Shown piece after piece: positions 1 to 64,000 of a DNA stretch of 64,000 bases. This DNA is from Ctenosaura bakeri (Eukaryota; Chordata; Lepidosauria; Squamata; Iguanidae). The number at the start of each line of letters is the position of its first letter. The stretch's first letter is position 1. Made by a program: the position numbers and the translations under genes. The notes beneath the pieces are model-generated. The model did no database searches, was not told the DNA's origin, and saw only the letters and a program-made list of their open reading frames with translations. The stretch is taken from positions 459,053-523,052 of the forward strand of contig CAOLHI010000742.1 in NCBI GenBank assembly GCA_948474755.1, written 5' to 3'.

Positions 1-156
1 TTCTTGGCGATATTTGCTCAGAGGGGGGTTTGCCACTGCCTTCTTCTGAGGCTGAGAGAGTGTGATTTGCTCAATGCACCCAATGGGTTTTCATGGCTGA
101 ACCCTGGTCTCCCAGAGTCCTAGACCAAAACTGAAACCACTACAGCATGCTGGCTC
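1..156 (-). repeat. tRNA-derived SINE (squamate, BovB-like tail), partial
   Basis: Reads as the reverse of the SINE family: gccagcatgctgtagtggtt, gggttcagccatg, gcctcag and cctctgagc in that order on the minus strand. The 3' tail is cut off by the window start. Confidence 0.75.
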
Positions 157-392
157 TCATCCTTCACAAAATCAGAAATAGCACTCCCATGCCCGAAAGG
201 ACATCCCTGGATACACCCTAATACGTTTACATTTAAATGGAAGTAAGAGAGTTGGCATCATAATTTACTTCCAATTATCATTTCAACCTCAAGATCTACT
301 TTTCAGTTTATTGTTACTGAATGTTCAGTACATCTTAATATATGAAGACGTCCAATGAAAACCTGTTGCCAACCTGGGGTTGTCCTCTCTGA

Positions 393-571
393 GGCCATTT
401 CCGCACTAGACTGTTATAGCGCTGCTATTCCACTTTCAACATCCTATGGAATCCTGGGGTTTGCAGTTTAGGAGGGGGCCAGCCGTCCCCTCCTGAAACC
501 GCAAACCCCAGGATTCCATAGGATGTTCAAAGTGGAATAATAGTGCTGTAACAGTCTAGTGTGGAAATGGC
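393..571. mobile_element. Palindromic foldback MITE, family A
   Basis: Near-perfect inverted arms: ggccatttccgcactagact to gcagtttaggaggg, and the reverse complement from ccctcctgaaaccgc to tagtgtggaaatggc, with a very short centre. Flanked by tgag on both sides. The long arms would form a hairpin of about 80 bp. Confidence 0.85.
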
Positions 572-2590
572 TTGAGGAACGGGCTCCAGCATGCTTCTTT
601 TTCACTCTTTGAGGGTTTTTTTTTTTGGTGTGTGTGTGTGTGGGGGGGAGATAAAGGAAGTTAACCTTTATAAAGCAGCCCTCCTAACATGTTTCTTTGA
701 AAAGCATAATCTGGTAATGTTGAAAGAAGAGATACCAAGAAACAGTAATGCCTCAGTTGTGGAAGTCCTCCCAAGGATATTATCTTTGTCTGTTTCTCTT
801 TCAAACTTCTGGTTCCCAGTTAAAATGGAATTATTCCCTCTGGCCTTTGGCTTTCAAAACTGATCTTAAAACTGTCTTTTAAATTTGTTTTTAATCTATT
901 TTCAAGCAGGTTAAAATGGTTTTTCATCTGTTTTTATGCCTCCTCTTGTACATCAGTTCAGGGGCCCCTGGTGGGCAGGGAAATGATTAATAAATACTTT
1001 AAATCAATTCATCCATCTAAAGATTTTAAATGAACCTATCAGCCAATATAGAATCCAGTTCAATAAGTACAAAAGGTGCAGTCCAACAAATTCCCTTATT
1101 AATTTTGGCAGAGAGCTGCATGAACAATTGTATCTATAACACATACAGAAAGACAGCTAGGAAGCTAGCTAGATATGTGAGGTGTGCACGGAATGTGCAG
1201 ACCTTAATGAAACACAGGAGGGTTTGTAGAGAATAAGTAATCTGTGCACAAATTGTATGTAAAGGCTCTCTTCATGTACTTGTAACCTACAAAAGGATCC
1301 TGAAGTGATCTGTATACAAATAGATTCAGACTTACACCAAAAAACATGAAGTCTGGAAAGAGATGCGTGATACCAATTTTTGTCTCCTCCCCACTTGTTT
1401 TCAATGGGGAAATATTACATAATTGGCCATGTGATAGCCTGTTGGTATTCAAAGTGAACGTAATTAAGATTATTGATACATTTATTTAGCAAGTGACAAT
1501 TCCAAATTGAGGCAAGATAAAACGGGAAGTTACAAATGTGTTTTGTAGTACCTCCTACCAAGATATATTCCTGTCATAGCTTCATGTTTTGCTGTAGTTT
1601 ATGTATCAGTCTTTTGTTTATAATAGTTAATGCAGTAAACACTAGCACATAACTCTTCAAAGTGTGCATCTATGAATAGAAGAGCCTGGCACACGAACTA
1701 AATACATTTAGAATGAAGCATTGACACAGAAGCCAAAGAGATTATGATGGGCGTTCCCTGCCTCAGCCTTAAAGAAATCAAATTTTGGAATGATTCATTT
1801 AAAAGTTTTTTTATATGGTGCCCTTGATAGTATATGTCTCTACTATAAATGAAATGTGGCCATTATTTCTGCTTTAAGACCTTGGTTCAATTTGTTCATA
1901 GTCTATTATAATGAGCCACCTTTCAAACCTAAGTTTTCCAGATCTTTTTTGTGTCTTGACAGCCTAAACAAATGCAATTTGAAAGTTTATAGAATATCTG
2001 TTTGCAAGTGGTGATGGTGTGGGAAAAATTATTCAATTATTCAACTGTTGTAACTCAGACAACTGCACATACACATGCAGAAATATATGCAAATTCTAAG
2101 AATTTTAGAACAGTTTTAGTACGGAAGAGAGTTTGGTATAAAGTTGAAACCTGACAGGGAAATAGGGAGAAGAAGTAAATTTCATTTCAGTGTTCTATTA
2201 AAGGTGGCCAAGTTATGGGAAGTTTAACAATGATGATTTCCACAGGTATAGTTGTTTTCAAAATTAATCATTCTCTTTCAGTAGTGCCCTAGACAATGTC
2301 TGGCTACGCTACACATGAACACTAAGTTGAATAACAAAATATAGCAGAAGGTGTTTCATAAAGTTTCTAGAGGAGTTAAGAAAGTTTAGGTAGAAAAGTG
2401 TGTTTGTCAATAATTATCTTGCACTAGAAAGAAACCTAGGCCAAGGTTTGAGAAAGCTTGTAGAAAACGGTCTCTGAAAATCTCCTCTGATAGTGGGCTT
2501 ATCTGGAAGTGCCAGCAAGTGCCAGTAGCAGTACTCTAAATTCTGGACAGATGGGACTAACTAATATTTGAATTTCCTGCAATGCTGTGG
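572..2590. other. Intergenic, nothing recognised
   Basis: AT-rich sequence with a T-run and GT-run near 613-645. The small open frames here show no family resemblance and no splice-site support. Confidence 0.5.
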
Positions 2591-2944
2591 TATGATGCTA
2601 TGTCAGGTGCATTCTGGAAAGTAAAATGGAAGCTAGCTATCCAGTCCTCAGGGGCTCAAGCATGGAAAAACAATTAAATGGGAGATCTGTGTCAGGCATT
2701 AGTGCTGGAGTTGTGTCAAGATGCTGGAGCACTGGCAGCTACCCAATGCTGGATGCTGATGCCAACCTTGAATTTAAAAAAAATAGAATAGCAGGAAAAT
2801 GTCTGTGGTCCATGGATCACTTAGTGAGTAACCAAAGAGTAAAATTTTGGGTCCTACAGGTAACAAAGGAGCTCTGTTGAACATTGGATACTGGTTGGAA
2901 GCAGACAGGAGGAAAATAAACCAAAGGAGGCGGTGATGGAGGAA

Positions 2945-3265
2945 GAAAACAAACTCATTTGAAATGTTGTGCTGGAAGAGAGTTCTACAGGTAGCATGGA
3001 CTGCCAAAATAGCCAATAAATGGGTTCTAGAGCAGATCTAGCCTGAATACTCCCTAGAAGTCAAAATGACCAAACTGAGGCTATCATACTTCGGACATAT
3101 CATGAGATACTATGACACTCTAGCAAAGGTCATAGTGCTCAGTAAAGTGGAAGGAAGTAAGAAAAGAGGAAGATTGCATTACAGGTGGATAGACTCAACC
3201 AATGAAGCCGTGGCCCTGAGTTTGCAAGACCTTTGCAGGACTGTTAATATGCGGGGTCTGCAATT
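2945..3265 (+). mobile_element. RTE/BovB LINE, C-terminal coding relic
   Basis: The plus strand reads WRRVLQVAWTAKIANKWVLE, a stop, then PEYSLEVKMTKLRLSYFGHI, MRYYDTLAKVI and KKRGRLHYRWIDSTNEA. This is the C-terminal end of BovB/RTE ORF2 (KLxLxYFGHxMRRxDSLEKT...GRxRxRWxD). Stops and drift show it is dead. Confidence 0.8.
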
Positions 3266-3269
3266 CTCT

Positions 3270-3480
3270 GTCACTTACTTAACTGTGTAACCACCTTAAT
3301 TATGTAGCTAAGTAGTGTCTCAGCCCAACTCACCCAATCCCTACTTAACAGGCACAAGCTGTTGTGAGCAACAGGGTCTGTTCTCCTGTCAAACTGGGAA
3401 GCAGAAAAGTGATGTTTCCACTCCTCCTCACACAAGCAATCTCCAATGCAAGGGAGAATTGTTATAGAGGCTATGAAAAT
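3270..3480. repeat. Unclassified dispersed repeat, shared with 45485-45715
   Basis: Contains cttacttaactgtg, atgtagctaagtagtgtctc and tctcctgtcaaactgggaag, each found again in the second copy, one part inverted. No gene in it. Confidence 0.45.
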
Positions 3481-3611
3481 TAACATAAAGGCTTTTAAAG
3501 GCATGTTTAAATCATGGGGGAGTCACGATGGTTTACATTGTATTTAGAATTTGAAAAAGTATGGACCAAAAACAAAGATGTTACTAGAGGTGCCAAGAGC
3601 TCAAGCCAACT

Positions 3612-3646
3612 GTCTGTCTGCCTGTTTATCTGTCTGTCTGTCTACA
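3612..3646 (+). repeat. (GTCT)n microsatellite
   Basis: Short imperfect run of gtctgtct within the AT-rich intergenic sequence. Confidence 0.8.
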
Positions 3647-4689
3647 CAGTTTGTGGTGATGGAAGACATTACAAATAATCTCTAGGTACTTTCTTCTTTG
3701 TCATGATTTCATGTACTCCTGGGCTGAACCCAACAATTGAAAACAAGTTATGAACATAAGAATTGCTGAATAGAATACCAGAATTCTTCTAGGTACAGGA
3801 GCAGCCTAGTTCTGTTGATGGAGCTGCAGAGTGTGTGTGTGAATAAGATAAGGAAAGAAGCCGACAAAGGGAGCTCTGTGAAAACGCTGCTTCTGAGATA
3901 TAAAAGGCAGGAAGAAGGCTGTAAAACCTTTTCAAACTGCAGGAAGTATTACATAGGATGGTAACAGGTTTCTGGCTTCCTGAGTGGAGTTCTGTGAGAC
4001 AGACAAGACAAAAAAGGGTTTGTCATTTCTTGAAGAAGAAAAAGAAAAAAAATGAAACAGTGAAGGAAAAAGACCCAAAGCAGAATTGTAGTCTTTTAAA
4101 ACTCTATGGCTACAATCCAGATAGCTGCTTTACCAGAGCACAATGGTATGTATGCACTCAGAGGGATTTTTGACTTGATTTCTTGAACAGCAGCTTCTTG
4201 CCCACAAGCCAGGTTACTAGGAGGATATAAGTTTCCCCTGAGTATTATTAGTGGTTTTTCCCATTTGAGGTGTGTATGGGGTGGAATGGGGTGTTGTTTT
4301 GGAGTAATACATTTCTGATGCCCCAGTGGGCACATTATGAGCTTTTGTTCTTGACAACAGGTTCTAAGAAAACTGGTTCTAAGTTTACCCATCCTTTCAG
4401 TTGTTAAAGCTGCACTCCATCCTAAGTATATTCTGTTGGATGTCCCATTATTTTCAGTGGAATTCAGGATGCAATTTTTGAAAAGAACTTCTACCACACC
4501 ATTGTGTGTATATCTGTGCCTTCATGGTGCCTACCAATTTAGGACACTATTACATTTACCCAAAATGTTACCTTGGTTTCTTATTCTCCACACATATAAA
4601 CCTATTTGTGGTATGGTCAGAGATCACATCACATAGATTTTGCCTGTTGGATATTAACATAGCACATTTTGAAGAACTATAGAAGTAGT

Positions 4690-5300
4690 ACAATTCTCAG
4701 GATCCAGTAAGGTGTTTCTGGACTCCATTGCAGAATTTCCATCAACAGAAATGGGAGAAAGATGATCCTCCCTCTCGTTATGTCCTGGGTAACTTGCACT
4801 CCGCAATCTTCACTCAGAGTTAAACAGCAGTGTTTATTTGTAGCAAACCAAGCAACATAACATACTTTGTACGAAATTGCTGAGACTAAAGCATATATGG
4901 TGGTTACAGGTTTTATACCTCTTCCATATGCATTTTGGCATGGAAAGCTGTGATTGGGGAGGATCATAAATCTAACATCACCCCACCATTCTAGATGTTT
5001 CCCAGACTCACAGTTGTTTACACATCTTTCGTCTTTGAGGCTGGAACATGTTCCTGTCTTCTTATCTTTGAACATTACTAATTCTTACAACACTTTTCAA
5101 TACTTGCATTTTTCTCCTTCTGATCAACTCCTCCTTGAGCAGATACATTGTAGCCATGAATAATAAAGGAATTAATCATTTGATGCCCTGGAATACACAA
5201 ACAAGCTTCAAACAGAGACATAGTTGCAATCAATAATTAGCAATTGATAATTTGTAGCACTTCAGCTGATTCCAGCATTGCCTGAACTAGCTGCCCAATC
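4690..5300 (-). other. Possible LTR-like sequence, uncertain
   Basis: On the minus strand a TATA-like GGTATAAAACC (about 4910-4920) is followed by AATAAACACTGCTG (about 4830-4842), a spacing like the R region of an LTR. Clear TG...CA ends and target duplications were not found. Bases 3650-4690 before it show nothing recognisable. Confidence 0.25.
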
Positions 5301-5343
5301 TATCCTATTCTAATAAACATTCAGCAAATTCTTTATGGCAAGA

Positions 5344-5872
5344 TGTTGCACACACGATCCTCCCTGGATTGGGTGACCGTGCATGGTTCGAAGTATGAGA
5401 TGCTGGGAGGCAAGAACGAAGCCAGTTCTGGTCTTTGGGGATGCAGTTTATTAAGCAAAGAAGTGAAAAGAAAAATGAAAGGCACACAAGCATACATACA
5501 CTCTGACTCCGTCGGAAAGGCAAAGCAGGCAACGGAGCAGGATTCTTTTTGTTTCCACAGATTATATAGGCCTTTCGTACGTGAGTGGCAAAACAGGTTG
5601 TCCATCCATCAACCCACTGCGCCAAAACGGGCAGGAGGGGGGCTATCCCATCTCAGACACCAATTACTGAGGCACCCATGGCCCAGGTGCATGATAGGCT
5701 CGTAGCCAAATCTCATTACCTGCCCAAAACGACAGCGGACAGTCTCTAATCAGGCTTTCCTCTCCCCTCACCATACCGGACTGCGCGGGGAGCGAAGCAC
5801 CCATTGTTAACATTCCTTGGCTGTTCTCACAGGACTGCAGCATACAGGGCAGCCTGATCTAGCAATGCAACA
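5344..5872 (-). mobile_element. Solo LTR of a second family (529 bp)
   Basis: Ends are TGTTGCA...TGCAACA, starting TG and ending CA. On the minus strand there is CCTATATAAT (about 5560-5570) and AATAAA (5452-5447), giving TATA and poly(A) signals in the right order. GC content is higher than in the flanks. No convincing target duplication was found (aaga / tcat), and no internal retroviral genes are nearby. An endogenous retrovirus or Gypsy-type element could be the source. Confidence 0.6.
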
Positions 5873-6249
5873 TCATGAACTAACCCCCAAAATATGTTCA
5901 TTAATGTGAAAGCAGGCTAAACTGAACTACCTAGAGGGCCTCGGCCCAACACAAGAGCCATGTATCCTGGCATCTCTACTCCAGCTGGAGTAGAGTCTGG
6001 AAGAATGAGGAATCAGAGCTTGGAAATAATGGGTTGCAAGTAATAAGGCAACCTGTAAAGTGTTAGTGCTTGAAAATGAGAGAAGAATAAAGTCACATTT
6101 CAAAAGTAATGTAATAAGTGGAGATGAAGTCATCTTAGTGCCTGATCTTTAAAAGTCGTAGATTTTGCTCCTATACAAATCATTTTTATTTATTTTATGA
6201 TGTTTTCTACATCCTGAAGTATTCCCAGGGAACTGCTGGCATTGTCAGG

Positions 6250-7010
6250 GATTAACACCAAGTCCTGTTTTGGTGTATGATCAATTTCCTCCTGGACCCC
6301 TGCATAGAATCTTTCAGATTCTTCTTTTTCTTTGCCTCTGTAGTTGGAGCATAAACTTGGACTATGGTTATATTGATGGGTTTTCCCTGAAATCTTATTG
6401 ATATGATTTTACAAGACTCTGCACTGTATCCCTTGACTGCTTTTGCTGTTATTCTCCTCACTATAAATGTCACCACATTTTTTCTTAGATTTTCATTTCC
6501 TGAGTAAAGCAATGTGTAATTATCTGACTCAAAATTTCCCACTAATATCCACTTTAGCTCTCTCACTCCAAGTATTGCAGTGTTCCAATTCTTGTTTTAC
6601 TGTGTCTAGCTTCCTCTGATTCATGCTTCTTACATTCCATGTTCCTATAATATGTGTTGTGCAACTTTGGACCTTCCTTTCATCTCTGAGCTTGTCAACG
6701 GCTGAACATCCTTTTGGCTTGATTCCAGTTGTGTCATCAGCCAGAGGACTGCTTGTAATTGTCCTCTGCAATTCCTCTGTAGCTTGTTGAGTGCCATCCA
6801 ACCTGGGAGTCTCATCTTCTGGCACTATCTCTTGTTTCATTTTGGATTGTCTCATCATAGGGTTTTCATGCTAAAAGGCATTCAAAAGAGGTTTACTGTA
6901 CCTCTTTCTGATCAGTACTAACAGTCATTAGCTATTATGCCACTGCCATTGTCTCTGAGTGATCCTCTGCCAATATCAGCCCCAACTACTGCTGCTGCCC
7001 TGTAGCTGTT
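6250..7010 (-). mobile_element. RTE/BovB LINE, endonuclease N-terminal relic
   Basis: The minus strand reads HIIGTWNVRSMNQRKLDTVK near 6650, then after a frameshift ISIRFQGKPINITIVQVYAP TTEA near 6400-6330. These are the first motifs (GTWNVRS, QVYAPT) of the BovB apurinic endonuclease domain. The upstream part (6660-7010) fits ORF2 start or 5' UTR. Frameshifted and broken. Confidence 0.85.
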
Positions 7011-7519
7011 TGGCACACATAGGTAAAACCAAACAAAAAGAACAGGAAAGTCTTTTTTCAGGTAGATTCTTTCAGGGAATTTTTCTTTTCTTCCCAAGTC
7101 CTTACTAATATAAAGGCTAACATGTGGTAGTTACCTTTTAAAATTACTTTTTAAAGGTCATTTTGAGACAGACGTAAAGGTCTGGAAGCATTTTTTTCAG
7201 GTTTCATGCCATTTTTTAAAATCAGTTCTAAGATTAATAGATATGCTTCCTTTTTTTAAAGAAAATGGAAAAGTAACAAGTGATGTAATAAGCAATGCAG
7301 TATACTCCTTTTAAACACTTTAATGACTAAAAACAATGAATGACTGCACTCATTATAATGAGAAATGGGAAGAAATTACTTTTTTAAAAAAACTTTTCAG
7401 TGTCTGTGGAAAATTAATCCTGGTGTGGCAGTGATGGTTGAAGGATTCCAAAAAGGTACATTTTCCAAGAAGATTCTGAAGAGGGCAGCTTCTAGACCTT
7501 CTGCAAAGGGAAAAGTGAG

Positions 7520-7642
7520 GCCATTTCTACACTAGACTGTTACAGTGCTATTATTCCACTTTCATTCAGATTCCACATTCCATGGAATCTTGGGGTTTGC
7601 AGTTTAGGGAGGGGCCTATAACAGTCTAGTGCGGAAAAGGCC
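7520..7642. mobile_element. Palindromic foldback MITE, family A (shortened)
   Basis: The left arm is complete, but most of the right arm is missing; it jumps from gtttagggaggggcc to tataacagtctagtgcgg. Flanked by tgag on both sides (7516-7519, 7643-7646). Confidence 0.8.
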
Positions 7643-7767
7643 TGAGATAGCTATATTAACCACTTAGGCTCCAGAATGGCTTTGCAGTAAATAAAGCTTG
7701 CAGTGCTGAGTCAGCAAGAATGACTTTGAGAAAATGAAAGGAGAGAAACATAAACAGCTGGAAATGG

Positions 7768-7974
7768 GGGGCTAATGCTGCTGGCCTAGAACTCTGGGAG
7801 TCCAGGGTTCAAATACCTACATAACCATGGAAACCCATTGGGTTGCATTCCTTGAGCCTCAGGGAAAGGCAGTGGCAAAGCCCTTCTGAACTTATCTTGC
7901 CAAGAAACCCCCATGACAGGTTGGCCTTGGGGTCACCATAAATTAGAAATGATCTGAAGGTACATAACAACAAA
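7768..7974 (+). repeat. tRNA-derived SINE with BovB-like tail
   Basis: Degraded tRNA-like head (gggttcaaatac B-box region), ccatggaaacccattgggtt, cctcagggaaaggcagtggc, and the tail ggtcaccataaattagaaat ending in aacaacaa. Confidence 0.8.
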
Positions 7975-8818
7975 TGTTGTTACTTAGGAGACATGTAGAA
8001 ATGCTGGAGTTGGCAGAACCATTGAATAGCAAATGGTTCTCCTAACCATGTTTGCACATGCCTCCTGTTGGGAACATCATTTTATAAGGCATGACTTGTC
8101 TTATCTGAAGACTGTGTCTTGAGTTGCTTTTTTTATGAGCTGTCATCATTTCAAAACTGACTAAATAGAGTCATTACATTCACACATCAACAATAACTGC
8201 CCATTATAAAGATCTGAAAGACCTGTATCCCCTTACACAGCCCTTTGAAAACTTAGGACAAGGCACATAATTTGTATATTTCTGGATCCTATTACATTCC
8301 ACCCCACTCCTACTCCCACAACTATGTAAAAATTCTTTATATCATGAGTCCCGGATATCACTCTATACTGCATCTGAAGAAGTGGGTTTATAGTATATCC
8401 ACAAAAGCTCATGCCAAAAATAAAGCCGGTTAGTTGTAAATGTGCTGCTACATTCCTTCTTTTCTCCCTGTTCCATCATCCCAAGAACTGAATTTACTAA
8501 AAGGGTACTATCCTCTAAGTGCCTGCTCTTATAGGGGCTAAATGACATCATCCACAAATAAGAGTGGAGTAATGATTATGCCTGAGGGAGCCCAGTTTTA
8601 AGGGGGGGAAATCCCTTTAAGGGGCTGCAATGGAGCCTACGGGGAGTGGTATCCTGAATGGTAGAAAAGCTGCCCAGCAAAAGGTTGCCAGGCAACCAGA
8701 ATGGCCAGCCGAGAGGAAAACCCAACCTCTTTAATGTGAAGGAGGGTTTGGAGACCTGAGTGAGAATGTATTTATAGCAGGTACAGGGATTTGGTTTGAG
8801 TCAGACTTCAGGAGAAAA
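7975..8818. other. Intergenic, nothing recognised
   Basis: No convincing coding frame. The stretch 8340-8420 (tcccggatatcactctatac, catctgaagaagtgggttta) resembles a dispersed repeat but I cannot assign it. Confidence 0.4.
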
Positions 8819-10605
8819 TGTTATCCTGATTTCTGGGGGTGCCCTGGGGGACACCTTGATTCACTCCAAAAATGCAAAGATTGGGGAAATTAGCGGAGCA
8901 CTGGCTATAGCAAAACGAGGGGCAGGGTAACCCAGCAGAATATTTTACCCAATTTTTATAGGGTCCAACCAAGCAAAAAGCCAGACAAACATACCAATAA
9001 CTGGATTTTATTAATAAATGTGTTCTCACGCACCAACGCACACACTCACACATGCACACAAGGCCTATCGAAAAGAGAAAGAGGTGAAAATTGATAGAGG
9101 ATTCAGTGGAGAGGGTGTAAAGGCAGTGATACTACACCTATCCTGAAGTCTTCAGTCCAGGAAGCGGTGAGAATGGAGCTCAGCGAAGAGAAGCGGCTGA
9201 GGGGATCACACATCTAACAGAGCGCCAGTCTGCTCGTGTGTGGGGGAGTTCCCCAAAGATACCCTCAAATACTGGGACTACTTATAGGGCAGTGTTACCC
9301 TGATTTCTTGGGTCCCAGGAGGGACACCTCAATGTGCTCACAATGGGGAATGGGAATTAGCAAGAGCACTGCTAGCAATACGAGAGGCAGGGCAACCTAG
9401 CGAGATCTTGAACCCAATGTCTACGGGGTCAGGCCGAGTCAAGGAGCAAACAGAAGTAAATAATAATTGTTTTCTTTATTGATGTACAACACAGTCAAAC
9501 ACGTATATGCAAACACACTCACACAGATCTATTGAAATGAAGGTAGGACAAAGGGTTTTAAGAGGAGGTTTTGCTTGGGAAATATTACACTTGTGTTGAA
9601 GCCTGGGTAGTTTGAAGAAAAGTCCGTAGGAGTGGAGATTCTCAGCACGAGGAGCTGAGGGGAAGGCTCATCAAACGAAATGACAGCAATGTGGGATGAA
9701 AGCCAGGAGTGATCCGAAGGAGCGCTCAAAATCAGGGGGTCTTATAGGGGAAAATGTGCCCGTAGGCTAGTCCGTTCCCGGGGATAACAATGAGTTTCGG
9801 GCTGGAGACAAAGCCTCTGAAAGGTCAGTATTTTACATGATTGAGTTATAACAGAGTTGTCAACAGAGTAGACAGTATGCAAACACGGAGTGCTTGACAG
9901 TTGAGTATTCGGCTCATCAAGCTGCCTGCTCAGGGCAGGGAGTCCTTTGTAAACAGCATGCATACATAATGTGATCTTAAAAGGGTACTTGCCTGGAGGT
10001 CTCCTAAAGTGGCAGTCTGGCTATTACTGGCCTGCCTGGATCTGTTTTGAATGGTTCAGCTATTTTCGGCCATGCCTGTGTGCGTGCTTGTCCAGGGGCC
10101 TCGCAAGCACGTGGAAAGGAATGGGTAAAGAAGGCCAAATTGTTGGTATCAAATGATATCTAATATCCCACAAGTCTGGGCTAGAAACTACGGTAACAGC
10201 AGAACATACCTCAAGGGCAGGCCCTCTCCCGGGAAGAACAATGGCCAAAATAAAGAGAGAAATGCCACACAACAGCAACTTGGTAGTTTGCATGATTGCA
10301 TGGTTTATACAGATGGACCTCACAGTGTAGGGTTTACTAATGTTGGAGTTGCTCAACCTGGGGAAAACCCAATAATCCACTCAAGTTGGCTATTCCTTGG
10401 CTGAGGACCCTTTGTCCATGTGGCAGTGTTTAGCCTAAGGTCTCCTAAGGGAACTTGAGTGGGGATTTTCCTGGTCTGACCTATTTTCAGTTGTTCGACC
10501 TCTTTGTCTACGTACCCATTTGGGCAACCTCTCTGGCACGGCAGGCATATTTGATATCAAATTTATAGTCCCTGGGATAGGGGACTATATGCCAGTGGAG
10601 TAACA
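8819..10605 (-). mobile_element. Older solo LTR, interrupted by a younger LTR of the same family
   Basis: Starts TGTTATCCTGATTTCTGGGG and ends ...GGAGTAACA. Without the inner insertion (9293-10198 plus one gcag copy) it is about 877 bp, close to the 906 and 921 bp of the intact copies. On the minus strand it has CCCTATAAGTAG (around 9280-9290) and AATAAA at 9012-9007, so its transcription sense is minus. Flanks aaaa / aaag may be the 4-bp duplication. No internal region or primer-binding site adjoins it. The promoter and 5' part are separated from the rest by the insertion. Confidence 0.7.
9293..10198 (-). mobile_element. Younger solo LTR (906 bp) nested in the older LTR
   Basis: Ends TGTTACCC...CGGTAACA, a terminal inverted repeat with TG/CA. 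Flanked by exact gcag on both sides (9289-9292, 10199-10202). The minus strand carries CCCCTATAAGACC (about 9740-9750) as TATA and AATAAA at 9480-9475. Homologous by eye over its whole length to 13387-14307. Open frames inside are spurious. Confidence 0.85.
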
Positions 10606-11624
10606 AAAGAACCAAGAGTCCTTGGCCAGAGAGAGTTCTCACTTAACCAAGGGGAGGGGATGGTATGTTTGAATGAGAAGGGTGTCTTCTCAAATAAAGC
10701 CTTGGTGAGGCAGAAGAGAAATTGACCCATTTTTAAATCTGGTTAGAGAAAGTGACCAAGATTTGGGAACAGAGCTCCTGGCAAAAAGGGAAGCCAGAGG
10801 TCTCTGTGTGTGAGAGAAACCTATGCCTTTAGAAGAAACTGTTTAAACACATTCTGAAGATCTTTTTGAGCTTAGACATACATACAAAACCAAAGCTTGA
10901 TTCTGTTTGTTCTAATAAAGATTATAATATATTTTTATAAATCTTGACTTAGTTGAATGATTCTCAGTAGTTATAACCAGCTAGAACCATGCTACCATAA
11001 ATCATTAAAGGGGGTCTAAATAACTATTGAAACAGTATACACTTTTTATACAAAAATTGTGTTTTAGGGAACACCAGAGCTGAGTATAAAGTGGCAAGGC
11101 GTTTTAGCAGACTGGGAAGGAGAAGCTGCCATTCTAGTCCATTAGGAGGAAAAAGTAGGCCTTGCCTATTTTGCCTACAAGGGCCAAACCTACAAACAAC
11201 CCAATGACAGTGAGTCCTGGGCATGCTCAGAAGGCATGGCCAAACAATGGGGGTGGGATGGGGGATAAAACTCTTCTGGAAAATAAATTAAAACAGAGTA
11301 TCCTAAAGCCTGAACAGAGGAGTTCTTGCTGTGTGACATTTGCTGCTGTTTCCACTAAGAGATTATGTGGTGGAGTTTTACTAAGTTCCATTATTTCACC
11401 TCTACAAAATTGCTTTCACATAACTGGTATAAACAGTTTTGGGCTTAAATGTGTTTGCAATACGGATCTAAGATGTATATTATCTAGAATGGCTACAGTC
11501 CATTCTTTTGTTTCCTCCACAGTAGCAATTTTCATGCAACCAGTGCAAGAAAGCCTCAGATATGGTCTTTTAGTGGAAATGTCACCTAACTAAAGAAATC
11601 TGATAGATCATCTTAGTCAGTCCA
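10606..11624. other. Intergenic, nothing recognised
   Basis: No gene or clear repeat. Open frame 11162-11593 on the plus strand (143 codons) has no recognisable domain and no splice support. Confidence 0.4.
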
Positions 11625-12212
11625 TTAACAATCAATAAGAGTATGGTGTCTAGATCGAGGGAGGTAATGGTACCACTCTATTCTGCAATGGTTAGGCTTT
11701 ATTTGGAATACTGTGTCCAGTTCAGGGCACCTCAATTCAAGAAGGATATCGACAAGCTGGAATGTGTCCAGAGGAGGGCGACCAAAATGGTGAAGGGTCT
11801 GGAAGCCATGCCCTATGAGGAACAGCTTAGGGAGCTGGGTATGTTTAATCTGCACAAGAGAAGGTTAAGAGAGGACCATGATAGCCATGTTTAAATATTT
11901 GAAGGGATGTCATGTCCAGGAGGGAGCGGGCTTGTTCTCTGCTGCTCCAGAGACTAGGACAAGGAGCAATGGATTCAAGCTGCAGGAAAGGAGATTCCAC
12001 TTGAACCTCAGGAAGAACTTCCTGATGGTCAGAGCTGTCCAGCAGTGAAATATGCTGCCTCAGAATGTGGTGGAGTCTCCTTTGGAGGTTTTTAATCAGA
12101 GGATGGATGGCCATCTGTTGGGAATGCTTTGAAGCATGTTCCTGCATAGCAGAGGCTTGGACTGGATGGCCCCTGGGGTCTCTTCCAACTCTATGATTCT
12201 ATGATTCTGTGA
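11625..12212 (+). mobile_element. CR1 LINE 3' end
   Basis: Encodes the C-terminal CR1 ORF2 block: [57 protein letters not shown]. The 3' UTR (aggaagaacttcctgatggt, ggactggatggcccctgggg) follows, with the typical attctatgattctgtgat end. 5'-truncated, as is usual for CR1. Confidence 0.92.
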
Positions 12213-13386
12213 TCAAAATAGAGTGTGAACTTTGACTTTTGCTGTGCACCTCTTCCAGAACATGGAAGACTTATCTTTTTTTGAAGCAGAGCTGCTGGGA
12301 ACCTCTGCATCAGCATAGCCATTGGCCATGCTGTTGCAGCCTGCCAAAAGTAACTTTTCCAAGTCCTGGTCTCCACTAGTGTTGTGTTTGAAGAGTCACT
12401 CTTTCTAAGATTAGGACCAAACCAAAAAGGTGTCCTGCCTCCCGCAAAGGAGAAACTGGCAAAGTCTTTCCTTTCGCTATCCAGATACCATCAAGACTGG
12501 TAAATAAATCTTACTGCAGTACTGGGTGGCAGGATAGCAGTTCCCAGCACACCTGAAGACACCATATCTTAGGGGTTGGAGAGTACACAAAACCCTGTCC
12601 TCTGTTGTTATGCTACTGTTCTGCATCCCTCAACACATATATACATATCCTCCAACTGCCCTGATTTGGGGGATTAATCCCGTGTTGCCTCATATTTTCA
12701 GCTACTTCTAGGATGTCCTAGTCTCTCTCTCTCTTCCTCCCACTTTCCCCCTTACTTCAATTGCTGCAAACTGAGTTCAAAGTGGACAATAGTTTGCACT
12801 CAACTGAGTGGAAGGAGAACAGAGAGGGAAGAACCTTGCAATTCCTTGTAGATTTCAGGCTAAAACAAATGGCTGCAGCCGCTCCAAGTTTTCTTCCTCA
12901 TTAGTAACTTTTGCCATCTTGACCCACCTCTGCTGTTGCTTGGCCACATGTGTACGAGTTTTCATCTCACTTGGCTAATCTGTCTCATGGCAGGGCTGAC
13001 TCTTTTTGAGAAGTGGCCTGTCACCCATAAATTTCTATATGATCTTGTATCAAAGTTATTGATAGATTTTAAAATTTGCTGCCTAGTTCATTAGGATGCT
13101 TTTTCAGTCAATACAGAAAGGTTTCAATTAGTTAATAAGTCCAATCAGTTTAATAAATGTTACTTTTCAGTATCTTGCATGAAAATGATCTACAGTTTTA
13201 TCATCCCAGAACTTGTAAAGTTGGTTCCATGTGTGAAAAGAGAGAATTTATTTAAGATTCTATGCAGCTTCATCTCAAAAGCCTCCAGCAAGTAACAATA
13301 TATCTATAAATAATCAAAATCAGACTGCAGAAGTTCAAACGTAACAGATGCAATGCAGCCTCTCCATCTCTGTCTGATTAACCCTG
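12213..13386. other. Intergenic, nothing recognised
   Basis: No coding signal. Short ctctctctctcttcctccc stretch near 12725. Confidence 0.4.
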
Positions 13387-14307
13387 TGTTACCCTGATTT
13401 CTGGGGGTCCCGTGAGGGACACCTAAGTGCGCTCCAAATTACAAAGTTGGGAATTAGTCAAAAGAGCACAAGCTAGCAATACAAGAGGCAGGGCAATGGA
13501 GCGAGATCTTTCACCCAATGTCTCCGGGGTCAGGCCGAGTCAAGGAGCAAACAGAACTAAATAATGTTGTTTTTATTAAAATAGAGCCAAACAAGCGTAT
13601 ACAACACACTCACACAGAGAACTATAGAAATAACGGTTGGAGTTGGATAGAGGGATTTTGAGAGGAGGTTTTGGTATGGAAAATGCTACACCTGTCCTGA
13701 AGCCGGGTAGTCTGAAGAAGAAGTTCATGGAAATAGAGTTTCTCAGCACGTGGAGCCGAGGGGAAGGCTCACTGAACAGAGCAACGGCAAGGCAGGATGG
13801 AAACCAAGAGCGATCCAAGCAATCTGAGCAATCCAAAGAAGTGCTCAAAGTCAGGGGTTCTTATAGGGGAATATGTGGCCATAGGCTAGTCCATTCTGGG
13901 GGATAACAATGAGTCTCGGGCTGAAGACAAAGCCTCCAAAAGGTCAGTATTTTACATGATTGAGTTAAGACTGAATTGTCAATAGAGTAGCCAGTATGCC
14001 AACGTGGAGTGCTTCACAATTGATTATTTGGCTCATCAAGCTGCCTGCTTGGGGTAGGGAGTACTTTGTAAGTAGCATGTATACACAATGTGGTACTTGC
14101 CTTGAGGTCTCCTGAAGCGGCGGGTCGGCTATTTCTGGCCTGCCTGTATTTGTTTGGAATATTATAGCGATTAATGGCCATGCCTGTATGCGAGCTTGTC
14201 CGGGGGCCTTGCAAGCATGTGGAGAAAAAGGGGTATGGAAGGCCAAATTATTGATATCAAAATGATATCTAATATCCCACAAGTCTGGGCTAGAAACTGC
14301 GGTAACA
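13387..14307 (-). mobile_element. Solo LTR (921 bp), same family as 9293-10198
   Basis: Ends TGTTACCC...CGGTAACA with an exact 4-bp duplication cctg (13383-13386, 14308-14311). Minus-strand TATA-like CCCTATAAGAACC near 13860 and AATAAA at 13577-13572. The layout matches the inner LTR throughout, e.g. gtcaggccgagtcaaggagc and atgatatctaatatcccaca. No internal genes. Confidence 0.88.
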
Positions 14308-15439
14308 CCTGGCAAGCAAAAATCACACACAGGCCTTAAAATGGAGCTACCATTTTAGAGCTGGGTGTTTCTATTACTACCTACTGGTCAACGTTTTCTT
14401 CTCCTATCCTTTGACTTCACAGGAGGGTTGTTAGATCTCAGGGTATTGACCTTCTTCTGTAATCATCAGGAGAAGTTGATGATTTTTTTCTTCATTTCTC
14501 AGACTTTGTCCTTTTGAAAAATTTGAATGGGATGCTTTGTGCAGCTGTGGGTAATGCTTAATGGCATCACTGGGGTAGAGTACACTATTCAAATAGCAAT
14601 CACCAGGTTCAAGATCTTCAATCAGAGGCTATGATATGTAACTTTTATGAAACTGGAATCAGATCACTAATACAATATGCAAACATGCTAGTGAATTGTG
14701 ACAATGCACAGCAGTAAGTCATGTAAGAAGTTTTGTCATGCAATGGGAACTCCTATTGCACAATAGATCATGTTGTGCATCAGCAGACATTTTGCAGCAG
14801 AACCAATGCACAACAGGACATGTTGTGGATCAGGACCATTGCACAATGGCCACACTGCTGTCTCCACATGTTCAGTGATCCCTGATGTGTAGCTATGTGT
14901 CTGCTCCCCTCCTGAGAATATGCAACAGAACAATTCAACTTTACAGTACGCAGTGATGTAGTTTCCCAACAGGATGCCAGGCCAAGTATAACAAATGAGA
15001 ATTCATACTGTAATGTTTGAATGACACACATTCCTTGATTCAAGGCTGCATTTGTCAGAATATCCTGGCTAGGAACAGATAGTCCACCCCAGGTTTTCTG
15101 CTATGTGCCTAGGAAGGCTGGAACAGTTGGCCTGTGGTCTTGGACAATGAACAAACTACTGAACAATAAAGGCTGCATTTTTTTAAGTATCTGAAAAGCC
15201 TAAAATCTAATTTCAGAGGGCTTGGGCCTCAAAACAGAACTCACACAAAGACATATTTTTCAAGGCAGTTCTCTTACTTGAGATTCCTTCCCCTTATCCT
15301 GAGGACTGGAGGAAAAGGGCCAGGCACTAAGATTTGGAAATACAATGACTACCCCTTTCTGACCCAAACAAGAGAGGATGAGTTTGTTTTTCAGGAACAC
15401 CGACTCACATTTTAAATAGATTGTAGCTTCTCCCACTTT
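14308..15439. other. Intergenic with CACAATGG-type repeat motifs
   Basis: Bases 14720-14870 hold spaced gcacaa/tgttgtgcatcag/cattgcacaatgg motifs resembling those near 29480-29600, possibly a degenerate shared repeat. No gene. Confidence 0.35.
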
Positions 15440-15650
15440 GGTCATTTCTGCACTAGATTGTTATAGTGCTATTATTCCACTTTCGACATCCTATGGAATC
15501 CTGAGGTTTGCAGTTTATGGAGGGGCCTTGAAGGTGTCCCTTTGAGTATTTCCTTCCTCAAAGGCCCCTCCCTAAACTGCAAACCCCAGGATTCCATAGG
15601 ATGTTGAAAGTGGAATAAGAGCACTGTAACAGTCTAGTGCGGAAATGACC
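15440..15650. mobile_element. Palindromic foldback MITE, family A
   Basis: Arms ggtcatttctgcactagatt and gtctagtgcggaaatgacc, with ggaatcctgaggtttgcagt and its inverse inside. The central spacer (ccttgaaggtgtccctttga) differs from other copies. Confidence 0.85.
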
Positions 15651-16473
15651 TCTGTTTAACATATAAATTTTTTAAAGGAGAACTGGACTTCTCTCCTTTT
15701 CTGCATTTGTTTTTTGGCAGCCCATATTGCCTCTGTAGGGACTCAGAAGCAGAAAATTGGCCCCTGTACTTGTTACAGTTGCACACTGCAGCTTTATATC
15801 AGTGTCATGTTGCTATCTCAATATTCAGAGGTATTAACAAAGATTTCCCCTACATTATATTTCCTGTTCCCAACCATAGCCAGATATATCTTCATGTGTA
15901 GTTTCCACTGTAATAGAATAAAATGTCTGGAGTGCATTCAGAAATGTTTGGCCAATGTTAATAGGAGCAAAGAAGAGAATGGGGTGTTTTTCAGACGGTT
16001 TGTTTGAACTGTTACCATTTGCAGGATATATGAGTTTTCTCTGTCCCAGTATCAAAAGGCACATTACCACTAAAGTTTACAGAAAGTATAAAATACATGT
16101 TTCCTTCTTTTCTTTGCTTACCCAGTGTATATTTTTATTGTTTTTTAAATCTGCTTTGGTGATTGGGTGTGCTTCCTTTCTAATTCTCTTTTATCTGCTT
16201 GTTTATCTATGATGTGAAGTCTTGAAAAAACATATAAATGATTATTATCCTTCTTTTAACCCTTTCCTTAGTACAGACTGTGTTTAGTCTTTTTCTTATG
16301 CCAAGATTGTGTGACTGGTTGCCATGTAATGTCTAACTACGATATTGCAAATCTCAAATACTGTACCTCTTGTGCTTGTCCCCCCCACAATCTAGGATTT
16401 ATCTATTAAGCAGCTTTCAGCAGATGTTAAAAAATGATTGTTCCTAGTATCTATATCTATATCTATCTATTCC

Positions 16474-16522
<49 letters not shown>

Positions 16523-17133
16523 CATCCATATATATATATATGTATCTGCTGTTAGAATTAGATAATTTTTCTATTACCTATAGGTCCTTCTTAACTGTTT
16601 CTTCTGCATCTTGTATAGAATCCTCTCCTAAAATCCCCAGGTGTATTTTTGTTCCAAGAAAATATTTTCTATGGTATAATACTATTAACTATAATTAAAT
16701 ATTTTTAGGAAATGAAATTTGTGGCTGTGCTTATATTTCATGTTATTGAGATGTTTTAGATTACTTTTGAAAACTGAATTGCATTTCAGTGAAGTGTGAT
16801 ACATTAAAATTCAATTTCTGTCGAAAGGAAACTCAATGCCATGTTGTTCAGAATCAGATACTCTGTATACTAGGTATACAAATAATTTTCTATGATATTT
16901 ATAAAATATTTTGAAAGGAAACAAGCATCAATAATAATTGATGTATGTTTAGACTGCAATATCTTATTATCTAATCACAATATGCTTCTTTGGCCAGTTT
17001 GTTAGCTCCCAAGCAATGCTAGATCATTTTTCATAGTTTGACAGGCAAAAAGAGTTCACTCTCCATAGGATATGACCATCCAACCATAAAACTGGGTAAA
17101 CTAAGAGAAAATAGATTGAATGGTGGTAACATA
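15651..17133. other. Intergenic with a (CTAT)n microsatellite
   Basis: AT-rich. Bases 16447-16545 are an imperfect then perfect ctat tract followed by a tata run. The open frames around it (for example 16438-16698) are microsatellite translations. Confidence 0.6.
16447..16545 (+). repeat. (CTAT)n / (TA)n microsatellite
   Basis: About 13 perfect ctat units flanked by imperfect ones, then a (ta)n run. Confidence 0.95.
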
Positions 17134-17554
17134 GGCCCTTTCCGCACCTCACCGTCTTCCGGTGCTGGGCTGCGGGGACCATGCGAGCAGCCTCTGGTGA
17201 GAGGCTCTCATGTCCGGGGTCCTTTGGCTTCACATGAGCTGCCTGCTCATGCGAGAGCCCCACTTCTTCCTTACACAGTGCAGCCTGGGAGTTTCCCAGG
17301 CTCTGCTGGGGCAGGAAGTGTGACCAGCGCAGCTCTGGAGGCTCCGCACGCCAGGTAAGTGCGCGTGTGGCCTGGGAGCAATGCGTGATTACGCACCATT
17401 TTTGGCTTCTAGCCGAAAATGAAAAGGTGTGCAATCGGCGCCTGCCAGCCCCTGGAGCATCGCACAATTGTGAGTGCGTTGTGTGGATCACTCCTCACAA
17501 TCACGCGATGCTCCAGGCCCTCTTTCGCATGGCAAAATGCCATGCGAAAAGGGC
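17134..17554. mobile_element. GC-rich foldback DNA element, family B
   Basis: Begins ggccctttccgcacctcacc and ends gccatgcgaaaagggcc, so the terminal ggccctttc is inverted. Exact cata lies on the left; cata also follows if the last c is counted with it. Inside, ctcatgcgagagcc and catgcgagcagcc motifs repeat inverted. It is much more GC-rich than its surroundings. The 155-codon open frame on the minus strand reflects this composition and has no family resemblance. Confidence 0.65.
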
Positions 17555-17695
17555 CATATTTGAGCTAGCATTTCTAAACTGGGTTTTTTAAACTGATCAA
17601 TAGAGTTCCCAGTTCTTAGAGCATGGTCTGGAACTTGGGATGTGTGAAGAATGGATGCAGGATGAATTCAATGGTCCTATACCAGCTGAGACTTT

Positions 17696-17896
17696 GGCCA
17701 TTTCTGCACTACAGTTTTAAAGTGCTGCTATTCCACTATCAACCTCCTATGGCATTCTGGGGTTTGTAGTTTAGGGAAGGGCACTTCCAATTCTCAGCCA
17801 AAGAGCTCCTTGATCTCAGTAAACTACAAACCCCAGAATTCCACAGGGCATTGAAAATGGAATAGCAGCAGTTTAACACTGTAGTGCGGAAATGAC
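17696..17896. mobile_element. Palindromic foldback MITE, family A
   Basis: Arms ggccatttctgcactacagt and ctgtagtgcggaaatgac. The centre has gagctccttgatctcagtaa, as in the next copy 30 bp away. Confidence 0.85.
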
Positions 17897-17926
17897 TTCT
17901 GCATCTATGCTTTCTGCATCACGAAG

Positions 17927-18127
17927 GTGATTTCCGCACTACAGTATTATTGTGCTATTATTCCACTTTCAACATCCTATGGAATCCTGGGGTTTGCAGT
18001 TTAGAGAGGGGCATTTATTATTCTCAGCCAGGGAGCTCTTTGGCCTCAGGAAACTACAAACCCCAGAATTCCACAGGATGTTGAAAGTGGAATAATAGCA
18101 CTATAACTCTGTAGTGCGGAAATGGCC
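17927..18127. mobile_element. Palindromic foldback MITE, family A
   Basis: Arms gtgatttccgcactacagta and ctgtagtgcggaaatggcc, with exact gaag on both sides (17923-17926, 18128-18131). In the same orientation as, and only 30 bp from, the previous copy. Confidence 0.87.
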
Positions 18128-18137
18128 GAAGACTTAG

Positions 18138-18351
18138 GAGAGCCAGTGTGTTAGTTTGAGTGTTTGTCCAGGACTCTAAGAGATCGTGGTTTGAATCCTT
18201 GCTCAATCATGGAAACCCACTAAATGGCCTTGGTCAAGTCACACTTTCTCAGCCTCAGAGGAAGGCACTGGCAAACCTCCTCTGAACAAATTTTGCCTAT
18301 GATTGGGTTGCCAGAAGTTGGAGTTGACTTGAAGAAACATAACAACAAAGT
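18138..18351 (+). repeat. tRNA-derived SINE with BovB-like tail
   Basis: gagccagtgtgttagtttga head, gtggtttgaatcc B-box, atcatggaaacccac, cagcctcagaggaaggcact, and tail ggagttgacttgaag with aacaacaaag. Confidence 0.85.
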
Positions 18352-19192
18352 AAACATTTAGGTATATCCTGTTGATTTAGTGGGTCTAATTTAGCTGGGA
18401 CTAGCAATTTGACTGAGGCTGGGTTTTACTCTTGCGTAGAAGAACAGGACTTTAAAATTCCTTTAAAAACAGGTCAACACATTTTCTGAGTGGTCTTTGT
18501 GAAAAGCCAGTCTTAGGCCACAAAACCTAGAATCTGCTCCAGTATCCAGCTATTTATTCAAGAGCCAAGTAGAGGAAAGTTCAGAATTGGTCAGTTGCTT
18601 TTAAAATAAATGAAATGAGGAATTAGCAAAGTAAGGCTTTGCTATCAAGATACCATAAGATTAATTCACTGAAGTGTCTACCAGGAAAGAGAGAGGCCTT
18701 GGATACCTTGGGAGTATATTATTGACTCTCTGACAGCCATTTAGAGACAAAGGAACATTGAACAACTTCCAGAGAGATTGAAATTCAAACTGAATTTTAA
18801 TGCTTGGAATGACCTGCTTTCTGTATGATACCTCCATATACTGATTGCCTTTAAGGCTGAGTCAGTCTAAGATATGTGGTAATATGGATTTCAGTTTGGT
18901 CTTGCTTGGGCATGGTCTTTAATTCAAACACAGAATTATAAGTTTTTGAATGGAGGGGAAGGTTGAGTTTCATGCAGTGACTACAGAGGGTGTTGAAAGT
19001 GTGTTTTCCCATTCCTAGTTGTTCATCTTCTAGCTTATCTGGACCAAAGTTCCTAGGACCTCCCATTTAATTTTTTTTTTGAGATACAAGACAGAAAAAA
19101 GGAATCAATAGATAAATGGAAATATCATTCTATAGAACAGCACTGTTGCTGTTCAGATTTGAAAAAATATTTGAAAAATATGTTAGAGCAGT
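18352..19192. other. Intergenic, nothing recognised
   Basis: Ordinary AT-rich sequence without coding or repeat signals that I can identify. Confidence 0.4.
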
Positions 19193-19660
19193 GGTTCTCA
19201 ACCTTTCCTTTACCAGGGAACCCCGGCAAATATAATTTGTTGCTGGGGTCTCTAAAGATTAACTCAAGATTTAAATATTTAAATTTATATTCAAATATTT
19301 CTTTATGTATTAAAGACTTCTGGAGTCTAGGATACAAATCCCGGCTCAGACACTTGGGCAAGTCACATGCTCAGCCTCAGAGGCAGGCAAAGGCAAACCC
19401 CCTCTGAGTAAATCTTGGCAAAAAATCCCTGTAATTGATTCACCTTAGGGTTGCTATAAATCAGAAGTGACTTGAAGGCACACAACAACAAAGTTCCGCT
19501 TGCAAACACTTGCCAATGAGGGAGCAGTTTGCACCTACACCCCCCCAGCTGCCTCATCCCTGTTGCTGCTGTTGATGTCTAGTAGCGGGGCTCTGCAGGC
19601 CCCCTGTGAGGGCTTTGCGGGCCCTCAGGGGTTCCCAGACCCCAGGTTAAGGACCACTGT
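19193..19660. mobile_element. Non-autonomous hAT element with a SINE inside
   Basis: Termini CAGTGGTTCTCAACCTTTCC and CCCAGGTTAAGGACCACTG are imperfect inverted repeats. Flanks tgttagag (19185-19192) and tgttaggg (19661-19668) match 7 of 8, the hAT duplication size. The subterminal ggaaccccggcaaa/ggggttcccagacc stretch is also inverted. A SINE occupies 19318-19493. Confidence 0.8.
19318..19493 (+). repeat. tRNA-derived SINE, 5'-truncated, inside the hAT element
   Basis: gagtctaggatacaaatccc, cttgggcaagtcacatgctc, cagcctcagaggcaggcaaa, and tail cagaagtgacttgaaggcac with aacaacaaa. Confidence 0.8.
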
Positions 19661-21841
19661 GTTAGGGAATAATGTTTACTCCCACTTAGGTCACAAAACT
19701 TACTCTTATGTTCTCTACTCCCTTGTCATCATTGGTTCGATGTAGAAAGATTATGAAGAGGTCAAATTTCGCTATTAAATCAGATTTCCCCAAACTGGTG
19801 CGTTCAAAGCACCCATTTCCTCCAGCCATGCTATGTGGGCAGATGAGAGTTGTAGTCTAGACTATCTGGAGGACATCAAATTGGGAAAGGTTGTATTAGA
19901 AAAAGCTGTGGTACCATTAGTGAAGTGGTTGGAGGGTCAGACAAGGACCTGAGACATCCAGGATTCAAACTCCCACTCACTGATGGAGTTCTTTGAATGA
20001 CCTTAGGCTATATCAAGCCCAAGGCTTCTGTGAAGATAAAAACAACAACAATAGGACTATTAAGCCCTGTATAGTATCTTGAGCTTCTTGGAAAGGCAGG
20101 ATAATAAGGTACTGTGCTCAAGTAACTCCTCCCCATTAAGCAATAATTGAATGAGTTAATTTTGCAAGTGTGCTCCCTCTTGCATGGAGCTGGTTGGAGG
20201 ATTCTGGAATCTGTACTCCAAAAAGGTGAAATGGCCCAAGCTCTTTTCTTCTGCACCATCATGTGCATTTTCTCTCAGTATTACAAGAACAAATGCCAAT
20301 TTTTTCTAGGTGAAAAACAAAAATGAGGCTGCTCTGAGCAAGGCAGCATGTTCTGTCCCCTCATGTTATAAGGAACACAACAAGAGAAAACAACAATAAC
20401 GTGAACCCTACTTTGTTCTGCTCACATTGACAATGATTTGTTCCCTGCTGTAGTGATGAAAAGGTGGTTATACTTGATGCTTGCAATTACTATTTTTGAC
20501 ACCCATGACTTATGATAGGATTAGAATGGAGAAAGCCTGTTAGGAAATGCAGCTACCAGGGGAGAACTATCTAAACACAGAAACTATTGTGCAGCTCTCC
20601 ATGCCCAGTAGCCTAATCACCAATGACACCAGAGGCTTACCTGTCACACCTTTCTGTTTGTTTTGCCTGGCAACAGTGAGATTAATATCACAGTTAACAA
20701 AGGCATAAAGACAGCAAAATCAGTCTTCACCACTGCCCGTGGTAGTTCACTTAACAATGTAAGGCTGATGAATATACAACCCATGACAAATAGCCTGTTT
20801 TGATTTTATGCATTTTGTGATTGAAGGTCCTGGAGCAGTTTGTCTTTAGAGGACTGTGAAGTTTAAGAGAGTGTATGCGTTCTTTCATAAAATAAATAAG
20901 TCTGATTGGATTGCTTTTCTTTTCTGTCAGTCTGTCTCTAAGGAGGCACCTAATTAATGTTTTGATGGTCAGGCTGTTTCAGGCTATCCCAGTGGCTAGA
21001 GAAGCCTACAACCTAGATCAGCTTACAACTTACAACCTGGATCACCTTTGAGTTGGAGGAAGAAAACATACTGCTTGCTTACCAACAGTGTTTAGAAAAC
21101 AGAGAGAAGAACATCAAATACCCCTCTCTCCTGAATTTTAAGATCTTCATTTAGGGGAACTAGGGGAGGGAATTCTATACTGACGTATCGAATAAAGAGG
21201 AAGGAACTGGCCAAACCATCTCTGAGTATTCCTTGCCTAAGAACACCCCACGAAATGCACATGGTCACCATCAGTTGTCAGGCAACTTGAAGGCACAAAC
21301 ACAATAAATGAATGCCAGGTTTCCATAAAGGCATCTCCCATTTTCCTTCCCTTGAAGACCTTGCATGTATGGGACCCTTTGTTATTAATACACATGGCCA
21401 GCAGAAGATCATGATAGCCAACAGGTGCATTTACCACTGGGGAATGAGACCAGTCATCATCATCTTGGCCAATATCCAGTTTAACACAATTGGAGTATGA
21501 AGCTCCACTGGCATATTTAATGTAGATATAGCAGAGAGCAATGATGTGATTGTGGAGGTGGTGTGGCTGGTAGCTTCCTAGCTGTTTTGTAGACTGTCTC
21601 AGGGATGTGGAGCTAGGTCCATGTGCTGTTTTCCTGTGGTGGAAGAGGGAAATGGCCTGTGCTGGGGGTACTGGGTATCTCCTTATGCAAGTATCTAAAC
21701 AGTGCAACCACTGGCATAACCAGGAGTTATCCCAGATGGATTCCAGCCAATGTCATGTGTGTAGATGTATGTAGATGTGTGTGGATGTGTGTGTGTGTGT
21801 ACTGCTCTAAGGTGTTTTGAATGCAGGGCTTATCACTTTGA
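19661..21841. other. Intergenic; SINE-like scraps only
   Basis: Bases 19925-20060 (gtggttggagggtcaga, ccaggattcaaactcccact) look like another tRNA-derived SINE head. Bases 21200-21306 (ggtcaccatcagttgtcagg, aacttgaaggcacaaacac) look like a SINE/BovB tail. A short TG repeat lies at 21756-21800. The 156-codon minus frame 21237-21707 has no recognisable domain. Confidence 0.4.
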
Positions 21842-22388
21842 TAGAATCATAGAATCATAGAGTTGGAAGAGACCACGGGGGCCATCCAGTCCAATCCCCT
21901 GCCATGCAGGAACACACATCAAAGCACTCCCAACAGATGGCCATCCAGCTTCTGTGTAAAAACCTCCAAAGAAGGAGACTCCACCACACCCCAAGACAGC
22001 CTATTCCACTGCCACACAGCTCTGACCATCAGGAAGTTCTTCCTGAGGTTTAGGTGGAATCTCCTTTCCTGCAGCTTGAATCCATTGCTCCTTGTCCTTC
22101 TCTCTGGAGCAGTGGAAAACAAACCCACTCCCTCCTCAACATGACATCCTTTCAAATATTTAAACATGGCTATCATGGTCCCTTCTTAACCTTGTCTTCT
22201 GCAGACTAAACATCCCCAGCTCCCTAAGTCGCTCCTCATAGGGTATGGCTTCCAGACCCTTCACCATTTTGGTTGCTGTCCTCTGGACATGTTCCAGCTT
22301 GTCGATATCCTTCTTGAATTGAGGTGCCCAGAACTGGACACAGTATTCCAGATGAGGTTTAACCAAAGCAAAATAGAATGGTAGCTGT
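21842..22388 (-). mobile_element. CR1 LINE 3' end
   Basis: The low-coordinate end has the CR1 terminus (atagaatcatagaatcatag on the plus strand). On the minus strand [40 protein letters not shown] and [17 protein letters not shown] encode the C-terminal CR1 ORF2 block. Same subfamily as 11625-12212, opposite orientation. Confidence 0.92.
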
Positions 22389-23519
22389 TGCAATATACAA
22401 TATTAGCGATCTCGCTGTTGCAGTGTACAATATGATTATAATAATGCCTGTCTTGTCAGTAAGTTGGTACAACTGATGAATATCTGTAAAATGCTTGGAA
22501 GAGGTGAATTAATTTACTGACATTTTATTTTATGGTGGTGAAGAGGTCAGTCTGTAAAATCGTGATAAAATGGAGGTGGGGGTGTCTGTTATTAATACAG
22601 ATTCTGACCTTTTTATCTCTTTGCTATCTGTTCAATCAGTCTGTAGCCTGGCCAGATTTTGTCCTAATTTTCTTGTTAATTACAGCAATTAATTAAAGCA
22701 ATAAATTACTGGCTTCTTTAAAAACACATGCACACACACACACACACACACAAGAGTGAAGAGGATTTTTTTTTTTTTTTTAAAATGCTGAGCATGATTT
22801 AGGGAACATAATTTTTATACAGAATGATTCATTCATCCTGCAGCATTTATTTTCTCTGGCTAACAGCGAAATCCCATTTAGAACTGGGAAGAACTGTTAG
22901 AACAAAATAAGTTTCAAATGTGCTTGCACTTATCTAGTGCTGCATCTATGACAATATTGGCAAGAATTGTTGTAAAAGTTGTGCTGCTTTGGCCCTGACA
23001 TTCCCACATGGTTTAGTCTGTGGCTTAATATGCTGCTAGTAGACTCTTCCAGCCAAGCAAGCTATAAGAAATCTTGTTGAGAGCTATTGAGCATAGATTT
23101 TCATGGTCGCTAAACTAAATGAACAACAGTCTGATTGCAATGACTCCACATTTGTAATTAAAAAAAAAAGTGAGAGGGAAACATTCACATGCTAGCGAGG
23201 TTCAAAGCAAGTCTGGTTCACATTTGCTCTAGACTGATGGAAGGTCTTTGAGCACTTAGGGGTATCAAGATTATTTATGAGTGGGTAGAGACATTATGAT
23301 GTTGGATCATGTTGAATGTTGAACTAGGAATGGAAAGAGATGGAATGAAGTCCCTATTCAGGCCATGCAACTCACAGGCTGATCTTGAGAAAACAACTTT
23401 CTCTGACTGCTCTACAGGATTGTTATAAAGTGTGTGTGTATGTGCATGCGTGTGCACACATGCATGTGTGTGTATCAGGGGAGAGAAATACATGCCACTC
23501 CAACTTTCTAGCCGAAATT
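22389..23519. other. Intergenic; (CA)n and short simple repeats
   Basis: A (ca)n tract at about 22729-22751 is followed by a T-run. A (tg)n-rich stretch lies at 23430-23475. No gene. Confidence 0.5.
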
Positions 23520-23756
23520 ATTATTGTTGTTATGCGTCTTTAAATCTTTTCCAAGTCACAGCAACCCTAAAATGAATCCATCGCAGGATTTTTTGGGCAA
23601 GATTCTTCAGAGGAGTTTTGCCTTTGCCATTTCGTAAGGCTGAGAGAGTGTGACTTGCCCAAAGTCACCCAATGGGTTTCCATGACAGAGTGGAAATTTC
23701 AACCCTGGTCTCCCAGATCCTAGACCAACACTCAAACCACTATACTGTGCTGGATG
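23520..23756 (-). repeat. tRNA-derived SINE with BovB-like tail
   Basis: Full-length reverse copy: ttgttgttatgcgtctttaa tail, gaggctgagag-type centre (aaggctgagagagtgtgact), and tRNA-like head ending cactatactgtgctgg. Confidence 0.87.
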
Positions 23757-24617
23757 GGACACAGATTAATAAAAGATTAAGAACTTGACAATGTTTTTAG
23801 AAGACACAAAAGCTGCTGCATATGTTTGAAATGAGAAACACTAATTCTGCCTTCGGTGATTCTCTGAAGAAAGCAGAAGGAAATGATGTGCCTCCCAGCA
23901 AAGTACTTTGCCAGGTAAAAATGCTTTATGGATTAAAGGCACTTTCAGCTATGTTTTAAACCCAGTGCACTGAAATGTACTGAAATGTTCATCACCTTAC
24001 TTAAAGAAGTTGTGAAAACGAGGAAACTGGCCTTGAGGTTTACCTTCTTATTGGTATGTGAATAACTCATCTATTCTTTTTCAAATGTTATTTTACCATC
24101 CCTCTCTCCCTCCCTCCCTCCTTCCCTTACATCAGTGATGCAGCAAAGCCAGAGCTTACAGGGTCAAGGCCCCTGGACTTTTCGATTAGCAGGGATTATT
24201 AACAGGGTCATCTGTCATCCCCGACAGCCTTCTCTGTTTACTCTGCACATTGCTACAATCCTCACAGTAGGTGATAGGATGGATTTTCCAGTAAACAATG
24301 TATTGTTTTGCATTCCTTTTCTTGCAGTTCAAAGTATTTGGGCTTGGCTTATTCTTCTGTGGCTAATTACAAACCAGTAGCTTTACAAAAGACGTGCTGA
24401 TGATTGAGATGAAAACTGCTAGAACAGGATACATGTGATATAAAGTATATTAGAATGCCACATAATTGTCCTACTCTTTGTTATGTACACAGCTCAGAAT
24501 GAGCCTTTCCAGTGGCAGAAATGGCAGGGCTGTGCACTACGTGGTAGTTCAGTATTCTTTGTTGGTGTTAACGTGCTTAACTTGACTTCGGTGAGTGTAC
24601 CCAAGGATTGGCTTTTT

Positions 24618-24785
24618 TTTGGGTGGGGAGGGGGAATTTATTCAGAGCACACTTGCCTCTGCCTTCCTCTAAGGCTGAAAGAGTGGAACTTGCCCAAGGC
24701 CACCTAGCGATTTTCCTAGCTAAGTGGGAATCTGAACTTTGGTCTCCCAGAGTCCTAATGCAAAACTTAAACAGCTACACTATTC
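24618..24785 (-). repeat. tRNA-derived SINE, partial
   Basis: Contains ttcctctaaggctgaaagag, acttgcccaaggccacctag, and ggtctcccagagtcctaatg in the order expected for a minus copy. The tail is missing. Confidence 0.7.
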
Positions 24786-24846
24786 TTTACATTTCTTTTA
24801 AATCCCATCCTTCCTATATTGGCTCTGTTGGAGCTCAGGATAATAT

Positions 24847-25337
24847 AGAGTCAGCCCTACATATTTGGGGGTTAGACTTTCATGGATTTGATTATTTGTG
24901 AGTCTCTGCAGTCCCTGCCCTCTTCACCTCAGGGATTTTTTTTCCCTCGGGGAACATTCCTTATCGGTGGCACCACTCAGCCTGCACAGTCCTTTAAAAA
25001 CTTGTCTCTGGTCCTGTTCCTCCTCCACCAGCCACTGCCTGGCCAGCTAAGGACAGCTCGCAGTCCACTTTCTCAGCACCACAAACCCTTTCTCAGTGCC
25101 CCTGCACACACCCAAGGAAGATGATGGAAAAGAGAGGAAGTATAGGGCCACCATGCCAACTCATCCCCTTTCCCTCCCCTTTCCCTTACCTGGTTTGGAC
25201 ACTGGGTGCTGGCTCTCCTCACCATGCCTTAGCCCCTTTCGCACAGAAACACATACAGATTTTGATATTTATGATTTTCCCACTTTTGCGAGGGTCTTGT
25301 GTCCCTAACCCTAGTGAATGTGGAGGACTAACTGTAT
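24847..25337 (+). mobile_element. Tigger/pogo-like non-autonomous DNA transposon
   Basis: Left end agtcagccctacatatttgg, right end gtgaatgtggaggactaact. It matches 44480-44927 in inverted orientation along its whole length (gccagctaaggacagctcgc; catgccaactcatccccttt). Inverted ends next to TA fit the Tc1/mariner superfamily. The overlapping open frames are spurious. Confidence 0.65.
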
Positions 25338-25694
25338 CTACCTACCTCGCATTTGTAATAACCTTGTAACTTGGGCTAAGCTTAGAAGATACCTGACCCA
25401 CGATCACCCCACTTAGTGGTGGATCAAGGATGTGAACCTAGGGCTCTTCAGCCAAAGTGTGACATCCCAACCACCACACTGCTCTTTGCCAGCTCTCTGG
25501 TCTATGACTGATAGATTAGCTGAGTATTGTGTTACACACTGCAAAATACACCCATGCATGCAATATAGATCAATGCAGTTTCCTCCAATATTGGACCCTC
25601 CTTGGGGTATGTGCTAGAGATTATCATGATGAATACTAGAGCTGGAATCATGTTGGTGACCTCACTGTCAACATCACTCTTTTCTTCTATCCCC

Positions 25695-26112
25695 ACCTTT
25701 CATCACTATCATCATCATCATAATCATCATCACTGTCATCATCATCACTATCATCTTTTTTGTACCTTTTCCTGAGGATTGGGGTCAAGGCAGATTATTA
25801 ATTAAAATGATTACAATATAATTAAAAGCATAAAACAAGTCAACTTTAATTTAGAATCAAACAATTAATGATATCAAAACTATTTAAAATGTACACTGAA
25901 AAATGATAAAAAGCAGTTAGTACAGGTTAAATAATACTGTACAGCAGCATGCTAAAAGCCCTTTTTTCAAACCTTCAGTTATAAAACCCTGTCAAAATAA
26001 AGAAGGCTTCGCCTACTGATGTAAGTACAGGAAGGAGGGAGCCTTCTAGCATCCCTAGGGAGGGGGTTCCAGAGCCTAGGAGCAGCTACTGAGAAGTCCC
26101 TGTGTCGTAACT
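25695..26112 (-). mobile_element. L2-like LINE 3' end with (ATC)n tail
   Basis: The minus strand has LWNPLPRDARRLPPS in broken form at 26100-26000, a C-terminal LINE block, then a 3' UTR that ends in an (atc)n microsatellite at 25695-25757, typical of L2 tails. Confidence 0.6.
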
Positions 26113-26127
26113 GCAAAATATGCCTTT

Positions 26128-26405
26128 GTTTTTGTTGACTGCCATGAAGTCAGCTTTTAACTTGTGCTGACCCTATGAACGAAAGACTCCAAGTCACCCT
26201 CAGCTCTTGTAAACAGAGGGCTGTGCCTTCTTTGATTGACTCTATCCACCTGTAATGCAGTCTTGCTCTTTTCCTACTGCCTTCTACCAAGTATTATTGT
26301 CTTTTCTAGTGGGTCGTGTCTTCTCATGATATGTCCAATGTGTGACAGTCTCAGTTTAGTAATCTTGATTACTACTGAGACTCCAGGCTTGATTTGCTCC
26401 ATTTA
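26128..26405 (-). mobile_element. RTE/BovB LINE 3' coding relic
   Basis: On the minus strand cacattggacatatcatgag encodes HIGHIMR, followed by RHDPLEKTI-like and LHYRWIESIKE-like coding, the C-terminal BovB block also seen at 3066-3200 on the other strand. Confidence 0.7.
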
Positions 26406-26429
26406 TTTATCTTCTAAATTATGCCTTAT

Positions 26430-26634
26430 TGTTGTTGCTGCTGCTGCTTCTGTTGCTGTTGTGTGCTTTCAAGTCATTTCCAACCTATGGTAACCCTATC
26501 ATAGAGTTTTCTAGGGCTGAGGATGTGTGACATATGCAAGGTCATCCAGTGGGTTTCCATGGTCAAGTGGGAATCAAACCCTGATCTCCAGGATGTGTAG
26601 TCTAACGTTCAAAGCAATATACCATGCTGGCTCT
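26430..26634 (-). repeat. tRNA-derived SINE with BovB-like tail
   Basis: gttgtgtgctttcaagtcat tail (reverse), atccagtgggtttccatggt, and head end taccatgctggctc. Confidence 0.85.
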
Positions 26635-26639
26635 CTAAA

Positions 26640-29045
26640 TTATGTCTACATGTGTCTTTTTCCAGTTACTACAAATAGTGGTAAGTAGCATTTCCATCTG
26701 CATCTACCCCAACACACTCCTTATTTACCATCTAAGCAGCTAGGTCACCTCTCATGGCCATTTAGGAGCGCAGGGTATAGGGAGGTAGCATCTGGCTTTG
26801 CACAGTTGCGTGTACAAAGGAGCATACCTCTTCCTGGACCTCCCAGGGGCCTTCGGGACAACCAGAAGCCCTAGTAGGATGATACTATCCTTGTGTGTCC
26901 AGCTTCAAGAACACTGATACTGACTGACCATCTCCCTGTCCATGGCCATGGCAGGGGGAGACCAAGCTGCAGAATGGTAAGTGGGGAGGATGAAGGGCAC
27001 AAAGTTCTTTCTGGCAGAGCTTTCCCCTTTCCCCTTGGCCTTGCAGTTCAAATTTTACGTCTCAGCCACTGTTAATTTCCCCCCTTGCTTTGAAGTATTG
27101 ATCTTGGCAACAGGCTGGGACCAGATAAATGTTAACTGTATATAAACCAGCTCTTTCACTAGTTTCTTCCCACCACAGCTATGTACGGGGGACTCACTGC
27201 CAACTGAAAATTGCTGGATCCAACTGACAGTCTCAGAGGACAAGAGAGATAATGAGAAAGGTGGGTGAGAACAGACTATGCCAGCTTTATATCCTTGATG
27301 GAATTTCTGGGTGTTTGCTTAAGAAATTATGCAGTATGCCATGGCAGCTGTATGGAACTCCAGTTTTCAATTAACCACAGTCTTCATTTTCAGAAGTATT
27401 ATGGGTGGGCCGTAATCCATACAATATGTAGAATTGCTGGCAAGCTTTTTTAAAAAAAAGGAATTCTAGGTTTTTATGTTATCTGACATTCTTTAAAAGA
27501 GCATTTCATATATATGACATGCATTCAAACATGTCTGGAGAAATCAGCTTTCATTTCTTCACCATTTGCACAGCTTACATAACTTAAGATACTATATAAC
27601 AAACAGAGCTTTGAATGTTATTTTAAAATTCTAGAGTGCTGGCATTACTACTTTTTTTTAATGGTCTGCCATACTTATTCCATTTCACACTATGAGCAAC
27701 ATGCTTCCAGCACATTGCTAATACACTATTTGCGTGTGGATATGCCTCCATGTGTCCTGTCAACTGATGCCAATCCCATGAATTTCACATGGTTTTCTTG
27801 TTGTTGATGTGTGCCTTCAAGTTGTTTCTAAGCCAAGGAATACTCAGAGATGGTTTGCCATCGCCTTCCTCTGAAATATGACCCACAGCCCCTTTATACA
27901 CTCATCTAAGTACAAACCAAGCCTAATGCTGGGATTCGGTATCTTCAGGGTATTTAGACTGTTACATTTTAATTAGTTTTCAATTAAAAAACCCCCTTTA
28001 AAATAGCAGAATCCCCCTCTAAGCAATTTTTGGACGTGATGAGTAAATATTACATGATACATCCAAAAAAGTAACAAGGTCACTAGTCATAATATTGGCT
28101 AGGATCCTGTTGGTGATACAAGCTCAGTTATTCCAGTATATGTAATTTGAATTACACTGTGCAATGAAGTAGCCTATACCTCCCTGTGCAAATGTTATCA
28201 CTCCAGGCAGTGGTTTCCCAGGCACTGGTTGGATATAGGGCTTGCACTCAGGTGCATCCCAGCTGCTCTTGAGCATGCTGTGAAGAAGGAGAACCTTTGC
28301 GTTGGGGCAGAGGGTGCTCTTTATTGACCACCTATAAAATAGGAGCAGGAACATGGCTGCGTGCAGAATCACTCCCAATCCTCGCTGCTCTTGAACATGG
28401 ATGAAGGAAAGGAGACAAGGGAGACAACTCTACTCTCTCCATTGATGGGGTAAGCACACTGCCAGTGTACTTGCTGTATCGGGGCCAGAGTTTCACAAAA
28501 AGACCATTGGGGTGCTGTCATTACCCCCTAGAAAGTAATGCATTTCAGGGAACTTGAAATAGGCTGTTTTGAAGGTCGGCTAATGAAAACCTTGCCTGTG
28601 AAAGAACCACTGAAATGAATGTGTTCAGTGTTAGAGCAGATGCAGGTCTCATTCACTTCAACTGAGCTTCAGTTTTGTTCCTTTGGGGAGAAGTTGATGG
28701 ATTATATATTGAGAAATGAGAGAGATTTGGTGGATCTCTCTTCATAGCAGAGCAATTAGTACGCAAACAGAAGTCTGAATGGTTCACTAGCCTGCTTAAT
28801 CCCCTTTACACACACTTAACTGTAGCGAAATAAGCACAAACTCAATTTTGTTTAAAAAATTATAAAAGTAGTTTACTTACAGAGACTTGTGCATAATCTA
28901 CATAGGTTCATGTTCTTGAAGAAAAAGTAAGAAAAAAAGGTAAGCAATTACATGTTTTCATTGGAGCTTCTTCCTTGGAGTGCTCCTGGCCACATGCTTG
29001 CAGGAAGGCAGGCAGAAGACAGTAAAGAGTAAATAGAGAGAGAGA
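26640..29045. other. Intergenic; one SINE tail scrap
   Basis: Bases 27795-27872 (ttgttgttgatgtgtgcctt, caagttgtttctaagccaag) are a reversed SINE/BovB tail fragment. Otherwise no gene or clear repeat. Confidence 0.45.
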
Positions 29046-29225
29046 GGCCATTTCCGCACTAGCCTGTTATAGCACGATGATTCCACTTTCAACATGCTCT
29101 GGAATTCTGGGGTTTGCAGTTTCAGGAGGGGCTGGCTGGCCCCTCCTGAAACTGCAGACCCCAGGATTCCAGAGGATGTTGAAAGTGGAATCATTGCGCT
29201 ATAACAGGCTAGTGCGGAAATGGCC
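29046..29225. mobile_element. Palindromic foldback MITE, family A
   Basis: Arms ggccatttccgcactagcct and gctagtgcggaaatggcc pair almost perfectly through the centre (aggaggggctggctggcccc). This is one of the best preserved copies. Flanks agag / aaag are similar. Confidence 0.87.
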
Positions 29226-29628
29226 AAAGACCCCAAGAACAAAGGACGCTTACGTGCAAGAGGAAGGGAGTGGGTGTGAACAAACAAACAGGACATTATC
29301 TTGGGCTTTGCCCCAACAGTTATCATGCAACCTAACTAACCTAACCTGCTACTCCCAACATTATAGGTACTGACTGGAATTCATGTTTTTGTAAGTGGAC
29401 TTATGTGTGTGAGAAACAGAATTGAGTAGTTTCTCAGTGCCCCTATTCACCTAGGGACTGCCATGATGTTACAACATATGGGCCTCTGTTGCACAATGGT
29501 AGCCAATGGAGTGACTCGTGCACCGTTGCTTCAATGTGCCATGGCCATAATGTACAATGGGCACTGATGCATATGCGGGTATTTCTGATGCATATCTAGA
29601 GAATAGTTAGGATGTGCCAGAGTGCAAC

Positions 29629-29747
29629 AGGAGTGCCTGATGTGCATCAGAAGTCCAGTATGCATCACAAGTGTCCAATGGGCTTCACTAGTGCCAAATG
29701 GGCACCTTAAGTACCCAATGCTCATCTCAAGTGCCCAGTGTATGGAA
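29629..29747 (+). repeat. Degenerate ~20-bp minisatellite
   Basis: About six units of the form gtgcc-aatg-gcatca-aa: gagtgcctgatgtgcatcag, agtccagtatgcatcacaa, gtgtccaatgggcttcacta, gtgccaaatgggcaccttaa, gtacccaatgctcatctcaa. A further unit (gtgcctaatgtgcatcatgg) occurs at 30442-30461, after the L1 insertion. Confidence 0.6.
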
Positions 29748-30441
29748 TTGTGATAAAACTGAAGGAACTTTCTACCACATGGGATGGATCTGTAAATAAA
29801 CCAAGAAGTTTGGGTGGCGATACACAGACTGATGGAAGACATCTTAAAGTTAAAGATTCAACTCAAACCTGAGCTTTTTTATTGGATCTGACTGATGAAC
29901 AGACTGATAAGAAGTTTGGAAGACTCTTTCACTACATAATCTTGGTGGCGAGAGTGCTGTATGCACAGAAATGGAAAAGTTTGGCTATTCCTTTACATGA
30001 AAACTGTCTGTTGAAGATGCTGGATCTGGCAGAAATTGATAAATTAACTGTTTTAATTAAAAAAGGATCTTTGGTTAAGTTTTAAAAAGATTGGCATAAA
30101 TTGATTGTATATCTAGGAGACTATTGGAAAGAAAAGTCATTTAGTGGTTTTGAAGATTAAGTTTATAGTTATTAAGTACTAGGCAGTAGTGTGATAATGA
30201 TAGACACACTAAAAGAAATATATGTTGTATATTATCTTAGAACCAAAAGCTGGTGAGTTGAATATCATTTATATATATTTTTGGCCTCTTTTTAGTTTAG
30301 TTGTAGTCTAGTTTAATTTAGTATTAGCGTAGATATTAGAGTTTCTTTGTCTGTTTACTTACTGCTTGTCTTTTTAACCCCTTATGTGTTGTTTTATATA
30401 TTAAATACATGTTAATAAAATATTTTGAAAATGAGAAAAAA
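29748..30441 (+). mobile_element. L1-type LINE 3' end, 5'-truncated
   Basis: Encodes a C-terminal L1 ORF2-like stretch: YIILVARVLYAQKWKSLAIP and LLKMLDLAEIDKLTVLIKKG. An AT-rich 3' UTR with aataaaatattttg follows, and a short A-run at the end. Flanks aagtgcccagtg / aagtgcctaatg match 10 of 12. This fits either a target-site duplication or the minisatellite units it landed in. Confidence 0.7.
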
Positions 30442-30447
30442 AGTGCC

Positions 30448-31316
30448 TAATGTGCATCATGGAATCAGAGTTGGAAGGGGCCCTATGGGTCATCAGATCC
30501 AACACCCTGCTCAATGCAGGATCTCCAACTAGAGCATCCTCAGTAGGTAGCTGTTCAGCCTCTTTTCAAAGACATCCAGAGAACGAAATCCCATTGCCTT
30601 TCTAGGGAATTGGTTTCATTGCCAAACTGCTCTTAGGCCATTTCCACACTACACAGTTATAGTGCTATTATTCCACTTTCAATATCCTGTGGAATTCTGG
30701 GGTTTGTAGTTTACTGAGGCCCAAGAGTTCTCTGGTTGAGAATTCTAAAGGCCCCTCCTTAAACTGCAAATTCCATGTTGACAGTGCAATATTGCACTAT
30801 TGCACTATTATAGTGCAATAATAGCAGTATAACAGGGTAGTGCAGAAATGGCTTACTGTCAAGATGGCCCTTCTAACTGAAATCTACCCTCCTGTAACTC
30901 TGACCAGGGCAGAATATAATGGGACATTATTTCCCTCGACTTGGAAGCTATGCTTCTATTAATTCAGGATGAGATAGCATTTGCCTTCTTTGCTCCAGCA
31001 TCACACTGCTGGCTCTTGTTCAGTTAACGAGGAACAATAAGCCCAAGATCCTTTTTGCATGTAGTACTGCTGAGCCAAGTATTCCCCATTGTATACCTTG
31101 GTTTTTGGGGTCTAAATGCAGAATTTTGCATTTCTCTTTGTTGAATTTAATTTTATTAATTTCAGACATGTTTTCTCTATTAAAAATGCCCTTGTGAATT
31201 CTGATCCTAACTTCCAGTGTATTAGCTACTCCTCCTAGTTTGTATCATCAACAAATTTGATAAGGATTCGCTTCACCCCATTATCTAAATAACTGATAAA
31301 ACAATTTTTTCAGAGC
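30448..31316 (-). mobile_element. CR1/L3-like LINE 3' region, interrupted by a MITE
   Basis: The low end has the CR1-type terminus (ggaatcagagttggaagggg, gggtcatcagatccaac on the plus strand). The rest (tgcagaattttgcatttctc; tatctaaataactgataaaa) is the long 3' UTR of a CR1/L3-like element in minus orientation. A family A MITE occupies 30636-30852. Confidence 0.65.
30636..30852. mobile_element. Palindromic foldback MITE, family A, within a CR1-like element
   Basis: Arms ggccatttccacactacaca and gggtagtgcagaaatgg. ctta stands on both sides (30632-30635; right copy at 30852-30855 if the last two c's are lost). The right arm is partly scrambled, with gcaatattgcactattgcac repeats. Confidence 0.8.
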
Positions 31317-31589
31317 TTGCCTTCCCATCTGGTGAAGTGAGGTGGCTGTCTCAGGGAGCAGATTTTGAGGACTGATGGAGACTGGTTAGCTATTAGACGT
31401 CATGGCTGTTGGAACTATGTACGCTATGCATCTGCCTTGCAGTCCCAGCTTCAGTGTTGTCTTGTTGTTGCCGTGCTTACCTGTGCACATATATTCTGAA
31501 CATGACGCAGAAGAAGGTGCCATATTTTCCTTCATTTCAGATGACAGAATATTTTGAGCAGCCTTGTTGGGCATTATCTTACCATCTTG

Positions 31590-31649
31590 CTGCTCATTTC
31601 TGATTCCAGATCATTTATGCTGCTCATTTCTGATTCCAGATCATTTATG
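31590..31649 (+). repeat. 30-bp perfect tandem duplication
   Basis: ctgctcatttctgattccag followed by atcatttatg occurs twice in direct succession. Confidence 0.95.
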
Positions 31650-31921
31650 CAGACAAAACAAAAAGGGACCCTATCTCTTGTATCTTTCTGTTGTGCGGAC
31701 TGCCCATTTCCCCTGTGCTCTCTGTACTTCATTCATAGATCCATAAAAAGTCCCTCCTCTTATTTCATGACTTCTATGTTTATTTAAGTCCTTTTAAAGA
31801 GGGACATTATTGAAACTGTTTTGGAAACCCAGTCACGATGTGTTTGATGGAACTCTACGTGAGCTGCAAGGGGCTTGTAAGATGAGACAGCCCCTCTTTT
31901 CAGAAAGTGATATGTTTATGT

Positions 31922-32139
31922 GCATTGTTGTCGTTGTTGTTGTGTGCCTTCAAGTTGTTTCTTCCTACGGAAACCTATCATAGTGTTTTCTTGTCCAGAT
32001 TTGTTCAGAGGGGGTTTGTCATGGACTTCCTCTGAGGCTGAGAGAGTGTACCCAAGGTCACCCAGTGGTTTTTTTTATAGCCAAGTGGTGATTCAAACTC
32101 TAGTTTCCTGGTCTTAATCAGACACCCAAATCATGCTGG
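31922..32139 (-). repeat. tRNA-derived SINE with BovB-like tail
   Basis: ttgttgttgtgtgccttcaa tail, ctctgaggctgagagagtgt centre, and head end aaatcatgctggc in reversed order. Confidence 0.85.
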
Positions 32140-32145
32140 CAGTAT

Positions 32146-32202
32146 TAGCAATCATCATCATCATCATCATCTCTATCTATGATAGATATCATCTATCATA
32201 TC

Positions 32203-32253
<51 letters not shown>

Positions 32254-32254
32254 A
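32146..32254 (+). repeat. (ATC)n / (ATCT)n microsatellite
   Basis: (atc)n then mixed tatc/gata, with a perfect run of tatc units to 32252. Confidence 0.95.
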
Positions 32255-32561
32255 GAGGATGAATAAGTAAGCATAACACTCAGGTGCAGTTGTCTTGTTC
32301 TCTTTGGGCATTCTTGCAAGGGAGACCAGGGGATGAATACAGTCACTGTGGCTCCTCCACTGCTGTGCTGAAAGATCAGCTTCTAAATCGCTTGGTGAAC
32401 CTTTGTGAATCTGGCCAAGGTAGACATTTGCCCTCCAACCTGGGCAAGACATTGAGCAGGACCAGTCCTACCACTAAGCAGTGTGAGGTGGCTGCCCTGG
32501 GCAGCTGATTTTAGTTGTTATAAAAAGACAACATATTATTAATTATTTCCTTTGCTGCTAC

Positions 32562-32738
32562 TGTATTGTGGTATAGTGGTTTGCATACTGGACTAGGAAC
32601 TGGGAGATGAAGGGTTGAATCCCTGCTTGGCCACAGAAACCCACTGGATGACCTTGGGCAAGTCACACTCTCTCAGTCTCTCAAAGAACCCCTATGATAC
32701 AGTTACCATAAGTTGAAACCAAAGGTACATTACTACAA
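32562..32738 (+). repeat. tRNA-derived SINE with BovB-like tail
   Basis: tgtggtatagtggtttgcat A-box region, gggttgaatccctgcttggc B-box region, cttgggcaagtcacactctc, and a decayed tail. Confidence 0.85.
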
Positions 32739-32739
32739 T

Positions 32740-34067
32740 GACAAGAACATTACACCAGAAACATGAGAGGTGCTTAGGGGACTTTTCCACTTCATGAACC
32801 AAAGTCACAGTGGGTGGTTTGGAGTGCTATGCACTTTCACTTGGGTGGGTGGGTACAGCAATATGTTGCTCTGACCCATCATCTGAGCTGGCCCTGGGAC
32901 TATAATGGAGAGAGTAAAGCTACTATGCTTGTCTTCATTCTCCTTCACACATTTCTGATTGCTTTGGGGATTAGAACTCCTGAGCACAGATTCACTTTTT
33001 GCATTCCTAATTGATGTGCCCAAATACTTGCAGGCCTGGATTGGTTCATGCAATTATGAGGTGTGAGTAATTTTAAAAGAAAGGCTTTGAGCTGTAACAA
33101 CTTGATTATGGTGTGTTCAGTTGTTAAACAACTGAAATTACATCACTGGAGCTGATAAATAATTGCAACTTTAAGCAGAGAAGACAGAAAGTTGGCCCAA
33201 CTTCTAGCATTCCAAACCCTCTCTATATTCTCCTTGTAACCCAAACCCAAAGCGCTCTGGGGAAAATATGATAAATTTGTATGCATTTGGAAGCCTGAAT
33301 GCATTATCATAGGGCTGCTCCAGATTCTAAACACAATGGGCTGCTCCATGCTGAGCCTATTTATTTCACTATCTTTGGAGACAGATAGTCTCATACAATA
33401 TATGTCAGGAGAAAAGGCAGAAGAAAACCTTTCTATATATAAAAAAAGGTATATTGGATTTTGAATCCCACACAAAACATGAAAAATGGAATGTTTCTTG
33501 GGGAGTGGAATGATGAGAAGTAATCATTTGTGGCTTGTTCTTGCTCCTAGTATGTTCACAATCAGAGACACTGGGGCTTGTTGGAATATTTTACCATGGC
33601 AGAGATAGCATTTATGCTGCAAGGAGTTGGAAGTACAGCAAGGCTGTGACATTTGCATTAGTTCACCTCTTTGTTCAGCATATGGCAACATGTCAGAACA
33701 GAATCTTCTTTATTTCTACTTGTAAGGCAGAAACTAAAAATGGTTTCTAGTTTGGGGAGGGGGGCTTGATCCAAACTTTGACATATGCACAGCTTTTGAT
33801 CAAATAATGAACAACTTGATTTATTTTTTCTGTATGGCACTGTTAATCTGTTGCAGCTAAAACAACAAAGAGTGTTGTGAACAATTTGAAGACTAAACTT
33901 TTGCAGACTGCAGAAGAGCTTGGAAAATATACTTTTTATTGCAACTCCCATTATCCCTCAGCCAGTATGGTGCATGCAGTCTGAGCAAAGGGATCTGTAT
34001 GGAGAACCTTCTTGCTGAATCATGGCATGTCAGTGCACCTTCCATGTTCCTTTATGAAACTGTACAG
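32740..34067. other. Intergenic, nothing recognised
   Basis: No gene-like signal. A scrap near 33950 (caactcccattatccctcag) resembles a common dispersed repeat. Confidence 0.4.
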
Positions 34068-34559
34068 CAGAGCTTTCCAAACCGTGTGTTGTGACACATT
34101 AGTGTGTTGGCTTCAGTGTGTAGGTGTGTCGCATGAACGTAACAAGAAACTTCTGAGTCTATGTGAAATAAGCAATACCAATTTGCATGCATTTTTATGC
34201 AGCAAAGATGCCGATTAGTATGGTACACTAGTATAATCCCCTTTCATTATATCTGTGTATGTACACTGTGGTCGAAGAATCATACAGGTACTGTGCGTGT
34301 GCAGTATGTGTAATCAGGTTGAAACAGCGGAAGTTACATGTGAAAAGTTACATGTGGCTGCCCGATGAAAAGCCACTTAGTCTGCACTATTTGTAGGTGT
34401 GTTCCCATACATTTTGTTATTACAGTTTATGTATGTGTTTGTGTCTCTTATAAGGGGTTAGTTTAACCTCCGATTTGCTAGTAAAACTGAATTATTGTGT
34501 GGTGAAATGATACACATCTAAAAAGTATGTCACCAACATGAAAAGTTTGGAAAGCTCTG
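34068..34559. mobile_element. Non-autonomous hAT element (492 bp)
   Basis: Perfect terminal inverted repeats CAGAGCTTTCCAAAC and GTTTGGAAAGCTCTG. Flanks ctgtacag and ttgtactg agree at 6 of 8 positions, fitting a decayed 8-bp duplication. Subterminal gtgtgttgtgacac / tatgtcaccaacat are also roughly inverted. No transposase. Confidence 0.78.
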
Positions 34560-36402
34560 TTGTACTGCAAAGTGGTCCCTAAATATGGCAAACGATGGGA
34601 ACTTGGCTAAATCTTATTCAAGCCATTCCTGGGCTCAGGCACAACCTCAGACTTTGATAAAACTGTATAACTGTAGCAATATCACCGTCAAGACTAGCCT
34701 TCCAAATTTGAGTTGGAACAGTTTAGAGTTATCCTGGATATATGTAATATACCGTTGCTTAAAGCAAACACTAGTTATACTTAGAATAGCCCACTGAAAC
34801 CAATGGGACTTAGTCCAATGAAAGTCCCACTGACTTTGATGAGTTTAATTGAATGGTAAGTAGGTCAGGACCCAACCATATGTGTGTGGGAAAGTGTGCG
34901 TGGATAATGTAGGATCTTTGTTCAGAGACATTTCTGGAAAGAGAGTGGAAGGTTGGATTCATCACAAACAGGCATGTGACAGAGCAGTTGGTTGTATTTT
35001 TATGAAAGGGCCACAGGGCCACCTGAATTCCCATCTTGCTTTTTGTTTGTCTTGGTTTGTGTGACTTTATTTTTTTCCTGGCACACAACTTCTGCATGTG
35101 TTACCCATAATGTATGTCGTTTACATTTTTTTTTTTGATATTCACAATTTGTACATGTTTTCCCCAGTGACCTCAACAGCTTTGCACCCATTTTTCAATA
35201 ATACAAATTTTAGCCATTCACATTTTAAAAGTATATGCACAATTTCATGCATATGAAACACATTGCATTGAAAATGTGCAGATTTCAGCAATAAGTTTCA
35301 GGATGTATGAAATGGATAATTTCTGTTCAAAATTCACTTTTTTCCCCATTCTTGATCTCAGATGCCTTCCTAGGGACCACAAATTTAGGCTTTAATTAAT
35401 TACAATATTTAGGTCAGCTACTTCATTTCAAATTTTTCTACAAATTCCTCCTTGCAGCTTCATCTTTAAATTTCCTGTATATGGGGATGAAATTTTGGTA
35501 AAGAAAGGAAGCTAAAAGTCAAGTGTTTTTATGGTCTGAGCTCTCTCTGAAACCAAGAAGTTACTTACATTTCCTAACATTCAGCAAATTTTAGGCAAAA
35601 GTGGATAGCTGATGATTCAACAGGTACTTAATTGCATCCATTATTGTTTTGCACACTGTTACTATGTCATATATTTTACGATCTTGTGATATGTGGAACA
35701 TTAGGAACCAAGGAGTTCTTGATGTTTTCATGAGTTTGCAAATTGATTTATGGATTATTGCTGACATAGCTCATGGCTTCAGCTGTACTGCCATAGAATG
35801 TTATTAAATGGAATCAATGGGCTAATAAAAGGGTGAATTTAAAAAATGAGAAAGAGATGAGATGCATTCTCCTTTCTTCAGCTTATTTCACTGAAACTAA
35901 CACAAATGTTTCTAAGCATGGAGAAGCATGAATATGCTTTGTTCTGTACTGATTGTATAGAGGTTTTCCTGAAAAACGCATTAAGAGAAGCAATTTGGTG
36001 TTGCCAAATTGGAGGACTAGACTGGACTACTAAGCAGGCTTCCCTTTAAAAGGCAAGCCCCTTTTTCTGATAAAGCTCAACAGTACTTTCTAGAATATTT
36101 GGTAAGTTAACACAACGCTAGGATCCATGAATAAATTTACTGCACTTTTTTATTGCTCAATGTGTATCAAAATCTCACTGTCTTTTGCACGAGTGATGTG
36201 TCTGGTGTGAATCGGCTGGCTTTTTTGAAACGCAAATTTGGGCTTGTTGTGAGGATGGGTCCAGACATTAGGTAAATTTTCTTATTTGCAAGTTAGACCA
36301 TTGACATCAGAAATGGAAACTGTTGCTGTTACTGGACTGCAAACAGTCTTTACAAAAGGGACGTTTTTACAAGGCTCAGATTCACATAAAAGTTTGCTGA
36401 CA
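34560..36402. other. Intergenic, nothing recognised
   Basis: AT-rich with a T-run near 35130. Small open frames lack any support. Confidence 0.4.
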
Positions 36403-36617
36403 GAGAGCCAGCATGACAGAGAAGTTTGAGTGTTAGACTAAGAATCTAGGAGACACCTATGTTTGTGTTTGAATTCAGCTATGAGAACCTACTGATATTG
36501 GACAGATCATACTCTCTCAACCTTAGAGGAAAATCATGGCAAACTTCCTCTGAATAAATCTTGCCAAAAAGACACTAGGCTGTAAGTTGGAGATGATTTG
36601 AGAGCACATAGTTACAA
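36403..36617 (+). repeat. tRNA-derived SINE with BovB-like tail (old)
   Basis: gagccagcatgacagagaag head, aacttcctctgaataaatct centre, and decayed tail to agttacaaaag. Confidence 0.8.
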
Positions 36618-37376
36618 AAGTTTGTTTGCTCCTAGCTAAGTATCTTATCATCTAAATGGAGGACAAGATGATGTCTCTAAGAGCACCCACACTGCATATA
36701 CTCTAGACCAGTGTTTCTCAACTGGGGGTCATATGGCCATCTGGGGGCCACCAGGATATTCCAAGGGAGCCATAGGTGAAAATCGCATAAATGGGGACCA
36801 CGGCATGAGACTAGGGGGCCATAGAGGGAAGTGAAAAATGAAGAAAACAGAGAAGTGACCAACAGAGAAACCCCCTCCCTAAACTGATTATATGTGCACA
36901 ATAGAGAAAAACTTCTTTCTGTTTTGCTTTTGCTTGATAAAAGGAAAATCTTTCTCAAGGCTGCACTGGAGCTGCTAGCCGGATCACTAGTCAGCCTCTC
37001 CAGGTCCACCTGATCAATACTTTTCTCTAGAGGATCGCTCTCTAGTTTGTGGACCTGCAGGCTTTTAAGCGTGGACAGACTGTGCCATCATGGCATGCTG
37101 CTACTGCCTTTGGGTTCTGAACAATCAAAGGGTACTGTAAGCACTGCTGCTTATAGGTTGTTATAGTTGCACCCATGACATCAGTGCCTGCTGCAGCTTC
37201 TGTTCTGCCCCTCATCTTAGAACTACTGTTTCCAACATGGAAACCCATGGAAGCTGCCCCATTAATTTCTCCTGGTCATCAGCAGCTCTTTTTCAATGAC
37301 TGCAGTATGCCTGCTTCTGCTTTTTAATTTAATCACTTGGGTTTTTTAAAACCTTTTTACCAGCTAAAATTTCTTT

Positions 37377-37380
37377 TCCT

Positions 37381-37428
<48 letters not shown>

Positions 37429-37430
37429 TC
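37377..37430 (+). repeat. (TTTC)n microsatellite
   Basis: Uninterrupted tttc units inside the hAT element. Confidence 0.95.
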
Positions 37431-37492
37431 CTTCTTGTAATTTTATGTAATTATATTTTGCTTAAACTATAAAAAATTATAAATAAAACAGT

Positions 37493-37573
37493 TCCCTCCC
37501 AAAACTGCAAACCCCAGGATTCCATAGGATGTTGAAAGTGGAATAATCGTGCTATAATAGTGCAGAAATGGCC
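37493..37573. mobile_element. Half copy of family A MITE
   Basis: Only the right arm: ccctcccaaaactgcaaacc, ccataggatgttgaaagtgg, then tgcagaaatggcc. The left arm is absent. Confidence 0.8.
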
Positions 37574-38119
37574 AGAGAAAGGAAACAAGGTCAGAAGGGG
37601 GCCACGGTCAGAAAAAGGTTGAGAAACACTGTTCTAGACCATAGGATTGTCTAGAAAATAATATTTACGGTAACCAGCCATGTTAGATACGATTGTATTG
37701 TAAATTCCAAGTGGCTGGCATTGTTAATGACTTATTTAGATATAAGCTTCTACACATGCGGACTGAATTCTGAGAACAATGTGCAACAGTCATATCTAGC
37801 AGATGGCTAGTGAAGCACAGTTCCACATGCAGATCAGTTGTGACTGCAGCAGCACAGTCAAGTTCACAGAGCAGTGTGTGAATGCTTATTTGCCTCTGAA
37901 CATTGTACACAGTAATTGTGCAATGGGATGTCACCCACACACATTAACTATTTACTCACATCCATTACACTGCATTGGTATTCAATATCAGGATTGTGTA
38001 ATGCAAGCATAATGTAAGTATTGGTGCATATTTATGTTATGCTAAAAGAGTGTAGGATTTTAACCATTGTGTGTGTGTGTGTTGCTTATTCTTGTTTTCT
38101 CTCCTCTTAGCCTGATAAA

Positions 38120-38310
38120 CAAAAGCCAGCATAGTGTACTGGTTTTGAACATTGGGCTACAATGGTGGAGAAAAGGGTTCAGTTCCCTGCTCAGCCATGG
38201 ATACTCACTGGGTGACCTTCAACAAGTCACACACTCTCAGCCCTATGATAGGTTTGCACAAGGTCACCACAAGTCTGAATGGACTTGAAGGCATGGGACA
38301 ACAAACCCTG
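38120..38310 (+). repeat. tRNA-derived SINE with BovB-like tail
   Basis: aagccagcatagtgtactgg head, gggttcagttccctgctcag B-box region, actcactgggtgaccttcaa, and tail aatggacttgaaggcatggg with acaacaaa. Confidence 0.87.
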
Positions 38311-39172
38311 ATAAATAGCTTCTTGTATTTGGACACTTGGCTGTGTTGTTTAGAAGAAGACTTTGACTAAAATTCATGCATACACTTTAGTTCTTATGAT
38401 TTTCAAAACATTTTGTTAAATTCTGTGGTTCTGGACTTTGAGGCTAGGGAATACATAAAATGCTTTTTCCCCTTTAGAGCTTTGGATGAAGGGAAGAATA
38501 TCTAGCAAGACAGGCTTAGTGTTCCCAGGTAGCCTATCATTCATTTTCAGGGAAACACTTGGTAGGGAATGTTAATACCACCAGTGCTGTAACACTCACG
38601 AACTGTATTGCTTTTCTTTGTGGAAAATTTCTTCTACCAACCAAAGTTTGTTTTGGTGGATTAAAAGAAGAGTCTGCTATTAAAGAAGTCTACATCTGGC
38701 CTCTATTTTGTGAGAGCTGGCTCAGATAAAGGAAGCTCTGCTTTCACGATGGCTAATCCAAAACTGTTACGAGCAGGCCCTTGTTATCAATGACTCATGC
38801 TGTGCAATGCTGGAAGGGATGTTTCTTCAAAAAAAAAAGTACGAATGCAAAAAGCATGCTTTAATAATAGTTTAGTAAGTAAACCTGACAAGATCTCTTC
38901 ATTTTTAGAGACTTAAAAGAAATCAAGAAGTGACTGGCATAACCAACAAATATGGTGAAACGGCAAGCATGAAGATTTTGATTACGCTCCCCATTGACCT
39001 TTGCCATTGGCCTTGCTGGCTTGCACTTCTGGGAGTTAAAGTCCAAACCATCTGGAGGACTAAAGGTTTCTCTCCCCTGAACTATATGGTATTGTCAATC
39101 AATTCCATGTTATTAGGATTAACCTGTAAACACATTTGTCCTGATTTTAACCTGCAGCTGTGCCACAGCTCT
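38311..39172. other. Intergenic; one dispersed-repeat scrap
   Basis: Bases 39000-39065 (cttgcacttctgggagttaa) resemble a common squamate dispersed repeat. No gene. Confidence 0.4.
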
Positions 39173-39408
39173 TTTGTTGCTGGTGTGTGTTTTCAAGTCA
39201 TTTTTGACTTATGTTGACCTAAGATGAACCTATCACAGGGTTTTCTTGGAAAGATTTGTTCAGAGGGGTTAGCCATTGTTTTTCTCTGAGGCTGAGAGTG
39301 TGTGACTCGCCCAATGTCACTCAGTGGTTTTCCATGGCCAAGCAGGGTATGCAAACCCCTCATCTCTAGAGCTGCAGTACAACAATCAAACCACACGACA
39401 CTGGCTTT
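39173..39408 (-). repeat. tRNA-derived SINE with BovB-like tail
   Basis: ttgttgctggtgtgtgtttt tail, cttatgttgacctaagatga, ctctgaggctgagagtgtgt, and head end cacacgacactggctt in reverse order. Confidence 0.87.
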
Positions 39409-39888
39409 CTATTGTTGGTTAATTAACTTTTTTTTAGAAGTATATTATCATCCCAGTCTGTGTATGAAAATGACTGCAAATAGTCTGAGGGTTGGAACTG
39501 CTTGACAATCTATAGAACTGTGTAAAGAAATGAGAAAAAAAATGACAAGGGTACTTGCTCTGGCACTTAAGCACGCATTTTTCTAGTTTGTCACACAAAC
39601 ACTACTGCCACCATGTGGTGAGTGAAAGCAAACTCTTTGAAAGGGGAGTGGGACAACCCAGAGGGACTTTTGGAGAAAACTCAGCTCTCTCATTTAATCA
39701 ATACCAAAATACTATTATTATGTTTAGTCTCTTTTTAGCATAAAAATAATCACTTAGTTTCAAAAATGTTGCAGTGTTGGATTTTCACACCACAGGGGTT
39801 TGTTTCATCAGGTGTTGACTCTGCCTACACTACTGAATGTAAACTGTTGCAGGCTAAATTAGGAAAGACTATGAAACTTTGGGAGCCA

Positions 39889-40069
39889 GCATGGTGTAGT
39901 GGTTTGAGCACAGGACTATGTCTCTAGAGACCAGGGTTTGATTCCCTGTTCAGTCATGGAAATCCACTGGGTGCCTTTGGATGTATCACACACTCTCAGC
40001 CACAGAAAACCCCGTGATAGGTTCGTCTTAGGGTTGCATAAGTTGGAAATGACTTGAAGGCACACAAGA
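39889..40069 (+). repeat. tRNA-derived SINE with BovB-like tail (well preserved)
   Basis: ggagccagcatggtgtagtg then gtttgagcac (A box), gggtttgattccctgttcag (B box), catggaaatccactgggtgc, and tail gttggaaatgacttgaaggc. The best preserved of the SINE copies and the reference for the others. The tRNA-like head is not a tRNA gene: it has no acceptor stem or anticodon loop. Confidence 0.9.
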
Positions 40070-40489
40070 AACTTTTCTTAAAAAAATAAGTGATATACTT
40101 CTTCCACCACCCATATGTACACTTTGTGTTTTTCTTAGTATTATTCTTTAGTCTTGCTAGATTTTAATGCTTTTATAATTAAAATTGCCTAGTTCAGAGA
40201 CACTGTGATCTGGTTGTGAAAATTTGGCCCTGATGTGATGACATTCCCTGGGGAACCCCTGACAACTCAATCTCCTCTCGGCCTGACTTTACAGGGTCAC
40301 TGTGAGGAAGAAGTGTGGCAGAGGAAAGCCATGTATATGTCTCAGTTCACAGAGGTGGGGCAGTTTCACCCCTCTGATCCCAAACTCCTGAAACATAGGG
40401 GTGGCTTTTCAATGGTATGTCCAGCATTTCTTTCGAAAACAAACTGACCAACAAAAACAAACTCCTCCCTTCAATTTTTGGCTTTACTT

Positions 40490-40495
40490 TTTATT
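40490..40495 (-). terminator. Probable distal poly(A) signal of E2F7
   Basis: AATAAA read on the minus strand, about 3.54 kb past the E2F7 stop. Downstream on the minus strand comes AAATTG, then a run rich in GTTTG/TTTTTGTTGG, the usual layout of a cleavage site plus GU-rich element. Confidence 0.45.
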
Positions 40496-42899
40496 AGTTT
40501 ACAAAGATTAGTCTTCTAATGGAAAGTATAAAAATATCCATACTCCTCCCCCAAGAATAGTGTGTGCTCATAATAGTTTTATAAACAGAATGTTGCAAAG
40601 AACTAAGGACAGGAGGAAAGTCATTTCTAACCAGTAAGAAGAACCACAAGCAGTTGCAAAGTCAATACCAAAGTAATTTAGCAGTGCAATGTTATAAACA
40701 TGAAGCAGCTTTACATTAAAAAAAAATTAAATATAGAAATAGCACCTTTTACAAAAGGAATTGAGAAATGTAAACGTCATAGGTAGATTCAAGTATATAA
40801 ACTATGCACAATCTTCCCCCCGACAAACATTTTAGTACCAGAGTAGGATGGTTTTAAAGTCCTGAAATCCTGCACAATCGAGGCATGAGCACTTAGATCA
40901 GTGCAAACAATCTTCTTCCCTCTCAGTTTACTCATAAAGAGCTTTTATGAAACAGAAGGGTATGAACTGTGGATCACCACTGTACTTTGGGTCACCAGCG
41001 CTGTAGATTCAGAGCATCACTGAACTCCTGCAGCTTCACTCCTGCTTCTACTTACAAGTCTTTCCAATGATTACTGTTAGGACAGATTAGATGTGTTGGC
41101 TATTGGCCATGCTGGAAATTCAAATCCAACAATATCTGGAGGGCCTTAGGTCTTCACTCCTTTGATCTAATCCCCCATGATTTCCCAGTTCATGCTCAGC
41201 TAAAAACCTTTTAGGTTCGTAAGTGACAACAGCCAGACCCATGCAGGTTAGATGCTGTCTGTCCACTCAGCTATAAGAGTCTTAGCACAGTGTTATCCTA
41301 TCCCCTTTAAACCTTCAAGGGCAATTCTCCTAATCTTTTTAACCTGGGGACAAAATGCTCGGTCATAATTGGGACAAACTTCCTCTTTCTTCTGAACAAA
41401 TGCCTACTATAGACTCAATTTTCCACTGGCTACACTTCACAAAGATTCATGTCTTACACATTATTTTGTTTTACTCGAAATAGTTTTGTGAAGCTGATGA
41501 AAACAAATATGCTCATCAAAGGGAGTTGTCCCAGTGGAAGGATTCACTTTGTCTCTTTCATTTTTCCTTCCTGTTCTGTGTGACCAAAACCATGTGCCCA
41601 AGAAAGTAGCATTTGGGTACTGAAAATGAAAACAGCAACGCTGGAGGGCAGCCAAGGGGTAGGGAGAAGTAGCATACTGTTTTTGTAATGTTTATGAAAA
41701 TGTTTCAGACCAGCCTTCATCTTCTGGTACCATTCCTTTATTGCCACATGGAATACACATGGAGGAAGGAAGACTAAGAGTAGGCACCTCTTATGATCTT
41801 TCTTTTAAGAGGAACAGTATGTTTTAAGGCCAAACTGGTTTGGATTTGGGCTGGCTGAGAAGTAGGTGCTCCAGCAAGTTACTGACCTGCTGCAATTATA
41901 CTTGGCAATGACTGTGGTTGTTAACAGAAGACTCAAAAAATTGGAATGTACATGTATGAAATAACACATCAATTGAAAGTCATAAACACACACACACTCT
42001 GTAGTGTTAAGAACTTCTTTAAAAGCTAACAGCCACTGTCAACAACAGTTTTGTGGCACCTATAGGACTAATACATTTATCATGCCACAAACTTCAAGTG
42101 GACCCAATCCACCATAGCAGTAGATCAGTTTCATGAAAGCTTATGCTGCTACCAATGTGTTAAAGAGCTTCTTGATTTTGCTGTGATAGACTAACAGAAA
42201 TAGTAGAATATAACAGTATTTGGGTCTTGTTTCTGCGTGTTTTAAATTTCTATGATTTTTATTGCTGTGATTTAAGAAACTTAAGTCTCATCACCCTCCC
42301 TGTAAGGCCATCATTGGTCTAATCTACCATCAGGATTCTGCATTTCCCACTTAACTCTGCACTTCCACTAGAATTATTCATACTTAATTTCCTTTTGGCA
42401 ACACACTTCATTATTTAAAATTCAGCTTAAACACAGACTAAAACATTATTCCTGAGCCTCTGAAATGACAGATTAGAAAGTTTGTCTGGCCTCAGGAAAC
42501 AGACATCATCTATACAAAGTCATCTCTAGATTTTAAAAAAAGAGCCAGTATATAGTAACTGTCCATTCACTTGATTATAAACTTAGAGGTAACATGATGA
42601 TGGATTTTCTTTTAAAATGTGCTACTGAAATGGTGAAGTAAACTTAAGAAGTCTATACTACTCCATTCATTTAGAAAAGATTAACTGCTCTCGAGTACCA
42701 ACAGCCAGTTTGGGAACTCTAAATTAACATTCATCCCCGGATCCTTCTTTCTATCAAGTCCACAGATTAATCTTGCTGCTTTGACTGATCACTCCGTCAT
42801 TTTTCAGTTTCTGTGCTAGGTAACAAATTTCCCATTTCTTGTCCTGTTTTCCATCTGACCTTAACAGCCACTCATGTCGTAAACATTGTGCTCAAAAAT

Positions 42900-42920
42900 T
42901 TTTTTTTTAAAAAATAAAAT
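42900..42920 (+). repeat. T/A homopolymer tract in the E2F7 3' UTR
   Basis: A run of T followed by a run of A; no gene meaning seen. Confidence 0.6.
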
Positions 42921-44031
42921 CTGGATATTTTAATTGTGTAATTCATACAGATCTGCACCACAGGCATTATCAGTCAAACTTGTTATAATTTCTTAGAAGG
43001 GTAGTCCTTGCAGAGACTGTGGCATAATTACAGATGAGGCACTCTGAGTGCAATGCCATTAATGGATTTCTCACTTAGTTGTAAAATATATAGTACTGTA
43101 GACCATATATACATTAGAGAAATTAGTTGTCACTGCACACATTTCAGAGAACTGTAATTCTTGAAATAAACTGCTAGTCTGTACAGCAGTCTGCCCCTGA
43201 GGCTGGTGACCTTCATCACTGGCTGGTGGATTTTGGGAGCTGCCATCCAATACATCTTGAGGGCACCAGGTTGTGAAAGGCTGCTCTACAGTTTTGGAAA
43301 CAAGATTTTCTGCCAGTGACAGTTAATTTGCCTATCTTGTGTAGAAAGAAAAGGACACAGTAAAGGTACTGCAACATTCATTAATATAAACTCCACTGAA
43401 ATATTTAAAACTTCACAGTTGTTTTGGTCTTAAAGTATTTCACATGAGTACATTCATCCACATGTTGTAGGTTATTAGACTTTTGCTTAACAAGTGCAGG
43501 GAAAACTGTACATCCATCAGTTACATTCAAGTACTCTGCAAAAGTCTTTTGTTCTGAAGTTGCAAATGATTTCTGCTAAAAAGCATACTCCAGAGCTATA
43601 GCAAAGCAACAGCTGCTATACTACTTCACTTAGAAGTCTTCCTGGCCCACCTCACATACAGACACAGGATAAACAGGGCTTCTGTAAAGAGTGTCCTATC
43701 CCTACATAAGTGCTAGCCAGCTCCCCGCTTTTGGATTTGGAACAGACACCACTAAACCTGTCACAAGTAATATTTATTTTCTTAAAACTCACCAAAATAG
43801 GATCTGATACTCCCTTGTGCACAATTTGAGTTCTAATTAATATTTACATAACCAGGGCAATTCATCGATAGAGAAATTTAGCAGACAATGCACAGTGGAC
43901 AAGTGTGCCTTTGGAATGCTAGTTTAACAGTTTTTTCCCCTCTCTCTCCCTTTTTAATGTAATAACTGCTTATTTCTGTAATAACTATGAGGCTCTGTTC
44001 TAAACCGACTGCACCTTGACAGTGATCCAGA

Positions 44032-44208
44032 TTACTCAGAACTGCTGCTGGAGATTTCTAATCTTCTTTGAACTGAACTTGCTGTTCTGCTCTGGCTGCC
44101 TTCATTTTTTCGCCATGCAGTAGGATCTTCAAGGCTGCCTGGTGTCTTGAAAAATGCCTCTTTGGATGTGGGGCGTATATTCTTAGGAGTCAGTGGTGTT
44201 GAAGAAGG
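44032..44208 (-). CDS. E2F7: E2F7 last coding exon with TAA stop
   Basis: 177 coding bp. The acceptor is TTAAATGAATAG|CCTTCTTCA, with a weak polypyrimidine tract. It encodes [58 protein letters not shown] and stop. [11 protein letters not shown] and SxQRRLEI are the hallmark C terminus of E2F7. Phase 0 at its start matches the phase-0 end of the previous exon. Confidence 0.94.
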
Positions 44209-47200
44209 CTATTCATTTAAAAAGATAAAGACAAATTGGTTCAGTTCTGCATTTGTTGTTGTTTTTTGCCCAGTTTTTTTCCTCCTATTTTTATACTGAA
44301 AAAAAAAATCTAAAATTTAAAAAAAAAAAGGCAGTACCAATACTGGAACTGGAATTTTACTTTAGAGCAACAATTTAGCTATGAACAAGTCTAGCTTGGA
44401 CGCCAATCTGCATGTTAAGACTGTTAACAAGAAAAGTGCTGATCACGGCTTAGGGAAGAACCAGAAGCTGTCTTTATTTACAGTTGGCCCTCCATATTCA
44501 CTAGGGTTAGGGCCCAGGACTCCCCAAAAGTGGAAAAATCACAAAGATCAAAATGTTTGTGTGTATTTATTGGGAGGGGGCTGAGGCATGGTGGGGAGAA
44601 TGAGCACCTAGGATGCAAAACCAGGTGAGGGAAAGGGTAAGGAAAAGAGATGGGTTGGCATGGTAGCCCTATACTTCCTCTCTTGCCTGCCTCCTTCCTT
44701 GGGAGTGTGTGGGGCACTGGGAGAGGATTCGTGGTGCTGAGAAATTGGGTTATGATCTGTCCTTAGCTGGCTAGGCAGCGGCTGGTGGAGGAGGAGGTGG
44801 GTGTTTAAAGAGCTTCACTATTCCTTTGGAAAAGTAGCACTTGAGTTGGGGGGAGGTAGCAATTGGAAAAACACACAAATAATCAAATCCATGAAAATTA
44901 AACCCACAGTAGTGGAGGTCTGACTGCATGGTGATTTCCCCCTGCTCTTCTGGTTTTGCAAAGTGTCCCATGCAGAAAAAAATAATTAGGATACAATTAA
45001 AAATGGGCAGTTAATATACACTTTAAAAAAAAGAAAATCAAACAATATTAAAAAGGAAATGATTAATACAGAAGGGACAACAGTCTTCATTTGGCCCTCC
45101 CTTCCCCCTAAGTGATCACTTTATTTAGGGTGGTTCCCACTACAGTGATGGCAAGAAAGTCAAGAAGGCAGAGAGAGCCTTCAGCTGGCCAGTGGAGCAG
45201 GCAAACCACTTCAAGTTCTAATCTGACCCTTAAAAGAGCCACCTAAGCTGCTAAACCTGCTTGAGAGATACGGTTCAGCACTTTCAACAGCTTCTTTAAA
45301 AGTTCAGATTGCCATCCAGAGCAAGCTCAACACTCCCCTTGCAAAGAAGCCACTGGCATGTAACACTTTTTTGCACCAGTTTTTGGTTCTATAGGGGAAG
45401 GTTATTTACATGCTGTTTCAGCTGAGTATGGCTGTAAGAATATGGTGTCAGTTCAGAACATTTTTATACTGACAATGGCCAAGATTCTAGCTTGGCTACT
45501 TAACTACCTTAGTTGTGTGACTAAGTAGCATCTCCTGGCCCAAACCACCAACCCTGGCTTAAAGGTAGCAGCTGCTACAATGGGGATCTGTTAGAGTCTG
45601 AAGCAGGATTCCTGTCACAATTAGCCCTCCCACTGGCGATTGCTCGCAAGAGCGGGAGGAAAGAGTACAGCAGTGTGCTGCATCCCAGTTGACAGGAGAA
45701 GAGACCTCCTTTGCTTGCATTGGCTGCTGCCCAGCAATACTAAAAGACTGGGGGACTTTTATGATCCCTCTAAGTTACACATTTGTAATAGCAATGGTGA
45801 ATTCCAGCCAATATGTTTTATTTTAATAGTAATTTCCTTAGAACTGAGTGGGAAACAGGCAGCGCTATTGTTGGAGTTCAGTTCTTATTAGGTCTAGCCA
45901 GCAGTCCCAATGGTGAGGGATGATGGGAGCTGTAGGACTCAGATGATCTTTAGCTGCTAGAAGTAAAATGGAATTTTGGGACTAGCAGGCCTTTTGATTT
46001 AAGCAGACAAGTTTTTAAGCATTGCCACTCATAGGAGTTTTACATCCCTGTGTTAGATTAATCTTTTGTTTTCTCACCTGTTGTAATTTCAAAAAGGTGA
46101 CTGGCTGACCCATACAAACTGCTGAATCTGGTTTAACAGAGCTGCAAGCAGATCCGAGCACAGGGCTCAGCTGTACAGCTGAATGAATCTGCTGGTGCAA
46201 TTCCCGTGCTTGTAGCTGTGATGAATTTTGAGTAAGGATTGCTGGGGTCCCAATGAAAACAGGTGTTGTAGATGTCAAGCCAGGCATACTAAAATTCATG
46301 CATGCGACGCTTGGGAAGGAGCCAGAAGGAGCAGAAGAAAGTTGGCTTGTTGTTGCTGCTGGAGAATAGATAAGAGGGAGTGGTGCCAGAGCTGTAGATG
46401 GAACCATCATACAGGGAACATTAAGTGAAGGCAAATGGCTTGAAGGTAGGCTGACAGGACCAGGAGCCTGGCTGGCAGGAAGCAGAAAATTAAAACCGTT
46501 TAATCCTGGAGGAAAGAACAGAAGCAGATAATTGCAATTAGAAAGATACCTTGTGTCCCTTCTCTCAAGGAGGAAGGTTTCGGAATAAGGTATCAGTGAG
46601 AAGCTGAGATTAATTGATCACTGTTAACAGTTTGCTTTTTTACGTATAATTTCAGACTGTTAGTTCGAGTCAGGAGATAGAAATGTTTGTAACTGTCATT
46701 ACACAACAGAGGGTGATATCTAAAATGATCATGCAGTAGAGTTCCAAGAATCTGGACTCACTGTTTTAAAAGACAGTAAGTTGACAGCACTTTTATCAAG
46801 CAGACTGAATGATCCAGCAGTGGATGATGTGATACCTTTTCTTCATACTGACTGAGACTTAAAAGAAAATATGTGGGAGACAGAAAAGTCACCTTTCCCT
46901 TCCAAAGGAGCTTGTGGGGTGGGAATGGATCCGGGCTGTAGTTCTGTCTCTTTCTCCCCACAGTCTAAAGAAATTTCAAATGTAGTATTTTGTTGGAATG
47001 ACAGGTAAAGAACAGCTTTAGAGAACTGGTCTGCTGGTAAAGAAGATTTATGTTGGAGAAATGATACTAGGGGAAAAAATGACCCCTCCCCATCACTCCA
47101 TCCTACATCAAAAGAATCAACCACATCTCTCCCTTCTTAATTAGTTTGGTCTTTGTTGTAATTCTTTTAAAGTTGAAGTGTAAAGCCTACATGTCATTTA

Positions 47201-50200
47201 CTCAGATGTATGCCCAAGGGACCCTCAAGGGACTTACTCCCGTGTATAGAACTGCAGTCAAGGGGTTTTTATTGAAATGCCTTGCTATTATTATGTGTGA
47301 TTAGTTTGGCTTTGGCCATTTCTGCACTACACCGTTATAGTGCTATTATTCCACTTTCAACATCCTATGGAATCCTGGGGTTTGCATTTTCCAGAGGGGC
47401 TGCAAACCCCAGGATTCCATAGGGTGTTGAAAGTGGAATAATAGCACTATAATGGTGTAGTGTGGAAAGGCCCTTTGAGTTATGTTGACCCTATATAGAC
47501 AAGGGACCTCCAAGAGATCCTGTTATTAACAGCAGTAGTAGAGAACAGCACTGGCACTTTAGCTAACTCTAGTTACTGCTTCCCAGAAGGCGGCTCTAGG
47601 AAACCACTTCTACATGTCTTTATCTTGAAAACCCCCTGATCAGATTGAAATGTCAACCTAGGAATCAATGATTGTACTGTAAGGCATGGCCTTAAATTCT
47701 CTTTTAGTATTGACTAGAGAAGACCCATTTAATCTACCATATTTTGTCTCACCATCCAATAACAGATTCAATGGGTCTACTCTAGTTGGATGCCAGCCAT
47801 TGTTGGAAAATACATTCCAGTTAGATGTTAAGAGTATATTTTTAGAGTGGTCTTTACCAGTTGTAGGCTGTACATAGAAATATTGTGGTAGGGAGGGCTG
47901 TTTGTCATTTTCTTGAGAAACCTGTTCATTTTCTTTTGTGCTTTCTTTCAGCTCTTTACTTCTGTATGGCTTGTCTTGCTCCCATGATCCTAAGGATTTA
48001 GCTGTATCTTGCTCCCATGATCCTAAGGATTTAGCTGTGTCTCTTATGGCAGCTTCCAGAGCAGCAGAAGTCCCTGATTCAAGCTGAAAGCCTCTTAGCT
48101 GGTCAATGGGACTGCAGTTACAATCTGGGGAAGATTCTGTGTCCACGGGCTTAATGGTCTTCTAAGAAAAGAACAGAAAGAGAAACACAAATCATCCTCC
48201 TCTTCTTAGAGATGCAGCTCTATGGGAGGCTAGGAAAATAACATGGTACAACTTCTAACTAGCCTTGAAAGGTTAAAAACTGAAGCTGATAATGGGATAA
48301 ATTATTCCTGAAACAGCTTTCCTAATAAAAGTCCTCCCACTTCATGATTTCTTTAGAGCAAAACTACACAAATGTCTGTTGTTTTTTTCTTCCATGTTGC
48401 CTACTGGAAGTTCATCCATGGAACTGGCAAAAAAATGAGCAAAACTCTAGTTTGTGTTTCTGAGTAAGAAACAACAAACAAAAACCAGAGGTTTAGATGG
48501 ACTGTTACCTTTTTCTTTGGATGACTTGGCAAAATACTTTTGCTCCTGCTTATAGGTTGATTACCCCATTGTCCTTGGGGAAACTGACTTGTCCTTCACT
48601 GAAATAACAAATCGTGAGTAATTTGCAGCATACCTGTCGAATTATGAAGGCTATTTTATGGAGTAATTGGGGATTAGATGGAGATTTGAATAAGAAGTGG
48701 GACCAAACAATCTTTTGAATCCTTGTTGCCTCAAAGGGGAGAACTAGGTCTAATGGTTTTAAGTTACAGGAAATTGTTTTCAACTGAACATTAGAAAGAA
48801 CTTCGTGACAGTGAGAGCAATTTGGCAATGGAACCAATTGCTTAGAGAGATGGTGAAATCTCCTTCTCTGGATGTCTTCAAATAAGAGACTAGCAGGTAC
48901 CTGCCAAGGATGCTTAAACTGGAGATCCTGCATTGTGTAAGGCAGTGGTTCTCAACCTTCCTAATGCTGCAACTCTTTAATACAGTTCCTCACGTTGTGG
49001 TGACCCCCAACCATAAAATTATTTTTGTTGCTACTTCATAACTGTAATTTTGCTACTGTTATGAATCGTAATGTAAATATCTGATATGCAGGATATATTT
49101 TCATTGTTACAAATTGAATTAAAGCATAGTGATTAATCACAAAAACAATATGTAATTATATATTGTGAAATATTTATTTCTAACTACAAATAAATGAAAT
49201 TTTGTCTTGAAGCATGGTGTAGCATGGGTAACAGCCTTAATATAAAATAGTAAACTACATTGCTACATTTTGTGACAGTATGCATAAAAAGCCAACGCCA
49301 GTGCGGAGGCTGAGATTGCTTCTTTCTCACCAACATCCTTTAGGAAAAATACAAAACAATGCAATGGCAACATTTCTCGTGGACTTCTTCTCTTGTCTTC
49401 TGAGAAGTACAATTATCATAGGCCATGCTACTTTTCTCAAGCTTGAAAAAACATATGGTAGTTCCTAAAGATTCAGAGGCCAACTTCTTGCCTCAGATAA
49501 GGAAGTGTACAGAAAATATAATTGTTTTAATTCTGCTACATCTAAAACAGTGTCACAGTATTTTACTGTTATGATTTCCATGTACTGTAGTTTTAATATA
49601 GTATTTTATCTCACTTCTTTCCTTCCTAGAATTCTTATTCTGTCCTGTGTTTTCAGTACTATTACAAACATGGCTGGAAATCTCTTACAAAGTTTACTTT
49701 TACAAAAAGGCAAATAAATGTAAAAGACATATTGCTTCAATAATAAACAAAAAAGAAATAGTGACAAGATGCCATTTTCATGTGTCCTGTATGCATATTT
49801 TTCACATGTCTTGCAGAAATTCAACAAAGGTTCCACAATGCCAAACCAAATGGGTTGGATCCAGACACCAGCAAGTGGAATTCCAGTCAAAAAGACTGCT
49901 CGTTGAAGGGGGATAGTAAAGAGATCACTTTTACTGATTTCTTCTTCCCATCACAGCTGTGTCATCTGCTCTACAACACTCTGTAAAGCAGGCTGTAAAG
50001 TAGTGCAAAAGGAAGGAAAAATCAATGTAAATTGCAACCCCTTACTCCTTCTTTCATCAGTTTTTTTTTCCACAAACAAAAGGAATCTCTTCAAATAGAA
50101 CAAGAATTCTGGTTCAAAGCCAATATAAGAGTCAGTCTGCCCATTAATACACGATGCAAGTGTATTACATGTTTATTTAATTTCTAAAGATCAGCACTTA

Positions 50201-53200
50201 TAACCATTCATTTAATTTCTACTCTTGGAAAGCTCAACCTATCCTATGCCACAGCATTTACAGGGCTAACACATTGCAAGCAATGCCAGTATACAAGAAA
50301 AAAAATCTCGGATCCACATTTGCAATGGATCTCCCTTACTATTCTCTTAAAACTTTCATTTAAAAAAAAGGATAAAAGGGTTGCCTTCTCTTCTTCTGTT
50401 AATATCCAGTCCCATACACATTTTCTGAGTGAACCCCCGGGAGAGTGAGCACGGTGGAGGGCTGCGGCTGGCTAGAGACGGGGCGGGAGGAGGGAGCTGA
50501 GGAGGGGCTGGGGGCTTGGGGGACCAGGCGCTCACACCCGCCCTCTCCCCTTCACTCGCTCCTCGCTGCCCCCCTTCTCTGGCCTCCGCTGGCCACCGAG
50601 GCCCGGCCCTCTCCTGCCGCCTCCCTCCTGGTATGGCAGGGGCGGCAACGCGGCGGCATGTCCCGCCTCACCCCCAGCCCCTCGCGCGGTCGCTCCCAGG
50701 CACGGCCTGTGGCCATGTCGGCCGTGGGGCTGGAGCGCTCCCCAAGCGAGTGCACGCGCGTGCAGTGAGAGGGGCCTGACAGGCCGCGTGGCCCCTTCCC
50801 CTCCCGCAGGGAAGGGAGCCACGATATTGCCCTCCCTCCCTGTCGCTGTGCCACGCCCCCTGGGGGTCACTTCCATGACAGCGGGCCCCGCGTCCGGCCT
50901 TCCCCGCATGCCGGACCAGATGGAGGTGTTGGATGTGGTTCACCCCCAGCTCGTACTCGACCATGGCCAGCTGCACAGCACACAGGCGCTTCGCCTCGCC
51001 GCTGCCACCGCCGTGGCCGTCATCTCCATCTTCGCCCGCCTCCTCGGAGCCCAGCAGCTGCTTAATGCCTTCGAGCAGCTCCCGGGCATTATACTTGGAG
51101 CAATAGGGCTTGGTCTCCAGGTCCTTCTTGGACTCCGTGTACGAGAGGTTGAGGGCGCCATGGAACTTATCACAGATCGAAGCCCACTCCGAAGGCGCCG
51201 CCATTTCTTCCGTCGCTCGCTCGGCGGCCTTTCTCTCAGCGGGTTTTAACGGTGCCCACTCTCACCTCTCCTGTTGGCTAGTTCACATGCGCAGTCAGAG
51301 AGCGTGAAAGGAAATGGGCTCCTGCCGCCATGACTTTCTTCCCTTAGTTAAAATGGGGGCGAGATGGTTTGGGAGCGTCAGAAGCTCAACCTGAGAAGGG
51401 CTTGAAGCGAGGACAGAAAGGACACGGTCCCCCAGAACGTTGTTAAAATTCTATTTTCCACCATTCTGGTGCCTAAAGCTAGTGGGAATTACTGTATAGT
51501 GCAACAGCAAGCTCTAGACTAGGTGTCTCGGTTCCTAAGACCATTGGAAATATGTGTTTTCCGATGGTCTTAGGCGACCCCTGTGAAAGGGTCGTTCGAC
51601 TCCCAAAGGGGTCATGACCCACAGGTTGAGAACTGTTAGTGTAAGTGTTTGAGTCTGATGGCCCAAGAGGTCCCTTCCAGCTCTATGATTTTATGATTCT
51701 TCTAATTCTGGGAGGCCACAGAGAATAATTATTTTCTTCTTTCAACTCAGGGGCCATTGTACTTTTTCAAGATCAGTTCATAGTCATCTGCTACATGTCT
51801 CTGTGGTGACTTTTATAGCATATGAAGGAAAATATGTATCTGAAACATTCAGTAAATACATGCTTAGAAGCAATGACTGTCTAGGACCTCCAGCTCTCCA
51901 TATACTATGTTTTTCCAGACACATGTTGATCCACACGTTGGTTAATGTGCGGACAAACAGGAATTAGATTTTTTGAATATGTTTTCCAATACTATGTGAA
52001 TGCTCACATTTAAAGTTAATGCAATGCTAGAAATTTGGAGACTGAAGGAAATTTGGGGGGGGAGAATTCTTATGGGGCGCAATGCTGTCGTTGTGCCATC
52101 CCCAAAGACTATTTCAACAATACTTTTCTAATTTCTCCCATTGTGATTGTGAGCAAAAAGCCTTAAGCATTGGCCTAGCATTAGGAATTGGCTTAACAAA
52201 GAATTCTCTTACCTTATCTAGCACCAGTGAAATGGGTTCTTCATTCTGCTCCAGGCCTTGCCTTTTTGTTGTAGGTTCCTCAGCAGCTGAACTTGTGATG
52301 GAGGGGGCATGCTTCTGAGAACTTCTCTTCCGACTGTTAACAGGAGACACAGAAGCTTCTGATAGGCAGGGTGAATCTTGGCCCTTACAATCTCCATTTC
52401 CCTTTTCTTGAAGACTTTCACACGGGAAATTGTCATGAAGACTGCCACATAGCATATAAAGTGATGCAGATGGCAAGTATACGAAAGGCTGATTGGGGAG
52501 CACAGTGGCTTTCCTAGTCTCTGTGTTGGAAGCTGACAGACTAGACAGTGGCAATGCTTGGTCATATGTTCCACTGGTAAGAGACATGTTGGAAGTCGCT
52601 TTTGAAGGGAGGGGAGGGAAGGCCTTAAGACAATAGTCTGAGTCTCCAGAAACAGGAAGAACGGAGAAGGGTGAAATGACGCCCAGGTTTCTTGTGGCTT
52701 CAAAACTTTTGCTACAAAGATGAAGGAAACAGTTAGACTAGAGCCATGGCACAGTCAACTCTTCTTAGCCTAACCCACCCAAACATCTAAATTTGGATAC
52801 GTTTTCTATTATTTGTCTGAAAATTCATAAGCTTCCCTTCATCAAAAGGTATCAGGGTGATGAACAGTGAACATATAATAAAAATAAAGAATACAAACAT
52901 AAAGCAACAATAGTAAGGCTGTAAAAAACTATAAAACAGACAGAGCAGTTTGAAATTCCCAGATAAACACAAAGATTTTGACCTAGCACCAAAAGAATTA
53001 TACGATTGTCATCAGTTACACATCCACAGTGACAGTGTTCCACAAATGGCCTGCCACAGTAGTGAAGGCACTTTCCTCAGCTGCCATACTACCAGCAGAA
53101 GGCACTTTAAGAAGAGTGTCATCTTAAGTCACAGGCTGGCTGGCACAGAGAGATGCATTCTATCAGGTATTTGGATCCTGCACTATTTATAAATATTAAC

Positions 53201-56200
53201 AGATAAGGAACTGGCGCAGCTTTATTAGGATTGGTGTAATATGAATCCATCTAGTCATTTCTCTTCATATTCTAGCCATCTCATTCTATAGTAGTTGAAG
53301 CTCACATGTTATCTTCAATGTAGCTATAAACAACACACCACGGACCATTTACCAACTATCCTTTGATAACAGCACAGCACTGCTGTGCTTCTGAGTTCCT
53401 TGAAGAACCTCCAAAAGGAACGATGAGCTTTCTTAGTGAACTTGGGAGGAAGTGTGCAAGTCCATTCTGTTTGCTATGATTTGTGCGTGTGTACTGCAAG
53501 TCCAGAATCCAGTCAAATCTGGGAGTATCCACACAGGAATGGCTACTCTACCCCATGAAATTCTTTGTGAATGATAAACTCTCTCTCAGTAACTCATATG
53601 CATTGCATATCCCAACTACAGGCTCCACGCCTAACGTACATAAGATGCACAGGAGCCACAGTTTGGTAGGTTAAACCAAATATTAAGGCAGAACATAGTT
53701 TTTACAGATTGTTACATGAAAATCTTAATATACCTTGTGTTATCCTCCATCTTCTGACAGCAAACAGATGCAAGATTTATCATTTTGGAGCAGTAATCAT
53801 CTGAAGAATGAAGGAAAAGTGGAACAAATCACTAATAGTGAAGCTTATCTTTGTACTGTGTGAAGAGCAGATGCACAAACATCCAGTTACATCTTTGCTA
53901 AATGGCCAAGAGATGTGAAAAGTCAAGGAGAAGACAGTATCCTGCAATCTCTTTTGTTACAAGGAACCAGAAGTAACACCTTGATCATTATTGATTTTCT
54001 ACACTGCCTCATGATCATTCCTTTTGTTCCCTTTGACAACCCCTATTTCTAGGCCAGCAACATATCTTTGTATTATAACTATTATCTGACAGCTACACAG
54101 TTTCCTGCTTTGTCCTTCCCTAATACTTCACATCGTCCTTATCCTCCCAGAACTGAGCATCCTGCCTTTTAAACACGGCTTTACAAAACAGTCTATATAG
54201 AAATACAAGAATTTGTAAATTTTGGTTGATCGTGGTGGTCAGCCAACCTATATGCTTGCCAGGATGCTCTGATCACTATGCTTGGAGGCATCCCAACCCC
54301 CATGGAAATCTAACGTGACTGTGAGAACAATAATCTGCTGCATTACAGCACTTTTGTGCTTCCAAACAAAGTCCTAGCTGATTCCTGCTGAGCTTAAGAG
54401 TAGGGAAAAAGACCATCCTTTGATCATAGCGCAGCAGGGCTGTGCTTTCGAGCTCCTTAAAGAGCCACCAAAGGAACAATGAGCTTTCTTAGTGAATTTG
54501 GGAGGAAGTGTGTTAGGATTGCCCCAGGAATCTTACTGTGCTTTAAAGGTGCTCTGGTGGCTTGTAGTTATAGCGACATGATGTTCCATCCTGTTTTTCA
54601 GGCCTAAGCCCAGCAGAAGGGCTGGAGCTTGTTAAATTCATTGAAGTGAAGGAGGGCAAGGATGCTCCATGGCTTTCATGGTGAGTGAAGATGTAAATCC
54701 CTAAGAAAACTGGAGCCTGGAGTTCAGAACGAATTCTCTGTATTTTATAGCTCAGTTCTGTTCTCCCATGGAACTCATACTCAATAACAGCGCACAGATT
54801 TTGGAGCACTTAATATACCAGGCCCGCTATACACTGTGCCCCATGCAGAGATACATCCATTGTCAAAGAATTCTAGTAAGACCTTCAAATCACTTTATAA
54901 AAACTTTACAGTGCTAAACTGTGAAAGCACTATAAATGAGATTGTTCCAGTGAGTTCCATCTTACCAGGAACCATAAAATAATATTCTGCCCTTCCATTT
55001 AGAGGGCATTACTGTCTGCCAAATTCTAACAAAAGAAACACAGTTTAAGCTGGTGCACAGGAATGGATTTACCAAGAAATACTATGGATGTAAACTAGAA
55101 GTTATAGATAGAGCACTGTTGGAAGGGTGCAAGTCCTGCAACTATTACCTTGTTTTCCTCTGCGTGGGCTGCTGGGCTCAGAGTTGACCTTCCTCTTGAC
55201 CACTTCAGAAGGCTGCACAGTGTTGAAAGAAGCATGACGGGACAGCCGCTCTTTTTTAGCAGCACACGCCTGGCGTGGAACATGTGACGCCCCCTTCATT
55301 TCTGTTAAAGCAGCATAGGTTGAAAGGTCCATCTTTATGTCACCTAAACAAACAGATTCTTGTTAGGTTAGCTAGTCAGTGGATAAACAGAGCTTAGAAA
55401 AGCTACTTTTTTAGACTGTAGTTCCCAGAATCCTCCATTAGCATGACCAGCTGTAGTTGTCCCTCCAAAGGAATTTTTCTGAGCTCTGAAAATAATCCAT
55501 AGTCATTGTATCACTTACCATGCCACAAAAACAGTGGATAAATCTTAAAGAGATGCTTTCTATTGTCCAGAAATTAACATTCTACACTGGAAAATAAATT
55601 ACACCTTATTCTAACAAATTTCACACCAAAATCCATTCACCTAATTCCCAGCTATCTAGGCAACACATAGAATGGTAAAGTGTCTCTTTGTTTTACATCA
55701 GTATGTCATGTACATAATGTCAACTTGTGTGCCAAGACTACTTGTTGATTAAATATTGTGGCCAACGTTCAACAACATGCTTGTGAAGTGTGAATTTATA
55801 TTCACATAGTCAAACTGTGGTGCTACTACAACACCTGTCCTTGAATACAGACATTGGGCAACTGATTACATATCTGCCATTCTGTTTCTTCTATGCAAAT
55901 GGAAATATGCAATGGCTGTTCCTGCAATCCCAGTGGATCAAATGGCAGCCTGAAAGCACTGGCAAATATTTATGACCCTTCTAAGAATGTGCAACTGCAT
56001 GGGAAACAGTTACACCTGAGGAAATCTGCTTATACAACCAAAAGCTGAACATATTCTGTTGCACAGCAGCCCAAAAAAGTAGAACTGCATGTGTCAGGCA
56101 ATTTATATGTTAGCAAGACATCAACCGGACTGCAGCCTCTCTGTGCTTCATTTTCACATATCAGCTTGCTAGGTCAAACACTTTGTTTCCTCCTGGCTTG

Positions 56201-59200
56201 ACATGATGGGAGTCTTGGCACACTATATGGACAGTAAATTAGTTCTATTAGTAAACAATCATTAAAGCCATACATATAACAGAATAGTTATCACCCAAAG
56301 AGACCTTTGGTGGAGGGGTACCCCCATATGGCATTTCTGTAGTGTTAAGGACTTGGTTTTCTGTTGACCTGTGCCTGGATGTTATGAGGTTGCTTTTACA
56401 CAGATCTAAAAAACAGTTTAGGGCTATCTGGTTTGCAAGGATCAGGTATGACAATAAGACACTCACAGGAAGGATGTATTATAAAGAAAATTACCATTGT
56501 CACTATTGAATTCTACAGGCCCAATCCACTTGAAAGCGGGCTTACGTCCTCTCTCTTCTGTTACGTGCACTTTCTTTATGAGTCCAAGGCTTGTCAAGAC
56601 GTTGGCAATATCATATAATCTTCGTACCTTTGCTGAAAGGAAAGTTGTTTAAGTTCAAATGTAATATTACATTTAAAAGAAATGCTAACTAATGAGGCAA
56701 AAGAAGTGCTACCAAAACCTTGAAAAATATAGAAAACATGTATAGAAATAAAATGTTTCTAAGCTGTTTGGGATGGGTAGGTACAGACTGAACTCTTACT
56801 CTGACCAGTAGCTGGACTCCCTAGCAAAATTAATATAGCAATTATGAATAGTTTTATCTATGAAACACTAGTGGTAATAAATAGTAATAATAATATTTCT
56901 TATCCACCTCTCCCCAAGGCTCGAGGTGGGGTACAACATAGATTAAAATATGAACTAAATACAACTTAAAATACAACTAAAAACACATAATACACCAATT
57001 TAAAATTCATAATTAAAAACTGACTGGGTAGGCCTGCTGGGAAGAGAGTGGGGGTTGGACTCAATGGCCATTGTAGTCTCTTCCAACATTGTGTTTCTAT
57101 TTTTTTTTAAAATTCAGACAGCACGTTTAGCTGTTGGAACTCTTCCAGCAGGTCATTCCACAGTCAATGGGCAGCTGACAAAACAGTCCTCTGGATGGCC
57201 ACTGCCAGTCTAATCCTGGTTGGTTTAAGTATATGCTCCCAAAGGACCTGAGTATATGGGACGGATTGTATGGGAGGAGGCAATCCTGCAGGTAACTTGG
57301 AACCAAACCATGTAGAGCTTTGAAAGTAATAACCAACACTTTGTACTTTGCCTAGAAACTAACTGGCAGCCCCTGGAGTGATTTTAATATTGGTGTGATA
57401 TACTCACTCCTTGGTGTACCTGTAATCAATCTGGCTGCCATATTTTGGACCAGCTGGAGCTTAACTGGGTACAAAGGTAGCCCAGTGTACAGCACATTGC
57501 TTAAGTCCAACCTGGAGGTTACCAGCACTACCATCTTTAGGTTTTCCAATTCTAGGAATGGCTGCAGTTGGCGTATCAGCTGAAGCTAATAACAAGCACT
57601 CTTGTGTGTTGCATCTATCTGAGCTGACATTTGGGGGGATGGATCCATGAGCGTTCCCAAACTGCAAACAAATTCTTTCAGGGGGAGTTTGACCCCATCC
57701 AGAATTGACTGACACATTTCCAATCCCAAATTAGGACCCTTAATAGTAAGCACCTCTGTCTTCTCTGGATTCAATTTCAATTTGTTTTTCTTCATCCAGC
57801 TCATTACCTTCTCCAAGCATTCATTTAGAGGAGACGTACTATCCCTAGCTAAGACTGATTTTGAAGGCATGGAGAAATATATTTGGGTATCATCAGCATA
57901 CTGATAGCACCCCATCCTATACCTCTGGATGACCTCTCCCAATGATTTCATGTAGGTGTTAAAAAAGCACTGGGAATAGAATGGCACCTTGAGGTATGCC
58001 ATATAATAGCTGCTTTTTTGAGGAGCAGCTATCCCTGAGCATCACCATCTCAAACCTGCCTGAGATGTAAGAATAGAGCCATTACAACACACTGCCTCTG
58101 ATCTCCCCCCACTCCCCTCCGTTCCAGAAGGACACCATGGTCAATGGTATCAAACACCATTGAGAGGTCTAAAAGCACTAACAGGGACATGCTCTCCCCA
58201 TTACTTTATAAAAACGCGTAAGACCACTATTTTATATTATAATCCTTGAATACAGTCTGCTACTATATAAGCTAGGCAAACAACAACCAGAGCTTGGACA
58301 CATTTATTTTAATCAATGAGGACTGCAGTCTCTTTGAAATATATTAATAATCTAATACATGGCAATAAATTTCAACTGGAGCTTTATGTAATACCATTGA
58401 AGTCAGCATTACAGGAGATGATGCCATTTATCATTTTACCATTTAGTTTCATAATCATTTATCTTGAAGGCACAATGGCCAAGTACTCAGAAGCACATAC
58501 ACACACCCCTCTACCTTCAGTGCAACCCAAGGTTTTAACTTGGCCCCTGTATGACCTGATAATTATTTTCATGGAAGATACTTCCTTGAAGACTCTAAAA
58601 CAGCAAATATGCTATCTGGTTCTTTCTGTATGGCAATTATGGTCCCCAGCAACCGAATGATTATTCACCCCTCAGAAATAATTCTTACTTTTAAACTTGC
58701 TGTGATCTGCTGTATCCTGGCTTTCTTCTATCAGTATTTTTGCTGCTATGTCGAGAGTGACTATCTTGGTCTTTGAGACGAGGAACAGCATGACAAATTT
58801 TTGGCTCATAATCCTCAATGACTTGTCCTTTCTGCTGTTTGCAGCCGCTGTATTACAAACACAACCCAAATCTCAGCATGTTACTTCTATCACAGCCAAG
58901 AAAGCATTATGAAGGTTTCTCACGCAGGATTTTTTAAAAAACAAACAAAAAACATTTCCTTGTTGGAAAGCAGGTTTTTTTAATGAGCAGAAAATAATTG
59001 CCGGTAACAGATGGACAGTTGCACTTTAATTGTCTTCAGGAGAGTACAATAAAATGATATCTTGAAGACCTGCACTTGGAAAGTTAGACATCCTGGGCAG
59101 ATTTTATCTATGCAGAGTACTAGAGCAAAGAAGACTGAAACCAGACTATGTGGGTTATGTTCCAGAAAGTTGTAAAATGGGAGGCCAGCAAGAAGAAGCA

Positions 59201-59669
59201 AGAGAAGGACCAAATGTAATGGACTGGGACAGCAAGTGAGAACAATGACACAAAACTTGATTATGATATAGTTAGTGGAAAAAGGAGGGTAATCTTAAAA
59301 GATTGTTTTTTGTGTAGTAATTTGGTTTAAAATTAAAAAAAAATCTTACACTGATGACAAGAATCTGTACTTTGCCAATACCTTTAGCTAACTTACCAGA
59401 CTGACAATCTGTCTCTGAGAAGTCTTGAAAATCTAAAAAGGCCTCCTTTTTATGCTCTCCAAATCTACAGTCAAGGTCTAGCTCTTTATGTTGGAAATAA
59501 GCCATAAGTTCTTCATATTTTTGCAGCTCTCCTATTTCCTGGAGGTTTTTCAGAGTCTGACTCAAGCTATGCCGACCGTGCCAACAATACTGATTCTTAG
59601 CCACTCGACTAACAAGATCAAGAGACTCTAGGACATTCACTATGTCATAAATTCGCCTGCGTTCAACTC
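44032..59669 (-). CDS. E2F7: E2F7, atypical E2F transcriptional repressor (nine exons, 5' part outside window)
   Basis: Joined minus-strand model, in transcript order: 59669-59397, 58847-58689, 56632-56495, 55343-55149, 53800-53734, 52711-52213, 48161-47858, 46505-46078, 44208-44032. All introns are GT-AG and the phases connect without a break, giving about 745 codons to a TAA stop. E2F7 is a nuclear repressor of E2F target genes in S/G2. Unlike classical E2Fs it carries two winged-helix DNA-binding domains and needs no DP partner. Visible here: the end of domain 1 ([19 protein letters not shown]), all of domain 2 ([48 protein letters not shown]) and a Ser/Pro-rich tail ending in the conserved FFKTPGSL and QRRLEI blocks. 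E2F8 was considered, but [16 protein letters not shown] and [10 protein letters not shown] fit E2F7. The start codon and the first part of domain 1 lie beyond base 64000. One odd feature is an 11-codon tandem duplication in the tail. Confidence 0.95.
44480..44927 (-). mobile_element. Tigger/pogo-like non-autonomous DNA transposon
   Basis: Ends cagttggccctccatattca and cagtagtggaggtctgactg form imperfect terminal inverted repeats next to TA. The whole interior matches 24847-25337 in inverted orientation, including the tccttagctggc and ggtagccctatacttcctct stretches. It lies in the last E2F7 intron. Confidence 0.65.
45485..45715. repeat. Unclassified dispersed repeat, shared with 3270-3480
   Basis: The part with ctacttaactacc, gtgtgactaagtagcatctc is a direct match to 3275-3330. 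The part around 45640-45715, read on the opposite strand (tctcctgtcaactgggatgc), matches 3380-3480. So one arm is inverted relative to the other copy. Confidence 0.45.
46078..46505 (-). CDS. E2F7: E2F7 exon: Ser/Pro-rich C-terminal tail
   Basis: 428 bp, ending in phase 0. The acceptor is CTTTCCTCCAG|GATTAAACGG and the donor TTACAACAG|GTGAGAAAA. It begins [20 protein letters not shown] and holds [34 protein letters not shown] and [16 protein letters not shown]. These parallel the LNGFNVLL, SVPCMVLPS, PVLYSPA, VNFSLPGL and VYVGHPVSVVKLHQ blocks of vertebrate E2F7. Low-complexity, presumably disordered. Confidence 0.94.
47314..47472. mobile_element. Palindromic foldback MITE, family A
   Basis: Left arm ggccatttctgcactacac and right arm gtgtagtgtggaaaggcc enclose ggaatcctggggtttgca and its inverse. 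Flanked by exact cttt on both sides (47310-47313, 47473-47476). It lies in an E2F7 intron. See the family copies at 393, 7520, 15440, 17696, 17927, 29046, 30636 and 37493. Confidence 0.85.
47858..48161 (-). CDS. E2F7: E2F7 exon with an 11-codon tandem duplication
   Basis: 304 bp. The acceptor is TTTTCTTAG|AAGACCATTA and the donor ACAACTG|GTAAAGACC. It encodes [20 protein letters not shown] and, at the end, [20 protein letters not shown] then YFYVQPTTG, which match the KENE..PSLxQYxxVQ block of E2F7. In the middle the peptide [11 protein letters not shown] occurs twice in a row, encoded by two adjacent 33-bp units (47974-48006 and 48007-48039) that differ only at the last base. Confidence 0.92.
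47974..48039 (-). repeat. 33-bp in-frame tandem duplication in E2F7 coding sequence
   Basis: Unit tcttgctcccatgatcctaa plus ggatttagctgt(a/g), twice. Sixty-five of 66 bases fit a perfect duplication, so it is recent or kept homogeneous. Confidence 0.97.
48690..48942 (+). repeat. CR1-type LINE 3' end, left part (split by the hAT element)
   Basis: Plus-strand CR1-like 3' UTR: a stretch with ttacaggaaattgttttcaac, tagaaagaacttcgtgacag and ggatgtcttcaaataagaga, then gagatcctgcatt. It is interrupted at 48943 and continues at 51647. Confidence 0.7.
49260..50439. other. AT-rich interior of the hAT element, origin not recognised
   Basis: About 1.2 kb between the SPIN-like left end and the CpG block. 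Only short, unconvincing frames occur on either strand and none resembles a hAT transposase. The minus strand has AATAAA near 50170 and a 3'-UTR-like composition. It may be intron or UTR cargo, or decayed transposon interior. Confidence 0.4.
50440..50931. other. GC- and CpG-rich block of unknown origin beside the KIFBP fragment
   Basis: Strongly GC-rich, in sharp contrast to the AT-rich DNA on both sides. Open frames exist on both strands (for example + 50788-51249 and - 50668-51204), as expected for high GC, and none gives a recognisable product. A good donor-like GGGGGTGAGG lies on the minus strand at about 50672. The block could be more KIFBP gene sequence in rearranged form, or a second captured CpG island. 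Confidence 0.5.
50932..51204 (-). pseudogene. KIFBP-like first exon fragment carried in the hAT element
   Basis: From ATG at 51204 the minus strand reads [20 protein letters not shown], then [32 protein letters not shown], an acidic/Gly spacer, and [16 protein letters not shown]. This matches the N terminus of KIFBP (KIF1-binding protein, KIAA1279, a TPR-type kinesin regulator): the W..(V/I)C(E/D)KF..AL pattern, KPYxSKYxARxLLE, and AVxLAxxExxLGVNHI. Similarity stops abruptly after GVNHI (50932), where DTEELSAGEEHL should follow and no splice donor is seen. The frame stays open to 50668 through unrelated GC-rich sequence (178 codons total). Human KIFBP and E2F7 lie on different chromosomes, so this is a moved copy. 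The 5' UTR and promoter are present, so it looks like captured genomic DNA, not a retrocopy. Whether it is expressed cannot be told. Confidence 0.8.
51205..51310 (-). promoter_or_regulatory. CpG-island promoter region upstream of the KIFBP-like ATG
   Basis: GC-rich, CpG-dense sequence directly upstream of the ATG, with an NRF1-like GCGCATG on the minus strand near 51287-51294 and no TATA box. This is a typical housekeeping promoter layout. The initiator-like purine-rich GCGACGGAAGAAATGG surrounds the start codon. It sits in the middle of an E2F7 intron on the same strand as E2F7. Confidence 0.5.
51647..51702 (+). repeat. CR1-type LINE 3' end, right part
   Basis: Continues the CR1 3' terminus (gatggcccaagaggtccctt, then tatgattttatgattct). 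Joined with 48690-48942 after removing one copy of gtgtaag, it restores the usual CR1 ending, which independently supports the hAT boundaries. Confidence 0.75.
52213..52711 (-). CDS. E2F7: E2F7 long exon: central repressor tail
   Basis: 499 bp. The acceptor is CATCTTTGTAG|CAAAAGTTTT and the donor CTAGATAAG|GTAAGAGAA. The joined frame begins [20 protein letters not shown] and later holds [20 protein letters not shown], the best conserved block of the E2F7 tail. Near the end EEPTTKRQG and PISLVLDK also match vertebrate E2F7. Another open frame over the same bases is a shadow; it contains no E2F7 block. Confidence 0.93.
52860..53733. other. Rest of E2F7 intron, nothing recognised
   Basis: Ordinary AT-rich intron sequence with only short spurious open frames. 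The introns 53801-55148 and 55344-56494 likewise show no clear repeat, apart from a scrap near 55410-55465 resembling a common squamate dispersed repeat. Confidence 0.5.
53734..53800 (-). CDS. E2F7: E2F7 short exon
   Basis: 67-bp exon too small to appear as an open frame by itself. The acceptor is CATTCTTCAG|ATGATTACTG and the donor GATAACACAAG|GTATATTAAG. In the joined frame it reads [23 protein letters not shown], matching the short E2F7 segment (SLxIGSLAAVYRQKIEDNS-type) between the [10 protein letters not shown] block and the long tail exon. Phases 1 and 2 on its two sides match the neighbouring exons exactly, which is the main support. Confidence 0.85.
55149..55343 (-). CDS. E2F7: E2F7 exon: linker after DNA-binding domain 2
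   Basis: 195 bp, phase 1 to phase 1. The acceptor is TTGTTTAG|GTGACATAA and the donor AAACAAG|GTAATAGTT. It encodes [20 protein letters not shown] and further on [20 protein letters not shown] and [14 protein letters not shown]. RHxSFNTVQ and [10 protein letters not shown] are conserved E2F7 blocks. The basic/Ser-rich composition suggests a regulatory linker (inference). Confidence 0.93.
56495..56632 (-). CDS. E2F7: E2F7 exon: recognition helix of second winged-helix domain
   Basis: 138 bp. The acceptor is CTTTCAG|CAAAGGTACG and the donor GACAATG|GTAATTTTC. Translation: [20 protein letters not shown], then [20 protein letters not shown] and EFNSDN. It carries the second RRxYD motif (RRLYD) and the [13 protein letters not shown] block at the end of domain 2. 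The first codon is completed across the splice site. Confidence 0.95.
56880..58203 (-). mobile_element. L2-type LINE, 5'-truncated and frameshifted
   Basis: Reverse-transcriptase remnants in several frames on the minus strand: [20 protein letters not shown] near 58200-58130, [18 protein letters not shown] (with the catalytic YADD box) near 57920, [20 protein letters not shown] near 57420, and [20 protein letters not shown] near 57300. These are L2/CR1-clade RT and C-terminal blocks. The 3' end runs into a TAA-rich tail at about 56880. It lies in an E2F7 intron in sense orientation and is dead through frameshifts and stops. Confidence 0.85.
58689..58847 (-). CDS. E2F7: E2F7 exon: start of second winged-helix domain
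   Basis: 159 bp, phase 1 to phase 1. The acceptor is GTAATACAG|CGGCTGC and the donor TTTAAAA|GTAAGAATT. It encodes [20 protein letters not shown] followed by [20 protein letters not shown] and [13 protein letters not shown], the first helices of DNA-binding domain 2. The sequence is close to identical to vertebrate E2F7 here, which shows strong constraint. Confidence 0.95.
59397..59669 (-). CDS. E2F7: E2F7 exon: C-terminal part of first winged-helix domain
   Basis: Ninety-one codons, first exon in the window. The acceptor reads TATATCCAG|GAGTTGAACG and the donor CAGTCTG|GTAAGTTAG. It begins in phase 1 (the last base of the preceding exon completes a Gly) with [20 protein letters not shown], the recognition helix with the RRxYD DNA-contact motif shared by all E2Fs. 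[20 protein letters not shown] follows. The rest ([17 protein letters not shown] onward) is the linker between the two DNA-binding domains. A decayed copy of bases 59519-59607 is found about 1.6 kb upstream in the same intron (see 61110-61200). Confidence 0.95.
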
Positions 59670-61109
59670 CTGGATATAGAGACAAAAGAAAACAAAGAGA
59701 ATTAAAGCATAACATCAACGTCCTTGGAAGATTACAATAATGCAGGTTCAGACTTCCAAGTGAAAACAATTATACTTACTGGTTCTAACATCTACTGGCT
59801 ATTATGAATACCAGCAACATAGACAACACATGTCAAAGTGCTACAATTTCGGCTTGGCTGAAATTGATTTACTTCATACAGGATAAAAATAATGTCATAT
59901 TACAACAGAAAATTGGTCCCTTAGAGACCACTTTCCAGAGGAGAATTGTAAGAAGCATTCCTGTATGTCACTTCTTATCACAGTGTTTAAGATGAGTTAC
60001 CAGACTCAAACCAAATGCTTTGTAGATCATGAACTTACCCCATCCACTCATTTTACTCATCATGATGTCAATCAGAAGAGGAAATTATAGATAATTGTAG
60101 CTTCTGGACAGTTTTAAATTCCTAGCACAATGGCATCCCATAATCTTCTTGGGCAAAGAACTTAGGTGACAACAGGGAACCAATATGGTGCTGTTGGATT
60201 AAACAAAATTCTATCTCTTTCAGTGAAAACCACTGGTTTCTAAGGGAGGCCACCATCTTCCCCTTTCTTTCTTTTTTTTGACTTTGGATTGTGGGGGAAT
60301 TATGTTGGTGTAACTCTTGGTTAAGCTGGCAGTGTATTCTTTCCTTGCTTGCATAAGGAGGCATTTAATACCTCCTTACTTAAGTAGTTCCCCATTCGCC
60401 TGCAGTTCAATAGCCTCGCTTAACATAGTTTTACACAAAGTGGTGGTCATTGGTCTGGTGCCAGTCCCTGAGCCATTGACTGCTGGTCCTGTAGATTTTC
60501 TTGGAAAGAAAGATAGACACAATGGACACAAATATGATACCAGTTCCTGGCATGGGAGAAGGGGAATTGTTGGTTCCTCATATCAGATAGCTTGAAATGC
60601 AATGGCTCAATGGATTGTCACAACCTCACTCGACTAGAACAGCCACTGGAACACAATGCCTCCACAATTGGCCTAAGGCAACAATCCTGTATAACAGAAA
60701 TGAGCAATGCATGGCTTTCAGATAGCACTTCTTTGCTGCCTTCCCTAATGGTGGGTTACCTACTTCTTTAAGGGGAAAAAAAGGAACTTTTTACTGTTAT
60801 CACACCACCACATTTTGGAGGCTACAGTGGAAATTTTAAAACAAACATAAGCTGTGGCAGCAATGTGCAATTCCCAGTGGCTTGCAGGATGAGGATTTAT
60901 TGGGGTAACCTCACACCCAAGAAGTTGCTCACCTTTGCTGTGTACAACTGCCAGAGAGTAAGCCACTCAGACTTCAGTGTAACAATGAGGGTACATGCAC
61001 AAGACTGCAAAGCTAGTAACGTTTCACTTGCAGTAGTGGCTTATTTAGCAGCTTTGGCTGAAGTGATTTATGCACATATAAGAATATGAATGTGCGTGAT
61101 CATCTAAAT

Positions 61110-61200
61110 TTTTGCAGCTATCCTTTTTCTTAGAGATTTTTCAGTGTTTGACTCAAGCTGAGGTAACCATGCCAACAGTATTGATTCTTAACCACTCAGT
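61110..61200 (-). pseudogene. Decayed duplicate of part of the E2F7 winged-helix exon
   Basis: About 88 bases align without gaps to 59519-59607 of the real exon at roughly 80% identity by eye, in the same orientation and 1.6 kb upstream in the same intron. In the exon's frame it reads [21 protein letters not shown], then stop codons replace the Gln and Glu of QEIGE. In the core the changes CAG>CAA, TAT>TAC, CAC>CAT, CAG>CAA, ACT>ACA and AAC>AAT are all silent. It shares the Cys of QYCWHG with this species' own E2F7. No flanking GT-AG pair is retained. It is a partial intragenic exon duplication; a retrocopy is less likely because identity does not extend into the adjacent exon. Confidence 0.85.
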
Positions 61201-62933
61201 CCCACTTTTGTTTTCAGCATGAGAAAACATACACGGATAACTAGTCCTTACATGTTTTCACAGGTGGATGCACATGATTTCTTAGAAACAGTTCAGATTT
61301 TTTTAAAAAAAATATTAGTTTGGTTTTTTGCATACAGTGTAGGATAACAACAATCAAAATAAGAATAGGCTGCTGGATACAATTATCACGTTAATCAATG
61401 TCACCTATGTAAATACTTAAAGGGTAAGAAATAAGCATATTGCACTAGAGCACCGACTGCAAAATGTCTTCCGTAGAATTGAATCAATGTTCATGTAGTC
61501 ATAGCGTCTCTGTCCCTCCTCCTCCTCCCTCTCCGTGGTAAATAATGTATAACATTGCTTAACTGAAAACAGCATGGACCTCTGTGAGACTTATCGTAAC
61601 AGCATTTAAAATGACTGTGATGATCCTTAAATCTGTGTGGAAATGTTCATAAATTATCCCTGCAAACCAAAGCATACTGCTAAACTGCACTGAAGTATCC
61701 AGAAAGAATTTAGAGCTGACTGTAGTCTAGTAATATGCTGATAGGGCAAGAGAGTATATCATGCTTTGTACTAAAGGAGTCATTATCCAGCAATAAAAAC
61801 ACTCAGGAATTATTATGACAGTAATTGTGGACTCCTAGTTCGTCTCCCAATATATGGAAGATGCGATACTGCTGGATTCTGGAAACATGCTGAAGTTACA
61901 ACTCTGACATACATCTTTCTTGAAGTATGACCTTGATGTGAGCATCTATAAGGCTAATAGTACAGCTGCAAACAAGTTACCCTGGATCTACGCTGTAAAT
62001 TCGCCCACCAATTTTTCATTCTCCATGTGAAAATTTACATCTAGGACAAAGTACCGTTCCTATGTTATCACCCACGGACTAAGTCATGGATGGCAACATT
62101 AACATTAATTTAGGGAACTATTTAAAAAATGGTACTGAAGTGTAGGCTGAAAGTTCTGTTGACACCTTGCTTTAGCAGATCTAAGGCTGTGAGTATTTAG
62201 TGTAAATGACTTCCTGCTCTGTACATAGTTTCTTGATATTGTCACTTTTCATCACATTTTTCATTAAACTTGCTACTGAAAACGACTATACAAATCTACC
62301 CTATCAACACTGTGTCAAAATCCTATTTTAAGAAAGTCTGCTACATGAATACCAAAAAATGAAAAATAACTTTGTACATACATATTAATACACATCCTCC
62401 ACAACACTGCTGTCTGACTGTGGCATAGAGGTGACCCTGGGCTCTAGAAGGCTTTGTCAGCAGGAGAGCAAGACCTGACAGGTTCTACCAAGCTGACAAG
62501 GCTCTGAGTACCAACTCAGCAGCAGACTGCTTGCCTGCTGTCTGAGAAACAGCTTAGCTAAAGAGAGAGAACCTCATTGTCAGAAGGGTGGCCACTAGTT
62601 GATGAACTGGCAATAGTTATTAGGAAGAAAATGACTGGGATGTATACTTGTGATCTACATTGGTGGATAAACTACCTGCACTGATCAAATCATGGGTCTT
62701 CATGGTATACAAAGCCAGCTTGGTCAGATCTGTGCTGATTGAAAACTTAAAAAGCTATGCTACATCAACCCAAAGGTTTCCCTCCATTACCTGCTTCCTT
62801 GTTCTACAAGAAGCCCCCACCTTTTGACACCCTGTTTTGACACTTCCAAATGAAGGACAAGTTCCATTAATTCGCCAGGGTTTCCACTCTTTCATCAGTT
62901 CTTCTTGCCTACTGAGATTCACTTGGAACTGTT

Positions 62934-63021
62934 TGCACATGTGCACTGCTTGCAAAGTGAGCTGAGGGGGGCGGGGAAGACACCAAGCTGGTGAAGAGAC
63001 TTTGCAAGTAGTGCATGTGCA
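62934..63021. repeat. Inverted repeat / hairpin in E2F7 intron
   Basis: Arms tgcacatgtgcactgcttgc and actttgcaagtagtgcatgt are near reverse complements, about 23 bases each, with a GC-rich loop (gaggggggcggggaaga). Confidence 0.6.
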
Positions 63022-64000
63022 GTCAATCCCAAGGCAGCCTCTGTAAGTCCTTCTAATTCCCTACAGTACAGTACGTGGATTCCGCCTATCAACCAATTCC
63101 ATTTTCTGACAGTGCTCCGCCTCCTAACTTGTCAGATAAGTGGGGGAAGCCTGTATTAACTAAAAATTCTGGGGCTTGAAACTGAGGTATGTTGTATGTG
63201 TTTTCTGCCTCACAATTTTTAATGTCCATAGAACATCTTCTGATTAATTGTGTTTAGGCTATTTAATCTACCTATGAACAGTATTTATATACACCACATA
63301 TAATAGTCATTATATGTGTAAGATTCCAACTCTAACATCCAGTTAAACAATATATGTCTAATTTAGTGCCACAAGTACACTTCCAGCAATGAACACAGTA
63401 TTATATACAATGTATCTTCTTTGTTGAGATTGATATTAGATCATTGAGGTTTCATGACAAAGGATAAACAGAGTGACCGCTTTAAAATGATAGCTTTTGT
63501 TGTTAATATACCTCTTTTAAATGAAAAAAAAAATCCAGTCCCAGTTATTGTTCAGTGTATAATGTGCACTTTGTTCATATTCAATTGTTTAGAACCTTTT
63601 AGGTCTCTTCTTGGGATGCCTGAAGATTCTATTCCTCTGCATTTCTAAAAGAATCAATCTAAGTCACACTTTGCATACTAATAGGAAGACCTGAATGCAA
63701 ATTATACTTTCTTGTTATTTTACTTTACAGGTCTCTGCTCACAAGAAAGGTACTATAATGCATGAATAAATGCATTAAAAAGTTCTATCACATCAAAGGT
63801 GTATTTCATGAAAAAATGATCAGAACTGATTTTTTTTTTTAAAAAAAGAAAATTCATACAGAAAGGGGAGGGAACAGATTTATGAATGAACACACGTGTA
63901 ACTGACAAGAAAAAGACCTTACCAGGTCTACCCATCCCTTTCAACTACGCTTTCTTCCACACTAATGCTTTTTGGATTGGTTCTTGTAGACAGACAACAG

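What the first reader, a model, noticed from the sequence alone, without database searches (positions are those of the whole stretch)
48943..51638. SPIN-like hAT transposon that captured the promoter and first exon of KIFBP
Seen: hAT/SPIN-type ends, 7-of-8 target duplication (gtgtaagg / gtgtaagt), a CR1 split cleanly at those borders, and inside, a 91-codon match to the KIFBP N terminus with CpG-rich upstream DNA. Known: SPIN elements moved horizontally between tetrapods, and autonomous copies are about this long with a transposase. Inference: the transposase was replaced by host gene DNA, a Pack-type hAT. Such gene capture is well known in plants (Pack-MULEs) but rare in vertebrates, and in a horizontally mobile family it could have spread a host promoter.
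Basis: partly seen in the sequence, partly recalled or inferred. Interest (0 to 1): 0.88.

Follow-up and report, generated by a model that had tools for sequence, protein, structure and literature searches.

The report
Jumping gene family carrying KIFBP promoter
A cut-and-paste transposon in this reptile-like genome swapped its own transposase gene for the promoter, part of the first exon and part of the first intron of the host gene KIFBP, and copied that cargo to dozens of places, which makes it an unusually prolific vertebrate example of a transposon carrying host gene DNA.

Summary
Window 48943-51638 is a 2696-bp hAT insertion (8-bp duplication, 7/8) in a CR1, with KIFBP DNA inside. A protein search of the window's own genome found one intact KIFBP exon 1 and 47 further loci, none running past residue 92; 32 of them reach residues 86-92. 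Of 26 copies with both ends located, 20 have their own 8-bp target duplication at 7/8 or better (control mean 0.9). The cargo runs from 326 bp upstream of the ATG into intron 1, with the exon-1 tail and splice donor replaced by about 500 bp of other CpG-rich DNA. The same genome holds a 2850-bp relative with matching ends and a 548-codon hAT transposase frame; window-type copies join cargo to that gene's last codons. Copies form several structural types, one with exchanged ends. They lie about 2% from their consensus, evolve neutrally and lose CpGs, so no function is evident. Multicopy Pack-hATs are already described in vertebrates (Tan 2021), so this is a large new member of a known kind. Horizontal spread was not testable, and the name SPIN is recalled.

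The parts
48935..48942 (.). left 8-bp target site duplication gtgtaagg
48943..49332 (+). left end of the hAT element (element positions 1-390), 95% identical to the left end of the transposase-bearing element L050; overlaps the start of the cargo match by a few bases
   Evidence: the left 385 bp give 1812 candidate places in the genome, 40 scored, those 40 at 94-100%
49301..49333 (-). remnant of the last codons of the transposase gene (..[11 protein letters not shown]); cargo joins here
   Evidence: (window and 5 other copies) against P0090
49328..50203 (-). captured KIFBP intron 1 (parent positions 8801-7945), 93.2% identical
50225..50425 (-). captured KIFBP intron 1 (parent positions 7769-7571), 92.0% identical
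50426..50924 (.). about 500 bp of GC-rich DNA shared within the family, not aligning to the KIFBP locus; replaces the exon-1 tail, splice donor and start of intron 1; source not found
50925..51204 (-). 5' part of KIFBP exon 1 from ATG to ..VNHTDT (parent wording); window copy has an 18-base deletion and a 1-base insertion relative to the parent
51205..51521 (-). KIFBP 5' UTR and upstream (promoter) DNA, up to 326 bp upstream of the ATG in the parent
   Evidence: promoter activity not tested
51522..51638 (+). right end of the hAT element (117 bp); a 112-bp match to L050 is 93% identical
51639..51646 (.). right 8-bp target site duplication gtgtaagt
48752..51700 (+). CR1 retrotransposon copy split by the insertion (pieces about 48752-48942 and 51647-51700)
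48165..52214 (-). probable intron of an atypical E2F (E2F7/8-like) gene that holds the insertion; cargo lies in the sense direction of this gene
   Evidence: E2F_TDP domain at 59275-59769 minus, E 2e-13; gene name and intron borders read by eye, inferred

Best explanation
This is one copy of a multicopy, non-autonomous Pack-type hAT family. A SPIN-like hAT element lost nearly all of its transposase gene and gained in its place, in the same orientation, a piece of the host gene KIFBP: about 326 bp of promoter DNA, 99 codons of exon 1 and about 1.1 kb of intron 1, in which the exon tail and splice donor were replaced by about 500 bp of another CpG-rich sequence. Shown: the capture structure, the shared junctions, the separate target duplications, the parental gene and a transposase-bearing relative with matching ends. 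Inferred: the capture happened once, by template switching during repair or replication at a hAT element, and the chimera was then moved in trans by the relative's transposase. It amplified in a burst and split into structural types, one of which (D) carries the same cargo between partly different ends. The copies then decayed neutrally with CpG loss, so the spread promoter DNA is most likely silent today.
For: Own-genome DNA search with the interior: 80 matching pieces (40 of 452 candidates scored), including 7 near-full copies at 84-87% besides the window. Protein search: 66 of 66 candidates scored, 60 matches; 1 locus (C193) runs to residue 124 and is open; by my count 47 other loci, of which 32 reach residues 86-92, 15 stop earlier and none goes further. 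Parent: further KIFBP exons lie in order on the same contig, and neither element end was found there. Distinct duplications: 20 of 26 copies at 7/8 or better, control mean 0.9 and maximum 4 over 200 deals; T at position 4 in 20 of 20 and A at position 5 in 19 of 20. Flanks unrelated apart from 3 repeat-like matches among 40 flanks. Shared junctions in the 14 copies compared with the parent: all 9 A/B/C copies start at 6287 (L023 at 6304), the 7 without the B deletion end at 8796-8801, and 13 of 14 resume the intron at 7562-7573 (L021 has a further deletion); the exon break after ..HTDT was read directly in L013, L015, L016 and L023. Transposase relative: L050, 2850 bp, exact duplication CATTAGAC, 548-codon frame; more copies at 87-93%, two open over nearly the whole frame. 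Transposase end codons at the cargo joint in the 6 copies printed. Burst: 16 A/B/C copies mean K2P 0.018 to consensus; A/B/C against D consensus 0.005. Neutrality.
Against: Six of the 26 copies with located ends lack a 7/8 duplication (L010, L014, L020, L022, L033, L040). The hAT domain match of the transposase is slightly below Pfam's curated cut-off (19.1 against 21.4 bits), and no solved structure matched at 0.01. The source of the 500-bp GC-rich segment was not found (40 of 52 candidates scored). Mobilisation in trans by the L050-type transposase is inferred, not shown.
Confidence: 0.94

Rival explanations
1. Single-copy gap filling in place: an old hAT copy in this intron was broken and patched with KIFBP DNA, without later movement.
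For: This is the commonest origin of Pack-TIRs in animals according to Tan et al. 2021 (PMC8277862, sections 7 and 8 read).
Against: The same chimera with the same joints sits at many loci with own target duplications.
Confidence: 0.02
2. Segmental duplication or retrocopy of KIFBP into or beside transposons.
For: Multiple KIFBP fragments exist in the genome.
Against: Cargo contains intron and upstream DNA, not spliced mRNA; flanks of the 20 copies tested are unrelated apart from three repeat-like matches; borders are hAT ends plus 8-bp duplications.
Confidence: 0.02
3. The cargo is under selection, as a coding sequence that helps the element or as an active promoter kept as a CpG island.
For: The block is still the strongest CpG island of the window, and the window copy lies in the sense direction of an E2F-like gene.
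Against: 32 copies: change rates at codon positions 1/2/3 are .219/.201/.199 at CpG and .050/.040/.030 at other sites, so positions 1 and 2 are not spared; synonymous 264, non-synonymous 517, stops 10 against neutral simulation 293 (sd 13), 487 (sd 13), 11 (sd 3); 14 of 32 copies frame-broken. CpG o/e fell from 1.01 in the parent to a mean of 0.77 in 31 copies.
Confidence: 0.08
4. Type D copies arose by an independent second capture from the KIFBP gene rather than by exchange of ends.
For: D shares with A only about the first 87-97 element bases on the left, has a variant right end of about 72 bp and has narrower cargo limits, parent 6396-8789.
Against: D shares the foreign GC-rich segment and the C-type insert, and the D and A/B/C consensuses differ by 0.5%.
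Confidence: 0.04

Closest known systems
Multicopy Pack-TIRs of vertebrates (Tan et al. 2021, PMC8277862), for example Pack-hAT-N8_XT in Xenopus tropicalis carrying 291 bp of CAPSL 5' UTR
   Same: hAT ends, host 5' gene DNA inside, several copies with different target duplications, GC-rich cargo (sections 7, 8, 9, 12 and 14 read)
   Different: The two cases whose copy number I saw have three and five copies; here 47 loci, a cargo span of about 2.5 kb of the parent plus a second GC-rich source, several structural types and exchanged ends
SPIN (Space Invaders) hAT family of tetrapods (recalled; Pace 2008 and Gilbert 2012 not held)
   Same: Start of the inverted repeat, 8-bp duplications, autonomous length near 2.8 kb and abundant non-autonomous derivatives agree with what I recall
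   Different: No published SPIN consensus could be compared here; gene cargo in SPIN is not something I recall
Pack-MULEs of plants and Ssk-FB4 of Drosophila (from PMC8277862 text)
   Same: Non-autonomous terminal-inverted-repeat elements carrying gene fragments or upstream DNA, sometimes amplified
   Different: Other transposon superfamily and hosts; Ssk-FB4 keeps a nearly whole coding gene with signs of positive selection, this cargo is truncated and neutral

Membership tests
hAT superfamily | 8-bp target site duplication with a central TA preference | tested here: met
   20 of 26 copies at 7/8 or better; T4 20 of 20, A5 19 of 20, T2 17 of 20
hAT superfamily | short terminal inverted repeats | tested here: met
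   CAGTGGTTCTCAACCT at the left, inverted at the right with decay in the last bases of the window copy
hAT superfamily | hAT transposase in an element with the same ends | tested here: met
   L050: 548-codon frame, Dimer_Tnp_hAT E 0.0011 (19.1 bits, below the curated cut-off of 21.4), and further copies
SPIN family | sequence match of ends and transposase to the published SPIN consensus | not testable with these tools
   consensus not held; papers not held; resemblance recalled only
Pack-TIR (Pack-hAT) | host gene DNA between transposon ends with an identifiable parental copy not flanked by the transposon | tested here: met
   parent C193 exon 1 open, with later exons; no element end found in L025
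Multicopy Pack-TIR | several copies of one chimera with distinct target duplications | tested here: met
   47 loci, duplications
Multicopy Pack-TIR | no unfilled transposon at the orthologous site in relatives (FoSTeST prediction) | not testable with these tools
   no related genome held for this window (note)
Processed pseudogene | introns absent, no promoter DNA | tested here: not met
   cargo includes intron 1 and upstream DNA

The most novel reading that the evidence does not exclude
In this genome the SPIN-like element repeatedly exchanged its transposase gene for host CpG-island DNA, each time in the transposase's place and keeping only its last codons, so that promoter trapping is a recurrent mode of this family rather than an accident, and a horizontally mobile transposon spread host promoters genome-wide. 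Two families fit this layout: the KIFBP family and the L051-L053 family, in which about 443 bp of the same left end, including the last 26 transposase codons, are joined to a foreign interior with a GC-rich block towards the right end. The origin of that second interior is unknown, so it is not shown to be a host promoter.
Probability: 0.25. Interest if true: 0.8.

Novelty: new member of a known kind. Interest (0 to 1): 0.58.

Why it matters
Captures of host genes by cut-and-paste transposons are listed by the hundred in animals, but amplified ones were four in the survey I read, with three and five copies in the two whose numbers I saw. This one gives one capture with 47 loci, its parent gene, a transposase-bearing relative and several descendant types in a single genome, so the order of events can be reconstructed and the fate of a spread promoter measured. 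It also shows a CpG island of a host gene being distributed by a family believed (recalled) to cross species, which makes the question of horizontal transfer of host promoter DNA directly testable in other squamates.

Tried and rejected
Tried without result. Pfam and the protein database for the AT-rich interior: no family above cut-off in 8 frames, no protein at E 1 for one frame; since explained as KIFBP intron DNA. Solved structures for one interior frame: none. Rfam on the window: none. Viral contigs for two exact end patterns and for KIFBP exon 1: none. Source of the 500-bp GC-rich segment: not found; four places in that list (C2314, C244, C515, C7914; 71-73%) were new to me and not examined. 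Pfam on four frames of the L051/L053-type interior: none at cut-off. Papers: none hold KIFBP with transposon or KIAA1279 with transposable element; none hold SPIN, hAT transposon, horizontal transfer and gene capture together. (SPIN with tenrec and Anolis) also returned none, so this library is thin on SPIN. Searches were read as listings only; (a 16-base end string) gave two unrelated mouse papers; in PMC3621081 I saw one passage, a reference entry.

Rejected. In-place gap filling, segmental duplication and retrocopy (see rivals). Coding constraint on the cargo. An early idea that the window's odd residues alone show decay (5 of 12 explained by one CpG change) was superseded by the 32-copy test. 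The hAT-like pairs at 19189-19659 and 36709-37631 did not match the element.

Dates. I give divergences only. With a recalled squamate neutral rate near 0.8e-9 per site per year, 1.8% would be about 20-25 million years; that rate comes from no call.
Full report
OBSERVATION. The window holds a 2696-bp insertion at 48943-51638 with inverted ends CAGTGGTTCTCAACCT (the right end decayed in its last bases) and flanking 8-mers gtgtaagg and gtgtaagt. Joining the flanks with one 8-mer gives a CR1 that aligns through the joint to another CR1 of the window at 30633-30456 (76% over 181 columns, E 9e-29). The minus strand from 51204 encodes the N terminus of KIF-binding protein (solved chain 6zpg, E 6.9e-14; two database proteins at 67 and 59% identity). 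The block 50431-51480 has CpG o/e 0.71 against 0.20 for the whole window.

COPIES. The interior (window 49300-51500) searched against the window's own assembly (1.905 Gb, 8006 contigs) gave 80 matching pieces (40 of 452 candidates scored, so a lower bound), among them seven near-complete copies at 84-87% identity besides the window. A KIFBP exon-1 protein (P0002) searched against the same genome gave 60 matches with 66 of 66 candidates scored. One, C193:598980-599387, covers residues 1-124 without a stop. Counting pieces at one place once, I count 47 other loci (59 matches minus 12 doubles): 32 reach residues 86-92, 15 stop earlier, none goes beyond 92. The exon break lies at residues 84-87 of P0002 (..HTDT). 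Two of the 47 (C6788, C7415) have identical scores and may be one place assembled twice. Five fetched stretches carry family DNA but are not in that list (L017, L022, L038, L040, L042).

I fetched 37 stretches. One is the parent locus (L025). In 26 sequences, the window included, both ends could be placed. Twenty have an 8-bp duplication at 7/8 or better; the misses are L010, L014, L020, L022, L033 and L040. Dealing the left 8-mers to other copies gave a mean of 0.9 and a maximum of 4 (200 deals). The 20 duplications have T at position 4 in 20, A at position 5 in 19 and T at position 2 in 17, which fits the hAT pattern that I recall. Their 40 flanks gave three cross-matches of 77-82%, which look like shared repeats.

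PARENT AND CARGO LIMITS. On contig C193 the KIFBP gene has exon 1 and further exons in order (tblastn with KIFBP proteins: two frogs, a bat and a catfish span more than exon 1). Neither element end was found in L025. I compared 14 copies with the parent. The nine A/B/C copies begin 326 bp upstream of the parental ATG (position 6287; L023 at 6304). The seven of these without the B deletion end in intron 1 at 8796-8801. Thirteen of 14 resume the intron at 7562-7573, and L021 has a further deletion there. Exon 1 breaks after ..HTDT, read in L013, L015, L016 and L023 (the search failed on L030), and the intron resumes next to a shared AAAATGGG. Between these points the family carries about 500 bp (399-670 in 23 copies) of DNA with GC 0.79 and CpG o/e 0.88 in the majority sequence. 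It does not align with the parental stretch that it replaces (score 26; shuffles mean 21, maximum 29). A genome search with it found only pieces at 70-81% besides itself and no better-matching source (51 matches; 40 of 52 candidates scored).

TRANSPOSON BODY. The left 385 bp of the element has 1812 candidate places in the genome; the 40 scored match over the full length or nearly so at 94-100%. I fetched four of them. L050 is a 2850-bp element with exact duplication CATTAGAC, the same ends and a 548-codon frame (P0090) on the minus strand with a weak hAT dimerisation match (E 0.0011; 19.1 bits against a cut-off of 21.4). P0090 gives 86 matches in the genome (79 of 674 candidates scored); besides L050 itself two places are open over nearly the whole frame at 92-93%. 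The window element matches L050 over its first 390 bases (95%) and over 112 bases at the right end (93%). In the six copies printed (window, L011, L012, L016, L021, L023), the cargo joins at the codons ..[11 protein letters not shown] that end the transposase frame. A tblastn with P0090 at E 0.001 gave no hit in 38 sequences (the window stretch and 37 fetched stretches, the parent among them). So the transposase gene was replaced, in its own orientation, by KIFBP DNA.

SUBFAMILIES. A: window type, 2.65-2.79 kb. B: shared deletion of element positions 133-546 in four copies (L013, L014, L015, L018). C: an extra 0.7-1.4 kb near element position 1262 in several copies. D: 14 stretches (L029-L042) with element 1-87 or little more at the left and, where examined (five copies), a variant right end of about 72 bp and cargo limits near 6396-8789. 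Those D copies that cover it have the same foreign GC-rich segment. The insert of four D copies is related (81-88%) to that of C. D therefore descends from the same chimera but sits between partly different ends. In a 695-bp intron part, 16 A/B/C copies lie on average 0.018 (K2P) from their consensus and 14 D copies 0.026 (one, L040, 0.071). The two consensuses differ by 0.005, and from the parent by 0.034 and 0.036. If rates are equal on all branches, this puts the capture a little before one amplification burst; that is inference.

FATE. Over the 297-bp exon part of 32 copies, changes from the copy consensus do not spare codon positions 1 and 2 (CpG sites .219/.201/.199; other sites .050/.040/.030). 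Synonymous 264, replacement 517 and stop 10 compare with 293, 487 and 11 in a neutral simulation; the small deviation is opposite to coding constraint. Fourteen of 32 copies have a frame-breaking indel. By contrast, 7 of the 9 differences between consensus and parent are at third positions, as expected if they arose mostly in the constrained parental gene. CpG o/e of the promoter-exon part is 1.01 in the parent and 0.61-0.91 (mean 0.77) in 31 copies. The cargo behaves as dead, methylation-exposed DNA (inference). The window copy lies in the sense direction of an E2F-domain gene, but the cargo has lost the KIFBP splice donor and nothing here shows transcription.

COMPARISON. Tan et al. 2021 (PMC8277862; outline, sections 7, 8, 9, 12 and 14 and passages read) report 370 Pack-TIRs in 100 animal genomes, 208 of them hAT, with four multicopy cases in frog and alligator, and note that multicopy cases tend to carry GC-rich cargo. 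The present family belongs to that kind by each feature that could be tested. It differs in scale, in carrying a two-source cargo and in the exchange of ends. SPIN is named from recall only. The claim of horizontal spread could not be tested because no relative of this genome is held.

Noticed in passing
L051, L052, L053 (C67:81700-85400, C2165:179100-182800, C364:855200-858900): A second non-autonomous family with the same ends and 7/8 or 8/8 duplications: about 443 bp of the transposase-bearing element at 98-99%, including its last 26 codons, joined to a foreign interior with a GC-rich block (GC 0.60-0.65, CpG o/e 0.37-0.69) towards the right end; very abundant (9343 candidates, 40 scored). 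Origin of the interior unknown.
   Followed up: partly
G000:C4447:55126-56769, C710:49553-51118, C1103:694022-695059: Further copies of the hAT transposase frame without internal stops at 92-93% identity (C710 covers residues 25-548, C1103 only 203-548).
   Followed up: no
window 19189-19659 and 36709-37631: Two other hAT-like insertions with inverted ends similar to but distinct from the element studied.
   Followed up: no
window 46018-59769, minus strand: Probable exons of an E2F7/8-like gene; the KIFBP cargo lies in one of its introns in sense direction.
   Followed up: partly
parent KIFBP intron 1, C193 near 598055-598231: About 150 bp present in the parent and absent from the type A copies, flanked by similar sequence on both sides, perhaps a later retroposon insertion in the gene.
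   Followed up: no
L023, L027, L029, L030, L035, L036: The insert of about 0.55-0.75 kb near element position 1262 is shared by types C and D (81-88%) and did not match the 40-kb parent region; its identity was not determined.
   Followed up: partly
L024 and L045 (C3977:107661-110076 and 114740-115313): Probably one family copy split by a later insertion of about 4.7 kb, since the two pieces cover complementary parts of the element.
   Followed up: no
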